From assembly GCA_022825135.1 (NCBI GenBank), contig JAJDYN010000004.1, positions 1 to 64,000 of the forward strand: a stretch of 64,000 nt of DNA. Direction: 5' to 3'. Shown in pieces: positions 1-64,000 of the stretch. Every line of letters starts with the position of its first letter. Within the stretch, counting starts at the first letter, position 1. Under the pieces are notes generated by a model. The model searched no databases and was not told the origin of the DNA. It saw only the letters and a list, made by a program, of their open reading frames with translations. A program made the translations under genes and the position numbers. Source of the DNA: Gemmatimonadota bacterium. Lineage in GTDB: Bacteria; Gemmatimonadota; Gemmatimonadetes; Longimicrobiales; Gaopeijiaceae.

Positions 1-82
1 CCGGGCTACGTCCCGCCCTCACGAGCTCCACCAGCCGCTCCCTGTACTCGGGCGGATACCGCCCCTTCCTGCTTCCCGCCAT
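1..82 (-). CDS. Transposase OrfA-like N-terminus (IS3-type), cut by window edge
   Basis: Reading leftward from an ATG at 82 there is an open frame of 27 codons that runs off the window edge. The product begins MAGSRKGRYPPEYRERLVEL, which matches the N-terminal helix-turn-helix entry of IS3-family OrfA transposases (the arginine/tyrosine-rich start followed by a PPEYRE-like helix). A GGAGG Shine-Dalgarno motif sits about seven bases upstream. The rest of the element lies outside the window, so neither intactness nor the terminal repeats can be judged. It suggests an insertion sequence next to the left end. The family call rests on a short stretch only. Confidence 0.6.
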   Translation of the reverse strand, partial: MAGSRKGRYPPEYRERLVELVRAGRSP

Positions 83-121
83 CGCACACCTCCTCGGTTG
101 GCCCAAATGGAAAGGTGTCCG

Positions 122-244
122 TCATAGCGGGGCAACTCCAATCAGCCGGCCCAGGGCGGGCTCGGATCCCCCGCGGATCTCGTCCATCAGCGACGTCAGG
201 ACGTCGTTGTGCGCCGAATCCGGGTTGGGGTTGGTAACTGACAT
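122..244 (-). pseudogene. 40-codon ORF resembling the start of an ECF sigma factor
   Basis: A short ATG-initiated frame encodes 40 residues that include MDEIRGGSEPALGRLIGVAP. That stretch resembles the first helix of extracytoplasmic-function sigma factors, in which a glycine-rich turn and an Ala-Leu-x-Arg-Leu segment precede the core domain. The frame then stops, 40 bp before the transposase start, so a plausible reading is a sigma-factor gene truncated by the insertion. The similarity is short and it could equally be a chance ORF. Confidence 0.25.
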
Positions 245-250
245 CTGGTG

Positions 251-280
251 TTGAATAGTGTCAACTTAGAGTCGTATAAT
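251..280 (+). promoter_or_regulatory. Sigma-70-like promoter
   Basis: TTGAAT (251-256) and a perfect TATAAT (275-280) are separated by 18 bp in a locally AT-rich patch of otherwise GC-rich DNA. A small inverted repeat, GTTGA/TCAAC (250-265), overlaps the -35 element. The promoter points toward the amidohydrolase gene starting at 469, leaving a leader of roughly 180 nt in which no structure was recognised. Confidence 0.45.
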
Positions 281-468
281 GACAGTGCCTGGTCGAATGC
301 TCGCGCGGCGTCTCGCGCGTCAGACTCGCGGCACGCCCCGGCCACACTGGCGACTCCTGCAGTAGTAGCGCACGGCGCAGCCATATCTACTACAACGTGC
401 CGGTCTGGCTGGCTCCGCGCGCGTTCTCTACGATGTCCGGGTCACGCAATCGAGCCGGAGGCCATCCG

Positions 469-2172
469 ATGGAAGAACGTCGCCAACGCATTTCATCCCG
501 TTGCCGGGCCTCCCTTGTCGCGGTTCTTCTGAGCATCGCCACGGGCGCCTGCATGCAAGCAGGGGACGGGCCAACCGCAGCCGACGCTCCCTTCGACGTT
601 CTCATCACGAACGCCCGCGTGGTGGACGGCGCCGGCAATCCCTGGTTCCGGGCGGACGTAGGGGTGCGCGGGGACCGCATCGCCGCCGTGGGCCGGCTCT
701 CGGGCCGCGCCGCCGCACGGACCATCGACGCGGGCGACCGCGTCGTCACGCCCGGTTTCGTCGACATGATGGGCCAGGGCAGCCTGGTGCTCATCACCGA
801 TCCTCCGAGCGCCGAGAGCAAGCTCCGCCAGGGCATCACCACCTACCTCTCCGGCGAGGGAGGCTCGCCCGCGCCCCAGAGCGCCGAAACCCAGCAGAAT
901 CCGCCCGTCATCGACGGCGACACGCTGCGCTGGCGCAGGTACTCGGAGTACTTCGCGATCATGGAGAGCTACGGCATCCCCATCAACGTGGTGCACGACG
1001 TCGGCCTCACCCAGGTGCGGCGTGTGGTCCTGGGCGTGGAGGATGTCGCCCCGACACCCGAACAACTCGAGCAAATGCGGGAGCTGGTGCGCGAGGGGAT
1101 GGAGGACGGGGCCGTCGGGGTGTCCACTTCTCTCATCTATCCGCCCGCCATCTATGCGAGCACCGAGGAGCTCATCGCCCTGACCTCGGTCGCGGGCGAG
1201 TACGGCGGGGTCTACTTCACGCACATGCGCAACGAAAGCCACGCGGTCCTCGAGGCCATCCGCGAGGCCATCACCATCGGCGAGGGCGCGGGCGTGCCCG
1301 TGCACATCTACCACCTGAAGGCCGCTGGCCAGCGCAACTGGCCGCTGATGGACGAGGCGCTTGCCCTCATCGACTCCGTGCGCACCGCGGGGATGGACGT
1401 CACCGCCGACATCTATCCCTATGTGAGAAACGGAATCGGGCTGGGGTCGTTCCTGCATCCCCGGCACTACGCGCGCGGCACCCAGGCCTTCCTGGAGACG
1501 CTCTCCGACCCGGAGCTGCGCGCGCAACTGAGGAACGAGGTCGAAACCGACTCCGAGTGGGAGAACTGGTATCAGCACGTGGGGATGGACTGGAACAACG
1601 TCCTCATCGTGGCCGCGTCGGACGAGGTGGATCCCGGCGTCATCAACCGGTCCGTGGCCGAGGCAGCGGAGGTGCTGGGCACGGATCCCTGGAACGCCTT
1701 CTTCGACCTGGTGCAGGCCGGCGGCGTGAGCGTGAACCCGCTCAGCATGAACGAGGACCAGAAGTGGGCCGCGTTCCGGGCGCCGTTCGTGATGATCGAC
1801 ACCGACGCCTCGCCGGTGAATCCCGCGTCGACCGCCAGCTCGCACCCGCGCGCCTTCGGGGCCTTCCCGCGCGTGATCGCCAGGTATGTGCGCGAGGACC
1901 GGGTGATCACCCTGGAGGAGGCCGTGCGCCGCATGACCTCGCTGGCCGCCCATCGGCTCGGCCTCTACGACCGCGGCATCGTGGCGCCCGGCATGGCCGC
2001 CGACCTGGTGGTCTTCGATCCGGCCGAACTCCGCGACATGGCCGAGTTCGGCTCGAACGCGATGCGCTACGCGGAGGGCGTGGACTACCTGTTCGTGAAC
2101 GGCGCGCTGGTGATCGACGAGGGCGAGATGACCGATGCGCGGCCGGGGAGGCTGCTCAAGCGTGCGGGGTAG
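469..2172 (+). CDS. D-aminoacylase / N-acyl-D-amino-acid deacylase-like amidohydrolase lipoprotein
   Basis: This 567-residue protein of the amidohydrolase superfamily, D-aminoacylase branch, would be expected to hydrolyse N-acyl-D-amino acids or similar amides. The start at 469 has a GGAG motif 8 bases upstream and gives a lipoprotein signal ending LSIATGAC, so the protein is probably anchored outside the cytoplasm. Family features are the FDVLITNARVVDGAG entry strand, VVTPGFVD, YFTHMRNE and the C-terminal GMAADLVVFDP segment. The metal-binding HxH that normally follows PGFID is absent; the position reads GFVDMMGQG. It therefore belongs to a divergent subgroup and its activity is uncertain. 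A gene for an exported protein follows 6 bp downstream. Confidence 0.85.
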   Translation: MEERRQRISSRCRASLVAVLLSIATGACMQAGDGPTAADAPFDVLITNARVVDGAGNPWFRADVGVRGDRIAAVGRLSGRAAARTIDAGDRVVTPGFVDMMGQGSLVLITDPPSAESKLRQGITTYLSGEGGSPAPQSAETQQNPPVIDGDTLRWRRYSEYFAIMESYGIPINVVHDVGLTQVRRVVLGVEDVAPTPEQLEQMRELVREGMEDGAVGVSTSLIYPPAIYASTEELIALTSVAGEYGGVYFTHMRNESHAVLEAIREAITIGEGAGVPVHIYHLKAAGQRNWPLMDEALALIDSVRTAGMDVTADIYPYVRNGIGLGSFLHPRHYARGTQAFLETLSDPELRAQLRNEVETDSEWENWYQHVGMDWNNVLIVAASDEVDPGVINRSVAEAAEVLGTDPWNAFFDLVQAGGVSVNPLSMNEDQKWAAFRAPFVMIDTDASPVNPASTASSHPRAFGAFPRVIARYVREDRVITLEEAVRRMTSLAAHRLGLYDRGIVAPGMAADLVVFDPAELRDMAEFGSNAMRYAEGVDYLFVNGALVIDEGEMTDARPGRLLKRAG

Positions 2173-2178
2173 GTCCGG

Positions 2179-3624
2179 ATGTGGACTCCGAGGAGCATGT
2201 GCCGCGGCGACGCCGGGGACGCAGGCCCTTCTCCGGGATTGGGTGGTTGGGAGGCAGTAGTCCTCGCCGCCGTACTCGCAGGAGCATCCCTCCTCGCCGT
2301 GCCGTCGCTCCAGGCCCAGTCGGACGCGGAGCCATCCGCGACTTCTCCCGCGGGCGAGACCGACTCGGCGGCTCTCGCGACTCTCTCGGCGTGGGCGGAT
2401 CAGGTGTGGCTGTCCCTGCTCGACCGCGACGGTGCCTACTACGGCCGTCTGGCGGAGGAGGGCATCTTCCAGCGGTTCAACCCTGAAATGGACCACGAGT
2501 ACGGGCTGGATGTCCGCTCGGGCCTCTTCGGTCCCGGTGAAGACGCACGCTGGGCCGAGTTGCCCAACGGCTTTCGGGTTGCCGGGGGGTCGCTCAACAA
2601 TCCGCACATCCTCAACGTCGTGGACTGGCGCCAGGAGATCCACGTCTCCGGCCCCGTGGACCTGATGGCACGCTACCGCCGGGAGCGATCGCTCACGGCA
2701 TGGCGCGACTACCCGTGGGTGGGCGTACGCTGGCGCGACGCGCTCGGGACGCCGTGGACCGTGCGGGTGGGGCTCGGCGTCCACTTCTTCAAGCCGTCCG
2801 CAGACGTGGAGCTCGCGCTGGCACGCTCCTGGAGAGACGGCGAAGACAGGAGCTGGACGCTGGAAGTGCGCCTCGCAGCGCTCGACGCCTTCAACGAAGC
2901 GATCTTCCAGGGCCTGGGAGTGCGGGCGGACGACGTGCACGCCCACTACGACTACGCGGGAGCTCCCCTCGCGGCTCGCACGACCCTGAGGGCCGCGGCG
3001 TCACGCTGGCGGGCGGAGCTGCACGCGGGATCGAGCCGAAGAAGCGAGGTCCAGGTGAACTTTCCGGCAATCGGCCGGGCTCCGTTCAGCCAGCTCGAAC
3101 AGGTCGCGTTCCTGGGAGCACTCCTCCAGGTCACACCGCTCGAGCGCGTGACGTTGGCGCTGTACGGCACCTGGGCGAGGGCGGACATCGAGCGGCGGGC
3201 GCCCGCGAGCGGGCTCGGCTTCACTCTGCGGGAGCAGACGGTGACCGTGGCCGCCCGCGCACGGACCCGCCTGAATCCGCTGTGGGCGGTCGAGACGGAG
3301 CTGGCGCGGGTGCGGCGACCCGAATGGCGCACGCCGGGAGGGGGCGCTCGCCGCGAGCACCGTGATCGCGAAGTTTTCGCCCGGGCGGCCCTCGTCCGGT
3401 ACCCGGAGGCGGGATGGACGGCCCGCCTGGCCTACGCCCTTCTGGACCGCGATGCGGGCTACCAGGCGCCCTGGCTCACGGGGCGGAATCAGGGACTGAT
3501 CACGGAAGCGGGCCACCGGTTCCGGTCGGGCTTCGAGGTGACGGCCGGGCTCCGCTGGGACCTGGACCACTTCGGGCGGGATCGGTTCGAGGGCGGCCAT
3601 CTGCGGCTGTCGGCCGCCTGGTGA
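2179..3624 (+). CDS. Exported protein of unknown function, probable outer-membrane beta-barrel
   Basis: The 481-residue product starts 6 bp after the preceding amidohydrolase and is probably co-transcribed with it. A hydrophobic segment ending LLAVPSLQAQ (about residues 30-47) looks like a long signal peptide cleaved after AQA-type residues. The mature part is rich in alternating aromatic and charged residues (for example ARYRRERSLTAWRDYPWVGV) and ends in an aromatic residue (SAAW), as outer-membrane strands do. No named family was recognised. It converges with the next gene across 25 bp containing a weak CCGGG/CCCGG hairpin. Confidence 0.6.
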   Translation: MWTPRSMCRGDAGDAGPSPGLGGWEAVVLAAVLAGASLLAVPSLQAQSDAEPSATSPAGETDSAALATLSAWADQVWLSLLDRDGAYYGRLAEEGIFQRFNPEMDHEYGLDVRSGLFGPGEDARWAELPNGFRVAGGSLNNPHILNVVDWRQEIHVSGPVDLMARYRRERSLTAWRDYPWVGVRWRDALGTPWTVRVGLGVHFFKPSADVELALARSWRDGEDRSWTLEVRLAALDAFNEAIFQGLGVRADDVHAHYDYAGAPLAARTTLRAAASRWRAELHAGSSRRSEVQVNFPAIGRAPFSQLEQVAFLGALLQVTPLERVTLALYGTWARADIERRAPASGLGFTLREQTVTVAARARTRLNPLWAVETELARVRRPEWRTPGGGARREHRDREVFARAALVRYPEAGWTARLAYALLDRDAGYQAPWLTGRNQGLITEAGHRFRSGFEVTAGLRWDLDHFGRDRFEGGHLRLSAAW

Positions 3625-3649
3625 TGGGCCGGGCTGCGAACCCGGACCC

Positions 3650-5965
3650 CTACCCCGCCAGGTTGAACAGCCTGCTGTACTTCACCACCAGTTGGCGCTG
3701 CTTCGGCCCCGCCAGGATTCCCGTGCGGTCGAGCGGTCCCCGATGCCTGGTATCGTTCCAGACGACGAACAGCCCGGTGCCGGCCGTGTCTAGCCAGCCG
3801 AGCCGGAGGTTGGTCCCCACGTCCCTGGTGTCGTCGTTGTACTGGACGTTGGTCTGCAGGTAGAGGCGGGGCGTGAACGAGTATGACCCGTTGAACTGGA
3901 TGACCGCGGTCGTGAAACTGCCCTCGTCAAGACGGACGTCGAAATAGTTCAAGCGGACGTTGCCGCTGAACTTGTCGCCGTAGCGGTAGGCCAGCGTCGC
4001 GTTGGGGCCGAAGCGGGTTCCGCTGTAGAAGCCGCCGAGCGCCCATCCGCCCGACAGCGAGAGCGGAGCGCCGCGGTTGGTGTTCGCCCTGAATTCCCAG
4101 TCGTAGTTGTGGTACGTGCCCGCCGGGATGACGATGTTCTCGCGGATCGCGAACGGCTCCAGGAGGCCCTCGCCCGTGAAGTTGAACCCGGGCAACTGGA
4201 AGAAGGCGCCGTTCTCGAAGGCGAAGTGGTTGTCGATGTGGATCAGGTACGACTCGTTGAAGCCGCCCAGCGTCCAGAAGCTGTTCCCGGAGATGTGCGG
4301 CCGGAACTCCCGGAACCAGGGCACGCTCTCCGTGCGCATGTGGCGAAGGAAGCGCCAGTTGACGTGCCGGTACCCGCGCCGGTTGACGAAGCCGACCTCC
4401 GGGTTGAAGGCGTCTCCGATCTGCCGGTACCCGGTCGTGACCTGCCAGTCGCGGGTGACGTAGCGCATGCCGCCGGCGAAACCGTACTCACCGTCGTTGA
4501 ACCCGGACCCGGGTGCCTGTCCCCCGATGGGAACCGGCGTCGTGGTGATGCCCGCCCAGCCATCGAAGGTCAGCGCTTCGCCGATGCCGAGCCGGCCGTC
4601 GAGGCCGTAGGTGAGGTTGTAGTCGGACCCGTCGGTGGTGTTGAGGCGCGACACGAAGATGGCGCCGAGCTGCGACCTGTTGCCGAACTCGCGGTAGGCC
4701 CTCAGTACGCCGAAGTTGTTGTGCGGCGCGATCTGCTCGCGGAGGCCGGTGGCGCCGTCGATGTCGAAGGCATCGCTCGTCTGGATGTTGAGCACGCCGA
4801 CCTGGAAGTCCCCGACCTTTCCGGTCATCCGCGCGCCCGCCTGGATCGGCACCTCGCGCCCGCCCGAGAGGCCGATGCGGCGGCTGAAGAACAGCTCGGC
4901 CGACCGGCTCGCACCCACGGCGAAGACACCCGCGTTCTCCAGGAAGAACGCGCGCTTCTCGGGGAAGAAGAGGCTGAAGCGCGTGAGGTTCACCTGCTGG
5001 TCGTCCACCTCCGCCTGCGCGAAGTCCGTGTTCACGGTGAGGTCGAGGGTCAGGCTCTGATTGATGCCGATCTTGGCGTCGCCCCCGAACTGCTGGCCCA
5101 TGGCCACCTCCGGCGAGGCGACCCGGTAGTCCTTGAGGCCGTCCGCGAGGGCGTACGGGCTGACCGTAACCGTGCGCCTGGCGGGAGCTTCCACCGACAG
5201 CGTCCCGGCGAGCGAGATGCGATACAGGTCGAACTGGCGGGGCAGGGGCGCCCACATCGACTGCTCGCTGTTGCGCCGGATCTTGCGCTCGAAGTTCAGG
5301 CCCCAGTCCTGGGTCCCCCCGGCGCCATAGCGGAGCGTCGAGAACGGGATCCGCATCTCGACGTACCAGCCGCGCTCGTCGCGGGTCGTGGCCACGTCCC
5401 ACGAGCCGTCCCAGTTCAGGTTGAAGCCGCCCGCCGAGCCGCGCTGCTGGCGCCCGCCGCCCCGTCCTCCGCCCACGCCTTCACCGGTGACCTGTCCGTC
5501 GTATTCGATGCCCGCCGGCGTGGTGCCGAAGACGAAGCCGTTCTGGCGGTCGAGATAGGTGTCGAGCACGACGACGAAGGCGTCCGAGTCGTTGAGCGAG
5601 GCGTCGCGCAGGGTCTGGCCCGTGACGATGCCGTTCGGGTCTTCATCCCAGAGCCAGGCGCCGATGTAGAGGGCCGCGTCGTCGTAGCCGACCCGGACCT
5701 CCGTCGGCTGGGAGACGGGCTGCCCCTCGGAGGGCTCGCGCTGGGTGAAGCCGTCGAGGGGCTCCAGGCTCGACCAGAGCGCGTCGTCGAGCCGGCCGTC
5801 GATGACGGGGGCCGCCGCGACCGCCGATGCGCGCGCGTTGGGCGGCTGCCCGTTGGTTGAGGGCCCGTTGGGGGACTGCTGGGCCTGGAGCGCGGCAGGC
5901 ATCGCGAGGATGCCGATGACGGCGATGTAGCAGGCGAGGACGGAGATGTAGCAGATCGTGCGCAC
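3650..5965 (-). CDS. DUF5916 protein with N-terminal carbohydrate-binding (CBM9-like) domain
   Basis: The 771-residue exported protein has a signal peptide ending MPAALQAQQ. A CBM9-like module follows (LDDALWSSLEPLDGFTQREP, then TEVRVGYDDAALYIGAWLWD). After it comes the large DUF5916 barrel-like domain (KRAFFLENAGVFAVG, ELFFSRRIGLSGGREVPI) and a strand-rich C-terminus. I chose the GTG start at 5965 because it has a GGAG motif nine bases upstream and gives a normal signal peptide; an upstream ATG at 6025 would add 20 residues. These proteins are abundant in Bacteroidota and Gemmatimonadota and are thought to be outer-membrane glycan-associated proteins, though their exact role is not established. 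Confidence 0.85.
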   Translation of the reverse strand: MRTICYISVLACYIAVIGILAMPAALQAQQSPNGPSTNGQPPNARASAVAAAPVIDGRLDDALWSSLEPLDGFTQREPSEGQPVSQPTEVRVGYDDAALYIGAWLWDEDPNGIVTGQTLRDASLNDSDAFVVVLDTYLDRQNGFVFGTTPAGIEYDGQVTGEGVGGGRGGGRQQRGSAGGFNLNWDGSWDVATTRDERGWYVEMRIPFSTLRYGAGGTQDWGLNFERKIRRNSEQSMWAPLPRQFDLYRISLAGTLSVEAPARRTVTVSPYALADGLKDYRVASPEVAMGQQFGGDAKIGINQSLTLDLTVNTDFAQAEVDDQQVNLTRFSLFFPEKRAFFLENAGVFAVGASRSAELFFSRRIGLSGGREVPIQAGARMTGKVGDFQVGVLNIQTSDAFDIDGATGLREQIAPHNNFGVLRAYREFGNRSQLGAIFVSRLNTTDGSDYNLTYGLDGRLGIGEALTFDGWAGITTTPVPIGGQAPGSGFNDGEYGFAGGMRYVTRDWQVTTGYRQIGDAFNPEVGFVNRRGYRHVNWRFLRHMRTESVPWFREFRPHISGNSFWTLGGFNESYLIHIDNHFAFENGAFFQLPGFNFTGEGLLEPFAIRENIVIPAGTYHNYDWEFRANTNRGAPLSLSGGWALGGFYSGTRFGPNATLAYRYGDKFSGNVRLNYFDVRLDEGSFTTAVIQFNGSYSFTPRLYLQTNVQYNDDTRDVGTNLRLGWLDTAGTGLFVVWNDTRHRGPLDRTGILAGPKQRQLVVKYSRLFNLAG

Positions 5966-6060
5966 GTGGCCTCGCTCCCGGAAAGGACTGCCCGATGGCC
6001 GGCAAGATAGCCATCCCGCGACCACTACGCTCCCTACGACACGCGACGCGCGGAATGCGC

Positions 6061-7806
6061 TCAGGCCTTCGCCCCCACCGGGTCCACGCGCACCGTCACG
6101 ATGTCCGTGTCATGGTACTTCTGGTGGCGCACCGATGTGGCGATGTGGCGCAGCAGCCTGAGCGAGACGTCGCGCTCAACCGGAAGCTCCGCCGAGAGGC
6201 CCCCGAGCAGCGCCAGGCGATCTTCGAGGTTGCCCTCGCCGGTAACAGCCAGAAACTCGAGTTCGGCGCCGCCGGCGTCGGCACGAGCCGTGACGCGCAG
6301 CCGCCGCTCGCCCGCCGCGCGATCGTCCTTCGCCTGCTCGACCAGGATCAACAGGGTCTCTTCGGCGGCGAGGTCAAGCCGGTGCCCGATCTCCTCGCCC
6401 ATTCCGGCACGGGACGCGAACCGCCCCAGGAAGTCCTGGATCTTCGGCAGCGCCTCGACATTGAGGCTCGTTTGCATGCGCCGGCGCGGCGGCCCGGTCA
6501 GCTCCATGAAGACCGAGAGCAGAATCGCGGTCAGCCCCCCCGAGGTCATCCCGTTCTCCAGAAGCGAGCCCGCCCAGCCGAAGTACTCGGCCGGGATGCC
6601 GCCGCTCTGGAAGCCGGACCCGATCCAGAACGAAACGCCGATGATCGTGGCCTTGCGGTAGTCGATGCCCTCCTGCGTGACCATCTCGACGCCCAGCACG
6701 AACAGGATCGCGATGAGGACGATGATGTACGCGCCCACCACGGGGTCCGGTATGGCGAGCAGCACCGCCGTGGCCTTGGGGAAGAATGCCAGCGCGATGA
6801 AGATGAGCCCGATGCACATGCCCACCCGGCGCGCGGCGATCCCGGTGATGTCGACAATCGAGACGCTGTTCGAGTAGGTGGTGTTGGGGACCGTCGCGAG
6901 CAGACCCGACAGGAGGTTGCCGACCCCGTCGGCCGCCACCGCGCCCTGCACCGCGCGGAAGTCGGTCGCGCGGCGCTCGCGCCACGACACCCGCTGAATC
7001 GCCATGCCGTCGCCGATGGTTTCGATGGCGCCGACCAGCGTGACGAAGATGAACGCCGGAAGCATGGCCCAGAAGCCGGCGCTCAGGCTCAGGTCGAAGC
7101 CGGGCCACCCCGCCGCCGGTACTCCGAACCAGAGCGCCTCGCCCACGATTTCCATGTTGTAGGTGCCGAACCCGGCCGCGACCAGGCAGCCGCCCACCGC
7201 CCCGATCACCGACCCCCACAGACGGAGGGCTCCCCTGGCGCGAAGGATGATCACAACCGTGATCACGATGGTGGTTAGCGCGGTCAGGGGAGCGGCGGCC
7301 GGCGCGGCCCCCTCCGGCGCTACAAAGAGCAGGTCGAAGCCGATGGGCATGACCGTGACCGCGATCAGCATGATCACCGTGCCCGCCACGGTCGGTGTGA
7401 TGAAGCGCCGGAGGAGCGAAAGGCGCGAGGAGATCAGAAACTGGAAGAGCGACGAAGCCACGATCAGGGTGGCCAGCAGCGCGGGTCCGCCCAGTTGCAG
7501 CGCCGCGACCGAAACCGCAATGAAGACGCCCGAGGTGCCCATCAGCAGGACGTATCCCGCCCCGATCCTGCCCAGCGGTCTCGCCTGGATCATCGTCGAG
7601 ATGCCGCACACGATCAGCGCCGCGAACGCCGCCCAGGTCAGGTAGGTCTCGCTCCCGCCCCCGGCCCGCACCACGATCGCCACCGTGATGACGATGCCCG
7701 CGATGTTGAGCAGGATGTACTGGAACCCGAGCCCGAAGGACACGCCCCAGCCCGGAGTTTCGTCAGCCTGGTAACGGAGGTCCTGCCGCGTAGGGGAGGG
7801 GGGCAT
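6061..7806 (-). CDS. Xanthine/uracil-type permease (solute carrier family 23) fused to an RsbW-like HATPase domain
   Basis: Residues about 20-440 form a polytopic NCS2/solute-carrier-23 transporter, with the signature LVGAIETIGDGMAIQRVSW and the substrate-site region VAADGVGNLLSGLLATVPNT. Residues about 441-581 are a soluble tail that reads like an anti-sigma/RsbW-type histidine-kinase ATPase fold: LAAEETLLILVEQ at the N-box position, RLRVTARADAGGAELEFLAV as the central strands, and SLRLLRHIATSV as the last helix. The N-box asparagine that binds Mg-ATP is not visible, so the domain may be non-catalytic. A paralogue with the same architecture lies at 50458-52218. The substrate is not evident. 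It is divergent from the CocE-type gene. Confidence 0.85.
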   Translation of the reverse strand: MPPSPTRQDLRYQADETPGWGVSFGLGFQYILLNIAGIVITVAIVVRAGGGSETYLTWAAFAALIVCGISTMIQARPLGRIGAGYVLLMGTSGVFIAVSVAALQLGGPALLATLIVASSLFQFLISSRLSLLRRFITPTVAGTVIMLIAVTVMPIGFDLLFVAPEGAAPAAAPLTALTTIVITVVIILRARGALRLWGSVIGAVGGCLVAAGFGTYNMEIVGEALWFGVPAAGWPGFDLSLSAGFWAMLPAFIFVTLVGAIETIGDGMAIQRVSWRERRATDFRAVQGAVAADGVGNLLSGLLATVPNTTYSNSVSIVDITGIAARRVGMCIGLIFIALAFFPKATAVLLAIPDPVVGAYIIVLIAILFVLGVEMVTQEGIDYRKATIIGVSFWIGSGFQSGGIPAEYFGWAGSLLENGMTSGGLTAILLSVFMELTGPPRRRMQTSLNVEALPKIQDFLGRFASRAGMGEEIGHRLDLAAEETLLILVEQAKDDRAAGERRLRVTARADAGGAELEFLAVTGEGNLEDRLALLGGLSAELPVERDVSLRLLRHIATSVRHQKYHDTDIVTVRVDPVGAKA

Positions 7807-8047
7807 GGGGGGTTGCGCTCAGGGTTGGGGGGACCGGTCGCCGGAACGCCGCAAGCGGCGGCCGCAGGGTCGCGACGGGGAGCATAATCGGGGCGCGGGC
7901 GCGGGGATGGCAAGGTGGCGTGAGGCGCCGGTCGCCATGGCTCGCCAGGGCCGCAACCGTTCTCTTGAATCATGGGCGTGCGGGTTTCAGAGACGCTGGT
8001 AACCCCCGTGCTCAGGGATCCGCGACATGCCTCGGGAGTCTGCCCCC

Positions 8048-9967
8048 ATGAAACGCCGAGCCAATCGAACCGCGTCCTCTCCGCTGCTCACCGCAGCTCC
8101 CGCCGCCCTCGCACTGACTCTCCTCGCACTCACCGCGTCCTGCGGTGACGCCCCTTCCACCGGGGCGGGGGCGATTGGCCCGGCCAGCACCCTCGAACGC
8201 AACCAGGCGCTCCACATCCCCATGCGTGACGGCGTGCGGATCGCGGTCGATGTCTGGCTGCCGGAAGGCATCGAGCCGGGTGCGCGCCTGCCCACCATGA
8301 TCCGGGCGACCCGCTATTGGCGGGCGCGCGGATTCGTCGACGCCCCGACGGAGGGTGACTCCAACTTCGACGAGGCCGAACGCTGGAACGGGGCAGGATA
8401 TGCGCTGGTGCTCGTCGACGCGCGCGGGAGCGGAGCCTCCTTCGGTATTCGCCGCTTCGAACTGGCCGAGGACGAATGGCGCGACTACGGCGAAGTCGTC
8501 GACTGGATCGTGGCGCAGCCCTGGTCGAACGGACGGGTCGGCGCCTACGGGGTGTCGTACGCGGGCAACACCGCTGAGATGCTCGCGGTCAACCGGCACC
8601 CGGCCGTCATGGCGGTCGCGCCGCTCTTCAACGACTTCGACAACTTCGCGCACCTGGTCTTTCCGGGCGGCGTGCTCACCGTCGGTTTTCTGGAGAGCTG
8701 GTCGAACCGTACGCGCATGCAGGACCTGAACGATATCTGCGGGCTCTCAGGCGTGGACGGTTCGGAGTGCGATGAACTGCGTCGCAGCCAGGTGACCGGC
8801 GTCAAACCCGTGGACGCGGATGTGGACGGCGCCCTCGTCGCTGCGGCGGTGGCCGAACACGAGGCCAACACGGTGCCCTTCGGAGCGGCGCTGGAATACG
8901 AGTTCCGCGACGATCCGTTCGGCCGCTACGACGAGATCAACGTGGGGCACCGGCGGAGCCCTTGCGGCCACCTCCCGCAGATCGAGGAGTCGGGCGCGGC
9001 GATGTTCATTCGGGCTGGCTGGCAGGACGCTGGCACCGTGAACGGCACGCTGGGCCGCTACAACACCATCTCCAACGCGCAGCACGTCTTCATCGGGCCG
9101 CGGGACCACGGGGCGCGCAACGACGCCGACCCCTTCCGGCCGGACGACACCCCGGTCGCTCCCGACGCGGCCGCGCGCTTCACCGAGCTGGTCGCCTTCT
9201 TCGACGCGCACCTCAAGGAGGGCGGCTCCGGACAGACGCCCACGGAGATCAACTACTACACGCTCGGCGCGGACCGGTGGACCCGTACCGAAATCTGGCC
9301 GCCCGATGGGTTCGAGGACGTCACCTGGTACTTCGGCGCCGAGGGGATGCTGACCCGCGAAGCCCCGTCCGCCGCCGACGCCGAGGACAGCTACACCGTG
9401 GACTTCACGGCCACAACCGGCACGCGCAACCGCTGGTACACCAACGGCGGGGGCGGCGACGTGGTGTACGGGGACCGGCGGGAGGAGGACGCGAAGCTGC
9501 TCACCTACACCAGCGCCCCCATGGAGGTCGACACGGAGATCACCGGCCACCCGGTCGTCACCCTGCACGTTGCCTCGACCGAGCCCGACGGCGCGCTCAT
9601 CACCTACCTGGAGGATGTCGCCCCGGACGGCACCGTGCGCTACATCACCGAAGGGCAACTGCGCGCCGTGATGCGCGCGGTCACGGACGATCCGCCGCTC
9701 TACCGCAAGTACGGTCCACACCGCTCCGAGCTGCGCGCCGACGCGATGCCGCTCGTGCCCGGCGAGGTCGCCGAAATCAGCTTCGACCTCTGGGCGACAT
9801 CCGTGCTGATTCGGGAAGGCCACCGGATCCGCGTCGCCATCGCGGGCGCGGACGCCGACACCTTCCTGCGCTATCCACGGGACGGGGGCGTGCCGGTGCT
9901 CTCAGTTCAGCGGAACGCGACCTACCCCTCCGGCATCGTCCTCCCGATCCGATCAGGAGCCGGCTAG
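8048..9967 (+). CDS. CocE/NonD family hydrolase lipoprotein (X-Pro dipeptidyl-peptidase S15-like)
   Basis: The 639-residue alpha/beta hydrolase has a lipoprotein signal ending LTASC. The start at 8048 has a GGGAG motif about 10 bases upstream; an in-frame ATG at 8027 would add seven residues. The nucleophile elbow GAYGVSYAGN places the catalytic serine at about residue 170, followed by the family's NDFDNFAHLVFPGGVL segment. The C-terminal X-Pro-type jelly-roll (GHPVVTLHVAST, EGHRIRVAIAGAD) completes the cocaine-esterase architecture. It probably cleaves esters or acyl peptides in the periplasm. Its stop codon overlaps the stop of the convergent regulator gene by 4 bp. Confidence 0.9.
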   Translation: MKRRANRTASSPLLTAAPAALALTLLALTASCGDAPSTGAGAIGPASTLERNQALHIPMRDGVRIAVDVWLPEGIEPGARLPTMIRATRYWRARGFVDAPTEGDSNFDEAERWNGAGYALVLVDARGSGASFGIRRFELAEDEWRDYGEVVDWIVAQPWSNGRVGAYGVSYAGNTAEMLAVNRHPAVMAVAPLFNDFDNFAHLVFPGGVLTVGFLESWSNRTRMQDLNDICGLSGVDGSECDELRRSQVTGVKPVDADVDGALVAAAVAEHEANTVPFGAALEYEFRDDPFGRYDEINVGHRRSPCGHLPQIEESGAAMFIRAGWQDAGTVNGTLGRYNTISNAQHVFIGPRDHGARNDADPFRPDDTPVAPDAAARFTELVAFFDAHLKEGGSGQTPTEINYYTLGADRWTRTEIWPPDGFEDVTWYFGAEGMLTREAPSAADAEDSYTVDFTATTGTRNRWYTNGGGGDVVYGDRREEDAKLLTYTSAPMEVDTEITGHPVVTLHVASTEPDGALITYLEDVAPDGTVRYITEGQLRAVMRAVTDDPPLYRKYGPHRSELRADAMPLVPGEVAEISFDLWATSVLIREGHRIRVAIAGADADTFLRYPRDGGVPVLSVQRNATYPSGIVLPIRSGAG

Positions 9968-11208
9968 AAGTCAGCCTCGTGACCGTAGCGCGTGAGCAGC
10001 GATGCCAGTTCCGGAAGCGAGAGATCCAGCACGGAGGCGGCCCGCCTCACGGAGAGACTCCCCGCCTCGAGGGCATAGGCGACACACCGGACGAATTCCG
10101 CGCTGAACGAGGGGATCGCGGCTCCCCTGCCCGGCGCGCTGCCCGGCCCGGGACCACTCGCGGTCGGAAGCCGGGCAGCGAGCGCGTCGACCTGCTCCCG
10201 GGACAGCAGGTAGAGGCGTCGCAGGCGGCGCACGTACACCTCCACCGGGACCCGGAGTTGCGCGGCACCCTCGATCAAACGAGCGGGCAGATCGCGCGAT
10301 CGCCTCACGCGACTCCACTCCTCCTCGGCCCTGCCCATTGCGATAATGTCCTCCGCGGTCATGCGCATCGGCTCTCCCGGGCTCACGTCGCCTTCCCGCT
10401 CCCGGTCGAATCCCAATTGCCGCCGCAGAACGGGCCAGGGCATCAGGAGTGCGGTGGAAAAGCTTTCGGCCACTCGCGCAACCAGCCATCGCTTCCCGCG
10501 GCGCGGCAGGCGAACGGATTCCACTCGGGCGGGCGGGATTGCATCCCAGGTCAACAGGTGGAAGAGTCCGTGAGCCATGCCGTAGTTCCGATGCCCCTCG
10601 GGCTCATGGCGGTTGACGAGCACGCACTTTAGTCCTTGAGCGCGGACAGCGGCACTCGCGATTCCGGGTGGGGCATCCACCTCGAGCACCAGGATGTTCA
10701 GACGGTCTTCCAGCGCCGACCGCAGCGCTGCCGCCGGACAATCTCCGAGTCCCATGCGTTCGCTGAAGGCCTCACCCGCGTCCCCTGCGTCACCGAAGGA
10801 GGAGTGGCGCGTCAGCGACAGCTTCAGTTCCAGCCATCGACGCTCACGTCCCAGCTCGCGGGACAACTCCCGGTACATCGCGATCCATCGCCCCGCTCTG
10901 CGCTCGAATTCGTCGACAGCCGCGCTCGCCACCTCTGGACCCGTCCGGAACGTGAATTCCCCTTCACCCTCTAGGCGGAACGGGTCGGTGAAGTAGTCCA
11001 GGTCGACGCCGAGAAGGTCCATCGCCAGGATGAGCTGCTCTGCGGTGAGGGAGCGTTGCCCATTTTCGATGCGGGTGACGTTCTGGCGATGGTGCAGGCC
11101 CAGGTCTCCCGCCAGTTGGTACTGCGTCAGCCCGGCTCGTTTGCGGGCCGCCCTCAGACGGGCGGCAATCCGGGAGGTCAGGCCGGCAATCCGGGCTGTT
11201 GGTCGCAT
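9964..11208 (-). CDS. XRE-family regulator with ImmA/IrrE-like domain, catalytic Glu replaced
   Basis: The 414-residue protein has an N-terminal XRE helix-turn-helix (RLRAARKRAGLTQYQLAGDL, residues about 15-75) and a central ImmA/IrrE-like (COG2856) domain. The zinc motif, normally HExxH, reads AHGLFHLLTW here: His213-Gly214-x-x-His217, encoded CAC-GGA where GAA would be Glu. The conserved ESFSTALLMP helix that supplies the third ligand is present. Such fused regulators usually cleave or release a repressor on stress; this copy may have lost peptidase activity. I chose the ATG at 11208 because the frame upstream runs through low-complexity repeats. It faces the P450 gene across a repeat-rich spacer. 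Confidence 0.8.
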   Translation of the reverse strand: MRPTARIAGLTSRIAARLRAARKRAGLTQYQLAGDLGLHHRQNVTRIENGQRSLTAEQLILAMDLLGVDLDYFTDPFRLEGEGEFTFRTGPEVASAAVDEFERRAGRWIAMYRELSRELGRERRWLELKLSLTRHSSFGDAGDAGEAFSERMGLGDCPAAALRSALEDRLNILVLEVDAPPGIASAAVRAQGLKCVLVNRHEPEGHRNYGMAHGLFHLLTWDAIPPARVESVRLPRRGKRWLVARVAESFSTALLMPWPVLRRQLGFDREREGDVSPGEPMRMTAEDIIAMGRAEEEWSRVRRSRDLPARLIEGAAQLRVPVEVYVRRLRRLYLLSREQVDALAARLPTASGPGPGSAPGRGAAIPSFSAEFVRCVAYALEAGSLSVRRAASVLDLSLPELASLLTRYGHEADF

Positions 11209-11304
11209 TCGGATGCGAGGAGGCTGGTGATCGGTGGATCGGTGGGGCGGTTGGTGCCCGTTGCACGCTGGTTGGTTGCAGTCAAGTGAGGAGCAGCCTC
11301 TCCG

Positions 11305-11371
11305 CGCCACGGGCCTTGTCGCCCTTTGCCACGGGCTTTGTTGCCCTTTGCCACGGGCTTTATTGCCCTTT
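11305..11371. repeat. 22-bp tandem repeat, three copies
   Basis: The unit GCCACGGGCTTTGTTGCCCT followed by TT occurs three times head to tail, with one to three differences per copy. Each copy contains a GTTGCC-type half-site similar to those in the adjacent inverted-repeat element. It may be a binding array for the upstream XRE regulator or simply a minisatellite. Confidence 0.7.
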
Positions 11372-11381
11372 GTGGTACGCG

Positions 11382-11458
11382 CCCCTCTGCGGGGTGTTGC
11401 CAAATCGAAAAGGCAACATATTGTTGCATTTTGTGTTTTGCAACACGCCACGGAGGGG
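11382..11458. repeat. Terminal-inverted-repeat intergenic element, copy 1
   Basis: This 77-bp element is bounded by 19-bp inverted arms (11382-11400 and 11440-11458, 16 of 19 positions pairing). The arms have the form CCCCTC..GTGTTGC and GCAACAC..GGAGGGG. Inside lies the near-palindrome GCAACATATTGTTGC (11413-11427) and the word AAATCG next to the left arm. The same organisation recurs at 47354-47457. It lies between the XRE regulator and a P450 gene, both on the minus strand, so it could act in the P450 downstream region or in control of the regulator. Confidence 0.75.
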
Positions 11459-11505
11459 TCAGACAGACGATGCTCTAGCCCGCAGCCGGTCTACTCCAGG
11501 CCCGC

Positions 11506-12813
11506 TCAGCCCACCCGCACGTCGAGGTGCTCAAGCCCTCTCAGGACGATGTTCGGCCGGTACTTCGGCGGACGCGCGCCGAAGGCGAGCCGGGGGAATC
11601 GCTCCAGCAGCACCTCCAGCGCGACTCGCCCCTCCAGCCGGGCGAGCGGCGCACCGAGGCAGTGGTGGATGCCGCGGCCGAACGAGATGTTCGGCTGGCC
11701 TGATCGCGTGATGTCCAGTTTATCCGGCTCGGGGAATCGTTCGGGGTCATGGTTGGCGGAGCCGATCAGGAGCGTGATCATGGTACCTTCGCTGACGGCC
11801 AGACCCCCGAGTTCCATGTCGCGGAGCGCCACGCGCATGTCCAGTTGGACCGGCGCGTCGTAGCGGAGGAGTTCTTCCACCGCCGAAGGGATCAGTTCGG
11901 GCTGCTCGCGGAGCAGGGCGAGCTGATCGGGGTGCCGCAGGAGGGCCCGGACTCCGTTCCCGATGAGGTTCGTGGTGGTTTCGTTGCCGGCCGTAAGGAG
12001 AAGGCGCAGCATCACCCTCGTTTCCTCGGCGGTCAGCTTGTCGCCTGCGTCCTCGGCCTCGACCAGCCGCGAGACGAGATCGTCGCGGGACTCGCGGCGG
12101 CGCTGCTCGATGACGGCCGTGAAGTATGCCGCGAACTGCCGAGCAGCGCGGTACACCTTCTCTTCTTCCTCCGGGGAGAGGTAAGGCTCCAGCGCGCGCG
12201 CCAGATCGTCGGACCAGACCTTGAAGCGCTCGAGGTCGCGCTCGGGGACTCCGATCATTCTGGCGATGACGATGGTGGGAAGCGGCACCGCGAAGGCCTT
12301 CATGAGGTCGAATTCGCGGGCTTCTCCGACCTTGTCGAGGAGTGCGTGCGCGGTGGCGCGGATGTAGTCCTCCATCCTTGCCACCTGACGGGGCGTGAAT
12401 GCCCGGTTGACGAGAGCGCGCAGGCGGGTGTGGTCGGGCGGGTCCTGCGCGAGCATGCTCGGCGTGAGCTTCTTCCGTGTCGCAATGGAGCCCTCCGAGG
12501 AGGTCACCTTGCTGAAGTCGTTGCCGAAGTTCCTGTGGTCCCGGAGGATGCGGTCGACGTCGGCGAAGCGGGACACCACGACCTGGTTGGCGAAGATGCT
12601 GCGATGAATCGGGTCGCGTTCGCGCAGCCTGCGGTACAGCGGATAGGGGTCCGCGACGGAGTCGGGTGAGAGCGGCCGGTACGCGACCCCGGTCCGAAGC
12701 CACTCTCCGACCAGGCGGGCGCGCATCCAGGCGACCCAGATGGCCCTCGCAATCGCGTTCCTGGGAACCATTCCGTATTTTCCCGTCCTCTCCGCCTGCG
12801 GTGTCGCAGGCAT
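11506..12813 (-). CDS. Cytochrome P450
   Basis: The 435-residue soluble bacterial-type P450 has the heme-binding loop FGRGIHHCLGAPLARLEG (axial Cys about residue 385), the I-helix LLLTAGNETTTNLIGNG with the proton-relay Glu-Thr-Thr, and the K-helix segment VEELLRYDAPVQ with ExxR. It hydroxylates or otherwise oxidises an unknown small substrate using electrons from separate redox partners, none of which is encoded nearby. The start is 89 bp from the divergent BNR-repeat gene, so the two probably share a control region. A shorter in-frame start (MVPRNAIAR) is possible. Confidence 0.93.
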   Translation of the reverse strand: MPATPQAERTGKYGMVPRNAIARAIWVAWMRARLVGEWLRTGVAYRPLSPDSVADPYPLYRRLRERDPIHRSIFANQVVVSRFADVDRILRDHRNFGNDFSKVTSSEGSIATRKKLTPSMLAQDPPDHTRLRALVNRAFTPRQVARMEDYIRATAHALLDKVGEAREFDLMKAFAVPLPTIVIARMIGVPERDLERFKVWSDDLARALEPYLSPEEEEKVYRAARQFAAYFTAVIEQRRRESRDDLVSRLVEAEDAGDKLTAEETRVMLRLLLTAGNETTTNLIGNGVRALLRHPDQLALLREQPELIPSAVEELLRYDAPVQLDMRVALRDMELGGLAVSEGTMITLLIGSANHDPERFPEPDKLDITRSGQPNISFGRGIHHCLGAPLARLEGRVALEVLLERFPRLAFGARPPKYRPNIVLRGLEHLDVRVG

Positions 12814-12902
12814 GGATAAGTACGCTGCCAGCCGGTGCAGGTTGCATGCCGCCGCCCTGCCGGCGCGCGCGTTGTCGATTCTCCTGAAGCGGAATGCCAG
12901 CC

Positions 12903-15900
12903 ATGAAGACCCAGCGCAACTCGACCTGGAACACCCGGCGCAACTCGGCCCGGCGCAGCTCGCCCCCGATCCGCCGGCGCATCCTTCCCGCCGCGGTCAC
13001 CCTCGCCGTCCTCTTCACGGGGACTGCGATGTTCCCATCGGGGCATGTCCACGCCCAGTCGGCGCTCGAGACGGCCATCTCGCATCTTCAGTATCGCGAG
13101 CTCGGGCCCGCGCTCATGGGCGGGCGCATCGCGGACATCGCGGTGGTGGAATCGAAGCCGCAGATCTTCTATGTCGGCACGGGTACGGGAGGCGTCTGGA
13201 AGACCGAGAACCACGGGACCTCGTGGACGCCGGTCTTCGACGACCAGCCCGCTAGCTCCATCGGAGCCGTCACGCTCGACCAGTCGAACCCCAACCTGGT
13301 CTGGGTCGGGACCGGGGAGCCGCAGAACCGACAGTCGTCCGGCTGGGGCAACGGCGTGTACAAATCGGTCGACGGCGGCAGGACCTGGCAGCACATGGGG
13401 CTCGAGGGGAGCAAGCACGTGGGGCGCATCCTCATCCATCCGCGCAATCCGGATGTCGTGTACGTCGCGGCGGTCGGGGATCTGTGGGGGCCCAACGAGG
13501 AGCGCGGAGTCTTCCGGACGCAGGACGGGGGCGAGAGCTGGGAGAAGGTCCTCTACATCGATGAGGACACCGGCGCCATCGACATGGCGATGGACCCGAG
13601 CGACCCGAACACCGTTTTCGCGGGGATGTACCAGCGGCGGCGCACCGGCTGGGGCTTCAACGGGGGCGGCCCCGGGAGCGGGCTCTACCGCACCCTGGAC
13701 GGCGGCGACACCTGGACGGAACTGACCGAGGGACTCCCCGATGGCGACAAGGGACGTGTCGGCGTGGATGTCTTCCGCGGGGACGGGAACATCGTGTACG
13801 CGCTGATCGAGGCCCAGCCGAGGACCCCGGGCCAGGGCTTCGGAGGGGGCGGAGGACCGTCGCGGAGCGGGCTCTTCCGGTCGCTCGACCGCGGGAACAC
13901 GTGGGAGAAGATGTCGGACACCAACCCGCGCCCGATGTACTACTCGCATGTGCGCATCGACCCCACCAACGTGGACCGCATCTACGTGCTCGGGAGCCCT
14001 CTGATGGTGTCGGACGACGGCGGGCGCACCTTCCGCAGCGACGGCGCCACCCAGGTGCACGTCGATCACCACGACCTCTGGATCAACCCGGCGGACCCGG
14101 ACCACCTCATTCTGGGGAGCGACGGGGGCGTGGCCGCGAGCTGGGACGGCACCGGGCACTGGCGCATGTTCGACAACCTGCCCCTCGGCCAGTTCTACGC
14201 CATCGGCCACGACATGCGCGATCCGTACTTCGTGTGCGGAGGGCTCCAGGACAACGACGCCTGGTGCGGGCCGTCCAACACCCGCTCGTTCCACGGCATC
14301 CGCCACCAGGACTGGTACGAGGTGGCGTACGGGGACGGGTTTTTCGCGATCGTCGATCCCACCGACTCGACCATTGTCTACGCCGAGTCGCAGCACGGGA
14401 ACATGAACCGGTACGACCTCAACACCGGCGAGAAGATTCCCATGCGGCCCATCACCGGCCCGCGCGAGAACGGCGACACCGCCAAGACCTACCGCTACAA
14501 CTGGAACTCGCCGCTCCAGCTCTCGCCCCACGATCCGGCGACCGTGTACCTGGGCGCGAACTTCCTGATGCGCTCGCGGGACTACGGCATGTCGTGGGAG
14601 GAAGTCGGGGGCGTGGATCTCACGAAGCAGATCGATCGCGAGGAGCTCGAGATCATGGGCGTTCTCGGATCGGAGCCGCAGATGTCGGTGAACGACGGCA
14701 TCTCGACCTACGGCAACATCACCAGCTTCGCCGAGTCGATTCTGGCGCCGGGGCTGCTCTATGTGGGCACCGACGACGGCAACCTGCAGGTGAGCCGCGA
14801 CGACGGCGCGACCTGGACCAACGTGGCCGACCGCATCCCCGGCCTGCCCGAGCGCACCTACGTGAGCCGGGTCGAGCCTTCGCACCACGTCGAGGGGCGC
14901 GTCTATGCAAGTTTCGACGGGCACCGCAACGCGGACTACGCAGCCTACGTGTACGTGAGCGAGGACTACGGGCAGAACTGGTCGCGCATCACGAACGGGC
15001 TGCCTGACGGCTGGTCGGTGAACGTCGTAACCGAGCATCACCGCGCCCCCAACCTGCTCTTCGTGGGCAACGAGACGGGCGTGTTCGTGTCGGTCGACCG
15101 GGGCGGGGAGTGGGTCCAGCTGAAGAACAACCTGCCGACGGTGCCGGTGGACGACATCCTCGTGCACCCGCGCGACAACGACCTGCTGGTGGGCACCCAC
15201 GGCCGCTCGTTCTACATCCTGGCCGACGTGACCCCGCTGGAGCATCTCTCCGAGTCGATGCTGGCCGAGGCGGGCCGGGTGTTCCCGCAGGCGCGGCCCA
15301 CCATCATGTGGGCGGAGCGCGGCGACTGGCCCTTCCAGGGCGCGACCTACCAGGCGCCCAATCCGCCCCGCGGGTCGCTGATCCGGTACTACCTGCGCGA
15401 TGAGTGGGAAGCGCCGATGGCGGCTGAGGACGATGAGGAAGGGGGGAACGGGAACGGCGATGGGCCCGGGGATGTGGATTCGGGACAGGACGCGGAGGAT
15501 GACGGTGACGGGGATGGGCGCGACGATGCAGGAGCGGGACAGGAGGCAGACCAGAGCGATGATGCGGCCGGGCGCTCGGATGAAGATTCGGAACCCTTCG
15601 CCCTGACGATCACCGACGCCCAGGGCAACCACGTGCGCACCCTCGAGGCCCCGAGCGAGCCCGGCGTCAACGAGGTCGTGTGGGACTGGCGCTTCGACGC
15701 TCCGTACGAGGCCGATGGCCAGCAGGGTGGGGGCGGCGGCGGCCCCTTCGGAGGCGGCACGCCACAGGGTCCGATCGCGCTACCCGGCACGTACACCGTG
15801 AGCATGGACGTCGGCGGGGAGACCTTCTCCGCGACCGTGGAGATCCAGGCCGACCCGCGCCGTCCCATGACCATGGCCGACCGCATGGCCCGCCAGGATG

Positions 15901-16310
15901 CGCTCATGAGCCTGCACCGGCTGGCGGTGCCGATCAACGACGCGACCCAGGCCATCAACCACCTGGAGGAACAACTGGACGCCGCCGAGGAACTCATCGA
16001 CGGCGCGGACGCGCCCCCCGAGGGCATCGAGGAGGAGTTGGAGGCCATCCGCGAAGCGCTGGAGGAGATCGAGGAGGATGTCTCGGAAGCTCGCCAGAAC
16101 GCAGGTGTTGCCAGGGCCATCCAGCAGTCCTCGGTCCACCCGACCGAGGATCACATGTGGCAGGTCGACCACGCGTGGGAGGTGATGGGCGAGACGGTGC
16201 CGGAGCTGAACGCGCTGATCGAGGACCGGGTGCCGGCGCTCAACGGCCAACTGTACGCGGAGGGCGTGCGGCCGGACGCGGGAGAGCCCGTGGAGATGCC
16301 GGGGAGGTAG
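12903..16310 (+). CDS. VPS10/BNR-repeat glycosidase-like exported protein
   Basis: The 1135-residue product has a basic N-terminus and a signal peptide ending SGHVHAQS. A long run of sortilin/BNR (Asp-box) repeats follows, such as GGVWKTENHGTSWTPVFDD, SVDGGRTWQHMG and RTLDGGDTWTELT, forming one or two seven-plus-bladed propellers to about residue 790. A very acidic Asp/Gly-rich linker (about residues 838-895) is followed by a FlgD-like strand domain (GNHVRTLEAPSEPGVNEVVW). A helical, coiled-coil-like tail (HLEEQLDAAEELIDGAD) ends the protein. Such proteins are common in Gemmatimonadota and annotated as VPS10-domain or glycosyl-hydrolase-like; the substrate is not known. I used the second ATG (12903), which is better spaced from a GGAA motif. 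Confidence 0.85.
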   Translation: MKTQRNSTWNTRRNSARRSSPPIRRRILPAAVTLAVLFTGTAMFPSGHVHAQSALETAISHLQYRELGPALMGGRIADIAVVESKPQIFYVGTGTGGVWKTENHGTSWTPVFDDQPASSIGAVTLDQSNPNLVWVGTGEPQNRQSSGWGNGVYKSVDGGRTWQHMGLEGSKHVGRILIHPRNPDVVYVAAVGDLWGPNEERGVFRTQDGGESWEKVLYIDEDTGAIDMAMDPSDPNTVFAGMYQRRRTGWGFNGGGPGSGLYRTLDGGDTWTELTEGLPDGDKGRVGVDVFRGDGNIVYALIEAQPRTPGQGFGGGGGPSRSGLFRSLDRGNTWEKMSDTNPRPMYYSHVRIDPTNVDRIYVLGSPLMVSDDGGRTFRSDGATQVHVDHHDLWINPADPDHLILGSDGGVAASWDGTGHWRMFDNLPLGQFYAIGHDMRDPYFVCGGLQDNDAWCGPSNTRSFHGIRHQDWYEVAYGDGFFAIVDPTDSTIVYAESQHGNMNRYDLNTGEKIPMRPITGPRENGDTAKTYRYNWNSPLQLSPHDPATVYLGANFLMRSRDYGMSWEEVGGVDLTKQIDREELEIMGVLGSEPQMSVNDGISTYGNITSFAESILAPGLLYVGTDDGNLQVSRDDGATWTNVADRIPGLPERTYVSRVEPSHHVEGRVYASFDGHRNADYAAYVYVSEDYGQNWSRITNGLPDGWSVNVVTEHHRAPNLLFVGNETGVFVSVDRGGEWVQLKNNLPTVPVDDILVHPRDNDLLVGTHGRSFYILADVTPLEHLSESMLAEAGRVFPQARPTIMWAERGDWPFQGATYQAPNPPRGSLIRYYLRDEWEAPMAAEDDEEGGNGNGDGPGDVDSGQDAEDDGDGDGRDDAGAGQEADQSDDAAGRSDEDSEPFALTITDAQGNHVRTLEAPSEPGVNEVVWDWRFDAPYEADGQQGGGGGGPFGGGTPQGPIALPGTYTVSMDVGGETFSATVEIQADPRRPMTMADRMARQDALMSLHRLAVPINDATQAINHLEEQLDAAEELIDGADAPPEGIEEELEAIREALEEIEEDVSEARQNAGVARAIQQSSVHPTEDHMWQVDHAWEVMGETVPELNALIEDRVPALNGQLYAEGVRPDAGEPVEMPGR

Positions 16311-16454
16311 GGGGTTCGTTGGACTATGTCGTCGTCGAGCAGGGAACGAGCGTCCTACAAGGGGCCGGGGACACGCGACGAAGTTGGCCGCGTCATGGAC
16401 GGTTGCCATCCGGCCTTCGGGCCTGCAACAAGCACCTCTTGAGCCCATCGAGTC

Positions 16455-17714
16455 GTGCTTGAGTCACCGGCGGAGGTCCTCGCAAGAATGCAGGCAAGGG
16501 GAGACTCCTGCTTGGCACTCAGGGAAGTCGTCTTCGCGGGTCGCAGAATAAAAGGGCCAGACCGCAACGCGTTGGCGGACGAACTTGCCGCGTTCGCCAA
16601 CTCTCGCGGAGGTCAGATTGTTCTCGGAGTCCGCGATGACACCGGCGATATTGTGGGTATTCCGCCGGACCGCGTCCATCTGGTCGAACGCTTGATTGCG
16701 GAGGTAGCCGATGAGTCCGTCGACCCGCCTCTCTACGTGTTGACGCGGCACCTTTCACTTCCCGACGCCACCGGTGTTCAGCAACTGGTGATCCAAGTCT
16801 TCGTACCGCGCAGCCCGTTCGTTCACAGAAGCGCGTCGGGATACTTCCGCCGACGAGCGGACGCGAAGCGCCAGATGCGACCCGAGGAACTCGCTCGCCT
16901 GTTTGAACAGCGCCGGCGTGCCGGTTTCATAAGCTTCGACGAACAGACCCTGGACGCGGCATCCTTCCAGGACATGAGCGCGGATCTGATCGACCGGTTC
17001 AGGACCGAGCGAACGGACGACGACCCGCAGACCTTCGCTCGCAAGCTGGGAATGGCCGCACGCACGGAGACCGGAGAACTTCGCCCGACGATCGCCGGGA
17101 TCCTGTTCTGCACGTCCAGCCCGGAGCGGTGGTTGCGCCATGCGTACGTTCAGGCGGTGTCGTACCGGGGCCGAGGAGTCGCAGATTCGGTGGACATGGT
17201 GAACTATCAGCTTGACGCCCGTGACATCACCGGACCGCTCGATGTTCAGATCGAGGAGGCCTGTCGGTTCGTGACGAAGAACCAACGGGTATCCGCCAGC
17301 AAGGCACTCGGTCGCGCGGACCGTCCGCAGTACGATATGACTTCGGTCTTCGAAGCAATCGTTAACGCCATCGCCCACCGCGACTACTCGATCCACCAGT
17401 CGAAGATCAGGCTACGGATGTTCTCAGATCGCTTGGAACTCTATTCGCCCGGGGGTCTGCCCAATACACTCGAGTTGGACATGCTCCCGTACCGGCAGGT
17501 TGCCCGCAATGATGTGATCGCCAGTAGGCTGGCAGAAGTCCCCGTACCAACCGGTATCGCGGGACTCAACACAACCCGAGCGACGATGATGGACCGTCGA
17601 GGTGAAGGGGTGCGTGTGCTACTTCGGCGTAGCGAGGCCCACTCCGGTAGGCGCCCGGTGTACAGGCTTCTCGACGAATCCGAAGTAATGCTGACCATCT
17701 TTGCGGCCGAATGA
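16455..17714 (+). CDS. AlbA_2 (Schlafen-like) / HATPase_c_4 putative DNA-binding protein
   Basis: The 419-residue protein has an N-terminal AlbA_2 domain, residues about 20-135: LREVVFAGRRIKGPDRNALA, DELAAFANSRGGQIVLGVRD, and the VPRSPFVHRSASGYFRRR strand. A C-terminal divergent GHKL ATPase domain (EAIVNAIAHRDYS, RLELYSPGGLPNTL) follows. The combination is the bacterial 'ATP-binding/RecG-like' family, often found in accessory islands, with regulatory or defence roles proposed but unproven. Its stop codon overlaps the start of the next small gene (ATGA), so it heads a three-gene translationally coupled unit. Base composition is like its neighbours. Confidence 0.85.
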   Translation: MLESPAEVLARMQARGDSCLALREVVFAGRRIKGPDRNALADELAAFANSRGGQIVLGVRDDTGDIVGIPPDRVHLVERLIAEVADESVDPPLYVLTRHLSLPDATGVQQLVIQVFVPRSPFVHRSASGYFRRRADAKRQMRPEELARLFEQRRRAGFISFDEQTLDAASFQDMSADLIDRFRTERTDDDPQTFARKLGMAARTETGELRPTIAGILFCTSSPERWLRHAYVQAVSYRGRGVADSVDMVNYQLDARDITGPLDVQIEEACRFVTKNQRVSASKALGRADRPQYDMTSVFEAIVNAIAHRDYSIHQSKIRLRMFSDRLELYSPGGLPNTLELDMLPYRQVARNDVIASRLAEVPVPTGIAGLNTTRATMMDRRGEGVRVLLRRSEAHSGRRPVYRLLDESEVMLTIFAAE

Positions 17715-17902
17715 AGTCCTCAACCTCACTTGAAGCGCGCGATGCCAGGGAGTCCTGCTTCACGAAGCGGCTGTTGGACCGGGCCGGAGATCGGCAGCTG
17801 ACCGGCGCCAACGCGGGTCACGAGCATTCCACCGAGGACGAGCGTTGGGCTGACCTGGCTGCCTCTGCCCGCGTCGACTGGGCCGCGGAAAACCCGTTTT
17901 GA
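17711..17902 (+). CDS. Small hypothetical protein, coupled to the AlbA_2 gene
   Basis: The 63-residue, charged product starts inside the stop codon of the AlbA_2 gene (ATGA overlap) and its own stop overlaps the start of the following small gene. It contains no cysteine pair or membrane segment. The tail DERWADLAASARVDWAAENP resembles the C-termini of small antitoxin-like proteins, but no family was firmly recognised. The overlaps are the main evidence that it is a real gene. Confidence 0.5.
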   Translation: MKSSTSLEARDARESCFTKRLLDRAGDRQLTGANAGHEHSTEDERWADLAASARVDWAAENPF

Positions 17903-18141
17903 GCCAAGTCACCCCCGACGGCCGCTTCAGCCCGGAACGCCAGAGCTTCCTGGTCCACTTGGCCGAGCGCGGTCACCTGTGGCGCGAGGCGATTCGCGCC
18001 TACAAGGCTGGGGAACGGGGTGTTGCCGCCGCCGAAGCGATACGCAGCATCGCGGATGAATTCGGCTGGGAACCGCCTACGCCCGAGGAAGACGGGGTCG
18101 AACCACCCTCCACCAAGGCGCCGCGATCACCCGAGGGGTGA
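17899..18141 (+). CDS. Small hypothetical protein with tail derived from a duplicated ATPase fragment
   Basis: The frame begins with a TTG that overlaps the preceding stop (TTGA) and encodes 80 residues. The first 60 form a helical segment (FLVHLAERGHLWREAIRAYK, then AAAEAIRSIADEFGWEPPTP). The last 14 codons (VEPPSTKAPRSPEG) fall in DNA that is an antisense copy of the DUF4143 ATPase 3' end found at 18574, so the original C-terminus was probably replaced. Function unknown. Confidence 0.45.
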   Translation: MSQVTPDGRFSPERQSFLVHLAERGHLWREAIRAYKAGERGVAAAEAIRSIADEFGWEPPTPEEDGVEPPSTKAPRSPEG

Positions 18142-18223
18142 TCCACTCGACCGAGTCGTCGCCGTGCAGGAGCAGGCCGGCGCGCGCGGCTCGGCCGTAC
18201 TCCCCGTGGAACGCGCGCTAACT
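18099..18223 (-). pseudogene. Fragment duplicating the 3' end of the DUF4143 ATPase gene
   Basis: About 120 bp here match 18574-18698 at roughly 90 percent identity by eye, in the same orientation. The match includes a 38-bp run containing GCCGTGCAGGAGCAGGCCGG that is identical in both. At 18574 this DNA encodes the C-terminal residues of the DUF4143 ATPase (GLLLHGGDSVAWITPRVLAA). Here it is detached from any ATPase body, so it is a gene remnant left by duplication or recombination 475 bp apart. Confidence 0.75.
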
Positions 18224-18246
18224 GCGGTCGCTCATTGACCCACCCG

Positions 18247-18290
18247 AAAAAAGTAACCCCGCCCGAGGCCTCTCGGCGTGTCGGGCGGGG
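18247..18290 (-). terminator. Rho-independent terminator
   Basis: A perfect 10-bp stem, CCCCGCCCGA (18257-18266) with TCGGGCGGGG (18281-18290), is followed on the minus strand by a T-rich run (TTACTTTTTT). It would end minus-strand transcripts coming from the DUF4143 ATPase gene about 280 bp upstream. Confidence 0.7.
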
Positions 18291-18349
18291 AGCAAGTATG
18301 CGCATTGACACTACACCGTCCCGGGCAACCGTCAAGCCCGGTCATGCCG

Positions 18350-18387
18350 TGCATCTCGGCGCTCAGGCCGAGCAGTGCGCTCACCTC
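18350..18387 (-). pseudogene. 38-bp fragment of the small outer-membrane barrel gene
   Basis: Thirty-six of 38 bases match 21039-21076 inside the barrel gene at 20906-21409, in the same orientation. The shared core is CAGGCCGAGCAGTGCGCTCA. It is far too short to be functional and marks a past rearrangement. Confidence 0.6.
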
Positions 18388-18420
18388 AGAGGTAAGCGCA
18401 TGAGCTGGCCGACGCGGGGC

Positions 18421-18489
18421 CTAATCGACACATGGCCGCGCCTCTAACCGACACATGGCCGCATTGCTAATCGACACATGGCCGCTACG
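18421..18489. repeat. Three 23-bp direct repeats
   Basis: CTAATCGACACATGGCCGC (19 bp) starts at 18421, 18444 and 18467; the middle copy has one change (CTAACCG). The exact 23-bp spacing and the position at the edge of a rearranged region resemble the multiple subterminal repeats at ends of some IS21-family elements, but no transposase or partner end is present here. Confidence 0.7.
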
Positions 18490-18573
18490 CTTCCGAGAAT
18501 GTGGGAAGGGTGCGGGATGCGAACGCGGTCGCGCGTCTGCTACGACTTCTGGCCGTGCGCAACGGGGAGCTGC

Positions 18574-19851
18574 TCAAACCACCTTCCACCAGGGCGCCGC
18601 CAGCACCCGAGGCGTGATCCACGCGACCGAGTCGCCGCCGTGCAGGAGCAGGCCGGCGCGCGCGGCTCGGCCGTACTCCGCGTGGAACGCACGCAGGTTG
18701 GCCGCGTCGCGGAGGCGGGGCCGCCTGGTGGCCTTGACCTCGATGGGGAGCACCGACCCCTCCGCCTCGATCACGAAGTCGACTTCCTCCCCGGTGGTCG
18801 TGCGCCAGTGCAGCACTTCGGCGCGCCTGGTTCGGCAATCGCGCCATGCAAGCAGGTCCTGAAGTACGACGTTTTCCAGATGAGCGCCCCGGGGCTCGTC
18901 TTCCTGGGAGAGGTGCATCGCCAGACCCGTGTCGCTCCAATACAGCTTTGGGGCCTTGATCAGCCTCTTGGTGCGGTTGACCGAATATGCGGGAATCCGC
19001 ACGAGCAGGTAGGAGGTCTCCAGCAGGTTCAGCCAGCGGTGCACCGTCGGCTGCGGGATGCCGATGTCCCGGCCCACCTCCGTCTGATTGAGCAACGCAC
19101 CGAGGCGCAGGGCCGCCGCGCGCATGAGCCGCCGGAAATCCGGAAGAGCCGCGATCGAGGAAAGGGCCTGAAGGTCGCGCTCGAGATAGGTCCGCACGTA
19201 CCCGTCGAACCAGATCGCCCGCTCGGCGGGAGTGTCGAGATGGACGGCGGGAACCGGGAAGCCGCCGCGCCGCGCGAGCGCCCGCCAGTCCTCCGGATCG
19301 CCGGGGTGCTCCGCCACGACATCGAGCCAATCCTGGTCAGGAGACTTGACCAGGTTCTCCCAGATGCCGCACCGGCCAAGGCCCAGTTGCTCTCGTCGCG
19401 TCATCGGCCAGAGGGTCAGATAACTGGCGCGGCCCGCCAATGACTCCGACACCCGCCGCATCAGCAGCAGGTTGGCGGACCCGGTCAGGAGGAAACGTCC
19501 CGGTCGGCGCTCCAGGTCGATCTCTCGCTTGACGGCGCTCAGGAGGTCCGGCTCGCGTTGCACCTCGTCGAGGGTTACGGGCCGCGCGCCGCGAACGAGC
19601 GCATCGGGATCTCGTCGGGCGAGATCGAGGATGTCCAGGTCGTCGAGCGATAGATACCGGCGGGCATCGGGAGCCGCACGCGGGGGCCCGGCCGCCTCCA
19701 CCGACTGGCCGAGGGCGCGAGCGAGCGTGCTCTTTCCCGTCTGGCGGGCCCCGGCCACGACCACTGCGGGCATGACCCGCATCATGCCGTCGAGGGCACC
19801 GGAAACGGCTCGGGGAAGCGGCAAATCATTCATGATGTGAATGATAATCAT
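18574..19851 (-). CDS. AAA ATPase with DUF4143 domain (COG1373), copy 1
   Basis: The protein has up to 425 residues, or 419 if translation begins at the second ATG (19833). Walker A is VVVAGARQTGKST and Walker B is RPVTLDEVQ, followed by FLLTGSANLLLMRRVSESLA. A winged-helix segment (LLNQTEVGRDIGIPQPTVHR) comes next. The C-terminal DUF4143 domain has EEVDFVIEAEGSVLPIEVK, a PD-(D/E)xK-like arrangement. These ATPases are widespread in mobile and defence-related DNA, with no settled function. Both candidate start codons lie inside a 37-bp near-palindrome. Two paralogues occur at 30145 and 35497. Confidence 0.85.
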   Translation of the reverse strand: MIIIHIMNDLPLPRAVSGALDGMMRVMPAVVVAGARQTGKSTLARALGQSVEAAGPPRAAPDARRYLSLDDLDILDLARRDPDALVRGARPVTLDEVQREPDLLSAVKREIDLERRPGRFLLTGSANLLLMRRVSESLAGRASYLTLWPMTRREQLGLGRCGIWENLVKSPDQDWLDVVAEHPGDPEDWRALARRGGFPVPAVHLDTPAERAIWFDGYVRTYLERDLQALSSIAALPDFRRLMRAAALRLGALLNQTEVGRDIGIPQPTVHRWLNLLETSYLLVRIPAYSVNRTKRLIKAPKLYWSDTGLAMHLSQEDEPRGAHLENVVLQDLLAWRDCRTRRAEVLHWRTTTGEEVDFVIEAEGSVLPIEVKATRRPRLRDAANLRAFHAEYGRAARAGLLLHGGDSVAWITPRVLAAPWWKVV

Positions 19852-19864
19852 TCATAACATGAAT
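19828..19864. promoter_or_regulatory. 37-bp palindromic operator candidate at the ATPase start
   Basis: Two 18-base arms flank a central A at 19846, with only two mismatched pairs; the core GAATGATAATCATTC is a perfect palindrome. It covers both possible ATG codons of the minus-strand ATPase, so a protein bound here would block initiation. The AT-rich core is sharply different from the surrounding GC-rich DNA. It resembles the centre of a Fur box, but the flanks do not fit. Confidence 0.65.
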
Positions 19865-20009
19865 AGAAAGGACCACCGATCAAATACCCGTCAAGAAAAT
19901 AAGGCATTGCAAATCAATGACTTACAGGGTTTGCGAGTGATTTGGCGGGTTTCCGATCAAGAAAAACGTAGCCGTCGTCGCTCGGAATCAGGACCGGACC
20001 CGGATCGCC

Positions 20010-20402
20010 TCACGGCCTGACACCGACCGACTCACTCCTCGTCCCCGTCAATGAGACATCGAGTCTCACCTGGTCGTAGGGCACGCGAGGCACCAGCGTA
20101 CCACGCGCGCCCTTCCGCAACTCCACGAGTCCGTATTGGGACATCGTCTTGAGAGTTCGCGAGAGGTTTGACTTGCTGCGCCCGGCCAACGCCGCAAGCT
20201 CCGTTAGCGAACGCGGTCGCTCACGAGCGATCAGCTCCAGGAGATGCCGGTTGTGCTCGGACAGCAACTTCGCGAAGCTCTCGATCGAGGTGAACCAGAC
20301 CTTGGGCTCACCCTTCGCTGGCGCGCGCTCCCCGCGGGCAATCGCCATGGTGCGTGCCTTCATCTGGTCGTAGTCGGCGATGCCGATCTTCAGTGTCTTC
20401 AT
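20010..20402 (-). CDS. TumA-like HTH antitoxin (COG4190-type DNA-binding protein)
   Basis: The 130-residue protein has a winged helix-turn-helix, LTELAALAGRSKSNLSRTLK then MSQYGLVELRKG (residues about 67-100), preceded by a helix typical of HVO_A0114-type regulators. Its start overlaps the stop of the upstream gene by 4 bp. That gene encodes a TumE-like (DUF6516) protein, and the pair matches the known TumE/TumA toxin-antitoxin arrangement. The antitoxin probably represses the operon through the palindrome at 20776-20794. Confidence 0.75.
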   Translation of the reverse strand: MKTLKIGIADYDQMKARTMAIARGERAPAKGEPKVWFTSIESFAKLLSEHNRHLLELIARERPRSLTELAALAGRSKSNLSRTLKTMSQYGLVELRKGARGTLVPRVPYDQVRLDVSLTGTRSESVGVRP

Positions 20403-20767
20403 GGAATCGATCCTCTCTCTCGAAGCACCTGGTCCACCTCCTTCCAGAAATCCGCGAGCAGCATGGCCGCGTCCTCGTACTCGTACGGTCGAACCGTGCG
20501 CAGCCGATGCCGGTGATCGCGCTCTGCCCGTTGTCCCCCGCCTGGGCCGCGTCGCGCCCTCACCTGGTGCGCATTGTCGAATCCGACCAGTCTGCTTCCG
20601 TCCGGTGCATGCAGCGTGAGCGAATAGCGGAGGCCCTGCGGCCGTTCGGGCGTGACCTCGGTCCGCACCACGACGAACTTCACCCAGTGGCCCGCATCGT
20701 CCACGAATAGCGTCTCGCCGTGAAGGTCGAGCAGCGTGTCCAGCCCCGGATCCCTGTCAGGCATCAT
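20399..20767 (-). CDS. TumE-like toxin (DUF6516 family)
   Basis: The 122-residue protein has the family pattern of a short beta-sheet core: GHWVKFVVVRTEVTPERPQG, then RYSLTLHAPDGSRLVGFDNA. A basic loop with HRHRLRTVRPYEY follows, and then a terminal helix FWKEVDQVLRERG. The gene lies directly upstream of, and overlaps, a HTH antitoxin gene, the standard TumE/TumA order. A perfect 8-bp inverted repeat sits 9 bp before the start codon and is the likely autoregulatory site. Confidence 0.75.
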   Translation of the reverse strand: MMPDRDPGLDTLLDLHGETLFVDDAGHWVKFVVVRTEVTPERPQGLRYSLTLHAPDGSRLVGFDNAHQVRARRGPGGGQRAERDHRHRLRTVRPYEYEDAAMLLADFWKEVDQVLRERGSIP

Positions 20768-20775
20768 CAGAATAG

Positions 20776-20794
20776 GTTATCAGTTACTGATAAC
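20776..20794. promoter_or_regulatory. Operator palindrome of the TumE/TumA-like pair
   Basis: GTTATCAGTTACTGATAAC is a perfect inverted repeat of 8 bp arms around TTA. It lies 9 bp upstream of the toxin start codon, where the promoter would be, as expected for autoregulation by the HTH antitoxin. It shares GATAA/TTATC arms with the palindromes at two DUF4143 ATPase genes. Confidence 0.65.
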
Positions 20795-20905
20795 ACTGGG
20801 CAAGGCCACCCCTGTCGCAGGAGCCGAGGAGGTTGTCACCACGAGGAGGTCCGCCGCGCCTTCCATCGCCTCGTCGCGCGGGACCTCGCGGCCCAGTTCG
20901 GTGGT

Positions 20906-21409
20906 TCAGTTCAGCGGCGCGTTCAGGCCGACCCGGACCGTCTTGTAGCGTCTCTGCTTCCAGCTTGTATCGTGCTGGGCGCCGATGAGGCCGTGCGTGA
21001 ACGTCGCCTCGAGGAAGATGCGGCGCCCGTCCGTGCGGGGCATCTTGGCGCCCAGGCCGAGCAGTGCGCTCACCTCGATCGGTTCGGAGAAGTCGCCGTG
21101 GTCGTCGTAGCCGGGCGCCACACCGACGAGCACATGCACGGTCTCGCCGACCGGATGCCTGTAGGTGATGGGCACCTCGACGCTGCGGACTGCGCAGCAC
21201 TCCCGTCCCTTGTTGACGTAGAGCACGCCGACCTGAACGCGGTCGTGCAGGTCGTAGTGCACGCCTGCCTGGAGGCCGTACCTCGATTCATCGAACTCGT
21301 AGAGCCACGACACGAGCCCGCCGACCTGGAAGCCCACCTGCGCCGCGGCGGGCGTGGCTATCATCATGCCTGCCGCCAGGACTCCCCGTATCAGGATCTT
21401 CCCTTTCAT
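20906..21409 (-). CDS. Small outer-membrane beta-barrel protein
   Basis: The 167-residue product starts at the ATG at 21409, which has an AGGGA motif and gives a clean signal peptide (KILIRGVLAAGMMIATPAAA, then Q). The mature protein is a string of amphipathic strands (VGFQVGGLVSWLYEFDESRY, VQVGVLYVNKG, ARLIFLEATF-like segments) ending VRVGLNAPLN, typical of OmpW/opacity-like barrels. Function unknown. A 38-bp piece of this gene is duplicated at 18350. Confidence 0.65.
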   Translation of the reverse strand: MKGKILIRGVLAAGMMIATPAAAQVGFQVGGLVSWLYEFDESRYGLQAGVHYDLHDRVQVGVLYVNKGRECCAVRSVEVPITYRHPVGETVHVLVGVAPGYDDHGDFSEPIEVSALLGLGAKMPRTDGRRIFLEATFTHGLIGAQHDTSWKQRRYKTVRVGLNAPLN

Positions 21410-21552
21410 GATCCCTGCCTCGCCGTGTTGATTCGCCCCCCCTCCGCTGTTCCGCAAACCGGGGGCGTGCTGTACTCTTGCTTCCACGCTCGCGATAAGT
21501 TCCGCGCGTGCCCCAGGCGTCTCGGGGCCCCGATGCGGGGGAAAGGAACAGC

Positions 21553-22686
21553 ATGTACGACGTCATCGTGATCGGCGTGGGCGGGATGGGCAGCGCCACG
21601 GTCTACCAGCTCGCGCGGAGCGGATGCAGGGTGCTGGGCCTGGAGCAGTTCACCGTCCCGCACGCGTTCGGCTCCTCGCACGGGTCCACGCGCATCATCC
21701 GCCTGGCGTACTCCGAGGGGCCGCAGTACGTCCCGCTGCTCCGGGCCGCGTATCGATACTGGAGGGAGCTGGAGGAGGTCTCGGGCGAGTCGATCCTCGT
21801 GGTGACCGGCGGTCTCGACATCGGGCCGCCCGACAGCCCCAAGGTCGAGAACTCCCGGCGTTCGTGCCTCGAGCACGGCATCCCCTTCGAGGAACTCGAC
21901 GGCGCGGAGGTCAACCGGCGCTTCCCCGGCTACCGGATCCCCGAATCGCTCAGGGCCATCTACCAGGCGGACGCCGGCTACGTGCGCTCGGAGGTGGCGA
22001 TCCGGGCGCATGCCGCCGCGGCGCGCGAGCTGGGCGCGGAGATCGTGACCGAGTCGCCGGTGCGCAGGTGGGAGAAGCGCGCGTCCGGTTTCCGAGTGGA
22101 GACGGCCAGCGGCACCTACGAGGCCGGGAAGCTGGTGTTCACCGCCGGTGCGTGGGCGGGCCGGCTGGTGCCGGAGCTCGCGCCCCTGTGCCAGCCCGAG
22201 CGCCAGACGATGCTCTGGACGGAGCCCCTGAACCCGGCGCCGTTCGAGCCGGAGCGGTTCCCGATCTTCGTGCTGCAGGCCCCGCTGGGGCGCTACTACG
22301 GCTTCCCCAGCGACCGCGGCGAGGGGTTCAAGATCGGCAAGTATCATCTTCGCGTGCAGCCCGTGCCCGACCCGGACCGCCTGGACCGGGAATGCTCCCC
22401 GGAGGACGAAGCCGGCGTGCGCGAGGGAATCGCGGCCTACTTCCCGCAGGCGAACGGCCCCACCCGCCGCATGGTGGCGTGCATGTTCACCACCAGCCCC
22501 GACGAGCACTTCATCCTGGACCGCCACCCGGCCATGGACGACGCGTTCATCGCCGCCGGCTTCTCCGGCCACGGCTACAAGTTCTGCAGCGTGATCGGGC
22601 GGGTCATGGCGGACTTCTGCCTGGGGGAGGAAGGGAAGTGGGGCGTGGAGGGGTTCGGGGTGGGGGAGGGGAGGTGGATGGCGTGA
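21553..22686 (+). CDS. solA: N-methyl-L-tryptophan / sarcosine oxidase-type FAD enzyme
   Basis: The 377-residue flavoprotein has an N-terminal dinucleotide-binding motif (VIVIGVGGMGSATVYQLARS) and the SolA/MSOX signature GSSHGSTRIIRLAYSEGPQY. The covalent-FAD/active-site region near the C-terminus reads ACMFTTSPDEHFILDRHP, and the final FAD contact is AAGFSGHGYKFCSVIG. It oxidatively demethylates N-methyl amino acids to give formaldehyde and hydrogen peroxide. The start at 21553 has GAAAGGAA upstream; earlier codons in frame lack this. The exact substrate cannot be fixed from sequence. Confidence 0.88.
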   Translation: MYDVIVIGVGGMGSATVYQLARSGCRVLGLEQFTVPHAFGSSHGSTRIIRLAYSEGPQYVPLLRAAYRYWRELEEVSGESILVVTGGLDIGPPDSPKVENSRRSCLEHGIPFEELDGAEVNRRFPGYRIPESLRAIYQADAGYVRSEVAIRAHAAAARELGAEIVTESPVRRWEKRASGFRVETASGTYEAGKLVFTAGAWAGRLVPELAPLCQPERQTMLWTEPLNPAPFEPERFPIFVLQAPLGRYYGFPSDRGEGFKIGKYHLRVQPVPDPDRLDRECSPEDEAGVREGIAAYFPQANGPTRRMVACMFTTSPDEHFILDRHPAMDDAFIAAGFSGHGYKFCSVIGRVMADFCLGEEGKWGVEGFGVGEGRWMA

Positions 22687-22754
22687 GTTAGCTAGCCCGT
22701 ACCCTCCCCTTGGAGCTTGACCCGACGCGTCACACCACGGCGGGCACGCATTGT

Positions 22755-23288
22755 CTATTGTGCTAGAACCGAGTTCTGGTCCAGCCACTCTGTGATCGAA
22801 TCTGGACGAGAATATCCGTTATCTCGCAAGAGCGCAACGATATCTGTGCCTGCGATAACAATAACGGGGTGCTGGTCTTCTTTGATTTCTCGATAAGCTT
22901 GAGGGTTAAGGTAACTGGTTGTCACCAGGATGCCGAACTGCCGGTGACGTAGACGAGAGATCAAACGAGACACATCCTTAACGCCAACTCCACTTGAGAG
23001 TTTGTAGCACTTTGCTTCAAGTGCAAAGTCGACCAGGATGCCAGATGCTCCACTCCCAATCCGAAGACTACCAATCGCATCTCTCCCCCCATCGCGCGAG
23101 GGTCGCGTCAGATCGATTTGTGCAATGTCTGGGAGCAGTAGTTTAGCGAGTGCAGCTGCACAGCGCTCGAAGCCATGAAAATCGTCTCGAAAATACTCTT
23201 GAATTCCCTTCAGAATAGAGCGTTCTTGTGGATTCTCTGGAATCTGCTCCAGTCTAGTTCTGTGCTCGATCGACCTGGTAGCAACCAA
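22755..23288 (-). CDS. Mrr-like restriction endonuclease, 5' end missing or joined out of frame
   Basis: The 177-residue reading from a TTG carries a PD-(D/E)xK Mrr-type core: FERCAAALAKLLLPDI, SRDGGRDAIG, then DFALEAKCYKL (Asp-x(n)-Glu-Ala-Lys) and GILVTTSYLNPQAY. The same frame stays open to 23498 and encodes further family-like sequence (KGSRFQNYRARFSVLDAP, then SLPRAWIDDIIAGNP) but has no usual start codon there. The true N-terminus therefore seems lost. The DNA is visibly more AT-rich than the surroundings, which suggests recent transfer. It overlaps the end of the restriction-methyltransferase frame by 79 bp. Confidence 0.75.
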   Translation of the reverse strand: MVATRSIEHRTRLEQIPENPQERSILKGIQEYFRDDFHGFERCAAALAKLLLPDIAQIDLTRPSRDGGRDAIGSLRIGSGASGILVDFALEAKCYKLSSGVGVKDVSRLISRLRHRQFGILVTTSYLNPQAYREIKEDQHPVIVIAGTDIVALLRDNGYSRPDSITEWLDQNSVLAQ

Positions 23289-26035
23289 TGTGCGGGGCTG
23301 TCCGGTCTCGACCCAGCTTGACCAAGCTGGCGGGGCGTTGGCAGAGTGAGGGTTGCCCGCGATGATATCATCAATCCACGCCCTTGGTAGAGACGGTGCG
23401 TCGAGAACCGAAAAGCGGGCGCGGTAGTTCTGGAATCGGCTGCCCTTCGAGATCTTCCATATGGCGACAAGATCTTCCGAAATGCGAAGGCGCGTGGATC
23501 AGCCTTGTGGTCGGCTGCGGGGATGTCCGGCGAGAGTCCATCCGGGAAGGGAAAGGTCTCGAAGGTCGTGGTCGGGGTGTAGCGGGGATCGTTGCCCTTG
23601 CCGAGCCAAGTGCCCATGCGTAGCGACCAAGCCTCGTGGAAGCGGCTGTGCAGGATCCCAAACGTGGTGTCGTCTTCGCGGGCGACGGCGATCAAGGCGC
23701 TGTCCGGGAGGATGCTGGAGTCAAGCCAAACGAACAGCCGGTGCTTGGCGACCCGTGGTGTTGCGATGTACCGCGACAGGCCGCCAAGCGCTTCTCGCAG
23801 TTCCTGCCTCGGTCGAAGATGCCGCCACCACCGTAGACGGTGTTCTTCGATCCGGTTCCCCTGCCGCATAGCGTGGACATGTGTCTTAGCGTACTGGAAC
23901 GGAGACTCGTACAGGGCGGCCTCGCGCTCCTCCATCGTCCACCCGAAATCGACGATCCACTTGTCGGCGGACCGCCGGGTGATGGCCATGCCGTTCATCC
24001 ACGGCTTGAGCACATCGGAGTTCGGGCGACCGTTCGGGTTGGCGGGCTCCCGCAGCCACTCGCGGGCCAAGTCGCCGGGAACGTCGAACGGGCCGCCCTT
24101 GGTGTCCCCCATGAAGGCCACGCCCGCATTCCGGGCGAGTCGCCTCGCCTTTGTCAGGTCGAGGCCCCCTTCGCCCCGGCGGGCCGTCAGGTCCGTGTAT
24201 ATCTCGTCCACCGTCTCGCCGTCGAGGCGTCGTCCCGTCGCGACTCCGCCCTCCGCAGCCGAAAAGCACACCATCGAGACGCGGACGGCGGCTCCGTCGA
24301 TCACCCAAGGCTCGTCGCTCCATGCCTCGAAGATCGCCCCGCCGCCCGTCGCTCTTTCAAGCGCCCGGCGGTTCGCTCCGCCCCGTATCGAGTTCGTCGC
24401 GACCAGACCCACCCGCTTCGCGGGCTTGCCGCCCAAGCGTTCACCGGCCTTCACGAACCAGTAGCACACCAGATCCGCCTCGCGGGGCACCTGGCCCTTG
24501 TACACCCTGAACAAGGTTGAGACGTATTCCTCGCCGAGGTTCGAGATGAGCAGCTTGCCGCCTAGGAACGGCGGGTTGCCGATGATGACGTCCGAATCGG
24601 GCCAGTCAGGTTCCCCTTGGTCGGGCGTCAGGATCGCGTCGCGGCACTCGATCGTCTCCAACGGGTCGAGGATCGGCTCCCGCGAGCCCGGGAACCCGTT
24701 CCTCCGCATCCACTGGATCTCGCCGATCCACACCGATACCCGCGCCAGTTCAGCCGCGTAGGCGTTCACCTCAATGCCCTTCACGTTCGCGGGACCGACT
24801 GAGGGGAAGGCGCGTTCGAGCCCCATGCCCTCGGCCTCCAGCTGCACCCGGTGCTCCAGGTCATGGAGGGCGTGAAGGGCCAGATACAGGAAGTTCCCCG
24901 AACCGCAGGCGGGGTCGAGCACCGTGAAGCTCCGCAATCGCTCCAGAAACGCCCCGAACGCGTTCTTCGCCCGGCCTCGCTGCCTTGTCGCCGCACTCCG
25001 AGACTTGGCGGATTCCGCGCGTTCCAAGCGGTCGGCGATCCGTGCCTTCACGGTCTTCCACTCGGCCCACAAAGGGTGAACGATCACCGGATCGATGATC
25101 CGCATGATCTTGTCCCGATCCGTGTAGTGCGCCCCGAGTTGGGAGCGTTTGTCGGGGTCCAGCCCCCGCTCGAACAGCGTCCCCAGGATCGAGGGATCGA
25201 TGCTCGACCAGTCGAGCGCGGCCGCTTTCAGGGTCGTCTCGATCTGGGCCTTGTCCATGGGAAGCGCCGCGTCGTCCTCGAACAGTCCTCCGTTGAACCA
25301 ATCCACGTCCTCGAACCCCACCTGACCGCCGGTGGCCATCGCCCCGAACAGCTTCCGCGCCCCGGCTTCGAACTTCCCGGATAGGCGGAACGCCTGCGTC
25401 AGCATGCGGGTGAACATGTCGTCGGGAAGCAGTCCCACGTCCTCGGCGAACATGCAGAACACGAGGCGGTTGACGAAGTGGGCCACCTCCTCCGGCGCGT
25501 GGCCACGGTCCCGGAGCGATTGCGCAAGCTCCGCGAAGGTCTTGGCGGCCCGTTCCGTCAGCGTCTGCCGCGTCTCGCCCGGCCGCAGCCGCTCTGGATC
25601 CGACATCGCCCACTTGAGCTTGTCGCGAACGGCGGCGTCCACGAGATCGTCCAGCCCGAACTCGTGCGTCTTGCTCACGGAGTTCGTCCAGTTCGTCCGG
25701 ATCCGGAACCGGCGCATGTCGGAGACGATCAGGAGCGGCGGGTTCTCCAGCGCCAACGCGTATTGCCGAAGCTGGTCGAACGCGGCGTCGAGGTTGGCGT
25801 GCTTGCCCTTGTACTCCCACGCGAAGCAGTGGCGCTTCCACACGTCCGCCCAGCCCCCACCACCCGAGTCCTTCGCCGCACCCCGCTCGAAGCAGTAATG
25901 GTCGCCCGTGGGATCGGCCTCCGCCGGGGTCGGCTCACCGAGCAAGCGGCACAGGTCGATGAAGTGCTCCTGCGCGGCGGAGCGCTCCTTCAGCTCCGAG
26001 GCATGCCACTTCGCTATGAACTCGCCGGGGATCAC
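23210..26035 (-). CDS. MmeI-like (type IIL) restriction-methyltransferase, C-terminus replaced
   Basis: The 941-residue frame has an N-terminal nuclease motif, Asp64-x9-Glu74-Tyr-Lys76 (in CFAWEYKGKH). The adenine-specific methyltransferase core follows, with LDPACGSGNFLYLALHALHD (motif I) and DVIIGNPPFLGGKL (motif IV). A target-recognition region ends PDGLSPDIPAADHKADPRAF. Members of this family cut and methylate with one polypeptide. The last 95 or so residues (from about 23490) do not look like the family, because the DNA there encodes the Mrr-like nuclease in another frame. A deletion has therefore removed the normal C-terminus. A conserved-looking small gene lies upstream. Confidence 0.8.
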   Translation of the reverse strand: MIPGEFIAKWHASELKERSAAQEHFIDLCRLLGEPTPAEADPTGDHYCFERGAAKDSGGGGWADVWKRHCFAWEYKGKHANLDAAFDQLRQYALALENPPLLIVSDMRRFRIRTNWTNSVSKTHEFGLDDLVDAAVRDKLKWAMSDPERLRPGETRQTLTERAAKTFAELAQSLRDRGHAPEEVAHFVNRLVFCMFAEDVGLLPDDMFTRMLTQAFRLSGKFEAGARKLFGAMATGGQVGFEDVDWFNGGLFEDDAALPMDKAQIETTLKAAALDWSSIDPSILGTLFERGLDPDKRSQLGAHYTDRDKIMRIIDPVIVHPLWAEWKTVKARIADRLERAESAKSRSAATRQRGRAKNAFGAFLERLRSFTVLDPACGSGNFLYLALHALHDLEHRVQLEAEGMGLERAFPSVGPANVKGIEVNAYAAELARVSVWIGEIQWMRRNGFPGSREPILDPLETIECRDAILTPDQGEPDWPDSDVIIGNPPFLGGKLLISNLGEEYVSTLFRVYKGQVPREADLVCYWFVKAGERLGGKPAKRVGLVATNSIRGGANRRALERATGGGAIFEAWSDEPWVIDGAAVRVSMVCFSAAEGGVATGRRLDGETVDEIYTDLTARRGEGGLDLTKARRLARNAGVAFMGDTKGGPFDVPGDLAREWLREPANPNGRPNSDVLKPWMNGMAITRRSADKWIVDFGWTMEEREAALYESPFQYAKTHVHAMRQGNRIEEHRLRWWRHLRPRQELREALGGLSRYIATPRVAKHRLFVWLDSSILPDSALIAVAREDDTTFGILHSRFHEAWSLRMGTWLGKGNDPRYTPTTTFETFPFPDGLSPDIPAADHKADPRAFAFRKILSPYGRSRRAADSRTTAPAFRFSTHRLYQGRGLMISSRATLTLPTPRQLGQAGSRPDSPAHWLLPGRSSTELDWSRFQRIHKNALF

Positions 26036-26266
26036 GTGGGGAGTCTCGCTTCTTGGAGGTTCTTGGCGGTCACACCCTCAACTTCGCCAGTCAGGGATGG
26101 CCATGTCCAGCAAGATTGCCCGTCGAGCCCCCCGCACTCCCGGCCACTGGCTGATGGGTACGCCGAGTGCCCGCTTGGATCTAGCGGAAGATGGTCGATT
26201 GGGCCACCGGGCCCCGGTCGAGGAGCTGCAAGAGTGTCAGGTACTTCTTCGCGACGGCGCGCCTCC
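26036..26266. other. Spacer between methyltransferase and upstream small gene
   Basis: No convincing gene is seen. After the stop of the 26267-26767 gene the minus strand reads on in a frame ending LTLLQLLDRGPVAQSTIFR, without a normal start codon; it may be a remnant. Confidence 0.35.
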
Positions 26267-26767
26267 CTAGGAGTTGGCTTGTAGCCGCGTCAAGCCCTGA
26301 AGTCGCTTTTCGAGTTTGTTCGCCTTGATCCAGTCGCTCTGGTCGGTGCTCTTGGCGAGGGACCGGTATTCCTCCCACATCGTCTGCGCCTCATCGCCCT
26401 CGAAGCCCTGCCAGTTGTCAATCTGCGGGATCCCGACCGTGTCGCCCGGTGCGTCAAGGATCGCCATCGCCGCAAGCAACAGCGCTTCCTCCACCAGATC
26501 CCGGACCGCAAACTCGTCGATCAGCTGCCGGAGTCCGGGTTCGCCAACTCGGCGTACCGGGACCTCGGTGGGGCCGCCTGGATGCTGTCGACTTGCGTAT
26601 TCGGTCTTCCCGTCCCGCTGGACCGGGACAAGGTTCGCCGGATCGCAGTACGTCGGCGGGCCGTGGATTCGGTCCCTCAACTTCCGTTTGATGCAGGTGC
26701 GGACGTACTCCTCGAGATTCCGGCGGATACGCGTCACGACAGTTCTCTCTCTGCTTTTCTGGGCCAT
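26267..26767 (-). CDS. Hypothetical protein upstream of the restriction-methyltransferase
   Basis: The ATG at 26767 has a strong GGAGGGG motif and gives 166 residues; the longer frame to 27259 is composed of GC-rich, arginine/proline-rich shadow sequence. The product has a basic N-terminal helix (RIRRNLEEYVRTCIKRKLRD), a central linker and an acidic helical part (DLVEEALLLAAMAILDAPGD, MWEEYRSLAKSTDQSDWIK). No family was recognised. Its position just before the methyltransferase on the same strand suggests co-transcription, perhaps as a small partner or control protein. Confidence 0.55.
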   Translation of the reverse strand: MAQKSRERTVVTRIRRNLEEYVRTCIKRKLRDRIHGPPTYCDPANLVPVQRDGKTEYASRQHPGGPTEVPVRRVGEPGLRQLIDEFAVRDLVEEALLLAAMAILDAPGDTVGIPQIDNWQGFEGDEAQTMWEEYRSLAKSTDQSDWIKANKLEKRLQGLTRLQANS

Positions 26768-27248
26768 CACGCCCCCCTCCGGTTGGTCGTGGTATCGGTT
26801 ACGGATATGTAACGGATACGTTACGGTCACGCAAGGAAGAGGCACCTCCGGGGACCAGTGATCGGGGTGGGATGGATGGCGGGGCGTTACGCCGTCGCGC
26901 GCACGACAGGCCCCGCCGACCTCGGCCGCCGCGTCGATCTCGCCGAACCGGTCCGCGGGTCGAGGGGGGGTCAGGGGGGGATCCCCCCGGGCCAGAGGTT
27001 TTCGTGAAGCGAAAACACATCTGGCTCCTCCGAAACCCCGCATTAGCGGGGCCACGTCTGAAACTGCGTCAGCGGCTGCCCTGCAAGCCGTGATCGCGTC
27101 CTCAGCGCGGGCATCGGGTTGCGCGCGTGCCCACTTCCCCCGGAAAGCTAACCCATCGGTCGGGCGCGACTGGCGGAGAAGCCTTCTCTCCGCGAGCTTT
27201 CGGTTGCGCAGATCGTGCAGTCCATCGAATCGAGAGAGGAATCGAACG
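26768..27248. other. Intergenic region with three hairpins between R-M genes and integrase
   Basis: This 481-bp divergent spacer has no convincing gene. It contains a perfect 14-bp palindrome GGGGGGATCCCCCC (26975-26988), a 35-bp imperfect hairpin (26991-27025) and a perfect hairpin CCCCGC-ATTA-GCGGGG (27036-27051). It must hold the divergent promoters and could contain the recombination site of the integrase. No tRNA gene was recognised in it. Confidence 0.5.
26991..27025. repeat. 35-bp hairpin upstream of integrase
   Basis: GCCAGA (26991-26996) pairs with TCTGGC (27020-27025) and GTTTTCG (26998-27004) pairs with CGAAAAC (27010-27016), around a 5-nt loop. It sits between two other perfect inverted repeats and 220 bp before the integrase gene. 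Confidence 0.6.
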
Positions 27249-28412
27249 ATGGCACGCACGAAACGAAGTCGGCGCTCCTACGGCGCCGGGGAATGGGGCC
27301 GGAACCGGGTCAGGATCTTTCCCGACCCGAAAACCGGCATCTTCCAGATCGAGTGGCGGGAGAACGGGCGCAGGCGCACCCGGTCCCTCAAACATCGCGA
27401 CTGGGCGCGCGCGAAGAGACAGGCGGATCAGTTCGCCGCCGGGTTCATCGACGCGCCCAACGGCAAGGCGGAAGCCGAGCCCAAGCCACTCGCCCTGGAA
27501 CGGCTTTTTGAAATCTACGGCGAGGAGGTGACGCCCACCAAGAGGCGGCCGTCCCGACAGCGGGACAGGGTCGCGATGGCGATGTTCCTCAAGTTCTTCG
27601 GCAGGAGCCGAAGGCCGGAAACCCTGTCACAACGAGACTGGGACCGGTTCATCCGGGAGCGCCGGGCGGGCACGGTCGGCCCCAGTGGCAAGCGAGTGGG
27701 TGACCGGATGATCGAAGCGGACCTGACGTTCCTGATGGCGGTGCTCAACTGGGCGGCGCGGTCGCGGGACGAAGAGGGCCGCCTGCTTCTCGACAGGAAT
27801 CCGCTCAAGGGTCTCAGGAAGCCCGTCGAGAAGAACCCCAACCGGGTCGTTCTCACGGAAGAGGAATACCAAGCCCTTCTCGGGGTCTCGCGGCAGGTCG
27901 ATTGGCGGTTCCACGCCGCCCTCGTGCTCGCGCACGAGACCGGTCACCGCATCGGCGCGATTCGCAACCTCAGGTGGGCTGACATCGACCTTGAAGGCGA
28001 AACGGTACGGTGGCGCGCCGAGCACGAGAAGACGGGGTACGAGCACCGGACGCCCTTGACCCCGGAGGCCATCGAAGCCTTCGAGGAGGCGCGAAGGCGC
28101 AACCCGGCCAACGGGGAAGCGCCGGTGCTGCCCGCGACCATGAATCCCTCGGAGTGCTTGGGCTTCCCGCAGGCCCGCTTCTGGTGGAAGCGGGCGGAGA
28201 GGCTCGCGGGACTCGAACCGAAGCGCGGCAGGGGCTGGCACTCGCTGCGGCGGAAGTTTGCCTCCGACCTCATGGACCTGCCGCTCAAGGTGCTCTGCGA
28301 ACTCGGAGGCTGGAAGGCGGCCAAGACGGTGCTCCGGTGCTATCAGCAGCCGGACGAGGCGCAACTCAGGCAGGCAATCCGCAGCCGCCGCAGGCCGTCA
28401 ACTCGGGCCTGA
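27249..28412 (+). CDS. Tyrosine-type site-specific integrase/recombinase
   Basis: The 387-residue protein starts at 27249, with an AGAGAGGAA motif upstream. It has an N-terminal arm-binding part (GIFQIEWRENGRRRTRSLKH), a SAM-like core-binding helix bundle (residues about 85-190) and the catalytic domain. Catalytic residues visible are Arg234 (HETGHRIGAIRNLRW), His331-x-x-Arg334 (GWHSLRRKF) and Tyr365 (LRCYQQPDE). It cuts and rejoins DNA through a phosphotyrosine intermediate. Together with the surrounding restriction and defence genes it marks this region as a mobile island. A perfect 8-bp inverted repeat follows immediately. Confidence 0.9.
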   Translation: MARTKRSRRSYGAGEWGRNRVRIFPDPKTGIFQIEWRENGRRRTRSLKHRDWARAKRQADQFAAGFIDAPNGKAEAEPKPLALERLFEIYGEEVTPTKRRPSRQRDRVAMAMFLKFFGRSRRPETLSQRDWDRFIRERRAGTVGPSGKRVGDRMIEADLTFLMAVLNWAARSRDEEGRLLLDRNPLKGLRKPVEKNPNRVVLTEEEYQALLGVSRQVDWRFHAALVLAHETGHRIGAIRNLRWADIDLEGETVRWRAEHEKTGYEHRTPLTPEAIEAFEEARRRNPANGEAPVLPATMNPSECLGFPQARFWWKRAERLAGLEPKRGRGWHSLRRKFASDLMDLPLKVLCELGGWKAAKTVLRCYQQPDEAQLRQAIRSRRRPSTRA

Positions 28413-28634
28413 AACCAATCGGCGGGAACCGATTGGCGGGAATCGCGCCAGCGGATGCCATAACGTCAACGCTCCCAACGGTATCCGCGCCCGATGGTGA
28501 ATGCTGGCCCAGCTTGCATGGGGTGAACCTACGGGGCTGTTACCGGGGGCGTTTCGGGGCCTCGGCGTAGAGGCCGTGCCCTCCATCACCATCCGGAGCT
28601 ATTGGAGCAGCCCTTCCGCGCCGTACTCTCGGCC
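28413..28634. other. Spacer after integrase with inverted repeat
   Basis: Two bases after the integrase stop lies a perfect inverted repeat, CCAATCGG-CGGGAA-CCGATTGG (28415-28436), and the word ATTGGCGGG/ATCGGCGGG is repeated directly. It lacks a T-run, so it may be a recombination-related site rather than a terminator. The rest of the 222-bp gap shows no gene. Confidence 0.45.
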
Positions 28635-29438
28635 TCAGCACGTGGCGACCAGCACGATCAGGAGAAGGACTCCGGCCAACAGCCCGAGGCAACCGGGCGA
28701 TTCGTCGTCGTCGTATTCGGCAAGACTGTCGTCCGGCTCGTGTTCGAGGCGTTCGATGGCATTGCCGGCCTGCTCGCGGGTGCGAACCCCGAACGTGCTT
28801 CCGCCCATGCTTCTGATGTAGCTCAATTGGTCTTCGGTGGGCGGGTCGTTTGCGCGCGGGTGCGCGGTCCACCTGTGGCCGGGGGCGTCTCGTACCTGGT
28901 CGCTGGACAGGCGGGCGATCATCCCGGCCATTGTTGCGGTCGCAGTCGCGTCCGTCAGTGGATCGTGGAGCTTGTCCAGGAAATCCGTGAGGGCCATGCG
29001 CGCGACGGCATTGGACAGCGTGGGCGCGTATCCCCAGATGCCGTGCAGCGTGTCCTGGACGCAGTAACTCCGCTTGCTGTGGAAGGACTTGAACCCGTAT
29101 CGCCTGAGTTCGGCGTTGAGCATCCGCTTGTCGAAACCGACGTTGAACCCGACCAGCGGGCGGTCGCCGATGAAATCCGTGAGCGACTGCGCGATGTCCC
29201 CGAAGGTGCCCAACCCTTCCACCTCGCCGTCGGTGATGTCATGCACGGCGGATGCTTCCTCGGAGATCGGCACGCGCGGGCTGACGGTCGCTTCCCAGGT
29301 CTGCGCTTCGGCCCTGTGCACACCAAGGTCCAGGACGACAACTGCGAGCCTGATGATACGGTCCTGCTCGGGGTCGAGGCCGGTTGTCTCGCAGTCGACT
29401 ACCGCGACCTCGCGCAATGCGTCAAAGGGCGCAACCAT
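28635..29438 (-). CDS. DnaQ-like 3'-5' exonuclease with C-terminal membrane anchor
   Basis: The 267-residue protein has a DEDDh-type exonuclease domain: ExoI VVDCETTGLD, ExoII LVGFNVGFDKRMLNAELRRY and ExoIII HDPLTDATATATM (residues about 10-170). A linker with a short helical module (EDQLSYIRSMGGSTFGVRTR) follows, then an acidic patch. The protein ends with a hydrophobic stretch, GCLGLLAGVLLLIVLVATC, which looks like a tail anchor. Proofreading exonucleases are normally soluble, so a membrane-bound version in a defence-rich stretch is unusual. Convergent with the integrase. The start codon has no strong ribosome-binding site. Confidence 0.8.
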   Translation of the reverse strand: MVAPFDALREVAVVDCETTGLDPEQDRIIRLAVVVLDLGVHRAEAQTWEATVSPRVPISEEASAVHDITDGEVEGLGTFGDIAQSLTDFIGDRPLVGFNVGFDKRMLNAELRRYGFKSFHSKRSYCVQDTLHGIWGYAPTLSNAVARMALTDFLDKLHDPLTDATATATMAGMIARLSSDQVRDAPGHRWTAHPRANDPPTEDQLSYIRSMGGSTFGVRTREQAGNAIERLEHEPDDSLAEYDDDESPGCLGLLAGVLLLIVLVATC

Positions 29439-29777
29439 GTCCTGGGAACCGTGCTGAGAGAAGCCAATCAGGAACCTGCCCCGGGACGGTGCCTGCTCGC
29501 CGCTCGACCCGCAAGGCAGGCACCCTCAAACTCCTCCCAGCTGCCGCGCAACGATTCGTCTGCTGCCCTTCAACGCAAGAGCCCCGAGGTCGTTTGCCTC
29601 AGGGCCCTTACCTCAGCGTCTTGCTGCGCCCGAAGGCTTGTGCAGTAGAGGACGACCTGAGGAATTATGAGTGAAAGCATCGTCAACGTTGGCCTGATGC
29701 GCAACGTCGTATCGACTGACTACGGACGCCGGCGGAATCCTTAGGAAGCTCTCGGCCCAAGGAAAGGAAGGCCTGCC
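29439..29777. other. Spacer between exonuclease and BrnA-like antitoxin
   Basis: No supported gene in this 339-bp divergent gap. There is an imperfect GC hairpin around 29580-29612. No BrnT toxin precedes the antitoxin; short open frames here do not resemble it convincingly. Confidence 0.4.
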
Positions 29778-30053
29778 ATGAGCGGACAGCACGATAGCCC
29801 CCTGACCCCCGAGCAGATCGCGGCGGTGAAGGACGAGGACATCGATTTCAGCGACATCCCCGAGCTGGGCGAAGAATTCTGGGAGCAGGCAGAACTCGTC
29901 GAACCGGATCGCACCGATCAGATCACCATGCGCGTCAAACGCTCCGTGCTGGCCTATTTCAAAGCTCATGGAAAGGGCTACCAGACGCGGATGAACCGCG
30001 TACTTGAGAGCTACGTGCGGCACAGGACTGGGAATCCCCCCTCCGTGGGCTAG
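29778..30053 (+). CDS. BrnA-like antitoxin (DUF4415), without visible toxin
   Basis: The 91-residue protein ends with the BrnA ribbon-helix-helix region: ITMRVKRSVLAYFKAHGKGY followed by QTRMNRVLESYVRH. An acidic N-terminal arm (DEDIDFSDIPELGEEFWEQA) would cover the toxin. AAGGAAAGGAAGG precedes the ATG. BrnA normally follows a brnT toxin gene in an operon; none is recognisable upstream, and the next gene downstream is a DUF4143 ATPase. It may be an orphan antitoxin or a DNA-binding regulator of its neighbours. Confidence 0.75.
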   Translation: MSGQHDSPLTPEQIAAVKDEDIDFSDIPELGEEFWEQAELVEPDRTDQITMRVKRSVLAYFKAHGKGYQTRMNRVLESYVRHRTGNPPSVG

Positions 30054-30109
30054 AAGGATGATCCGCCGGCTCAGGCGGACCCCCCCCAGGCACAAAATAT
30101 ATTACTCGT

Positions 30110-30139
30110 TGATGATAACGACGCAAGAAGTTATCATCA
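30110..30139. promoter_or_regulatory. Inverted-repeat operator candidate before the ATPase-NACHT operon
   Basis: TGATGATAAC (30110-30119) and GTTATCATCA (30130-30139) form perfect 10-bp arms around a 10-bp spacer. The site ends 5 bp before the ATG at 30145 and follows an AT-rich TATATTA stretch that could be a -10 box. The GATAAC/GTTATC arms are the same words used in the TumE/TumA palindrome at 20776. Confidence 0.65.
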
Positions 30140-30144
30140 TCCCC

Positions 30145-31419
30145 ATGAACGCCTTCGAACGCCCCCTGGTCGACGACCTCGTCCGTCTCCTGGCCGACGA
30201 TCTGCCCCCGCGGATCGTGGCCATCACCGGTCCGCGTCAGTCCGGCAAGACGACCATCGTGCGGCAGGCGCTGAGGCGGGTGCGCGCGGCCGGACTCAGG
30301 GGCTGGCACATCGGCGTGGACGATCCTCAGGCGGGCATCGGTATGCGCGTTGCAGGATCGGAAACGACCACCGTTCCCGTCGATCCCACGCTCCGCAACG
30401 CCGAGTGGCTCGTCGGCGTCTGGGAGCAGGCCCGGGACAGGGCGTGGCGTCACGGACGCGGATTCGTCCTCGCCCTCGACGAGATTCAGGACGTGGACGG
30501 CTGGTCCGGTGTGGTCAAGGGGCTGTGGGATCGGGATCGGGAGACGGGGTGCCCCCTCAAGGTAATCATCCTCGGATCCGCGCCATGGGCCCTGCTCACC
30601 GGCAGGGGCGAGAGCCTTGCCGGGAGGTTCATCCCCCTGGATGTCCGTCACTGGTCGTTGCAGGAAATGGTAATCTCCTTCGATTTCGACCTCAACGAGT
30701 ATCTGTTTTTCGGGGGTTATCCCGGGGCCGCGCCTTTGATCCGGGATATGAGGATGTGGCGCGGCTACGTGGCGTACTCCATCATCGCGCCGGTCTTCGG
30801 ACGCGACATTCTGGCGCTGACGCGGGTGGACAAGCCCGCTCTGATGCGCCAGCTCGTGGACCTGGTCCCGCAGTACTCGGGGCAGATCGTCAGGTACGCC
30901 AACCTGGTGGGGAGGCTTCGGGACGCCGGAAACGCAACGACCGTGGGCCACTACCTCGATCTCCTCTCCGACGCCGGCATCGTGGCCCAGTTGCCCAACT
31001 ACTCGGGGAGCGCCGTCCGGCGGACCGGGTCCAGCCCCAAGCTCAACGTGCTCAACACAGGGCTGATGACGGCGCTGTCCGGCTATTCCTTCGATCAGGC
31101 TCTCGCGGACCGCACGTTCTGGGGCCGGGTGGTCGAGAGCGCGGTGGGAGCGCACCTCCACAACACCCTCGAACCGGCCATGAGGCTGTGCTACTGGAGA
31201 GACGACCCCGACGAGGTCGACTTCGTGCTCTCGCGGGGCCCCCGCGTGCTCGGCATCGAGGTCAAGAGCGGCAGGTGGGCTCGGGCCCTGCGGGGACTGC
31301 AGGCGTTCGAGAACAGGTTCCCGAAGGCACGGACGTTGCTGGTCGGCGGGCGCGGAGGAATCCCGCTGAACGAGTTCCTCGCCGAACCCGCGTCCTTCTG
31401 GCTGGAGGGGGACTGGTGA
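30145..31419 (+). CDS. AAA ATPase with DUF4143 domain, copy 2, coupled to a NACHT-nuclease gene
   Basis: The 424-residue protein starts at 30145 (MNAFERPLVDDLVRLLADDL); the frame extends upstream but through repeats and the operator. Walker A is VAITGPRQSGKTT and Walker B is GFVLALDEIQDVDG. The DUF4143 part includes LNVLNTGLMTALSG and ends with the nuclease-like DEVDFVLSRGPRVLGIEVKSG. The gene overlaps the next by 4 bp (GTGA), so the two are translationally coupled. No clear Shine-Dalgarno site precedes the start, and a palindrome directly abuts it. Only the second reading, as part of a two-gene defence-like unit, is inference. Confidence 0.85.
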   Translation: MNAFERPLVDDLVRLLADDLPPRIVAITGPRQSGKTTIVRQALRRVRAAGLRGWHIGVDDPQAGIGMRVAGSETTTVPVDPTLRNAEWLVGVWEQARDRAWRHGRGFVLALDEIQDVDGWSGVVKGLWDRDRETGCPLKVIILGSAPWALLTGRGESLAGRFIPLDVRHWSLQEMVISFDFDLNEYLFFGGYPGAAPLIRDMRMWRGYVAYSIIAPVFGRDILALTRVDKPALMRQLVDLVPQYSGQIVRYANLVGRLRDAGNATTVGHYLDLLSDAGIVAQLPNYSGSAVRRTGSSPKLNVLNTGLMTALSGYSFDQALADRTFWGRVVESAVGAHLHNTLEPAMRLCYWRDDPDEVDFVLSRGPRVLGIEVKSGRWARALRGLQAFENRFPKARTLLVGGRGGIPLNEFLAEPASFWLEGDW

Positions 31420-34400
31420 GCCTGATCGTCCCTCGCACCGTGACCGTGGTCCCGGATGGGCGGGATGCACGTCCGGGAGTCGATGGCGATCGCGGCCGCT
31501 CCGCTCCGCTGGCCGACTTCCGGTCCGAACGCGCCTACGTGTTGCTGGGGGATCCGGGGGCGGGGAAGACGGAGGCGTTCAGGAGGGAGTGCAACGCGGA
31601 TCCGGAGAGCAAGCTCGCTACCGCACGCCGCTTCATATCGCGAAGCCTCGACCGCCATCCCGAGTGGAAGGCCGAAACGCTCTTCATCGACGGACTGGAC
31701 GAAGTCCGTGCGGGCCGGCCGGACGCACGCAGACCCATGGACCTGATCCTCGAGCGACTCGAACGCCTCGGAAGTCCCAACTTCAGACTCTCGTGCCGGG
31801 CAGCGGACTGGCTGGGACGAAACGACCTGCAGGAAATCATGGCAACCGCGGGCTACGGCAATGTGCGTGTCCTGCACCTCGAACCGCTCAGGGGCGAGGA
31901 CATCCAGCGCATCCTCGCCGACCTCGAAGTGCCGGACCCGCAGGGATTCCGGGGCGAAGCCCGTGACCGCGGCCTGGAGGGATTGCTCGGCAACCCGCAC
32001 TCGCTCGGGCTGCTGGTCAAGGCCGTGGGACGCGGCGATTGGCCCCCCGGTCGCCGCGCCACGTTCGAGAAGGCCTGCCACGCCCTGGCTCGCGAACGTA
32101 ACGATCAACACCGCGTCGGCCATCGCGCGACGCCGCTGTCGCTTGACCGGATCATGACTGCGGCCGGACACCTTTCGGCGCTTCTCCTGCTGTCCGACAA
32201 GGAGCGGGTGTCACTCGATCCATCGGAAGACCCCGAGAGCCTCTGCCTCGAAGACGTCTCCGACGGCGACCAGCCGGCACTGCTGCGGGCCCTGAAATCC
32301 AACCTGTTCCGCGGTAGCCCGGACGGCGGTTTCACGCCCCCGCACCGACAGCTGGCCGAGTTCTTGGGCGCACGCTTCCTCCACGCCCGCATCGATTCCG
32401 GGGTCCCGGCCAGCCGGGTACTCGCGCTCATGACCGGAGAAGACGGCGTGGTAGTCACCGAACTGCGCGGTCTGTCCGCGTGGCTGGCGGCCTTCGACAG
32501 ACCTTCGCGACTCTCGCTTGTCGAGACGGATCCCGTGGGGATCGCGCTGTACGGGGACGTGGGCGTTTTCCGGGGCGACGAACTTGAAGCCGTCCTGACC
32601 GCGCTTGCGGAACGGGCCGAAGAGATCAAGCCGTGGTCGTGGCCTCCGGTCGCGCTGGCATCGTTGATCGGGCAACACACGGTCCAGCTTCTTGCCGCCC
32701 ATCTCGCGGACGACGACCGGTCGGAGGGACGGCAGGCCGGTGTGAGCCTCCTGCTTTGCGGACTCGCGCATGCGAGCCGCGTCCAACCCTCCCACGACCG
32801 ATTGGAAGGAACGATCCGCGATGCGACCTGGCAGCCCCGGGTGCGCCAGTCTGCGCTGCGCGCGCTGCTCCACCACTCCGTGAATAGGGAAAACGGCGTG
32901 GCGACCATGAGGACGTTGCTCGACGACATCCGCGACGGGAGTGTCGAAGATCGCGACGGCGAGTTGCGCGGAACGCTGCTGAGCGCGCTCTATCCCGATC
33001 ACGTCGAGCCCGGTGAGATCTGGGACTACCTGTCACCGCTGCCCTCTTTCGTCGCCGGCGCCCATTATCGGTTCTGGTCCGCCCGCCTCCGCGAAGAGGC
33101 AGCCGGGAGCAAGGTGGCCACGAGAGATGTGCCGGCACTTAGGGAAGAGGTCGAACTGATCCTCACGCCGCGCAGAGCGTCGAAGCAACCGATGGGAGTG
33201 CGGGAAAAGGACGGCGAGTACCGGCTGGAAGAGAAACGAGGGGAGTCCGAGTTCATTGCTCATGTTCGAGAATGCGTGGCAGAGCTGCGGGAAGGCCGAT
33301 GTGCACCCCGCCTCCTGGATCGCATAGCCCGCGCCTATCATGACCTCTTTGTCGTGGAGCGGCTGGAAACGCCATTCAAGCGGGTCAAAGCGCTGCTCGA
33401 CGGGCATGTCGATCTGGCGGAATCGGCCATGGAGGGATTCCGGCGCGTGGTCGAGCGCGAAGACCTTCCCAGCCTGCGCGATATCATTCGTCTGAACGAA
33501 AACGGCCAAATGTCGTTATTCGCATACCCGCTCCTGGCGGGCTTGGACCGATTAAGCCCCGAAGGCCTGGATGCCCGCAAACCCGCCGAGATCACCAGAG
33601 CGGCCGCGCTCTACTACCTGACCCCACTCAGGCTTGCGGGACATCCAAAATGGTACCGCTGGGCGCTCGAATCGCATCCATCCGCGGTCGCAGAGGCAGT
33701 GGTCAAGGTGACCCGCTCGCGCATCCGGGGAAGGCGCGATTGCCTGCACCTGTGGAAACTCGCACGTGAGCCGTCTCATCGCGCGGTGGCTCGCCTGGCA
33801 GTGCCGGCGCTGCTGACAGCGTTTCCGACGCGGTGTACCGAGCCTCAGGTGGAAGCGCTGCATGAGGTGCTTCTGGCGGCGCTGAGATGGAAGCCCGAGG
33901 GGATGGTGGGGGTAATTCGGACCCGGGGAGCCAGATCCGGGATGGATGTTTCGCAGGAGGCCCTCTGGCTCGCCGCCGGACTGTTCCTTTCGCCGAAGGA
34001 ATCCCTGCAGCCTCTGGTCGAGTTCATCGAGGACGGCGAAGAGGCGCGCGTCCGACAGCTGGTCCGGTTCCTGGCGCCGGAGGGGATGCCGAAGCTGCCG
34101 ATGCAATGGGAGAGTGAGGTACTGAAGACATTGATCGAACTCCTGGGAAGTCGGTACACGCCTTGGCGACCCGTGTCGTCTCAAGTCCAGGTCCTGTCCA
34201 CCGAAACCGAGGATGGGCTGAAGGTGGAGGATCTCATAGCGCGCTGGGGCAACACCCTTGCGACCCGCACCGACCGCGATGCCTGCGACGCTCTTCAGTC
34301 GCTTGTCGACGACCCCGCCCTTGAACCGTGGCACCAGCGACTCTCCGGTGCGCGCGCCAAGCAGGTAGTCACCAGGCGCAACGCCACCTTCGCGGCCCCG

Positions 34401-34985
34401 GAACTCGAGGCGGTCCAGGGAACCCTTGCCAACGACCGACCCGCCAATCCGGTCGACCTGGCCGCGCTGGTGGCCGACAAACTCGAACTTCTCGCCAAGG
34501 AGATCAGTCACGGCAATACCGACGACTGGCAGCCGTATTGGAGCGAAGACGACTACGGTCGACCGATTCGGCCCAAGCGCGAGGAATCATGCTCCAAGGC
34601 GCTGGTGACAGCTCTCCGAAGACTCCTTCCCGAGGGAGTGCGGGTCGACCGCGAAGCTGTGCACGCCCGGGACAAGAGGGCGGACATCCGTGTCTGGTTC
34701 GGAGGCCACGCGGTCCCCGTGGAAGTAAAGAAAGAATCCCACCGCGACCTCTGGCGGGCCGTCGCCAACCAACTCACGGCGAAGTACACGATCGATCCGG
34801 CCTCGTCCGGGTTCGGCATCTATCTCGTCCTGTGGTTCGGACTCGGGAGAATGCCTGTCCCCCCTATCGGACGCCGTCCAAAGACGCCGGAGTCGCTGCG
34901 ACAGCGGCTCGAAGAGCAACTGACGGGCCCCTATCGGCACAAAGTCCGGGTGATCGTGATCGATGTCAGTGGTTCCAGCTCCTGA
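31416..34985 (+). CDS. Large NACHT/STAND-type NTPase with C-terminal PD-(D/E)xK-like nuclease motif
   Basis: The 1189-residue protein starts at a GTG overlapping the previous stop, with GGAGGGGG well placed. Walker A is LLGDPGAGKTEAF (about residues 44-56) and Walker B is the NACHT-like LFIDGLDEV (89-97), then NFRLSCRAADWLG as the sensor region. Residues about 250-1000 are helical, HEAT-like repeats (for example ATWQPRVRQSALRALLHHS). The C-terminus has Asp1090 and Glu1103-Val-Lys1105 in RADIRVWFGGHAVPVEVKK, a PD-(D/E)xK pattern followed by DLWRAVANQLTAKYTID. This resembles a STAND immune sensor with a nuclease effector, but the effector is C-terminal. Antiphage function is inference; no family name was recognised. 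Confidence 0.75.
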   Translation: MSLIVPRTVTVVPDGRDARPGVDGDRGRSAPLADFRSERAYVLLGDPGAGKTEAFRRECNADPESKLATARRFISRSLDRHPEWKAETLFIDGLDEVRAGRPDARRPMDLILERLERLGSPNFRLSCRAADWLGRNDLQEIMATAGYGNVRVLHLEPLRGEDIQRILADLEVPDPQGFRGEARDRGLEGLLGNPHSLGLLVKAVGRGDWPPGRRATFEKACHALARERNDQHRVGHRATPLSLDRIMTAAGHLSALLLLSDKERVSLDPSEDPESLCLEDVSDGDQPALLRALKSNLFRGSPDGGFTPPHRQLAEFLGARFLHARIDSGVPASRVLALMTGEDGVVVTELRGLSAWLAAFDRPSRLSLVETDPVGIALYGDVGVFRGDELEAVLTALAERAEEIKPWSWPPVALASLIGQHTVQLLAAHLADDDRSEGRQAGVSLLLCGLAHASRVQPSHDRLEGTIRDATWQPRVRQSALRALLHHSVNRENGVATMRTLLDDIRDGSVEDRDGELRGTLLSALYPDHVEPGEIWDYLSPLPSFVAGAHYRFWSARLREEAAGSKVATRDVPALREEVELILTPRRASKQPMGVREKDGEYRLEEKRGESEFIAHVRECVAELREGRCAPRLLDRIARAYHDLFVVERLETPFKRVKALLDGHVDLAESAMEGFRRVVEREDLPSLRDIIRLNENGQMSLFAYPLLAGLDRLSPEGLDARKPAEITRAAALYYLTPLRLAGHPKWYRWALESHPSAVAEAVVKVTRSRIRGRRDCLHLWKLAREPSHRAVARLAVPALLTAFPTRCTEPQVEALHEVLLAALRWKPEGMVGVIRTRGARSGMDVSQEALWLAAGLFLSPKESLQPLVEFIEDGEEARVRQLVRFLAPEGMPKLPMQWESEVLKTLIELLGSRYTPWRPVSSQVQVLSTETEDGLKVEDLIARWGNTLATRTDRDACDALQSLVDDPALEPWHQRLSGARAKQVVTRRNATFAAPELEAVQGTLANDRPANPVDLAALVADKLELLAKEISHGNTDDWQPYWSEDDYGRPIRPKREESCSKALVTALRRLLPEGVRVDREAVHARDKRADIRVWFGGHAVPVEVKKESHRDLWRAVANQLTAKYTIDPASSGFGIYLVLWFGLGRMPVPPIGRRPKTPESLRQRLEEQLTGPYRHKVRVIVIDVSGSSS

Positions 34986-34998
34986 CATCCCATCCTCA

Positions 34999-35439
34999 CT
35001 ACCTGCCCAGCAACCCCAACTTCGCTCTCCTCAACCGCGTCTCCGGTCGTCGAGCCGAGCGAACGTGTTCCGACAGCTGTCGGCGCCGGGCCGGACTGAA
35101 GCCCTCCCAGACGCTCCGCGCGCTGGGATCCGAGGCGATCAGGGCGGATAACTCGTCAGGTGGCGCCGTCGAAGCCAGCCGGAGTTGCAGGCGTACCCGG
35201 TCACCGGTGTCGACCTCAGCCGCGGAACACTGCTTTGCCGTGAGGTCGATGAACCAGCAATCCCTGGCGCCCCAGTGCTTGAGGCTCCTGCGCCCGAGAT
35301 CGACATCGTTCAGACGTGCTTCGACAACAGTCGTGCCGGCAAGCTGCCACTTCTCGACGGCGGCCGAGGGGACTACGAGGAACCGAGGCAGCCCGGGGGT
35401 CTTTCGCTCGACAACCGATTCGACAACGACCGCGCGCAT
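34999..35439 (-). CDS. DUF1905 / YdeI-OmdA family protein
   Basis: The 146-residue protein starts at an ATG with an excellent GAGGAG motif (35439); an in-frame ATG at 35490 is less likely. It has the DUF1905 barrel (FLVVPSAAVEKWQLAGTTVV, then RRSLKHWGARDCWFIDL) and the OmdA helical tail (SARSVWEGFSPARRRQLSEH, then ARRPETRLRRAK). Such proteins are called bacteriocin-protection or YdeI-like, but the role is unclear. It lies 57 bp after the third DUF4143 ATPase on the same strand and converges with the NACHT-nuclease gene at 13 bp. Confidence 0.8.
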   Translation of the reverse strand: MRAVVVESVVERKTPGLPRFLVVPSAAVEKWQLAGTTVVEARLNDVDLGRRSLKHWGARDCWFIDLTAKQCSAAEVDTGDRVRLQLRLASTAPPDELSALIASDPSARSVWEGFSPARRRQLSEHVRSARRPETRLRRAKLGLLGR

Positions 35440-35496
35440 TGCATCTCCTCTCAGATGCGCATCCTCGTCGGCGATGGCCGATCTCGGCATCCGCCG

Positions 35497-36651
35497 TCAC
35501 TCAAGCCCTTCATCGCAAGCCCGCGCCAACCCCACCGCCTCCACGCGCTCGTGCAGCCGAAAGCGGTCACCGCCGGGATGGATCACGAAGATCCGGTCGA
35601 GCTTGAGATCCGTCAGAGCCGAGTGCATCGACCGCGTCATCCTCGGAGCGCTGGTTCGCTTGAACTCCACCCCGGTCCGGCGCCCGCCATCGAAGACCAG
35701 CAGATCGATCTCGGCGCCGCGGTGGGTCGCCCAGTAGTAGCAATCCTCCCAGTCGACGGACAGAATCCGAACCACCTCGTGCATCGCGAACCCTTCCCAG
35801 GAAGCGCCCGACCCGGGGTGGCCGAGGAGTGCCGACCCGGTGTTGAGCCTCAGCAGCGAGTGCAGCAGGCCGGTATCGGTCAAGTAGACCTTCGGAGCCT
35901 TGACCTGGCGCTTCTTCAGGTTCTCGAACCAGGGCGTCAGCTTCCTCACGAGCAGAGAATCGACAAGCGCGTCGAGATAGGAGTTGACCGTTGGAGCGCT
36001 CAACCCCAGGGAACGCGCGACTTCGGCGGCGTTCCAGCGGCCGCCGTGATAGTGCGCCACCATGGTCCAGAAACGCCGTATCGTGGTGGCCGGCACGGCG
36101 ATGCCGAGCTGAGGCAGATCACGCTCGAGAAAGGTGCGGATGAAGGCGCTCCGCCACGTTGCGCTCTCCGTTTCGTCAGCCGCAAGAAACGAGAGCGGGA
36201 ATCCACCCCTGATCCACAGCCGGTCGATGAACTCGGTGCCCGTCTCGTCCGTTCGGAACGGAGGCAGCTCGTGGTAGACGATCCGGCCGGCGAGCGACTC
36301 GGACGATTGCCGCAGCAGCTCCGGGCCGGCACTGCCCAGCACCAGGAATCGGGCCCTGTTGGAAGGCCGGTCCACGAGGACGCGGAGCAGCCGGAACAGC
36401 CCTTCGGCGTGCTGCACCTCATCGATAACGACAAGGCCGTCCAGCGATTCGAGCGCGAGCTTGGGATCCGCAAAACGTGCCTCGTCGGTCGGATCTTCCA
36501 GGTCGAAGAACGTAATCCGGCCCTGCTCGCGAGCGGCCAGGCTGCGGGCCAGAGTCGTCTTGCCCACTTGCCGGGCACCCACGAGCCCGACTACGGGGAA
36601 CTGGCTCAGGAGGCGGCGGAGGCGCGCCTCGTGACGGGGTCGGGGAATCAT
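35497..36651 (-). CDS. AAA ATPase with DUF4143 domain, copy 3
   Basis: The 384-residue protein has Walker A VGLVGARQVGKTTLA, Walker B LDGLVVIDEVQHAEG and the following FLVLGSAGPELLRQSSESLA. A winged-helix part (AAEVARSLGLSAPTVNSYLD) comes next, then the DUF4143 region with KVYLTDTGLLHSLLRL. The C-terminal GAEIDLLVFDGGRRTGVEFK is a nuclease-like motif with Phe in place of the usual Val of E-V-K. It is the first gene of a likely two-gene operon with the YdeI-like gene. A 39-bp near-perfect inverted repeat starts 12 bp upstream of the ATG. Confidence 0.85.
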   Translation of the reverse strand: MIPRPRHEARLRRLLSQFPVVGLVGARQVGKTTLARSLAAREQGRITFFDLEDPTDEARFADPKLALESLDGLVVIDEVQHAEGLFRLLRVLVDRPSNRARFLVLGSAGPELLRQSSESLAGRIVYHELPPFRTDETGTEFIDRLWIRGGFPLSFLAADETESATWRSAFIRTFLERDLPQLGIAVPATTIRRFWTMVAHYHGGRWNAAEVARSLGLSAPTVNSYLDALVDSLLVRKLTPWFENLKKRQVKAPKVYLTDTGLLHSLLRLNTGSALLGHPGSGASWEGFAMHEVVRILSVDWEDCYYWATHRGAEIDLLVFDGGRRTGVEFKRTSAPRMTRSMHSALTDLKLDRIFVIHPGGDRFRLHERVEAVGLARACDEGLE

Positions 36652-36663
36652 GAAGACAACATA

Positions 36664-36702
36664 AACGGGAAAATCGAAAGCGCAACTTTCGTTTTTCCCG
36701 TT
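36664..36702. promoter_or_regulatory. 39-bp inverted repeat upstream of ATPase copy 3
   Basis: Arms of 17 bp (36664-36680 and 36686-36702) pair at 16 of 17 positions around the loop CGCAA; the outer part is AACGGGAAAA/TTTTTCCCGTT. It lies between the amidase stop (36718) and the ATPase start (36651), both on the minus strand. It could be an operator, a terminator of the amidase transcript without a long T-run, or both. Confidence 0.65.
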
Positions 36703-36717
36703 AGAAACCGCCCTCCC

Positions 36718-38412
36718 TCACACCCGCACCGTCGCCTGAAACGTCGGCGGCTGCCGCACGTTCGTCGCCTGCTCGAAGGCGTACGCGAGCCGGATCAGGG
36801 TCGCCTCGCTCCAGGCGCGGCCGCAGAGCGACATCCCGATCGGGAGCCCGTGGATGAACCCCATGGGCACCGACATGTTGGGATAGGCCGCCATGGCCGG
36901 GGGCGTCGAGCATCCGCCCCCGCCGCCGCCCGACGCGTCCAGTGGATCCTGCATGGCGGGAATCCCGGAGGTGATCCCGACGAGCGCGTCCAGCCGGTGC
37001 TCGTCCATCGCCCCGTCGATCCCCTCTTCGCGCGAGAGCCGATGGCTCGCCGCCAGCGCGTCGATGTAGCGCTGGTCGGTCAGCGGCCCGCGCTCCTGGG
37101 AACGCACATGAAGCTCCTGCCCGTAGAGGGCGAGCTCCAGGTCGGCGTTCGCCTCGTTGTATTCGATGAGTTCGGCGAGCGACTTGATCGGCGCGTCGGG
37201 ACCCAGCGAGGCGAGATAGGCGTTCAGGTCCGCCTTGAACTCGTGGTACAGCACCTCCATCTCGTACTCGTTGCCGAAGCGCAGTTCCCCGGGGAGCGTG
37301 ACCGGGTCGACCACCGTCGCGCCCTCCGCGCGCATGACGTCGAGCGCCTCCTCGAACAGCGCGTCGACGCGGCTGTCGAAGCCGGCATACTCGCGCAGCA
37401 CGCCGACCCGGGCGCCGCTGAGGCCGGCGGGGTCCAGCGCTCCGGTGTAGTCGGTGAGGAAGTTGCCCGCGCTCGCGGCCGTCAGCGGGTCGCGCGGGTC
37501 GACGCCGACCATCGTTCCGAGCATGATCGCGGCGTCGCGCACGGTGCGCGCCATCGGGCCGGTGCTGTCCTGGCTGTGGGCGATGGGGATGACGCCGCCC
37601 CGGCTGTGCAGGCCGATGGTGGGCTTGATGCCGACCAGGCAGTTGCGCGAAGACGGGCCCACGATGGAACCGTCGGTCTCCGACCCGATCGTCGCGACCG
37701 CCAGGTTGGCCGCCGCGCCCGCCCCGGACCCGGAGCTCGACCCGCCCGGGGTGCGGTCGAGCGCGTAGGGGTTCTTGCAGAAGCCGCCCCGGCCGCCGTC
37801 CCAGCCGCGGCCGCTCCAGCCCGAGGCCCCGAACTCGAACGACTTCCAGCCCGCCCACTCGCTCATGTTCGCCTTGCCGAGCAGGAGCGCGCCCGCCTCC
37901 CGCAGCCGCGCCGCTACGAAGGCGTCCTGCGGCGCGATCGACCCTGTGAGCGCCGTCGAGCCGGCGGTGGTCGTCATGCCGTCCGCGGTATCGATGTTGT
38001 CCTTCAGGAGAAGGGGGATGCCGTGCAGCGGCCCCCGCGGGCCCGAGGCCTGGAACTCGCGGTCGAGGGCGTCGGCGATCTCGAGCGCGTCCGGGTTCAC
38101 CTCGAGGACCGCGAACAGCCGCGGCCCCTGCCGGTTCAGCGCCTCGATGCGGTCGAGGTACATCTCCGTGATCGAGCGGCAGGTGTGTTCTCCCGTCCGC
38201 ATGCCCTCGTGGACCGCGTCGATCGTGATCTCGTCGAGGGCGAAATCCGGCACGCTCTCCGGGGCGCTCTGGCCCCCGGCGCCACCGCGCGCCGAACTCC
38301 CGTCGCCGTCCCCGCCGGCCTCCCCGCCCGGAACGGTGCAGCCGCCGACCGCGGCCAGAGCGCCGGCCGCCGCGCCGGTCCCGAGAAATGTGCGTCGATT
38401 CATTTCGGACAT
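36718..38412 (-). CDS. Tat-exported amidase (amidase signature family)
   Basis: The 564-residue protein starts with a twin-arginine lipoprotein signal, MNRRTFLGTGAAAGALAAVG then GC. The amidase-signature triad is visible: Lys in PLLLKDNIDTADGMTT, cis-Ser in GGSSSGSGAGAAANLAVA and nucleophile Ser in SETDGSIVGPSSRNCLVGIK. It hydrolyses amides outside the cytoplasm, unlike the tRNA-dependent GatA it resembles. GAGGTGA precedes the ATG at 38412. A second amidase lipoprotein lies at 59911. It is divergent from the Rieske gene. Confidence 0.9.
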   Translation of the reverse strand: MSEMNRRTFLGTGAAAGALAAVGGCTVPGGEAGGDGDGSSARGGAGGQSAPESVPDFALDEITIDAVHEGMRTGEHTCRSITEMYLDRIEALNRQGPRLFAVLEVNPDALEIADALDREFQASGPRGPLHGIPLLLKDNIDTADGMTTTAGSTALTGSIAPQDAFVAARLREAGALLLGKANMSEWAGWKSFEFGASGWSGRGWDGGRGGFCKNPYALDRTPGGSSSGSGAGAAANLAVATIGSETDGSIVGPSSRNCLVGIKPTIGLHSRGGVIPIAHSQDSTGPMARTVRDAAIMLGTMVGVDPRDPLTAASAGNFLTDYTGALDPAGLSGARVGVLREYAGFDSRVDALFEEALDVMRAEGATVVDPVTLPGELRFGNEYEMEVLYHEFKADLNAYLASLGPDAPIKSLAELIEYNEANADLELALYGQELHVRSQERGPLTDQRYIDALAASHRLSREEGIDGAMDEHRLDALVGITSGIPAMQDPLDASGGGGGGCSTPPAMAAYPNMSVPMGFIHGLPIGMSLCGRAWSEATLIRLAYAFEQATNVRQPPTFQATVRV

Positions 38413-38750
38413 GGGTCACCTCGTACGGTCAACTGGCCCCCGCCGGCCGCCTCCGGGAGCGTCGCGGCCGAACATCCATTTGACGGTGAGTTCGGCGTGA
38501 CGTTCAGGCAACTGGAAGCAGAGGCCATGAAGCGCCGCGACAACCCCCTGGCGCGGCACCTCTCATACGAAATCGTCGCAAAAATATGGCATTTTGTCGC
38601 AGGCGTTTGCCAAACTGCTCCTTTGGCGCGAGATTTGCAGAGTCCGTAACGGTGAAAGATGGCAGCAGTTAGCTCGGGTCAAACGAGCCTTTACGGGGAG
38701 CGCATGAGTCTGATCGGCCGCCACTCGACACGCTACCAGGGCGGAGCCGC
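38413..38750. other. Divergent control region between amidase and Rieske cluster
   Basis: No gene is seen in these 338 bp. An AT-richer patch at 38570-38640 contains two TCGCA words flanking AAAAATATGGCATTTTG and a possible -35 TTGCCA. A small GCTCG/CGAGC hairpin lies near 38676-38692. It probably holds the promoter of the four-gene cluster that starts at 38751. Confidence 0.4.
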
Positions 38751-39854
38751 ATGATCACGAGAGCCAACGGCCGGGTCCCGCACCGCATCGATGAGCTCCC
38801 GCCGTTTCCCGACGGCTGGTATTTCATCGTGACCCGCGAGACCCTGCTGAAGGAAAAGCTCATCGAGAAGACCTGGATGGGCGAGGAGATCGTCGCCTGG
38901 TGCGACGACGATGGCCGGATCTGCGTGGCCGACGCGTTCTGCCCCCACCTGGGCTCGCACCTGGGACCGACGGCCGGCGGCACCATACGGGACGGCTGCC
39001 TGGTCTGCCCCTTCCACGGCTTCACCTTCGATTCCGCCGGCCAGTGCGTCGCCACGCCCAACGCCCCGGCGCCCCGGGCCGCGAAGCTGAAGCTCTACGA
39101 GACCAGGGAGATCCTGGGCATGGTCTTCGCGTGGTGGGGCGTCGGCGGGCGAACGCCGCAGTGGGATATGCCGCGGGAGCCACCCACGGGCGCGGACTGG
39201 AGCGGGCTGGCGTTCGCCACCCTTCGCTTCCGGGGCCATCCCCAGGAGACGACCGAGAACTCCGTGGACCTGGAGCACCTGGAGTACACGCACGGTTACC
39301 ACGACGTGGAGCCGACCGCCTTTTCGATCGACGGCGCGTACCTCAGGAGCTGCTTCGACTTCAGGAACGTCCGCAGGGTCGCGGGGCTGATCGACATCGA
39401 GTCCGAGATATCGACCGTCACCCACGTCCATGGCCTGGGTTACTCCTTCGTCGAATTCCACGAGAAGGCGATCGGCATGGACTCCAGGCTGTGGGTCCTC
39501 TCGACGCCGGTCGACGGCGAGTTCGTCGAACTGAACCTGGTCAGCCAGACCCGCGAGGTCGCGAGGCCCGGACGGTACATCGTGGGTCTGGGATTCCTGC
39601 CGAAGAAGCTCCGCAACAGGCTGATGAACCGCATTCTCATTCACGAGGAGAGGCGGTTCGTGGCGCAGGACGTGGTCATCTGGGAGCGGAAGCGCTACCA
39701 GTCCCCGCCCCGCCTGTGCCGGGCCGACGGGCCCATCGGCAGGTACCGCCTGTATTGCCGCCAGTTCTATCCGCAACTGGCCATGCGGGAAAGGGGTCAA
39801 CGCCGCCAGTGGACGGACGGAGTCCGAACACGACGACTGTCCGAGCATAAATGA
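38751..39854 (+). CDS. Rieske [2Fe-2S] oxygenase, KshA/DAF-36/SdmA-like
   Basis: The 367-residue protein has a Rieske cluster site, Cys64-Pro-His66 and Cys86-Pro-Phe-His89. The mononuclear iron site in ENSVDLEHLEYTHGYHD supplies His176 and His181 plus a distal acid. The layout is that of the oxygenase component of steroid 9-alpha-hydroxylase (KshA), cholesterol 7-desaturase (DAF-36/Neverland) and the bacterial sterol C-4 demethylase SdmA. A separate reductase would be needed. It is the first of four same-strand genes whose enzyme classes all act on sterols. Substrate is inference. Confidence 0.85.
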   Translation: MITRANGRVPHRIDELPPFPDGWYFIVTRETLLKEKLIEKTWMGEEIVAWCDDDGRICVADAFCPHLGSHLGPTAGGTIRDGCLVCPFHGFTFDSAGQCVATPNAPAPRAAKLKLYETREILGMVFAWWGVGGRTPQWDMPREPPTGADWSGLAFATLRFRGHPQETTENSVDLEHLEYTHGYHDVEPTAFSIDGAYLRSCFDFRNVRRVAGLIDIESEISTVTHVHGLGYSFVEFHEKAIGMDSRLWVLSTPVDGEFVELNLVSQTREVARPGRYIVGLGFLPKKLRNRLMNRILIHEERRFVAQDVVIWERKRYQSPPRLCRADGPIGRYRLYCRQFYPQLAMRERGQRRQWTDGVRTRRLSEHK

Positions 39855-40014
39855 GCCTGGCGATCTCCACCCCGATCGCGTCCCACCGCGACCGGCAGCC
39901 CACCGGAAATGCGGAAGAATCCGACCAGTATGGGCGGTCCTTGCGCGCTTCGGCGCATCGTATCAATCTAGTGGAACTTCGGACCCTCAAACTTCACGCC
40001 AGGGGAGAAGTGGG

Positions 40015-42048
40015 TTGATTGGTGTCTCACGAACCAGCAATCGGGACGACCCGGGGGCCTCCTCGCTGAGTCTGCCGGAGGAGTTGCTGCTGGCGCTGCT
40101 GGACGAGGAGAGCGGTTACTTTCGTCAGGTACCCGGCTGGAACCTGAACTGCGCCATGGTCGGCGCAGTGCTGGGTGAACTGTCGCTGCTCGGTCGCATC
40201 GACACCGATCTGAAGTCGCTGATTCTGGTCGATTCGACCGATACCGGTCGTCCGATACTCGACCCGATCCTGCGGGAGATCGCGACCGAAACGGAACAAC
40301 ACAATGTCCGCTACTGGGTTGAGCGGCTGGTTCCGCAGTCCGAGTCGGTGATCAACCATGCGCTGGACCGGCTCGTTCGCCGACAGGTTCTGGACCACCA
40401 TCAGGGCGGTTTCTATACATTCGCCAGGCGGCAGCGGTCGAGCGAAACGTCCCTTGAACACCTGGCGGGCGAGTTCGTAAAGGCCCGGCTGACCAGGATC
40501 ATCTTCGCGGATGAAATTCCGGATCCGCGCGAGGTGATTATTACTGGCCTCGTCAACGCCTGTAACGTGTTCAATCTGATGTTTCAGATCGACGAGGAAG
40601 CGGAAGAGCGGATTGAGTTCGTCAGTAAGATGGACGTGATCGGCCGGGCGATAGCGGAGGCGGTGACCCAGAGCATCGTCGCGCCCACGCTTCGCCGGCC
40701 CTCGCTGACCAAGCGGATTCCAACCGTGTCCCTGCGTGATCTGGTGTTCAACCGCGAGCTGCGGGAGGGGAGGCTGCCGGCAGGGTTCGCCCTTTTGGCC
40801 GAAAAGTACGGTCCGGTGTTCGAACTCAGGATCCCGTTCCGACAGAACATCATTGTCCTGGCGGGGTTGAAGGCGAATCAATGGGCCAATCGCATGGGGC
40901 GGATTTTCCTGCGGTCGAAGGAGTACTTCGAGGGCGTCGACAAGGCGTATGGCGTGTCGCGCTCAATGCATTCGGTTGACGGGGCCGATCACTTTCGCTT
41001 TCGCAAGTCGTTGCAGCCCGCCTACTCTCAGGCGACTTTGACCAGGCGTCTGGACGAGGTCTATGATCTGGCCCGCACGCACATGGCGAGTTGGGACGTC
41101 GGCTCCACCATGCCGGTGCAGGCGATGCTGCGGCCATTACTGAACGCACAGTCATCGCCGCTCCTGGCAAGCATTGACACCCAGGACGAGATTGTCGACG
41201 CGCTCGAATACAAGGTGCGGGTGCTCAATGTGGGCATCGTCAAGACGATGCCGAGTTTCATGCTCAAGACCCCGTCGATGCGCCGCCGGGCGAAGGCCAC
41301 GCAGAAGATCATAGACCGTATGCAAAGTACACATACGGCCACGCAGCGGGTCGGGAAGCACAAGGATGTGGTGGACGCGTACCTGGCCCTGCACGCGTCC
41401 GATCCGCAGTTCCTGCCCGAGTCGGACCTGTCGCTTCCGCTGGGGGCGATCCTGATGACCGCCATGTACATGGGCGACCAGGTCGGCTTTGCCCTTTACT
41501 GGCTGCTGAAGAATCCCGACTTGTACGAGCGAGTGACGGCCGAAGCGGATGCGTTGTGGGCCGAGGGCGATCCCGGCGAGGATGACCTCACTCCGGACCG
41601 GATCGACGTGACCCGCCGAGTGCTGATGGAGGCTCTGCGGATGTCGCCGATCGTGGCCATGTCGATGCGCACGGTGATGAATACCTGCGTGGTGGAGGGG
41701 TACGAATTGCCGGTCGGGGCCCAGCTCGTGATTGCGCAGACGGCCACGCACTACTCGGAAGAGACGTTTCCCGATCCGTGGACGTTCGACATTGACCGCT
41801 ACGCGCCCCCGCGCAACGAGCATCGGGGCGGAGGCTACGCGCCCTTCGGGCTGGGCACGCACTCATGCCTCGGGCGCCGCTGGGCCCACCTGCACATGGC
41901 GATCAACCTGCTGATGCTGACCCATCACTTCAAGATCGAGCTGGCCCGCCCCTTCAAGCGGATGCCCATGGATCCGTTGCCGTCGCAGTCGCCCAGCAAC
42001 AAAATCAGGATCAGGCTCGCCGAGCAGCGGCACGAACTCCGAGTCTGA
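40015..42048 (+). CDS. Cytochrome P450 with N-terminal GPP34 (GOLPH3-like) domain
   Basis: The 677-residue protein begins at a TTG preceded by AGGGGAG. Residues about 20-225 are a GPP34 domain: LPEELLLALLDEESGYF, LNCAMVGAVLGELSLLGRID, and a final helical bundle. Residues about 235-670 are a P450 with the K-helix MEALRMSPIVAMSMRTV (ExxR) and the heme loop FGLGTHSCLGRRWAHL (Cys618). The I-helix MTAMYMGDQVGFALYW lacks the usual acid-threonine pair. In eukaryotes GPP34 proteins bind phosphoinositides at Golgi membranes; here it may tether the oxidase to a membrane or lipid. I do not know this fusion from characterised proteins. Confidence 0.88.
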   Translation: MIGVSRTSNRDDPGASSLSLPEELLLALLDEESGYFRQVPGWNLNCAMVGAVLGELSLLGRIDTDLKSLILVDSTDTGRPILDPILREIATETEQHNVRYWVERLVPQSESVINHALDRLVRRQVLDHHQGGFYTFARRQRSSETSLEHLAGEFVKARLTRIIFADEIPDPREVIITGLVNACNVFNLMFQIDEEAEERIEFVSKMDVIGRAIAEAVTQSIVAPTLRRPSLTKRIPTVSLRDLVFNRELREGRLPAGFALLAEKYGPVFELRIPFRQNIIVLAGLKANQWANRMGRIFLRSKEYFEGVDKAYGVSRSMHSVDGADHFRFRKSLQPAYSQATLTRRLDEVYDLARTHMASWDVGSTMPVQAMLRPLLNAQSSPLLASIDTQDEIVDALEYKVRVLNVGIVKTMPSFMLKTPSMRRRAKATQKIIDRMQSTHTATQRVGKHKDVVDAYLALHASDPQFLPESDLSLPLGAILMTAMYMGDQVGFALYWLLKNPDLYERVTAEADALWAEGDPGEDDLTPDRIDVTRRVLMEALRMSPIVAMSMRTVMNTCVVEGYELPVGAQLVIAQTATHYSEETFPDPWTFDIDRYAPPRNEHRGGGYAPFGLGTHSCLGRRWAHLHMAINLLMLTHHFKIELARPFKRMPMDPLPSQSPSNKIRIRLAEQRHELRV

Positions 42049-42082
42049 GTTCGCTGCGCCCGCTCCTCCAGCGCAACTCGCA

Positions 42083-43111
42083 ATGAAATCACCCGACGGC
42101 GGACGACCTCGCACCGTACGGGTGATCACCGGGGCGAGCGGGCAGATCGGCGGGGTGCTGACGCGGGCTCTCGCCGACAGGTACGGGCCCCGTCAGGTCC
42201 GTGCGCTCTATCGGGAGCGTCGGGGGACGGCGGCGGATCTGGACGTCGCATGGGTCAGGGGCGACATCCTCGACAAGGAAACGCTGATCGCCGCCTTCGA
42301 GGGCGCGGAGAGCGTGTTCCACTTGGCCGCGCTGGTCTCGATCGGTTCCGTCAGGGCTCGGGAGTTCCATCGCACGAACGTCCTGGGCACCCGCAACGTC
42401 GTGGAAGCGGCGCTCGAATGCGGGGTGAGGCGCCTGGTTCATGTTTCCTCGATCCACGCGTACGACCAGCACCCTCTGGACGAAGTGCTTGACGAGAGCC
42501 GCGGTCCCGCGGACAGCGCGCGCGACGCGCCCTACGACCGTTCGAAAGCCGCCGGCGAAGTGGAAGTCCGCCGCGGCATCGACCGCGGCCTCGATGCCGT
42601 GATCCTGAATCCGACCAGCGTGCTCGGCCCCTGGGACGGCGCTCCGTCGCCCATGGGGCAGCTGTTTCTCGATCTCTACCGCAGGCGGCTTCCCGCGCTG
42701 ATCGCGGGTGGCTACGACTGGGTCGATGTGCGCGACGTCGTGGCGGCCATCATGGCCGCCGAGACACAGGCGAGATGTGGCGAGAACTATCTCGTCTCAG
42801 GTCGCTGGCACACCGTGCGCGAACTGGCGGAGCTTTCCCGGCGGGCAACCGGAGTTCCCGGACCCCGCCTCCAGTTCCCGATGTTCGCCGCCCGGTTGTG
42901 GGCGCCCTGCCAGGTCGTCCTGGATCGGTGTCGCGGACGCCGTCCGCTCTACACGCCGGCGTCCGTCCGCGTCATGGCCCATGGCAATCGGCGGATATCC
43001 AGCGCCAGGGCGCAGGCGGAACTGGGGTTCCACCCGCGTTCGCTCGCGGAATCGATCGAGGACACCTACCGCTGGTTCGACGAACACGGCATGCTGGGCG
43101 ACGAGGCGTGA
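42083..43111 (+). CDS. NAD(P)-dependent SDR, 3-beta-hydroxysteroid dehydrogenase/SdmB-like
   Basis: The 342-residue extended short-chain dehydrogenase has a Rossmann motif VITGASGQIGGVLTRALA, a DxxD-type VRGDILDKETL, SSIHAYDQ as the catalytic serine strand and YDRSKAAGE as the Tyr-x3-Lys pair. The branch is that of 3-beta-HSD, dihydroflavonol reductases and the sterol 4-demethylation reductases. It would oxidise a 3-hydroxyl or reduce a 3-keto group. It follows the GPP34-P450 by 34 bp and abuts the 5-alpha-reductase gene with no gap, which indicates a shared transcript. Confidence 0.8.
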   Translation: MKSPDGGRPRTVRVITGASGQIGGVLTRALADRYGPRQVRALYRERRGTAADLDVAWVRGDILDKETLIAAFEGAESVFHLAALVSIGSVRAREFHRTNVLGTRNVVEAALECGVRRLVHVSSIHAYDQHPLDEVLDESRGPADSARDAPYDRSKAAGEVEVRRGIDRGLDAVILNPTSVLGPWDGAPSPMGQLFLDLYRRRLPALIAGGYDWVDVRDVVAAIMAAETQARCGENYLVSGRWHTVRELAELSRRATGVPGPRLQFPMFAARLWAPCQVVLDRCRGRRPLYTPASVRVMAHGNRRISSARAQAELGFHPRSLAESIEDTYRWFDEHGMLGDEA

Positions 43112-43873
43112 ATGGCTGAAGAGCGTCTGCACGGGTGGCTGATATGGGGCGTCCTCGCGATGGCGCCCCTGACGTTCCTGTACCTGCTCCGCAGGGCCGC
43201 GCCCTACGGGCGCCATTATGCGAATGCGGGCTGGGGGCCGGACGTTTCCGCCAGGCTCGCATGGATCATCATGGAGCTGCCGGCGCCTGCGGTCTTCCTG
43301 GCCGTCCATCTCAACGGCAGGAGCGCTTTCCAGATCGTGCCGCTGCTGTTCCTGGCCATGTGGCAGGGCCACTATCTGAACCGGACGTTCGTCTATCCGT
43401 TTCGCATCCGGTCGAGCGGTCGGAAGACGCCCCTCGTCCTGGTCGGATCCGGCTTTCTCTTCAATGCGATCAACGCGTACATCAATGCCCGCTTCATATC
43501 GGAGTTCGGTGACTATGCCACTGAATGGCTCGCCGACCCCCGCTTCCTGATCGGTGTGGGGATATTCCTCGCCGGGCTCGTGCTCAATCTCCACGCCGAC
43601 AACATCCTCATGCGCCTGCGCCGGCCCGGCCAGACGGGCTATGCGATACCGCAGGGCGGCGGGTTCCGCTTCGTCTCGTGTCCGAACTACCTGGGGGAAA
43701 TCCTCGAATGGACGGGCTGGGCGGTCGCCACCTGGTCGTCGGGCGGCCTTGCATTCATGCTGTTCACCGTCGCCAATCTCGCCCCGAGGGCGCGGAGCAA
43801 CCACCGGTGGTATCGGGAAACCTTCAGCGATTATCCGGCAAATCGCCGGGCCCTGATACCGGGCATCTACTGA
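43112..43873 (+). CDS. Steroid 5-alpha-reductase family membrane enzyme
   Basis: The 253-residue polytopic membrane protein has the SRD5A C-terminal domain: FRFVSCPNYLGEILEWTGWA, TWSSGGLAFMLFTVANLAPR, HRWYRETFSDYP and the terminal ALIPGIY. These line up with the NADPH- and substrate-binding segments of human SRD5A1 (NYFGEIMEW, HEWYLRKFEEYP). It would reduce a delta-4 double bond of a 3-keto steroid, or a related enone. The start codon directly follows the SDR stop. Its stop region overlaps the convergent RND pump gene by 7 bp. Confidence 0.88.
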   Translation: MAEERLHGWLIWGVLAMAPLTFLYLLRRAAPYGRHYANAGWGPDVSARLAWIIMELPAPAVFLAVHLNGRSAFQIVPLLFLAMWQGHYLNRTFVYPFRIRSSGRKTPLVLVGSGFLFNAINAYINARFISEFGDYATEWLADPRFLIGVGIFLAGLVLNLHADNILMRLRRPGQTGYAIPQGGGFRFVSCPNYLGEILEWTGWAVATWSSGGLAFMLFTVANLAPRARSNHRWYRETFSDYPANRRALIPGIY

Positions 43874-46800
43874 CGCCCGGGCGTGATCAGACGCAGGCGG
43901 ATTGAAGTCAGCGCGGGCACCAGGAACATCAGGATGACCGTGGTGAAGAGGATGCCGCAGCCGATCGAGGCGGAGAAGGGAACGAAGAACTGCGCCTGAA
44001 TGGCGTCTTCCAGAATCAGGGGCGTGAAGCCGAGGAAGGTCGTCAGCGAGGTGAGCATGATGGGACGGAAACGCCCCTTGGCGCCCTCGATGATCGCGGT
44101 TCGCGCCGGGAGGCCTTCATCGAGTTCCTGGTCGATGAAATCCATCATGACCAGGGAATCGTTCACCACCACGCCGGCCAGGCCGAACATCCCGATGAAG
44201 GACTCCGAGCTCAGGGTGACGCCCAGGATCAGGTGCCCCAGGATCACCCCGATGAACCCGAACGGGATGACGGCCATGATGATGAACGGCTTGGTGTAGG
44301 AGCGCAGCGGGATCGCCAGCAGCGAGAAGATCAGGATCATGGCGACCCCGAACCCGGGGCCCAGCGCGTTCAGGGACTCCAGTTGCTGCTGCTGCTCGCC
44401 GCCAAAGCTGTAGGTCAGTTCCGGGTCCTCGGCGACAATCCCCGCAAGGATGTCGTCTTCCAGGATCCCGGTGGCCCGCCCGCCGGAGATCACCGCCGGA
44501 TCCACATCCGCGGAGACCCTGACGACGCGCTGGCCGTCCTGGCGATGGATGGCGGTCGGCGACCTGCCCGAGCTCAGGGAAGCCACCTGGCTCACCGGGA
44601 CCTCGGCGCCGGCCGGCGTCCGGACCAGGGAGTTCTCGATGTCGGTGATCGAGTTGCGCTGTTCCTCGGGCAGCCGCACGTACACGCGAACCTCTTCCGG
44701 GCCCCGCTGCACGCGCAGGGCCTCCGCGCCGAAGAACGCGGCGCGCGTCTGTCCGGCGAGGTCGTCGAGGGTGAGACCCAGGGTTCGCGCCTCGGGCAGG
44801 AGGCCGAGCTGGATCTCCGGGATGCCGGGCGTGTGATCGGAGCGAATGTCGTGGACGCCTCCCACCTGGCGGAGGCGGCCCACGACCGCGGTTGCGATCC
44901 CGGGGAGGCGCTCGGGGTCCGGATGCGACAGGACCGCCTCGACGGGGTTGCCGAGGTCGTAGATCCTGGCGCTGATGGCCACCGAGCGCACATGGGGCAG
45001 GACGCCCACCTCCTCGCGCCACGCCTGCGCGACCTCTCCCGTGGGAATGCGCCGATCCTGTGCGTCCAGGAGCTTGAACGCGATGGTGGCGACGTTGGGT
45101 TCGGGGTTGAGGTTGGGATTGGGACTGAGTCCCCCTCCCTCGACCCGCGGCCGTTGACCGACGGTGATCGTGACCCCGGAAAGGAGGGGAGGCGCATCGG
45201 CGGGCCGATCCCGCGAGATGCGTTCGATGGCCCGGTGGCCGGCCGCCTCCAGTTCCTGCGCCACCTCGTAGGTTCGCTCGGCCGTGGTCCCGTCGGGCAT
45301 CTCGAGGGTGGCGGTCGCGAAATCCCCCTCCACCTCCGTGGCCAGGGTGAACGGGACGATGCCGGCCGGCAGCATGGCGGCACACAGGATGAGCAGGGCG
45401 ACCGCTCCCGAGAGCGTCAGTCCGGGCCGGTCGGTGGCGAACGTGATCCCGCGATGCAGCGGGCCCTGCACGAACCTCCCCAGCAGCAGATCGACCCCGC
45501 CCTGAATCCGGGCCACGCGCTGCTCCAGGCGCGTCCGGGGTGACCAGCCCGGGCCGTGCAGGTGGTGGGACAGGTGGTTGGGCAGCACCAGCAGCGACTC
45601 GATCAGCGAAATCACCAGCATGGCGATGACGATGGTCGGCAGCGCCTTCCAGGTCTGCCCGACGCCTCCGGGAATGAAGAGCAGGGGGGCGAACGCGGCG
45701 ATGGTCGTCAGCACCGCGAAGATCAGCGGCACTTTGATTCGCCGCGCACCGCGGATCGCCGCGACGACGCCCGGCGTGCCCTTCATTCGTTCCAGGTGGA
45801 TGTGCTCGGAGACGACGATCGCGTCGTCCACCACGATCCCTACCGCGAGGACGAACGAGAACAGCGAGACCGCGTGGATCGCCAGGTCGAACGCCATCAT
45901 GACGGCCAGCGCGCCGATGCCCGAGATTCCGAGGCCGACGGCCACCCAGAATGCGAGCCGCAGTTCGAGAAACAGTCCCAGGGCGATCAGCACCAGCAGG
46001 AGCCCGAGAAGGCCGTTCTTGATGAGGATGGCGGCGCGCTCCTCGAAGGCGTCGGATTCGTCGTTCCAGATGGTGATGCCCACGCCGTCCGGGAGCGCGG
46101 GGGCCACCTCGCTCGCGACGTGCTCGCGAACGGTGCCCACCACGCTCATCACATTCTCGCCGTCGGCCCTCGAAACCTCGACGAAGGCGGCCGGCAGCCC
46201 CTGGTGCCGGACGATCAGATCCGTGTCCCGGAATCCGTCGCGCACTTCGGCGACATCGCCCAGGCGGACGACCGTGCCGTCACTGCGGCTGAGGAGGACG
46301 ATCTCCTCGAAGTCCTGCTGGTCGTAGCTCTGCCCCAGCGTGCGCACGCGCACCTGCGTCTGCTCCGTGTCGATGCTCCCGGCGGAGAGGTCCAGGGAAC
46401 TGCGGCGAATGGTATTGGCGATATCGGTCAGCGTGAGCCCGAGGGCGCGAAGCCGCTGCAGGGGCACTTCGATCGAGATCTCGTAGTTTCGCACGCCGCT
46501 CGTCTCGACCTGCGAGACGGAGGGAAGCGCGGCGAGATCGTCCTCGATGCGGTAGGCGATCTCCTTCAGCGTCCGTTCGGTCGCATCGCCGAACACGATC
46601 AGGCGCATCACGCTCTGGGCGTTGGTCAGCTCCCGTATCTGGGGCCGCTCGGCCTCGCCCGGGAACGTCTGAATTCGCCCGACCGCCGCTTCGACATCGG
46701 CCAGGGCGTCGTTGATGTCCGTGCCCGAATGCACCTCCACCCGGACCGAGCCCATTCCCGGGGCCGCCACGGACCGGACGGACTTCACGTCGTCCAGCCC

Positions 46801-47049
46801 GCTGACCTCGTCCTCGATCTTGACGACGATGCCCTCCTCCACTTCCTCGGGGGTGGCGCCCGGATAGGCGACCGACACCTCCACCTGGTTGAAGGGCACG
46901 GTGGGCCATGCTTCCAGCTCGAGTCCGGCCAGCGACACCAGACCCGCGGCGAGGATCCCGAACATCAGCAGGTTGGCGGCAACGCTGTTGCTCGCCATGT
47001 AGGCGATGGGGCCTGGTTTTTCGCCGTGGCTGATCGGGTTCGAGGTCAT
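43867..47049 (-). CDS. RND efflux transporter permease (AcrB/CusA-type)
   Basis: The 1060-residue inner-membrane pump has the repeated 12-helix architecture: LELEAWPTVPFNQVEVSVAY near the start, IVVDDAIVVSEHIHLERMKG in TM4-type position, and VVVNDSLVMMDFIDQELDEG in the second half. The large periplasmic porter loops carry conserved GATPEEVEEGIV and SVAAPGMGSVRVEV-like segments. It exports drugs, lipids or metals with proton counter-flow and needs a membrane-fusion protein and an outer-membrane channel, which are not encoded in the window. It may serve the neighbouring sterol-type cluster, but it is on the opposite strand. Confidence 0.92.
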   Translation of the reverse strand: MTSNPISHGEKPGPIAYMASNSVAANLLMFGILAAGLVSLAGLELEAWPTVPFNQVEVSVAYPGATPEEVEEGIVVKIEDEVSGLDDVKSVRSVAAPGMGSVRVEVHSGTDINDALADVEAAVGRIQTFPGEAERPQIRELTNAQSVMRLIVFGDATERTLKEIAYRIEDDLAALPSVSQVETSGVRNYEISIEVPLQRLRALGLTLTDIANTIRRSSLDLSAGSIDTEQTQVRVRTLGQSYDQQDFEEIVLLSRSDGTVVRLGDVAEVRDGFRDTDLIVRHQGLPAAFVEVSRADGENVMSVVGTVREHVASEVAPALPDGVGITIWNDESDAFEERAAILIKNGLLGLLLVLIALGLFLELRLAFWVAVGLGISGIGALAVMMAFDLAIHAVSLFSFVLAVGIVVDDAIVVSEHIHLERMKGTPGVVAAIRGARRIKVPLIFAVLTTIAAFAPLLFIPGGVGQTWKALPTIVIAMLVISLIESLLVLPNHLSHHLHGPGWSPRTRLEQRVARIQGGVDLLLGRFVQGPLHRGITFATDRPGLTLSGAVALLILCAAMLPAGIVPFTLATEVEGDFATATLEMPDGTTAERTYEVAQELEAAGHRAIERISRDRPADAPPLLSGVTITVGQRPRVEGGGLSPNPNLNPEPNVATIAFKLLDAQDRRIPTGEVAQAWREEVGVLPHVRSVAISARIYDLGNPVEAVLSHPDPERLPGIATAVVGRLRQVGGVHDIRSDHTPGIPEIQLGLLPEARTLGLTLDDLAGQTRAAFFGAEALRVQRGPEEVRVYVRLPEEQRNSITDIENSLVRTPAGAEVPVSQVASLSSGRSPTAIHRQDGQRVVRVSADVDPAVISGGRATGILEDDILAGIVAEDPELTYSFGGEQQQQLESLNALGPGFGVAMILIFSLLAIPLRSYTKPFIIMAVIPFGFIGVILGHLILGVTLSSESFIGMFGLAGVVVNDSLVMMDFIDQELDEGLPARTAIIEGAKGRFRPIMLTSLTTFLGFTPLILEDAIQAQFFVPFSASIGCGILFTTVILMFLVPALTSIRLRLITPGRQ

Positions 47050-47584
47050 GGCGTCGGGTCAGCTGGGGTCTGGGGGCGTGGCCGCATCCGCGCCGGTAGA
47101 ATACTCACTGCGGCCCCTGTCTGCACCCGCGCCCGAATGCGCGGGCGCGAGGATGTGGATTCGGGATGCGGGCGGGCCAGGGCGTCGCGGCTCATCACAG
47201 GCGCCGGCCCACGGATGGGGATACGGGACGCGGCGCGGTCTCCTGTTCCGGCGGCGACCGCAAGCGTCGCGGGTGGATCTGGCACCGCCACTCATCGCAG
47301 GTGCCAACCCACGGTGTCGCCGGGGGGCCGGCACTTCCATATCTGCTGGCGGGACCCTCCGCAGCGTGTTGCAAATCGCAAGATGCAACAAATCGTTGCG
47401 GATCCGAGGAAGCAACAAATCGTTGCATACCCCGGAATGCAACACTGTGCGGAGGGTGTGGACAGAGGTGATGACGCTCATCCGGGGGTCGGCTCAGCGC
47501 GGAACGCGGAAGATGCCGACGGACCCTCGATGCGGCTGACCCTCGATGCGGCTAACCCTTGATGCGGCTAACCCCTCGATGCGG
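47050..47584. other. Repeat-rich spacer between RND pump and spondin gene
   Basis: Over 500 bp without a supported gene. It contains copy 2 of the inverted-repeat element (47354-47457), the tandem repeats that begin at the spondin stop codon, and several short near-repeats such as GGATGTGGATTCGGGATGCG. Longer reading frames here are arginine- and proline-rich and look non-coding. Confidence 0.55.
47354..47457. repeat. Terminal-inverted-repeat intergenic element, copy 2
   Basis: This 104-bp element has 20-bp inverted arms (47354-47373 and 47438-47457) pairing at 18 of 20 positions: ACCCTCCGCAGCGTGTTGCA with TGCAACACTGTGCGGAGGGT. Inside are two copies of GCAACAAATCGTTGC (47385-47399 and 47412-47426), 27 bp apart, and AAATCG next to the left arm. 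Arms and internal motif correspond to the element at 11382-11458. Confidence 0.75.
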
Positions 47585-47597
47585 CTAATGCTCGATG
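47522..47597. repeat. 16-17 bp tandem repeat abutting the spondin stop codon
   Basis: On the minus strand TTAGCCGCATCGAGGG recurs about five times with small changes, beginning with the spondin-gene stop codon itself. The plus-strand form is CCCTCGATGCGGCTAA. The array gives each shifted copy a stop codon. Confidence 0.65.
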
Positions 47598-48862
47598 CGC
47601 GTGAAGGTGAACGTGCCGATGGGCGCGTTCGAGAAGGGGGCCTCGCCGCGCAGGCTGCGGACGGGCTGTCTGGGCGAGGAGTCGGCGTTGGCGGAGGTGT
47701 AGGTGGTCCCGTCGTCGGTACCCGAGTCGTAGGGGTAGAGGGTGACCCCGAGCTCCTCCACCCACTGCCCGAACTCGTCCATCAGCGACAGCCCGGACAC
47801 GCCCACGAACCAGTCGGGGCTCGGGGCGATCATGGTGACCAGGGTGACGAGGGGGTAGTCCGTCCGGACGACCACCCGGGAGATGGTCGTGCGGGCCGGG
47901 CTGGTGCCGAGGCCGGGTCCGCTGATGACGGAGAGCGCGGCGGCCGGGATCCGGGCGCGGATTTCCGACCGGAGCGTGCTGGTCCCACCCGTCTCGGCCA
48001 TGCTCTCGATGCCGGGGGTGGCCGTCTCGCCGCTGGCCCAGAAGCGGACGCCGTCGTCGTGCACCGCCCCGATGAGCGGCGAGAAGTGGGCGCCGCGCGG
48101 GTAGTCGGTCGGGTGGGTGGCGGCGCTCCAGGTGGCGTCGAAGACGACGCTGTAGGCGGCCGAGTCGGGCGGGGCGGGGAGCTCCCCGGCGGCCGCGCGG
48201 ATGTCGGTCGAGACTCCCTCGGCCACCGACGCCGTGAGGGTCTGGGCACCGGCCGCGTTGCCCAGCGTCCAGGTCGTGCCGGCAAGGCCGGCCGCGTCGG
48301 TGGCCGCGGTGGCCGGGTCGGCGGACCCATGCCCGTCGGCCGCCGAGAAGGTCACGGTGGCGCCCGCGACCGGCGAGCCGCCCGCGTCGTCCACCCGCAC
48401 CACCACGGCCTCGGCGAGCGTGCTGTCCGCCATCCCCTCCTGCCCGCCCCCCGACACGACCACGATGGCCGCGGGGGCCTGCGCCACCACCACCCGGGCG
48501 GTCGCGCTCAGCGCCTCGTGCGACGCGGTCAGGGTACCCGACCCGTTCGCGACGGCGCTGACCACTCCGGTGGGGGTCACGGCAAACACGGCCGGGTCGC
48601 TGCTCGACCACCCGACCGTGCCGGAGAAGGCCGCGCCGAACTGGTCGGTCAGGGTCGCGTTGAAGGTGGCCGTCTCGCCCAGCGACGAGAGCGTCGCCGA
48701 CCCGGGCGAGATGGCGAGCGCGGCGGCCTGGCGCGCGGGGGATCCGGGCGGCGGTTCGGTGCCGGAGTCGCCGCACGCGGCCAGGGCGGCGACCCAGAGG
48801 AAGCTCCGGAGGACGCGCGGAAGGCCACGCCTTTGGACGGATGTCCGGATTACGTTCTTCAT
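47585..48862 (-). CDS. Lipoprotein with bacterial Ig-like and Spondin_N domains
   Basis: The 425-residue protein has a lipoprotein signal ending VAALAAC. One Big_2-type Ig-like domain (ALAISPGSATLSSLGETATF, residues about 45-125) is followed by a Big_1-like segment (VVVRVDDAGGSPVAGATVTF, about 130-215). The spondin N-terminal domain comes last: YSVVFDATWSAATHPTDYP, FSPLIGAVHDDGVRFWA, then WFVGVSGLSLMDEFGQWVEE (about 235-410). Spondin domains in animals mediate matrix adhesion; in bacteria the role is unknown, and a surface adhesion or interaction function is plausible. The stop codon lies at the edge of a tandem repeat. Confidence 0.85.
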   Translation of the reverse strand: MKNVIRTSVQRRGLPRVLRSFLWVAALAACGDSGTEPPPGSPARQAAALAISPGSATLSSLGETATFNATLTDQFGAAFSGTVGWSSSDPAVFAVTPTGVVSAVANGSGTLTASHEALSATARVVVAQAPAAIVVVSGGGQEGMADSTLAEAVVVRVDDAGGSPVAGATVTFSAADGHGSADPATAATDAAGLAGTTWTLGNAAGAQTLTASVAEGVSTDIRAAAGELPAPPDSAAYSVVFDATWSAATHPTDYPRGAHFSPLIGAVHDDGVRFWASGETATPGIESMAETGGTSTLRSEIRARIPAAALSVISGPGLGTSPARTTISRVVVRTDYPLVTLVTMIAPSPDWFVGVSGLSLMDEFGQWVEELGVTLYPYDSGTDDGTTYTSANADSSPRQPVRSLRGEAPFSNAPIGTFTFTRIEH

Positions 48863-48960
48863 GCCTCAAAACTAGCCGGAATCGCGGCCCGACGGCAGTT
48901 ACGAGATCCCCGCCAACGGGGAGATTTGACCTCCGATCCGGCCTGCGGGTATCCTGGAGA

Positions 48961-49188
48961 ATGAACCATTTGGATCGCATCACCCTTGAGCCGGAAAAGA
49001 GGGGCGGAAAGCCGTGCATCCGCGGGCTCAGGATCACGGTGTACGATGTCCTTGAGTACTTGGCGTCCGGGATGACAGAAGGGGAAATCCTGGAGGACTT
49101 CCCGGACTTGGAGCGCGAAGACATTCGCGCAGCGCTGACGTTCGCGGCGGAGCGGGAGCGAAGGCTCGTTTCGCTTCCGCCCGGGTGA
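48961..49188 (+). CDS. DUF433 antitoxin-like protein
   Basis: The 75-residue protein starts at the ATG at 48961; the longer upstream frame is non-conserved and overlaps the spondin gene. DUF433 features are visible: RITLEPEKRGGKPCIRGLRI, TVYDVLEYLASGMTEGEIL, then DFPDLEREDIRAALTFA, a small winged-helix-like fold. Its stop overlaps the start of a DUF5615 gene (GTGA), the usual layout of this toxin-antitoxin-like pair, where it is the antitoxin. Confidence 0.85.
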   Translation: MNHLDRITLEPEKRGGKPCIRGLRITVYDVLEYLASGMTEGEILEDFPDLEREDIRAALTFAAERERRLVSLPPG

Positions 49189-49517
49189 AGCTCCTCTTCG
49201 ACGAAAACCTGTCGCCGCGTCTCGTCGCCGGGCTATCGGACGTGTTTCCGGAGTCCGTCCACGTTCGAGACGCCGGATTGTCCCGGGCCACCGACGCCGC
49301 GATCTGGGATTATGCCCGCAGTCACGGGCTAACCATCGTCTCCAAGGACTCGGACTTCCACCAGGCAAGCTTCCTCTGGGGTTCGCCTCCGAAAGTCATC
49401 TGGATTCGGCGGGGAAACTGCACTACGGCCGACATCGAAGAGATCCTGCGATCCAGCCTGTCCCGGATTCTCGCTTTCGGAGCCGACCAGGTGGCAGCGT
49501 TCCTGGCGCTATCGTAG
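49185..49517 (+). CDS. DUF5615 PIN-like toxin
   Basis: The 110-residue protein uses a GTG start overlapping the DUF433 stop. PIN-like acidic residues appear in LLFDENLSPRLVAGL and TIVSKDSDFHQASFLWG, with the strand KVIWIRRGN between catalytic halves. The family is presumed to be a ribonuclease toxin paired with the DUF433 protein. No separate promoter is needed because of the overlap. Confidence 0.85.
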   Translation: MKLLFDENLSPRLVAGLSDVFPESVHVRDAGLSRATDAAIWDYARSHGLTIVSKDSDFHQASFLWGSPPKVIWIRRGNCTTADIEEILRSSLSRILAFGADQVAAFLALS

Positions 49518-49538
49518 GCAGTTAGCGGACAGCACGCG

Positions 49539-50378
49539 ATGACGACTCGACCGGCTCCCGGTGTTCTGCTCGCCGCCCTGGCGGGTGGAGCGATGCTCGC
49601 GCACCCGGCCATCGGATCCGCGCAGGAGCCCATGGGGGCACCGGCTGGCTCCCCCGCGTCCCGTTCCCTGGCCGCCGATCGCCCCGACTTCACGAAAGCG
49701 GCATCCACCGTGGGCCGGGGCGTTCTCCAGATCGAATTCGGTTACACGTTCGGGGGAGACTGGTCCGGCGGCAATTCGGTCCAGACGCATACGCTGGGTG
49801 AACTGCTGCTGCGCGCGGGGGTTGCGGCCGACTGGCTGGAAGTCCGGGTGGCGGCCAGCCCGGTGACCCGCGTGAGCTCCGAGGGAAGCGGAGCCAGCGA
49901 CAGCGGGATCGAGGACCTCTACCTGGGCGCCAAGCTCGAGCTCGCCCGGCAGGCGGGCCGCCTGCCGGCGCTCGCGCTCCTGCCCCAGATGACCCTGCCC
50001 ACGGGCAGCACGCTGTTCTCCGGCGGACGCGTGCTGCCGGGCGTGAACCTCGCCTACAACTGGGACGTGCCCGGAGGCCTCTCCCTGGCGGGCAGCACGC
50101 AGGTCAACCTGGCCGTCGCGGACGACGACGGCAGCTACCCCGAGTGGGCCCAGTCGGTGGGCGCGGGAGCCGGCCTCGGTACGCGCGGGGGCGTGTACGG
50201 CGAATGGTTCGCGTTTCTTCCGACGGGGGCGGATGCCCCGCAGGAACACTACTTCATCGCGGGCCTCACCTGGCTCACCGCCGACGATTCGCAGTGGGAC
50301 ATCCGGGTCGGCGTCGGGCTGAACGATGCCGCCGAGGACTTCTTCGCGGGCATGGGGGCGGCCATCAGGATGCGCTGA
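49539..50378 (+). CDS. Outer-membrane beta-barrel, MetA-pathway phenol-degradation (transporter-like) family
   Basis: The 279-residue exported protein has a signal peptide (LLAALAGGAMLAHPAIGSAQ). The family pattern is ADRPDFTKAASTVGRGVLQI followed by EFGYTF, then LGELLLRAGVAADWLEVRVA and LYLGAKLELARQAGRLPALA, ending in a strand. Members are small barrel channels of outer membranes. It lies 21 bp after the DUF5615 gene but its own promoter region cannot be seen clearly. The convergent permease gene ends 80 bp away in a tandem repeat. Confidence 0.8.
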   Translation: MTTRPAPGVLLAALAGGAMLAHPAIGSAQEPMGAPAGSPASRSLAADRPDFTKAASTVGRGVLQIEFGYTFGGDWSGGNSVQTHTLGELLLRAGVAADWLEVRVAASPVTRVSSEGSGASDSGIEDLYLGAKLELARQAGRLPALALLPQMTLPTGSTLFSGGRVLPGVNLAYNWDVPGGLSLAGSTQVNLAVADDDGSYPEWAQSVGAGAGLGTRGGVYGEWFAFLPTGADAPQEHYFIAGLTWLTADDSQWDIRVGVGLNDAAEDFFAGMGAAIRMR

Positions 50379-50389
50379 GCGGGCGCACT

Positions 50390-50465
50390 CCCCACCCGCC
50401 CCGGGCGACGGCTACGCCCCGCCCAGAGCGACGGCTATGCCCCGGCCCGGGTGACGGCTACGTCC
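50390..50465. repeat. About 24-bp tandem repeat at the 3' end of the permease gene
   Basis: GGGCGACGGCTACGCCCCGC and its variants (AGAGCGACGGCTATGCCCCG, GGGTGACGGCTACGTCCCGG) follow one another three times with a period of about 24 bp. On the minus strand the copies contain TAGCCGTC, and the last one holds the permease stop codon. Confidence 0.65.
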
Positions 50466-52218
50466 CGGCCCGGGCCGGAACGGCGTCCACCCGCACCGTC
50501 ACGATGTCGGCGTCCTCGTACTTGTGGTGATGGACCGATGTTGCGAGGTGGCGCAGGAGCCGCAGCGAGATCTCGTGTTCTCCGGGCTCCTCGGCGGCGC
50601 GCCCGCCGAGCACGGCCATGCGGTCCTCGATGTTGCCCTCGCCGCTGGCGGCCAGGAACTCCATCTCGACCCCGCCCGAATCGGTGCGCGCGGTCAGGCG
50701 CAGGCGCCGCTGTCCGGCCGAAGGCTTGTCCTCGCCCTGTTCGATAAGCAGCAGCAGCGTCTCCTCGGCCGCATGCCCCAGCCGGAGCCCGGTCTCGGCC
50801 CCGAGGCGCTTGCGGCTGGCGAAACTCTCCAGGAACTCCTGGATCTTCGGCAGCGACTGCACATCGAGCGTCGTCTGCATGCGCACGCGCCGCGGCCCGG
50901 TGAGCTCCATGAACGCCGTCAGCACGAGCGCCGTCAGGCCGCCGGACGTCATGCCGTTGCCGAGCAACTGCTGCAGGAAGGGGTTCAGCGCCGCCGTGGA
51001 GATCTCGCCGCTCTGGCATCCGACCCCGACCCAGAACGAAACCCCCACGATCGTGGCCTTGCGGTAATCCATGCCGTCCTGGAGGACGATCCGGGTCCCC
51101 AGCACGAACAGCACGGCGATGATCACCATGGCGTAGGCGCCGATCACGGGATCGGGGATGATCAGCAGCAGCGCCGTCAGCTTCGGAAGAAAGGCGAGCG
51201 CGCAGAAGATCAATCCGATGCAGACGCCGACCCGCCGCGCCGCGATCCCCGTGATCTCGACGATGGAGACGCTGCTCGAGTAGGTCGTGTTGGGGACGGT
51301 GGCGAAAAGTCCGGAGAGAAGGTTGCCCAGGCCATCCGCGGCGACCGCTCCCTGGACCGCGCGGTAGTCCGTGGCCTGCGGCTCCCGCCACGACACCCGC
51401 TGGATCGCCACCGCGTCGCCCACGGTTTCGATCGCGCCCACGAGGGTGACGAAGGTGTAGCCGGGAAGAATCGCCCAGAAGGCGGCGCTGAAATCGAGGC
51501 CCAGCCCCGGCCAGCCGGCGGCCGGCACGCCCACCCACGCGGCCTGCGCGAGCGCGCTGGGATCGATCAGATCGAACGAGGCGGCGGCCACGCACCCGGC
51601 CGCGATGCCGATGATCGGCCCCCAGAGCCGCACCGGCCCCGTGAACTTGAGCATCACCGCGAGGGTTACGGCGAGGGTGGCCAGCACGGTGACGGGTGCC
51701 GCCAGGGGCGAGGCGCCGGGCGGGGCGTTGTCCTGAAAATCGAACAGGAAGGGCATCACGTTGACCGCGATCAGCATGATCACGGTTCCGGCAACCGTCG
51801 GCGTGATGATGCGGCGCAGAATGGAGAGGCGCCCGGCGAGGAGGAACTGGAAGAGGGACGAGGCGATCACGAGCGTCGTCAGCAGGGCCGGGCCCCCTTG
51901 CACCAGCGCGGCCACCGAGACGGCGATGAAGGCGCCCGAAGTGCCCATGATGAGAACGTATCCCGACCCCAGGCGTCCCAGCCGGATGACCTGGACGATG
52001 CTGGTGAGACCGCTCACCATGAGCGCGCCGAACGCGCCCCAGGCGAGGTACGCATCACTGCTCTCGGCGCTCCGCAGCACGATGGCGACGGTGAGAACGA
52101 CGCCCCCGAGCGCCAGGATGCTGTACTGGAGCGCCAGCCCGATCGCCAGCGGCCACGGCGGACTCTCGTCGGGCTGGTAGCGAACGGTGGACCCGGACCC
52201 GCCTTCGTGCGATGCCAT
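50458..52218 (-). CDS. Xanthine/uracil-type permease fused to an RsbW-like HATPase domain, paralogue 2
   Basis: This 586-residue protein has the same architecture as the one at 6061-7806: a solute-carrier-23 permease (LVGAIETVGDAVAIQRVSW, VAADGLGNLLSGLFATVPNT) and a C-terminal HATPase-like tail of about 140 residues (LGHAAEETLLLLIEQ, RLRLTARTDSGGVEMEFLAA, SLRLLRHLATSVHHHKY). By eye the two share well over half of their residues across both parts. The N-box asparagine is again missing. The conserved tail in both copies argues for a selected regulatory role. A tandem repeat includes the stop codon. Confidence 0.85.
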   Translation of the reverse strand: MASHEGGSGSTVRYQPDESPPWPLAIGLALQYSILALGGVVLTVAIVLRSAESSDAYLAWGAFGALMVSGLTSIVQVIRLGRLGSGYVLIMGTSGAFIAVSVAALVQGGPALLTTLVIASSLFQFLLAGRLSILRRIITPTVAGTVIMLIAVNVMPFLFDFQDNAPPGASPLAAPVTVLATLAVTLAVMLKFTGPVRLWGPIIGIAAGCVAAASFDLIDPSALAQAAWVGVPAAGWPGLGLDFSAAFWAILPGYTFVTLVGAIETVGDAVAIQRVSWREPQATDYRAVQGAVAADGLGNLLSGLFATVPNTTYSSSVSIVEITGIAARRVGVCIGLIFCALAFLPKLTALLLIIPDPVIGAYAMVIIAVLFVLGTRIVLQDGMDYRKATIVGVSFWVGVGCQSGEISTAALNPFLQQLLGNGMTSGGLTALVLTAFMELTGPRRVRMQTTLDVQSLPKIQEFLESFASRKRLGAETGLRLGHAAEETLLLLIEQGEDKPSAGQRRLRLTARTDSGGVEMEFLAASGEGNIEDRMAVLGGRAAEEPGEHEISLRLLRHLATSVHHHKYEDADIVTVRVDAVPARAGT

Positions 52219-52239
52219 GCCGTTTCTTCCTCCTCCCGG

Positions 52240-54777
52240 TTAGCGCGTCGATCCTCCTTCCGACACCGGCCGCGTGTCCGCTCCCTCGCCCTTCACGTAC
52301 GTGTCGAACCAGTCGACCCAGCGCGCCCACATGTCGAGGTTGTTTTCGATTGCGCGCGGGGTGTGCGACTCGAAGGGGTACTCGAAGAGCGCCGCCGTCT
52401 TCCCCAGCCCGGTGAGCGCCTGGATCATCCGCCGCGACTGGATGGGATAGGTGCCCGAGTTGTTGTCGTCGGCGCCGTGGTAGAGGAGCAGTGGCGTGTT
52501 GATCTGGTCGGCCTTGAAGAAGGGGGACATCTCCATGTAGACGTGGGGCGCGGCCCAGATGTCGCGCGGCTCCGCCTGGAAGCCCATGGGGGTGAGCGAG
52601 CGGTTGTAGGCGCCGTCGCCGGCGATGCCCGCCTTGAAGAAGGGGGTGTGGGCCAGGAAGTTCGCGGTCGCGAAGGCGCCGTAGCTGTGGCCCCCATGCC
52701 CGATCCGGTCCATGTCGATCACCCCGAGGCCATCGACCGCGCGCATCGCGGCGTACATCCCGTCGACCATATTTGAAATATAGTAGTCATTATAGTTTTC
52801 GCCGACGATGGGAATATCCGGATATACAAGCGCGTATCCCTGGGTCAGCCATATGTCCGACCAGCGGAGCCAGGTCAGACGGGTGTACGCGTTGTGGTTG
52901 CGCGCCCGGATGGTGGCGTTGTTGAAAGCCTCCTCGCTTCTGTACTCCCGGGGATAGGTCCAGAAGATGGCCGGCACCCTGGTCCCCTCGACGTAATCGA
53001 TGGGGAGAGAGATCCGGCCCTGGATCTCGAGGCCGTCGCGGCGCGTGAACTCGAAGTCGATGCGGCGCGCGGCGGTGAGCTGGGGGAAGGGGTCCACGTT
53101 GCGGGTCAGATTCTCCATCTCGCCGCCCCCCGTCCAGAGATGGCTGTCGGGGAAGGTGTTCCTGCCCTCGCGGCTCACGATCATGCGCTGGAGGTCGGGG
53201 TCCAGCGGCACCAGCGGCTGATCGAAGCTGTCGCGCGACCCCTCGAAGAGCCGCTCGGTGGATCCGTCCGAGAGGGAAATCCGGTCGACGAAGGGCTGTG
53301 GACGGAAGTCCTCCTTCAAGCCGCCGCCGCGCAGGTAGGCGCTCCCGCCGTCGGAGGACACCCACGCATGGTCGAGCCCGTTGGCGGTGCGGGCGGTGAG
53401 CAGGTCGCCGGGAAGCGAGACCGCGTCGGCGGGGTCGTGGAAGGGCACGATGATGTTGCCTGGGGCCCCGTCGTCCAGTGCGAAATGGGCGAGCGCGTTC
53501 TCGCCGTCGCGGCGCACCGAGGCGAAGGCGTGGCGGCCGTCCAGCGAGTACGTCACCTCGGTGATCGGATCGTCGCTCGACGCCACCTCTTCCTCGTCCC
53601 CGTCGCCGAAGGGCGCGCGCAGCAGCATGATGCGGTCGGGGCGGGGCGCGTCCGAGCCGGCGTCATCGTCCGGGGCGGCCCGATGCAGGTACGCGACACC
53701 GGCCCCGTCCGGACGCCACTGCCAGTCGCGCGGGCCGCCGCCCTGGCCGCCGCCCCGGCCTTCGCGCAGCTCCCGCTCTTCGAGGGTCGCCAGCACATTG
53801 CCGCTCTCGACGTCCAGCACCTCGGTCACGCGCGGGAAGCCGGTATAGCTGGCGATGAAGGAGAAGGGCCGTTCGATGCGGGTGGCGATCAGGTGGCGTC
53901 CGTCAGGACTCAGCGAGACCGATTGGTACATCCCCGCGTCCCCGATGGGGCGGGGAGGCCGCCCGGGCGCCAGCTCGACGATCTGGCTGCGCGTGTAGTA
54001 CTCGAACAGGTCGGAGTCGTGATCGCCCTCGAGCAGGAACGGCATCGTGCGCGTCGGCGTGGCCGCCGAGCGGGTGTGCCGGATGGTGGGCCCGTCGGGC
54101 AGGGCGGGCGCGGGGGGTGCGGCGCCGCGGTCCGCCGGTTCCGCCAGGGTGATGATCGACCCCGCGGGCGTCCACTGGAGCATCCGGGACGGCGCCGATC
54201 CCTGACCCCCCGACGAGGTGCCCAGGCTGGCGATCACGCGCGCGTCGCCCGCCGCGGTCACGCTGCCGTCCTCGGCCGACGCGATCCAGACCTCGGTCCG
54301 TTCCTCCAGGTGCGCGAGGAATGCCAGCCGCGCGCCGTCCGGAGACCACATCAGGTCGCTCACGTAGATCCCGTCCGGCAGCTCCACATCCGTAAACGAG
54401 CGCTCGCTCAGCGAATAGAAGCGGAACCCGTAGAGCCCGTAGATGTCGAGGTGCCAGGGCCGGTCGGTGGCGGCCCGGAGTTCGAGCATGGCCAGGCGCA
54501 GGGTCTCCTCTCCGACCTCCTCGAGCGTCGACAGCTCGGTCGAGAGGGGAATGACGAAGTGGTCGCGGTCCGGGCTGACGTGATCCAGGGTGGCGTAGTT
54601 GGGATCGGTCGCGAAGAGATCCTGGATGGCCTGGTCGGGGAGGATGTATCCCCGGTCGATGTCGAGTCCGTCGCCGGACTCCTGGGCGAACAGCGGCGAT
54701 ACAAGGAGGAACTGCGTCAGGAACAGGCCGATCGCCGGTATCCGGGTCGAAGGTCGAGGGCGGCTGTGCGGGTTCAT
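52240..54777 (-). CDS. S9-family prolyl-oligopeptidase-like serine peptidase, exported
   Basis: The 845-residue protein starts at 54777, with AGGAG upstream, and has a signal peptide ending VSPLFAQE. An N-terminal beta-propeller with WD-like repeats (LMWSPDGARLAFLAHLEERT, MYQSVSLSPDGRHLIATRIE) covers about residues 60-560. The alpha/beta hydrolase domain has the nucleophile GHGGHSYGAFATANFLAH, Asp in HGADDNNSGTYP and His in PFESHTPRA. It cleaves peptides in the periplasm, acylaminoacyl- or dipeptidyl-type. It is divergent from the flavoprotein gene, with only about 145 bp between. Confidence 0.9.
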   Translation of the reverse strand: MNPHSRPRPSTRIPAIGLFLTQFLLVSPLFAQESGDGLDIDRGYILPDQAIQDLFATDPNYATLDHVSPDRDHFVIPLSTELSTLEEVGEETLRLAMLELRAATDRPWHLDIYGLYGFRFYSLSERSFTDVELPDGIYVSDLMWSPDGARLAFLAHLEERTEVWIASAEDGSVTAAGDARVIASLGTSSGGQGSAPSRMLQWTPAGSIITLAEPADRGAAPPAPALPDGPTIRHTRSAATPTRTMPFLLEGDHDSDLFEYYTRSQIVELAPGRPPRPIGDAGMYQSVSLSPDGRHLIATRIERPFSFIASYTGFPRVTEVLDVESGNVLATLEERELREGRGGGQGGGPRDWQWRPDGAGVAYLHRAAPDDDAGSDAPRPDRIMLLRAPFGDGDEEEVASSDDPITEVTYSLDGRHAFASVRRDGENALAHFALDDGAPGNIIVPFHDPADAVSLPGDLLTARTANGLDHAWVSSDGGSAYLRGGGLKEDFRPQPFVDRISLSDGSTERLFEGSRDSFDQPLVPLDPDLQRMIVSREGRNTFPDSHLWTGGGEMENLTRNVDPFPQLTAARRIDFEFTRRDGLEIQGRISLPIDYVEGTRVPAIFWTYPREYRSEEAFNNATIRARNHNAYTRLTWLRWSDIWLTQGYALVYPDIPIVGENYNDYYISNMVDGMYAAMRAVDGLGVIDMDRIGHGGHSYGAFATANFLAHTPFFKAGIAGDGAYNRSLTPMGFQAEPRDIWAAPHVYMEMSPFFKADQINTPLLLYHGADDNNSGTYPIQSRRMIQALTGLGKTAALFEYPFESHTPRAIENNLDMWARWVDWFDTYVKGEGADTRPVSEGGSTR

Positions 54778-54922
54778 GGCTGGCTCCTGGCAACGGGCGC
54801 CGGTGAGGCGGGGATGGCGGATTCGGGTGAAGGTGGCCCACGCGGCGAGGTCGCCGCAAGCCGGTTCAGGAACCCGCAACCCTCCGTGACATATCTTCTG
54901 TGGCGGTGTCGCGCCGGGCGCC

Positions 54923-56020
54923 GTGATGCGTGATTCCGACGGCGCCGTTCGCAACAGGAGAGATGGCTTGCCGGAGAACTACGATGTGGTGGTGGCCGGG
55001 GCCGGCTTTGCCGGTCTCGCCTGCGCGCGCCAGGCGGCCCGGCGCGGCCTCTCGGTCCTGGTGCTCGAGCGGCAGTCCGCACCCGGCGCCCGCATCCACA
55101 CCACCGGGATTCTCGTGCATGAGGCGTGGACCGAGTGGAAAGTGCCGGTCCCGCTGGTGCGGAGAATCAACCGCGTCAGGGTCTACACGCCCGCCCACGA
55201 CCATATCGAGCTGGAGCGGAACGGGTACTTCTTCATGGCCACCGATACCGCCCGGCTCATGCGCCATCTGGCCCGGGAGACGCGGCGCGCGGGTGTCGAG
55301 ATCCGGTTCGGGGAGGGATACCGCGGCGCGACCCCGGGACGAAGTCCCTTGCTGCTCCAGGGCTCCGGGGTCACCTGCCGGTTCCTCGTCGGAGCCGATG
55401 GTGCGCGCTCCGGGGTGGCCGGGAGCTTCGGCCTCGACCGCAACCGCCACCTCCTGAAGGGGGTCGAATGGGAATTCGAGCCCGTGGACGGCGTCGCCGA
55501 CTGCCTGCACTGCTTCATCGATCCCGAGTTCGCCCCGGGATACATCGGATGGGTGGTGCCGGGGGTGGCGACGACGCAGGTAGGACTGGCGTTGCACCGC
55601 GACCGGCAGGCCGACCTGCCCGGGTTCGTCGCGAAGCTCGATCCCCTCTTCGGGCTTTCCCGGAACAGGGTGGTGGAGAAGCGGGGCGGCGTCATCCCCT
55701 TCGGGGGACTTCTGCGCAACTTCTACGGGGAACGGGTGATGCTCATCGGGGACGCCGCCGGAATGGTGTCCCCGCTGACGGCCGGGGGCATCCACCACGC
55801 CTGGCGGTTCGGCAAGATCGCCGGAGACGCCCTGGCGGACCATCTCGCGGGCGGGGCGCATCCCGGTCCGGTGGTGCGGCGCGCGTACCCGAGCCTGACC
55901 TTGAAGCACGCCGCGCGCTGGGGCTACGACCGGCTTCCGGTGGCGCGGGCGCTCGAAGCCGGGCTGCTCACCCGGAGCGTGTTCCGAAGGGTGGCGGCGA
56001 AGGTCTTCTTCGGGTTGTAG
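54923..56020 (+). CDS. FAD-dependent oxidoreductase, geranylgeranyl-reductase-like
   Basis: The 365-residue flavoprotein has the dinucleotide-binding motif VVVAGAGFAGLACARQAARR and the family signature MLIGDAAGMVSPLTAGGIHH. The middle strand CRFLVGADGARSGVAGSFGL is typical of this p-hydroxybenzoate-hydroxylase-like branch. It would reduce isoprenoid double bonds or hydroxylate a small lipid; the substrate cannot be told. The first GTG/ATG (54923/54926) has no good ribosome-binding site, and a TTG at 54966 preceded by AGGAGAG is an alternative start. It converges with the Npt-type transporter. Confidence 0.75.
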   Translation: MMRDSDGAVRNRRDGLPENYDVVVAGAGFAGLACARQAARRGLSVLVLERQSAPGARIHTTGILVHEAWTEWKVPVPLVRRINRVRVYTPAHDHIELERNGYFFMATDTARLMRHLARETRRAGVEIRFGEGYRGATPGRSPLLLQGSGVTCRFLVGADGARSGVAGSFGLDRNRHLLKGVEWEFEPVDGVADCLHCFIDPEFAPGYIGWVVPGVATTQVGLALHRDRQADLPGFVAKLDPLFGLSRNRVVEKRGGVIPFGGLLRNFYGERVMLIGDAAGMVSPLTAGGIHHAWRFGKIAGDALADHLAGGAHPGPVVRRAYPSLTLKHAARWGYDRLPVARALEAGLLTRSVFRRVAAKVFFGL

Positions 56021-56052
56021 CCGGGCCTCGCCAAGCTGCGGTCCGCTGGCTG

Positions 56053-57423
56053 CTACTCCCCGACCCGCCTGGCCTGCGCCCGCCCCATCCCGACGGAGAG
56101 CGCGATCCAGATGCCCGCCAGCGGCACGGTCGACGCCGCCACCAGCGCCAGCGTCATGCCGAGGGCGGCGAAGGTGGCGTCGATCCCGGCGCCCGTGGCA
56201 TCCCCGGCGCGATACAGGAACACGTCCACCACGGGCTTCGCCTTGTACTTCTCGGAGGGAGTGACGACGCTGAACAGCGTCTCCCGCGAGGGCCGTGAGA
56301 TGGCGTAACGGGTTGCCCGGTGCACTGCCTGGAAGATCAGGATGACCCCGTACAGGGGCCAAATCGCCAGCACCGCGAATCCGACGACCGTCACCAGCGG
56401 CAGGATGGCGAGCGTCCAGCCTACGCCCAGCTTCTTGATGATGCGCGTCGTGATGAAGATCTGGGTCAGCAGGGTCGCGAACTGGGCCAGGAAGTCGAAG
56501 TTGGCGAAGCTCTCCACCCGCTGGCTGAAGGTGTCGGTGGCCTGCTGGATGATGTTGGCCTGGGTGAAGTAGATCATGGTGTTGGAGATGGCCATGAACA
56601 CCACCCACAGTCCGACCCCCAGCAGGTAGGGCGAGGCCACGACCGCCTTGGCGCCCTCCCAGAAGGTGCCTCCGATTCGGGTGCTGCCGTCGGGCGCAGC
56701 GTCGTCGCGGCGACCCTTCGGGAGCGCCTCCAGGCGCGACGCGCGCGACCGGATCGCCCTCCGGTCCAGCCACAGCACCGTCGCGATCGCGATGCTGTAG
56801 CAGCCGCAAGCGATCAGCATGAGCCCGGCGGGCAGGTAGGACGACTCCGTCATCCCGCTGATGATGCTGGTGGCTTCGGCCCCGGCCAGCGCCCCCAGGG
56901 TGCCGCCGATGCCGATGAAGGCGAACATCCTCTTCCCCTGGTCCACGTCGAAGATGTCGACCATGAAGGCCCAGAAGAGACTGGTGGTGAAGAGGTTGAT
57001 GACCGTCAGCCACACGAAGAAGGTGTAGCCCACGCCGCGTGCGAGGGCGGTTTCCGCATCGGTGCCGATGAGCCCGCCTCCGGCCCGCACGTCCTGGATG
57101 ATCAGCCCCGAGAAGACGAACAGGCAGGCGATCACGAAGAGGAAGGCCACGGGGATGAAACGGCGCCGGTTCATGCGCGCCACCACTCCGCCGAAGGCGA
57201 GCACCGCCACCAGGGAAATGATCGAGGTGACGACGAAGAGCCAGCGCAGCTCGTCCATTCCGCGGGCGACGCCCATCGCTTCGCGCACCGGCCGCAGGAA
57301 GAAGTACCCGCAGAGAACGAAGAAGAAGAAGACCGCGGAGAGGACGGCGAGAGGGAGTTCGCCCCGCTCCATGTTGAGGAGGCGCGCCGCGATGCCCTGT
57401 TCCTGCGTCGTCGAGTCTGCCAT
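56053..57423 (-). CDS. Npt1/Npt2-type nucleotide (NTP/NDP exchange) transporter
   Basis: The 456-residue polytopic protein starts at 57423 with GGGGGGC before the ATG. Family segments are FFVLCGYFFLRPVREAMGVA, VWLTVINLFTTSLFWAFMVD, IFDVDQGKRMFAFIGIGGTL and RATRYAISRPSRETLFSVV. Twelve hydrophobic segments are visible. Relatives exchange ATP for ADP in plastids and intracellular bacteria; free-living bacteria carry homologues of unknown substrate, so a nucleotide role is not certain here. Confidence 0.8.
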   Translation of the reverse strand: MADSTTQEQGIAARLLNMERGELPLAVLSAVFFFFVLCGYFFLRPVREAMGVARGMDELRWLFVVTSIISLVAVLAFGGVVARMNRRRFIPVAFLFVIACLFVFSGLIIQDVRAGGGLIGTDAETALARGVGYTFFVWLTVINLFTTSLFWAFMVDIFDVDQGKRMFAFIGIGGTLGALAGAEATSIISGMTESSYLPAGLMLIACGCYSIAIATVLWLDRRAIRSRASRLEALPKGRRDDAAPDGSTRIGGTFWEGAKAVVASPYLLGVGLWVVFMAISNTMIYFTQANIIQQATDTFSQRVESFANFDFLAQFATLLTQIFITTRIIKKLGVGWTLAILPLVTVVGFAVLAIWPLYGVILIFQAVHRATRYAISRPSRETLFSVVTPSEKYKAKPVVDVFLYRAGDATGAGIDATFAALGMTLALVAASTVPLAGIWIALSVGMGRAQARRVGE

Positions 57424-57756
57424 GCGCCCCCCGATCCTCCGCGACAGTGCCGCCTCGCGCCGTGCCCCGTCTGGAAAACGAAGCACGCCGGGAGGTCTGG
57501 ATGGCCGTCCCGGAAGGCCCCGGCGGTGATGTGGGTTCGATGTAGGGAGGGCGCCGGATCAAGTCAAGCCGACGAGCGTCCTCGCGCGGGGTGTCGCCAT
57601 GTGTGAATGGGGCATCTCCGCGAGGGCTCAGGGTACCCCGAAAGGGCGCATTCATGGGCCGTTGGGACGACTTCGGCCGGTTCCCTTTGCGCGCGCGCCC
57701 GCTGCGGCTACCATCAGGACTGCGAGCCTTCCATCGCCCATCCCGGAGGTCATCCG

Positions 57757-58935
57757 ATGAACCCTTCCGCCTCGCGCCTTCTCCACGTCCGGAGCCCGCG
57801 ATCGCGCGTCCGCACCGGACCCGCGAGCCCTCTCCCGCTTGTCCTGCTGGCCGTTCCGCTCGCGCTCTCGTGCGCGCCCGCGGCCTCTGCGCAGACGCCC
57901 GAGCTGGTGTTCCTGTCCAACATCACCGGGACCTCCGACGGCGACCGCGCCCTCACCACCATCGAGGAGCAGACCGCGGCCACGCTGGATGCCCTGGGGG
58001 CGGAGCTCGCCGGGCACGGGCTCGGATACGAGGACGTCGTTGCCGTCAACGTCTTCCTCCGGGACACGCGTCATTTCCAGGGGATGAACGGGGTCTATCG
58101 CACCTATTTCACGGAGAATGCGCCCACGCGCGCGACCGTGAGGGCAGACCTGCCGGATGTGGGCGCGCTGATTCAGATCTCGGCGGTGGCCACCCCGGAC
58201 GACACCGAGGTCATTTCTCCGTCGGGGCTGCAGTCGCCGGCGCTGCCCTACTCGTGGGGGATCCGGGCGGGTGACGTCCTCTTCATCGCGGGCGCCACGA
58301 GCCGCGACCCCGACACCTACCAGCCGGTGCCGGGCGACGTGCAGGTGCAGACCCGGCGCGTTTTCGGCAACATCGGGATGATCCTCGAGGCGGCGGGCAT
58401 GGACTACGGGGATCTGGTCAGCTGCCAGGTCTTCCTCGACGACGTGCGTCTCTGGGGCGACATGAACGAGGCCTACCGCGAGTTCGTGACCGCGGACGAT
58501 CCCCCGGCCCGTGCAGCGGTGCGCGGCGGGCTCATGAATTCCGACTTCCTGGTCGAGATCCAGTGCGTCGCGGAGGCTTCCGACGCACGCGCGGTGGTTC
58601 GTCCCGCAGGACAGGGTCCGGGTCGGGCGCCGCTTTCGCCGGCGATCGACACGGGCGAGCGGCTGTGGCTGTCGGGGATGCTGGCGGCGGGCGAGGACAT
58701 TCCGGCGGAGACACGCAACACGCTGGACAGGTTGAATGCAACATTGGAAGCTGCCGAGTTGGATTTTTCCAACGTAGCCAACGTCTGGGTGTACCTCACG
58801 GACGTGCGCGACGCCGAAACGGTGCTGGAGGTTCTGGGCGAAGTGATGCCCGAGGGGGCCCCGGAGCCGACCGTGGCGGGGCTGCCGCTCGTGGGCCGCC
58901 TCGGCGTGGAGATCCAGATGATGGCGGTCCGCTGA
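57757..58935 (+). CDS. Exported protein with three tandem RidA (YjgF) domains
   Basis: The 392-residue protein starts at 57757 with CGGAGGT upstream and has a signal peptide ending ALSCAPAASAQT. Three RidA folds follow, at about residues 48-155, 165-275 and 285-392, each with a VFLxD/VYLTD strand and a VEIQ-type end (TRATVRADLPDVGALIQISA; RAAVRGGLMNSDFLVEIQCV). The active-site arginine of RidA (ARxxV) is present in domains 1 and 2 but absent from domain 3 (PEPTVAGLPLVG). RidA removes reactive enamines in the cytoplasm; an exported triple version probably does something else. Two genes follow at one-base and negative spacing. Confidence 0.85.
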   Translation: MNPSASRLLHVRSPRSRVRTGPASPLPLVLLAVPLALSCAPAASAQTPELVFLSNITGTSDGDRALTTIEEQTAATLDALGAELAGHGLGYEDVVAVNVFLRDTRHFQGMNGVYRTYFTENAPTRATVRADLPDVGALIQISAVATPDDTEVISPSGLQSPALPYSWGIRAGDVLFIAGATSRDPDTYQPVPGDVQVQTRRVFGNIGMILEAAGMDYGDLVSCQVFLDDVRLWGDMNEAYREFVTADDPPARAAVRGGLMNSDFLVEIQCVAEASDARAVVRPAGQGPGRAPLSPAIDTGERLWLSGMLAAGEDIPAETRNTLDRLNATLEAAELDFSNVANVWVYLTDVRDAETVLEVLGEVMPEGAPEPTVAGLPLVGRLGVEIQMMAVR

Positions 58936-58936
58936 C

Positions 58937-59911
58937 ATGGGCATGAAGCCGAAGCCGCTCAGCGTGGCGTTGCTGGGCACCGGGCGCATCTCCGAGACCC
59001 AGTTGGCGCCGGCTCTGGCCTCGGCTTCAGGGCTTCGTCTGTGGAGCGTGCTGAGCCGGGACCGCGGGCGGGCCGCCGACTTTGCGCGACGCCATCGGGC
59101 GAGGTCGCGGGAGCCGGGGTACGACCGCCTGGGTGAAATGCTGGCCGATCCGGGGCTCGACGCCGTGCTGATCGCGACGCCGGACGCCCTGCACGCCGAC
59201 CAGGCGCTGGCGGCCATCGCGGCGGGCAAGCACGTCTTCGTGGAGAAGCCGATGGTGACCTCCTCGGCTGACGGAGGGCGCGTGCTGGAGGCCGCCGAGG
59301 CCGCCGGCGTCACCGTGGGGGTCGCCTACCACCTGCGCTGGCACGGGGGCCACCGCGCCATGGAGCGTCTCGTCAGGGGAGGGGCGCTCGGGGAACTCCG
59401 GCACATGCGTGTGCAGTGGACCTGGCCCGCCCCCGACGACTCCAACTGGCGCGCGGGGTCGGATGTGGGCCGCTGGTGGAGTCTCGCCGGGGTGGGCACC
59501 CACTGCCTGGACATGATCCGCTGGTTCATGGTGCCGGGCTGCGGCGAGGTCGTGGAGGTGCGCTCCACGACGAGCAACGCGGTGTGGGGCGGGCCCCGCG
59601 ACGAGACAGCCCTGGTGGCACTGACCTTCGAGTCGGGCGCCACCGCGGAGTTCTGCTCCTCGGTGCAGTTCGAGTCGCCCTCGCGCGTCGAGGTCTACGG
59701 CGATCAGGGATACGTCATCGGCAACCACACCCTGGGGCCGCGGGGCGCGGGCACGGTCTTCACCAGGGCCGGGATGGTGCCCTACGTGGTCCAGAACCCC
59801 TACGTGGGCGAGCTGGCGGACTTCGCCGCGGCGGTGCGCAACGGCCGCCCCCCGGCGGTCGACGCGCGCGAGGGCCTCCGAAACGTGGAACTGCTGGAGG
59901 AGATCAAGTGA
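58937..59911 (+). CDS. Gfo/Idh/MocA family oxidoreductase
   Basis: The 324-residue enzyme has an N-terminal Rossmann fold (LSVALLGTGRISETQLAPAL), the EKP motif in GKHVFVEKPMVTSSADGGRV, and a C-terminal sheet with the substrate-side GTHCLDMIRWFMVPGCGEV. It oxidises or isomerises sugar or cyclitol derivatives using NAD(P). The gene starts one base after the RidA-protein stop and its stop overlaps the next ATG (TGATG). It is therefore the middle of a tightly coupled three-gene operon. Confidence 0.88.
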   Translation: MGMKPKPLSVALLGTGRISETQLAPALASASGLRLWSVLSRDRGRAADFARRHRARSREPGYDRLGEMLADPGLDAVLIATPDALHADQALAAIAAGKHVFVEKPMVTSSADGGRVLEAAEAAGVTVGVAYHLRWHGGHRAMERLVRGGALGELRHMRVQWTWPAPDDSNWRAGSDVGRWWSLAGVGTHCLDMIRWFMVPGCGEVVEVRSTTSNAVWGGPRDETALVALTFESGATAEFCSSVQFESPSRVEVYGDQGYVIGNHTLGPRGAGTVFTRAGMVPYVVQNPYVGELADFAAAVRNGRPPAVDAREGLRNVELLEEIK

Positions 59912-61479
59912 TGGCTCGACGATCGTTCACCTCGGCTGCGGCCCTTGCCGCCGCCCTGGCCGCCACTGCCTGCGAAGCCCCCGCCCCCGCCCCCATCGAC
60001 GTGGTGGAAGCCACCATCGCCGGGGTGCAGGAGGCCATCTTCTCCGGCGCGACCACCTGCCGCCTGGTGGTCGAGGCCCACCTCGACCGCATCGAGGCCT
60101 ACGACGACCGCATCAACGCGATCACCGTGGTGAACCCCGCCGCCCTCGACCGCGCCGACGAGCTGGACGCGGCGCTGGCCGCCGGCGAGGAGCCGGACCC
60201 CCTCTTCTGCGTGCCCGTCCTGGTAAAGGACAACTTCGACACCCACGACATGGTGACCACGGCGGGCTCGATCGGCCTCGCCGCGAGCGTGCCGCCCGAC
60301 GACGCCTTCATGGTGCGCCGCATCCGCGAGGAGGGCGCCATCGTGGTGGCCAAGACCAACATGGCCGAGTGGGCCTTCAGCCCGCGCCAGTCGGTGAGTT
60401 CGTCGTTCGACACCACCCGCAACGCCTACGCGCTGGACCGCGTTCCAGCCGGCTCGAGCGGGGGCACCGCCTCGGGGGTCGCGGCCAGCTTCGGCCTGAT
60501 CGGGCTCGGCAGCGATACCGGCAACTCCATTCGCGGCCCCTCCTCGCGCCTGGCGCTGGTCGGCATCCGCTCGACTATCGGCCTCACCAGCCGGGACGGC
60601 GTGGTGCCGCTCGCCTTCGACCGCGACATCGCCGGTCCCATGGGCCGCACCGTGGAGGACGTGGCCCGGCTCTTCAACGTGGTGGCGGGCTACGACCCGG
60701 CCGATCCCTACACCGAGGCGGGAAGGGGGCGTCAGGAGGACGACTACACCTCGTTCCTCGACCCGAACGGCCTCGAGGGTGCGCGCATCGGGGTCCTGCG
60801 GGCCCTGGTCGACACCGAGGGCGCGGACGAGGAGGTCGTCGCCGTCTTCGAGACCGCCCTGGAGGAACTGGCCGGGCTCGGCGCCGAGATCGTCGACCCG
60901 CTCGGCTTCGACCTGCAGGCGCAGCTGGAGCGCGAGGGCATGTCGTGCCGCCGCTTCCGCTACGACATGCATGTCTACCTGCGGTCGCTGGGAGACGCGG
61001 CCCCGTTCACCGACGTGCTGGCGGTGCTCGAAACCGGCGAGTTCGGGGGCGACGCGGAGAGCGGTCTGCGCCGTTCGGAGGGCATGCCGCTGGACGTCCC
61101 GCCGGCCGAGTGGGATCCGCCCTGCCCGGACTACCTCGACAACGAGCAGCGGCAGGGCTACCTGGCCGACCTGACCGAGGCGATGGATGCCGCCGGGGTG
61201 GACGCCGTCGTCTATCCCACCTGGCTGAGCCCGCCCGCGCACATCGAACGCGGCAACGAGGAATACAGCGGCGACAACAGCCAGCGGGTCGCGCCCGCCA
61301 CCGGGATGCCTGCCATCACGGTGCCCATGGGGTTCACCGGGGGCACGCACCCCGCGGGACTGCAGATTCTGGCACGCCCGTACGACGAGGGCCTGCTCTT
61401 CCGCCTCGCATACGCGTACGAGCAGGGGACGCGCCATCGGCGCCCGCCCCCGGGATTCCCGGATCTTGGCGGTTCTTGA
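59911..61479 (+). CDS. Amidase-signature lipoprotein
   Basis: The 522-residue protein starts at 59911, inside the previous stop, with GGAGGAGA upstream. A lipoprotein signal ends AALAATAC. The amidase-signature Lys is in VPVLVKDNFDTHDMVT, the cis-Ser in PAGSSGGTASGVAAS and the nucleophile Ser in GSDTGNSIRGPSSRLALVG. It hydrolyses amides at the cell surface. Together with the RidA-like and Gfo/Idh genes it may process imported or secreted amide-linked compounds. Phd and PIN toxin-antitoxin genes follow. Confidence 0.9.
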   Translation: MARRSFTSAAALAAALAATACEAPAPAPIDVVEATIAGVQEAIFSGATTCRLVVEAHLDRIEAYDDRINAITVVNPAALDRADELDAALAAGEEPDPLFCVPVLVKDNFDTHDMVTTAGSIGLAASVPPDDAFMVRRIREEGAIVVAKTNMAEWAFSPRQSVSSSFDTTRNAYALDRVPAGSSGGTASGVAASFGLIGLGSDTGNSIRGPSSRLALVGIRSTIGLTSRDGVVPLAFDRDIAGPMGRTVEDVARLFNVVAGYDPADPYTEAGRGRQEDDYTSFLDPNGLEGARIGVLRALVDTEGADEEVVAVFETALEELAGLGAEIVDPLGFDLQAQLEREGMSCRRFRYDMHVYLRSLGDAAPFTDVLAVLETGEFGGDAESGLRRSEGMPLDVPPAEWDPPCPDYLDNEQRQGYLADLTEAMDAAGVDAVVYPTWLSPPAHIERGNEEYSGDNSQRVAPATGMPAITVPMGFTGGTHPAGLQILARPYDEGLLFRLAYAYEQGTRHRRPPPGFPDLGGS

Positions 61480-61544
61480 CCGAGGCGGAATCGCAGATTA
61501 GTCATGACTATGACTAACCAATACGCGCACGCGGAGGAGGGGTA

Positions 61545-61778
61545 ATGGTGGCCGTTAACGTGCACGAAGCCAAAACGCATCTGTCCCGGCTGCTGGCGAG
61601 GGTGGAAGAGGGCGAGGAAGTCGTGATTGCGCGAAATGGCAAGCCGGTCGCCAGGCTCGTTGCGCACCGGAGCGGCAAGGGTAGACGACGCTTCGGCGCC
61701 CTTCGGGGGCGGCTCGTCGTTGACGACCGCTTCTTCGATCCCCTGCCGGAGTCCGAGTTGGCGTCGTGGGAGTCCTGA
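61545..61778 (+). CDS. Phd/YefM-type antitoxin
   Basis: The 77-residue protein has the Phd fold start VNVHEAKTHLSRLLARVEEG followed by EEVVIARNGKPVARLVAH. Its C-terminal arm (VVDDRFFDPLPESELASW) would wrap the toxin. It lies 6 bp upstream of a PIN toxin gene. The spacer before it contains ATGACTATGACT-type direct repeats that may be its operator. Confidence 0.88.
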   Translation: MVAVNVHEAKTHLSRLLARVEEGEEVVIARNGKPVARLVAHRSGKGRRRFGALRGRLVVDDRFFDPLPESELASWES

Positions 61779-61784
61779 GGACCC

Positions 61785-62171
61785 TTGCGGATTCTCCTTG
61801 ATACGCACGCGTTCCTGTGGTGGCTTGCCGGGAGCGACAGGTTGTCCGAGACCGCGCGGATCGCGGTCGCCGAGCCGGCGAACGCCATCCTGGTAAGCGC
61901 CGCGTCGGCCTGGGAGATTACCACCAAGCACCGCCTGGGCCGGCTGCCCGGAGCGGATATCGTCGCGGGCGATGTCCAGGCATGCATCGAGGACCAGGGC
62001 TTTCAGCAGCTCCCCATCACTGTTGCACACGCGGAGCGCGCGGGGAGACTTCCTGGTCTCCACCGCGACCCGTTCGACCGCATGTTGATTGCCCAGTCTC
62101 TCGCGCACGACCTCCCGCTCGTTTCCATCGAGTCGCTGTTCGACGGATATGGCATCCGCCGCATCTGGTAG
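61785..62171 (+). CDS. PIN-domain VapC-type toxin
   Basis: The 128-residue protein uses a TTG start (61785). PIN acidic residues lie in LLDTHAFLWWLAG, SAWEITTKHRLGRL and HRDPFDRMLIAQS. It is a probable ribonuclease inhibited by the Phd-type partner directly upstream. The hybrid Phd/PIN pairing is common. The PIN domain is full length. Confidence 0.88.
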   Translation: MRILLDTHAFLWWLAGSDRLSETARIAVAEPANAILVSAASAWEITTKHRLGRLPGADIVAGDVQACIEDQGFQQLPITVAHAERAGRLPGLHRDPFDRMLIAQSLAHDLPLVSIESLFDGYGIRRIW

Positions 62172-62212
62172 CGGCGCCCACTGCGGTGTGGCACGGCTGA
62201 GGTGAGCGCAGG

Positions 62213-64000
62213 ATGATCCGCCGCGTCCTCGAGCGCACCTTCGGCTACTCCGACTTCCGGGGGCAGCAGGAGGAGATCATCCGCCACATGGTGGACGGGG
62301 GCGACTGCCTGGTGCTCATGCCCACGGGCGGCGGCAAATCCCTCTGCTACCAGATTCCCGGCATGGTGCGGGAAGGGACCGGGGTGGTGGTCTCGCCCCT
62401 CATCGCCCTCATGCGCGACCAGGTGGAGGCGCTGCTCCAGCTGGGCGTGCGCGCGGCCTGCCTCAACTCCTCCCTCTCCTACCGGGAGGTGCTGGACGCG
62501 GAAGCCGCCGTGCGTGCCGGGCAGCTGGATCTGCTTTACGTCGCCCCCGAACGCCTTCTCGGCGAGCGCACGCTGAACCTCCTGGCCCAGGCCCGCCTGT
62601 CCCTTTTCGCCATCGACGAGGCGCACTGCGTGTCGCAGTGGGGACACGATTTTCGCCCCGAATACCTCCAGCTCTCCGCCCTGCGCGAGCACTTTCCCGA
62701 CGTGCCCCGCATCGCGCTCACCGCCACCGCGGACGAGCTCACCCGGCGCGAGATCGTCGACCGCCTCGGACTCCGCGGCGCTCCCGTCTTCGTGAGCGGC
62801 TTCGACCGCCCCAACATCCGCTACAGCGTCGTCCCGAAGAACAATGCGCACGCCCAGTTCCGTCGTTTCCTCGACCGGCATCACCGGGGCGACGCGGGCA
62901 TCGTCTACTGCCTGTCGCGCAAGAAGGTGGACGCCACCGCGGAATGGCTTCAGGACGAGGGAGTCGACGCCCTCCCCTACCACGCGGGGCTCGGGGCCGC
63001 CGAGCGCCGCCGCAACCAGGACCGCTTCCAGCGCGAGGAGGGCGTGGTCATGGTGGCGACCATCGCCTTCGGCATGGGCATCGACAAGTCCAACGTCCGC
63101 TTCGTGGCCCATCTCGATCTGCCGAAGAGCATCGAGGCCTACTACCAGGAGACGGGCCGCGCGGGACGCGACGGGCTCCCGGCCAGCGCGTGGATGGTGT
63201 ACGGGCTGCAGGAGGTCGTGACCCTGCGCAACATGGTGGAGGGATCGGACGCCGGCGAGGCGCGCAAGCGGCTGGAGGTGCGCAAGCTCGATGCGATGCT
63301 GGGCTACTGCGAGCTCACCACCTGCCGCCGCCAGACCGTGCTCGCCTATTTCGGCGAGACCATGCCCGAGCCCTGCGGCAACTGCGACAACTGCCTGACG
63401 CCGGTCGATACCTGGGATGCGACCGAGGCGTCCCAGAAGGCCATGTCGTGCGTGTATCGCACCGGTCAGCGCTTCGGCGCCGCGTATCTCATCGATGTCC
63501 TGCGGGGCAGGGAAACGGACCGCATCCGGCGCTTCGGGCACGACCGCCTTCCGACCCATGGGGTTGGCGCCGACCTGGGTCCCTACGAATGGCGCTCGGT
63601 GTTCCGCCAGCTGGTCGCCCGCGGCCTCCTCTGGGTCGACATGGAGGGATTCGGCTCGATCCGGCTCACGGACGAGAGCTGGCCGGTGCTGCGGGGCGAG
63701 ACGCCGGTGCACATGCGCCGGGACGTGCGTCCGCCGGCTGCCGCGCGCAAGCGCAAACCCCGCGCCGAGCAGCCACCCCCGGATCCCGCGACATGGGATG
63801 AGGGGCTGTGGGAGGCGCTGCGCGCCCATCGGCTGGAGCTCGCGCGGGCGCAGGGCGTGCCGCCGTACGTCATCTTCCACGACGCCACCCTGCGCGAGAT
63901 GGTGGAGCGCCGGCCGGGCACGCCGGAGGAGCTGGCCGGCATTACGGGGGTGGGCGAAACCAAGCTGGAACGTTACGGTGAAGACTTCCTGGGCGTGATC
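62213..64000 (+). CDS. recQ: RecQ family ATP-dependent DNA helicase, cut by window edge
   Basis: The open frame runs 596 codons from an ATG at 62213 (GAGGTGA upstream) to the window edge. Helicase motifs are [14 protein letters not shown] (motif I), [20 protein letters not shown] (II), ALTATAD (III), [20 protein letters not shown] (V) and [12 protein letters not shown] (VI). The zinc-binding cysteines of the RQC domain are in [19 protein letters not shown] and PCGNCDNC, followed by a winged helix and the start of an HRDC domain ([20 protein letters not shown]). It unwinds DNA 3'-5' in recombination and repair. Only the end of the HRDC part is missing. Confidence 0.92.

Follow-up and report, generated by a model that had tools for sequence, protein, structure and literature searches.

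Introduction

A run of steroid-type enzymes in an uncultured Gemmatimonadota bacterium raises the question of whether such genes serve to make sterols, to degrade them, or to modify sterols obtained from elsewhere. The genes lie in a 64,000-nucleotide stretch of DNA (referred to here as the window) for which a first-pass annotation, made from the sequence alone, had proposed a four-gene cluster for steroid tailoring. According to the available text of PMC10070321, the origin of the odd sterols of sponges, animal or bacterial, is an open question which also bears on sterane biomarkers, and the prior studies cited here, in the parts available, mostly seek bacteria capable of de novo sterol synthesis. 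Where symbionts carry a tailoring cassette but no oxidosqualene cyclase, a different route is indicated, in which supplied sterols are modified, and the cassette provides named genes with which this can be tested.

A cluster of four steroid-type genes

The ORF check placed four adjacent genes on the + strand at 38751–43873 (Table 1), with intergenic gaps of 160, 34 and 0 bases, and the last two genes do follow each other without a gap (43111/43112) as first described. The Pfam domain calls for the four proteins were each above the gathering cut-off, and the classes previously assigned to the last three were borne out by the p450 (118.2 bits), 3Beta_HSD (72.5 bits) and Steroid_dh (175.2 bits) matches. 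Neither a ferredoxin nor a reductase partner was apparent among the four genes. At its downstream end the cluster meets a convergent RND gene, whose last 7 bases overlap the final cluster gene. We note that this pump had been overlooked earlier as a member of the recurring neighbourhood.

Table 1. Positions of the cluster genes, the domains of the P450 fusion and the convergent pump gene within the window.
Feature	Position	Strand	Basis
KshA-type Rieske non-heme iron oxygenase, 367 aa	38751..39854	+	Pfam, alignment, structural matches
GPP34–cytochrome P450 fusion, 677 aa, TTG start	40015..42048	+	Pfam, kept motifs
GPP34 domain about 40072–40668; P450 domain about 40786–41949	within 40015..42048	+	
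NAD(P)-dependent SDR, SdmB/HpnA/3-beta-HSD type, 342 aa	42083..43111	+	Profile models
Steroid 5-alpha-reductase (SRD5A1/2 type) membrane enzyme, 253 aa	43112..43873	+	Steroid_dh, PDB matches
RND-family (AcrB-like) pump, convergent with the cluster	43867..47049	-	ACR_tran 519.9 bits

The Rieske oxygenase and the SDR

The first protein belongs to the KshA_C-type Rieske oxygenases, as it carries both the Rieske (57.7 bits) and KshA_C (81.0 bits) domains and keeps all the ligands of the 2Fe-2S cluster and of the mononuclear iron (C64, H66, C86 and H89, and D173, H176, H181 and D307, all invariant in 26/26 aligned rows including the window), and the top six structural matches to its model were all KshA (TM 0.72–0.76). 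The nearest plasmid homologues among the matches listed (60 of 192 records) were Streptomyces proteins of unknown function (31% identity), with KshA at 25%, and 13 of these 60 were used as references in a tree of 41 rows which also held the SdmA of the Nitrospirales locus L173, a paralogue (L186), 25 of our 80 named cassette loci and the window protein. The 26 cassette proteins formed a separate clade (support 100/99), and the window protein fell on the side of the KshA_C sequences; it should be noted that the branch uniting the KshA_C references has a support of just 72/74 and that branches here are long (the eight rows grouped as KshA_C all pass the Pfam KshA_C cut-off). An SdmA identity was rejected, with 32.1 bits on the SdmA model (NF052579, cut-off 600) and KshA_C only, without VanA_C; of the likeness first suggested, the KshA-type half is supported and the SdmA half is not.

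The SDR also matched Pfam Epimerase (115.1 bits), and its score on the SdmB model (NF052578) of 209.1 bits was far below the cut-off of 600 and hardly above the 204.8 bits obtained with the HpnA model (cut-off 367.65), and SdmB was likewise rejected as an identity. For comparison, the L173 SdmB scored 286.9 and 213.0 bits on the same two models, again under the cut-off of 600. The parallel drawn earlier with C-4 demethylation failed in its SdmA part, and the SDR falls short of an SdmB identity.

The P450 fusion and the 5-alpha-reductase

The second gene encodes a fusion of GPP34 (102.6 bits, residues 20–218) and P450 (residues 258–645) which is retained by relatives in several phyla; the N-terminal domain had been overlooked in the earlier reading. 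The haem Cys motif FGLGTHSCLG and ExxR are kept and the usual I-helix acid–alcohol pair is missing. When the GPP34 part was used alone, phmmer reached only Vps74 (E 0.018), and literature searches on the fusion architecture turned up no description, the papers listed being on other subjects by title and abstract. The fusion suggests a way to tie a bacterial P450 to the membrane. The fold match of the P450 part was generic, as structure comparison could not separate sterol from fatty-acid P450s, and a CYP51 identity, and with it the kinship raised in the first-pass annotation, was rejected on a score of 76 bits compared to 335 bits for the CYP51 of L173.

The reductase is 54% identical to PbSRD5A (PDB 7c83; 134/250 alignment columns, E 2e-82, 279.9 bits), and also matches human SRD5A2 (E 2.7e-46, 161.4 bits) far better than the sole enoyl-CoA reductase found in the PDB (47.4 bits). 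Nine of the 11 named active-site and NADPH residues are kept (7/8 for NADPH alone). With Steroid_dh above cut-off, this places the enzyme in the SRD5A1/2 type. The comparison covered SRD5A1/2-type enzymes and enoyl-CoA reductase among the PDB hits, and it answers only in part the first-pass concern that the reductase might group with polyprenol reductase (SRD5A3) or ceramide-type relatives.

Sterol genes in the cassette genomes

The genome of the window bacterium has an SMT-family gene elsewhere (G000:C20, Sterol_MT_C 74.0 bits, cut-off 21.7), sister loci often hold SMT-family genes with Sterol_MT_C above cut-off, and 33 of the 34 SMT-bearing genomes among 395 from the phylum are also among the 43 with the Rieske gene. 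In L173 the cassette adjoins a canonical sterol operon (squalene epoxidase, CYP51, ERG24, SdmA, SdmB and SMT) whose SdmA-like protein carries VanA_C and scores 414.7 bits (cut-off 600). As L173 holds both sets, the cassette there is no stand-in for SdmA, SdmB and CYP51. The steroid tailoring first proposed is supported by these SMT-family genes and the sterol operon beside relatives, together with the KshA_C-side Rieske protein and the SRD5A1/2-type reductase.

The absence of a cyclase from the window was correctly noted, and family searches of the assembled genome, window included, found no cyclase match and no ERG24, and for squalene epoxidase reached just 19.3 bits (27.9 bits with neighbours), in a search that gave signals in two control genomes as well, those of E. 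coli and Caulobacter. An oxidosqualene cyclase plus squalene epoxidase, the pair by which we would recognise a de novo sterol locus, was therefore not found in this genome, although at 93% completeness such a gene may simply have escaped assembly; in G045, a genome of the same genus, an 867-aa frame gave a squalene-epoxidase-type match of 89 bits. Five cassette genomes are titled as chromosomes, and among these an oxidosqualene-type cyclase was found in 0/5 (three had no cyclase match and two a squalene-hopene cyclase only). Six of the 34 cassette genomes of the named set gave an oxidosqualene-type match, including the Opitutales genome L135, a MAG named in the available text of the Ircinia paper (PMC9531527), in which the SDR–SRD5A pair is also present. 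Fifteen of the 34 had no cyclase match at all at E 1e-20, and self-made hopanoids therefore cannot be the general substrate; squalene-hopene-cyclase-range genes occur in many cassette genomes, and 3/3 tested were squalene-hopene cyclases. From these searches the window bacterium and many other cassette carriers do not seem capable of de novo sterol synthesis. The first-pass annotation had left the substrate to be made elsewhere in the genome or taken from a host, and as neither a cyclase nor ERG24 turned up and the squalene epoxidase match was unconvincing, it is probably not made in this cell, making an outside supply the probable alternative.

Distribution and horizontal transfer

Our genome-wide scan gave 326 relatives, of which 80 were analysed as named loci, and neighbours were counted within 8 kb with identity floors applied. 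A pump of the same RND family lies no more than 8 kb from the Rieske gene in 56/80 of these loci, and 22/80 have no GPP34–P450 in this range, some of the loci being short. Among the 395 phylum genomes the Rieske gene occurs in 43, the cassette-type P450 in 40, and both in 39, a co-occurrence which is not chance (Fisher tests, which ignore kinship); at the thresholds used, 10 of the 43 lack SMT and 21 lack SRD5A. Going by the titles of the MAGs, the Rieske and GPP34–P450 genes recur as a pair in seven phyla, and with the RND pump too in five. Related kits are found in sponge- and coral-type bacteria from several phyla, judged by the hosts that the OX/CAT records and the isolate labels RHO, COS, IRC, APA, Plut, SB06xx and 'bin' suggest. 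The label jk18x/p16x is carried by 22/80 loci; one jk18x MAG name appears in the available text of PMC9531527, and p16x does not occur in its main text.

The window SDR is 83–92% identical to copies from Latescibacterota and Opitutales (two of them partial) and the SRD5A 87–91% (one partial), whereas RpoB is only 52–56% identical between those phyla, and we conclude from this that the SDR–SRD5A part moved horizontally. Parts of the cassette have apparently passed between phyla.

What might the cassette do?

Gene content, domain and residue conservation, a recurring neighbourhood, gene transfer and the lack of a cyclase match were all computed here, and on balance we think it likely that the cluster is a horizontally shared cassette which remodels sterols supplied by a host or neighbour and exports the product. 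The pathway we infer, in its sterol substrate, reaction order and sites, GPP34 role and direction of transport, would begin when a sterol, drawn from the animal host, from what it eats or from symbionts nearby, enters the membrane, where the KshA-type Rieske enzyme and the GPP34-held P450 would oxidise it. In the window version, the SDR would turn the 3-beta-hydroxyl into a 3-ketone and the SRD5A-type enzyme would reduce the delta-4 bond of the enone to give a 5-alpha steroid; the SMT encoded elsewhere in the genome may alkylate the side chain, and the RND pump would export the product.

Synthesis from scratch, with the Rieske protein and SDR as SdmA and SdmB in C-4 demethylation and the P450 as CYP51 in C-14 demethylation, is in our view highly improbable. 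The best model for the SDR is SdmB, and cassette and sterol operon lie side by side in L173, but the window Rieske and P450 score far below the L173 SdmA and CYP51, the former has KshA_C and not VanA_C, L173 has both gene sets, and the genome of the window bacterium has neither a cyclase nor an ERG24 match. Catabolism through the 9,10-seco pathway, in which the Rieske enzyme would be the 9-alpha-hydroxylase opening ring B, agrees with its KshA-like structure and C-terminal domain, but seems very unlikely as an HsaA-type match was found in 0/30 genomes (including this one) at E 1e-20, in a search confined to HsaA, using one actinobacterial query which recovered its source record and which remote types could escape, and as 5-alpha-reductase and methyltransferase represent reductive or anabolic steps.

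The enzymes might instead merely resemble steroid families and tailor other terpenoids or lipids such as carotenoids, hopanoids or meroterpenoids. KshA_C, P450 and SDR are all wide-ranging families, the nearest plasmid Rieske homologues among the matches listed have no known function, and squalene-hopene-cyclase-range genes are common in cassette genomes; we nevertheless consider this unlikely, as the SRD5A1/2-type reductase, the neighbouring Sterol_MT_C methyltransferases and the L173 operon junction all agree on steroids, and many cassette genomes have no cyclase match. Animal steroid hormone synthesis uses enzyme classes of this kind, and by analogy with the nematode dafachronic acids, the putative DAF-36/DAF-9 parallel of the first-pass annotation, the product could be a signalling steroid aimed at the animal host. 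The frequent nearby pump would suit such a role, as would the jk18x/p16x loci with one jk18x name in the available text of PMC9531527, but the gene set differs from locus to locus and we think it very unlikely that signalling is the function.

Returning to the remodelling of supplied sterols, a wider proposal is that sponge and coral symbionts of several phyla share, partly by transfer, a cyclase-independent steroid workshop centred on a new enzyme architecture, a GPP34-anchored P450 (its I helix without the usual acid–alcohol pair), together with a Rieske enzyme of its own clade and a dedicated pump, in which host or community sterols would be rewritten into products that build up in the animal or have effects on it. 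We regard this as speculative and rather doubtful; if true, part of the unusual sponge sterol inventory would come from bacterial tailoring and not from bacterial or animal de novo synthesis.

Comparison with known systems

The cassette shares with SdmA/SdmB the presence of a Rieske protein and an SDR in one cluster, and its SDR is within the SdmB/HpnA model range, but the domain make-up of the Rieske protein and the low model scores of both proteins set it apart, and in L173 SdmA and SdmB are separate from the cassette. The fold, KshA_C domain and iron ligands, including the QDxxIW region, are common to the window Rieske protein and KshA (PDB 4qdc, 4qdf and 2zyl), but identity to the KshA proteins compared is only 21–24%, the cassette clade is separate, and the cassette loci looked at have no kstD or hsa neighbours. 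CYP51 has the P450 fold in common and is the best PDB sequence match of the window P450, which differs in its far weaker score, GPP34 fusion and I helix.

The steroid clusters of Ircinia symbionts (PMC9531527) and the SMT clusters of sponge symbionts (PMC10070321) also involve sponge symbionts, horizontal spread and the SMT family; as described in the available text, these are built mainly around lanosterol synthase, CYP51 and ERG24, whereas the window cassette occurs in genomes without a cyclase match, and no mention of a Rieske/GPP34–P450/SDR/SRD5A/RND cassette was found in that text. The Methylococcus sterol transporter BstA is likewise an RND-superfamily pump beside steroid genes, but is of the MMPL/HpnN-like type according to the available text of PMC10942540, whereas the window pump is of the AcrB type with a putative sterol role. 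PbSRD5A, for which activity on progesterone has been measured (available text of PMC7815742), has the catalytic Glu and Tyr in common with the window reductase, in which the Gln of Q-E-Y is replaced by Met and one NADPH-site His by Asn.

Organisation of the gene cluster

The four same-strand genes proposed in the first-pass annotation are present as described, all on the + strand and with intergenic gaps of 160, 34 and 0 bases, between a divergent amidase gene upstream and a convergent AcrB-type RND gene downstream, the last 7 bases of which lie within the reductase gene. The enzyme classes given there (Rieske oxygenase, P450, 3β-HSD-like SDR and steroid 5α-reductase, SRD5A) agree with the Pfam matches, except that the P450 had not been recognised as a fusion protein with a GPP34 domain at residues 20–218. 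GPP34 is regarded as a membrane anchor by analogy with the eukaryotic family, and on that analogy the domain would anchor the P450 to the membrane.

Table. Features of the window, its own genome (G000) and compared loci (L, locus; G, genome; C, contig; SMT, sterol methyltransferase)
Feature	Location	Strand	Observation
Cluster	window 38751–43873	+	four genes
Gene 1		+	Rieske + KshA_C (Pfam, above curated cut-offs)
Gene 2		+	GPP34 + p450 (as above)
Gene 3		+	Epimerase/3Beta_HSD (as above)
Gene 4		+	Steroid_dh (as above)
Further P450	window 11506–12771	-	105.5 bits; no GPP34 match
AAA_14 + DUF4143 ATPase	window 18574–19851	-	one of three
AAA_14 + DUF4143 ATPase	window 30058–31419	+	one of three
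AAA_14 + DUF4143 ATPase	window 35497–36651	-	one of three
MmeI-like methyltransferase	window 23210–26035	-	with an integrase, near the ATPase genes
Spondin_N protein	window 47585–48862	-	domain familiar from animal matrix proteins (163.3 bits), with bacterial Ig-like domains
SMT	G000:C20:53538–54569		74.0 bits
Stand-alone GPP34 protein	L062 8498–9151 (G000:C39)		own genome
Distant GPP34-P450 fusion	L061 3881–5878 (G000:C11)		own genome; 34–36% identical; conventional I-helix motif
Second KshA_C-type Rieske	L186 8258–10535 (G162:C68); also G173:C49, G061:C68, G200:C3		about 30% identical; adjoins protein with weak cyclase-C-domain match (31–35 bits)
Integrase-type gene	L033 about 10737–13058 (G173:C8)		directly after SDR; 76% identical to window 27249–28412; SRD5A gene about 8.5 kb beyond, suggestive of an insertion within the cassette
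SRD5A-like piece	L046 4883–4999 (G099:C61)		39 residues, 69% identical; close to the SMT in a cassette locus of the same genus; possibly what is left of a former reductase gene
Epoxidase-cyclase protein	L178 5886–9263 (G173:C44); L185 8262–11639 (G061:C75)		single protein of 1125 aa; in L178, squalene epoxidase and both cyclase domains

Relatives and conserved residues of the enzymes

The Rieske protein had been likened to KshA, DAF-36 and SdmA. KshA proteins are its best solved relatives by sequence (E 7.9e-21) and provide all of the top six structural matches to its predicted model (mean pLDDT 78.4; TM 0.72–0.76), while the 2Fe-2S ligands and D173, H176, H181 and D307 are invariant in 26/26 aligned rows. 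Of 41 proteins placed in a tree, the 26 from cassettes (the window genes and their relatives elsewhere) form a single clade (100/99) on the KshA_C side, split at 96/92 from SdmA, VanA and the aromatic-ring types; it should be noted that support for joining the KshA_C references reaches just 72/74 and that several branches are long, so that kinship with KshA itself is no more than possible. The nearest plasmid homologs among the matches listed are Streptomyces proteins without assigned function (31% identity).

The P450 retains the haem cysteine and ExxR, and 18 of the 21 aligned rows, including the window protein, lack the acid-alcohol pair and have one residue fewer (judged on the alignment rather than on a structure), with G-x-(D/H)-T present in three distant GPP34-P450 paralogues. 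Its best PDB match is CYP51, an identity we rejected as the score is 76 bits against 335 for a real CYP51, and our verdict accepts neither SdmA nor CYP51 as an identity for the cassette. The SDR scores 209.1 bits with the SdmB model and 204.8 with HpnA, both below cut-off. The reductase is identical to the bacterial enzyme PbSRD5A (7c83) in 134 of 250 alignment columns and to human SRD5A2 in 91 of 234; it keeps the catalytic Glu and Tyr of the Q-E-Y motif, with Met in place of Gln, and 7/8 NADPH residues. PbSRD5A reduces progesterone in vitro, according to the available part of PMC7815742.

Recurrence and transfer of the cassette

GPP34-P450 matches were found in 48 of 395 Gemmatimonadota genomes (40 of cassette type, with 49% identity or more), the Rieske protein in 43, SMT in 34 and SRD5A in 26. 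Rieske co-occurs with the cassette-type P450 in 39 genomes (Fisher p = 4e-48), with SMT in 33 (p = 4e-38) and with SRD5A in 22 (p = 2e-20), all with kinship ignored. When named genomes were scanned with the Rieske alignment, 326 relatives came up, of which we kept 80, all titled as MAGs: by title, 41 Gemmatimonadota, 18 Acidobacteriota, nine Latescibacterota, seven Pseudomonadota, two each of Verrucomicrobiota and Nitrospirota and one Binatota, with at least two Pseudomonadota titles wrong (L099 and L101 match G389 and G086, both of the window's own genus). Within 8 kb of Rieske in these 80 loci lie GPP34-P450 (58), RND (56), FAD oxidoreductase (35), SMT (32), HlyD (18), SDR (8) and SRD5A (5); where a locus extends 8 kb or more to either side (39 loci), the corresponding counts are 31, 29, 15, 14, 12, 6 and 3. 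The glycosidase-like DUF608 and MGH1 are nearby as well, in 18 and 7 loci. Rieske and GPP34-P450 occur together in all seven titled phyla, and with RND in 27/41 Gemmatimonadota, 14/18 Acidobacteriota, 6/9 Latescibacterota, 4/7 Pseudomonadota, 1/2 Verrucomicrobiota, 0/2 Nitrospirota and 0/1 Binatota loci (within 8 kb of Rieske). These counts indicate a core of Rieske and GPP34-P450, usually with a pump, to which the SDR–SRD5A pair is a minority addition.

RpoB identity to the window's genome is 94–97% within the genus (n = 2), 70–72% within the family (n = 4), 67% for G162 and G292, 55–56% for Latescibacterota and 52% for Opitutales. The G162 P450 and SDR are 89–90% identical to the window's, and the Opitutales and Latescibacterota copies share 87–91% (SRD5A; 95% for one 40-residue piece) and 83–92% (SDR). 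In the five same-genus loci compared, out of seven genomes, the P450 is only about 52% identical, an SDR of the window type is missing and SRD5A is represented by no more than a 39-residue fragment (L046); Rieske identity within the genus is 82–85%. We read these identities as suggesting that Rieske was kept in the lineage and that the P450, SDR and reductase were acquired by transfer; the pump may have moved too, since RND identity is 88% in four other-genus loci against 78–86% in the five same-genus loci. In G292 the cassette seems to decay, as its GPP34-P450 gene (L057, G292:C31) is split in two frames. Locus L135 (Opitutales) belongs to MAG jk18x7bins.13, assigned in the available part of the Ircinia paper PMC9531527 to I. 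cf. reteplana.

Links to sterols and the search for sterol synthesis

Three SMT-family proteins beside cassettes match Sterol_MT_C at 56.7, 61.2 and 57.9 bits (cut-off 21.7), and the own-genome SMT shares 78–80% identity with four others from different genomes and 76% with the SMT in the operon of the Nitrospirales locus L173. This operon reads, on the minus strand, squalene epoxidase (PF08491, 83.2 bits, truncated at the edge of the locus), CYP51, ERG24 (PF01222, 238.6), SdmA (414.7), SdmB (286.9) and SMT, and is followed by the cassette FAD oxidoreductase, Rieske, a second SMT and GPP34-P450. In the Binatia locus L160, Rieske, GPP34-P450 and FAD oxidoreductase adjoin an SdmB-type SDR (252.7 bits).

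The suggestion that the rest of the genome be searched for sterol synthesis gave no match to cyclase family PF13243 in the 93% complete own genome, and for squalene epoxidase only 19.3 bits (27.9 with neighbours), in a search that also gives matches in E. coli and Caulobacter; five of the other 29 genomes reach 88–92 bits. ERG24, present in 12/30 genomes, was not found in the own genome. We note that draft assemblies may hide genes, as the same-genus G045 has an epoxidase-type match (89 bits) without a cyclase match. PF13243 matched in 11 of the 48 GPP34-P450 genomes (five at 90–184 bits, six at 34–36), and 19/34 cassette genomes of the named set have a cyclase match at E 1e-20. In the higher score range (351–485 bits) each of the three proteins tested passes the cut-off as a squalene-hopene cyclase; the lower (179–194 bits) comprises six genomes, mostly with frames of 1160–1484 aa that resemble the L178 protein, an oxidosqualene cyclase by score (TIGR03463, 682 bits; hopene cyclase, 252 bits) and, from its domains, apparently a naturally fused enzyme for the two opening steps of sterol synthesis. 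The genome containing L135, with its SDR–SRD5A pair, does have an oxidosqualene-type match. Among five chromosome-titled genomes, OX639991, OX638356 (the single-contig G017 and G058) and OX638377 have no cyclase match at E 1e-20, and OX638379 and OX638327 have a squalene-hopene cyclase only.

Interpretation and comparison with known systems

The cassette is real, recurring, partly mobile and of steroid type, and is larger than the four genes first annotated. The comparisons show its gene content, conserved residues, recurrence and transfer, and the search for a cyclase in the own genome was negative. We consider that it probably remodels a supplied sterol, and we infer both this substrate and the order of the reactions; the RND pump may then export the product. 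De novo demethylation is highly improbable. Steroid catabolism, with which the KshA likeness could be reconciled, is very unlikely, and we give just as little credence to a host-directed hormone on the lines of the nematode dafachronic acids. Tailoring of a non-steroid lipid is unlikely too, as the SMT and reductase similarities favour a steroid. The P450 fold search (model pLDDT 83.2) gives no information on substrate.

Every enzyme family of the cassette is already known. The literature searched, which covered few subscription papers or preprints, holds no mention of the cassette or the GPP34-P450 fusion, and the words sterol, steroid, P450 and Rieske are absent from the main text of the Palauibacterales paper. 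The novelty lies in how the genes are combined, in the fusion protein, in the distribution over several phyla and in the presence in genomes without oxidosqualene cyclase. The steroid clusters of sponge symbionts, in the part of PMC9531527 available, centre on lanosterol synthase, CYP51 and ERG24. As far as the accessible part of PMC10070321 goes, bacterial SMTs recovered from sponge metagenomes show activity in vitro, and a Chlamydiae MAG encodes an active SMT as its sole sterol homolog, providing a precedent for work on acquired sterols.
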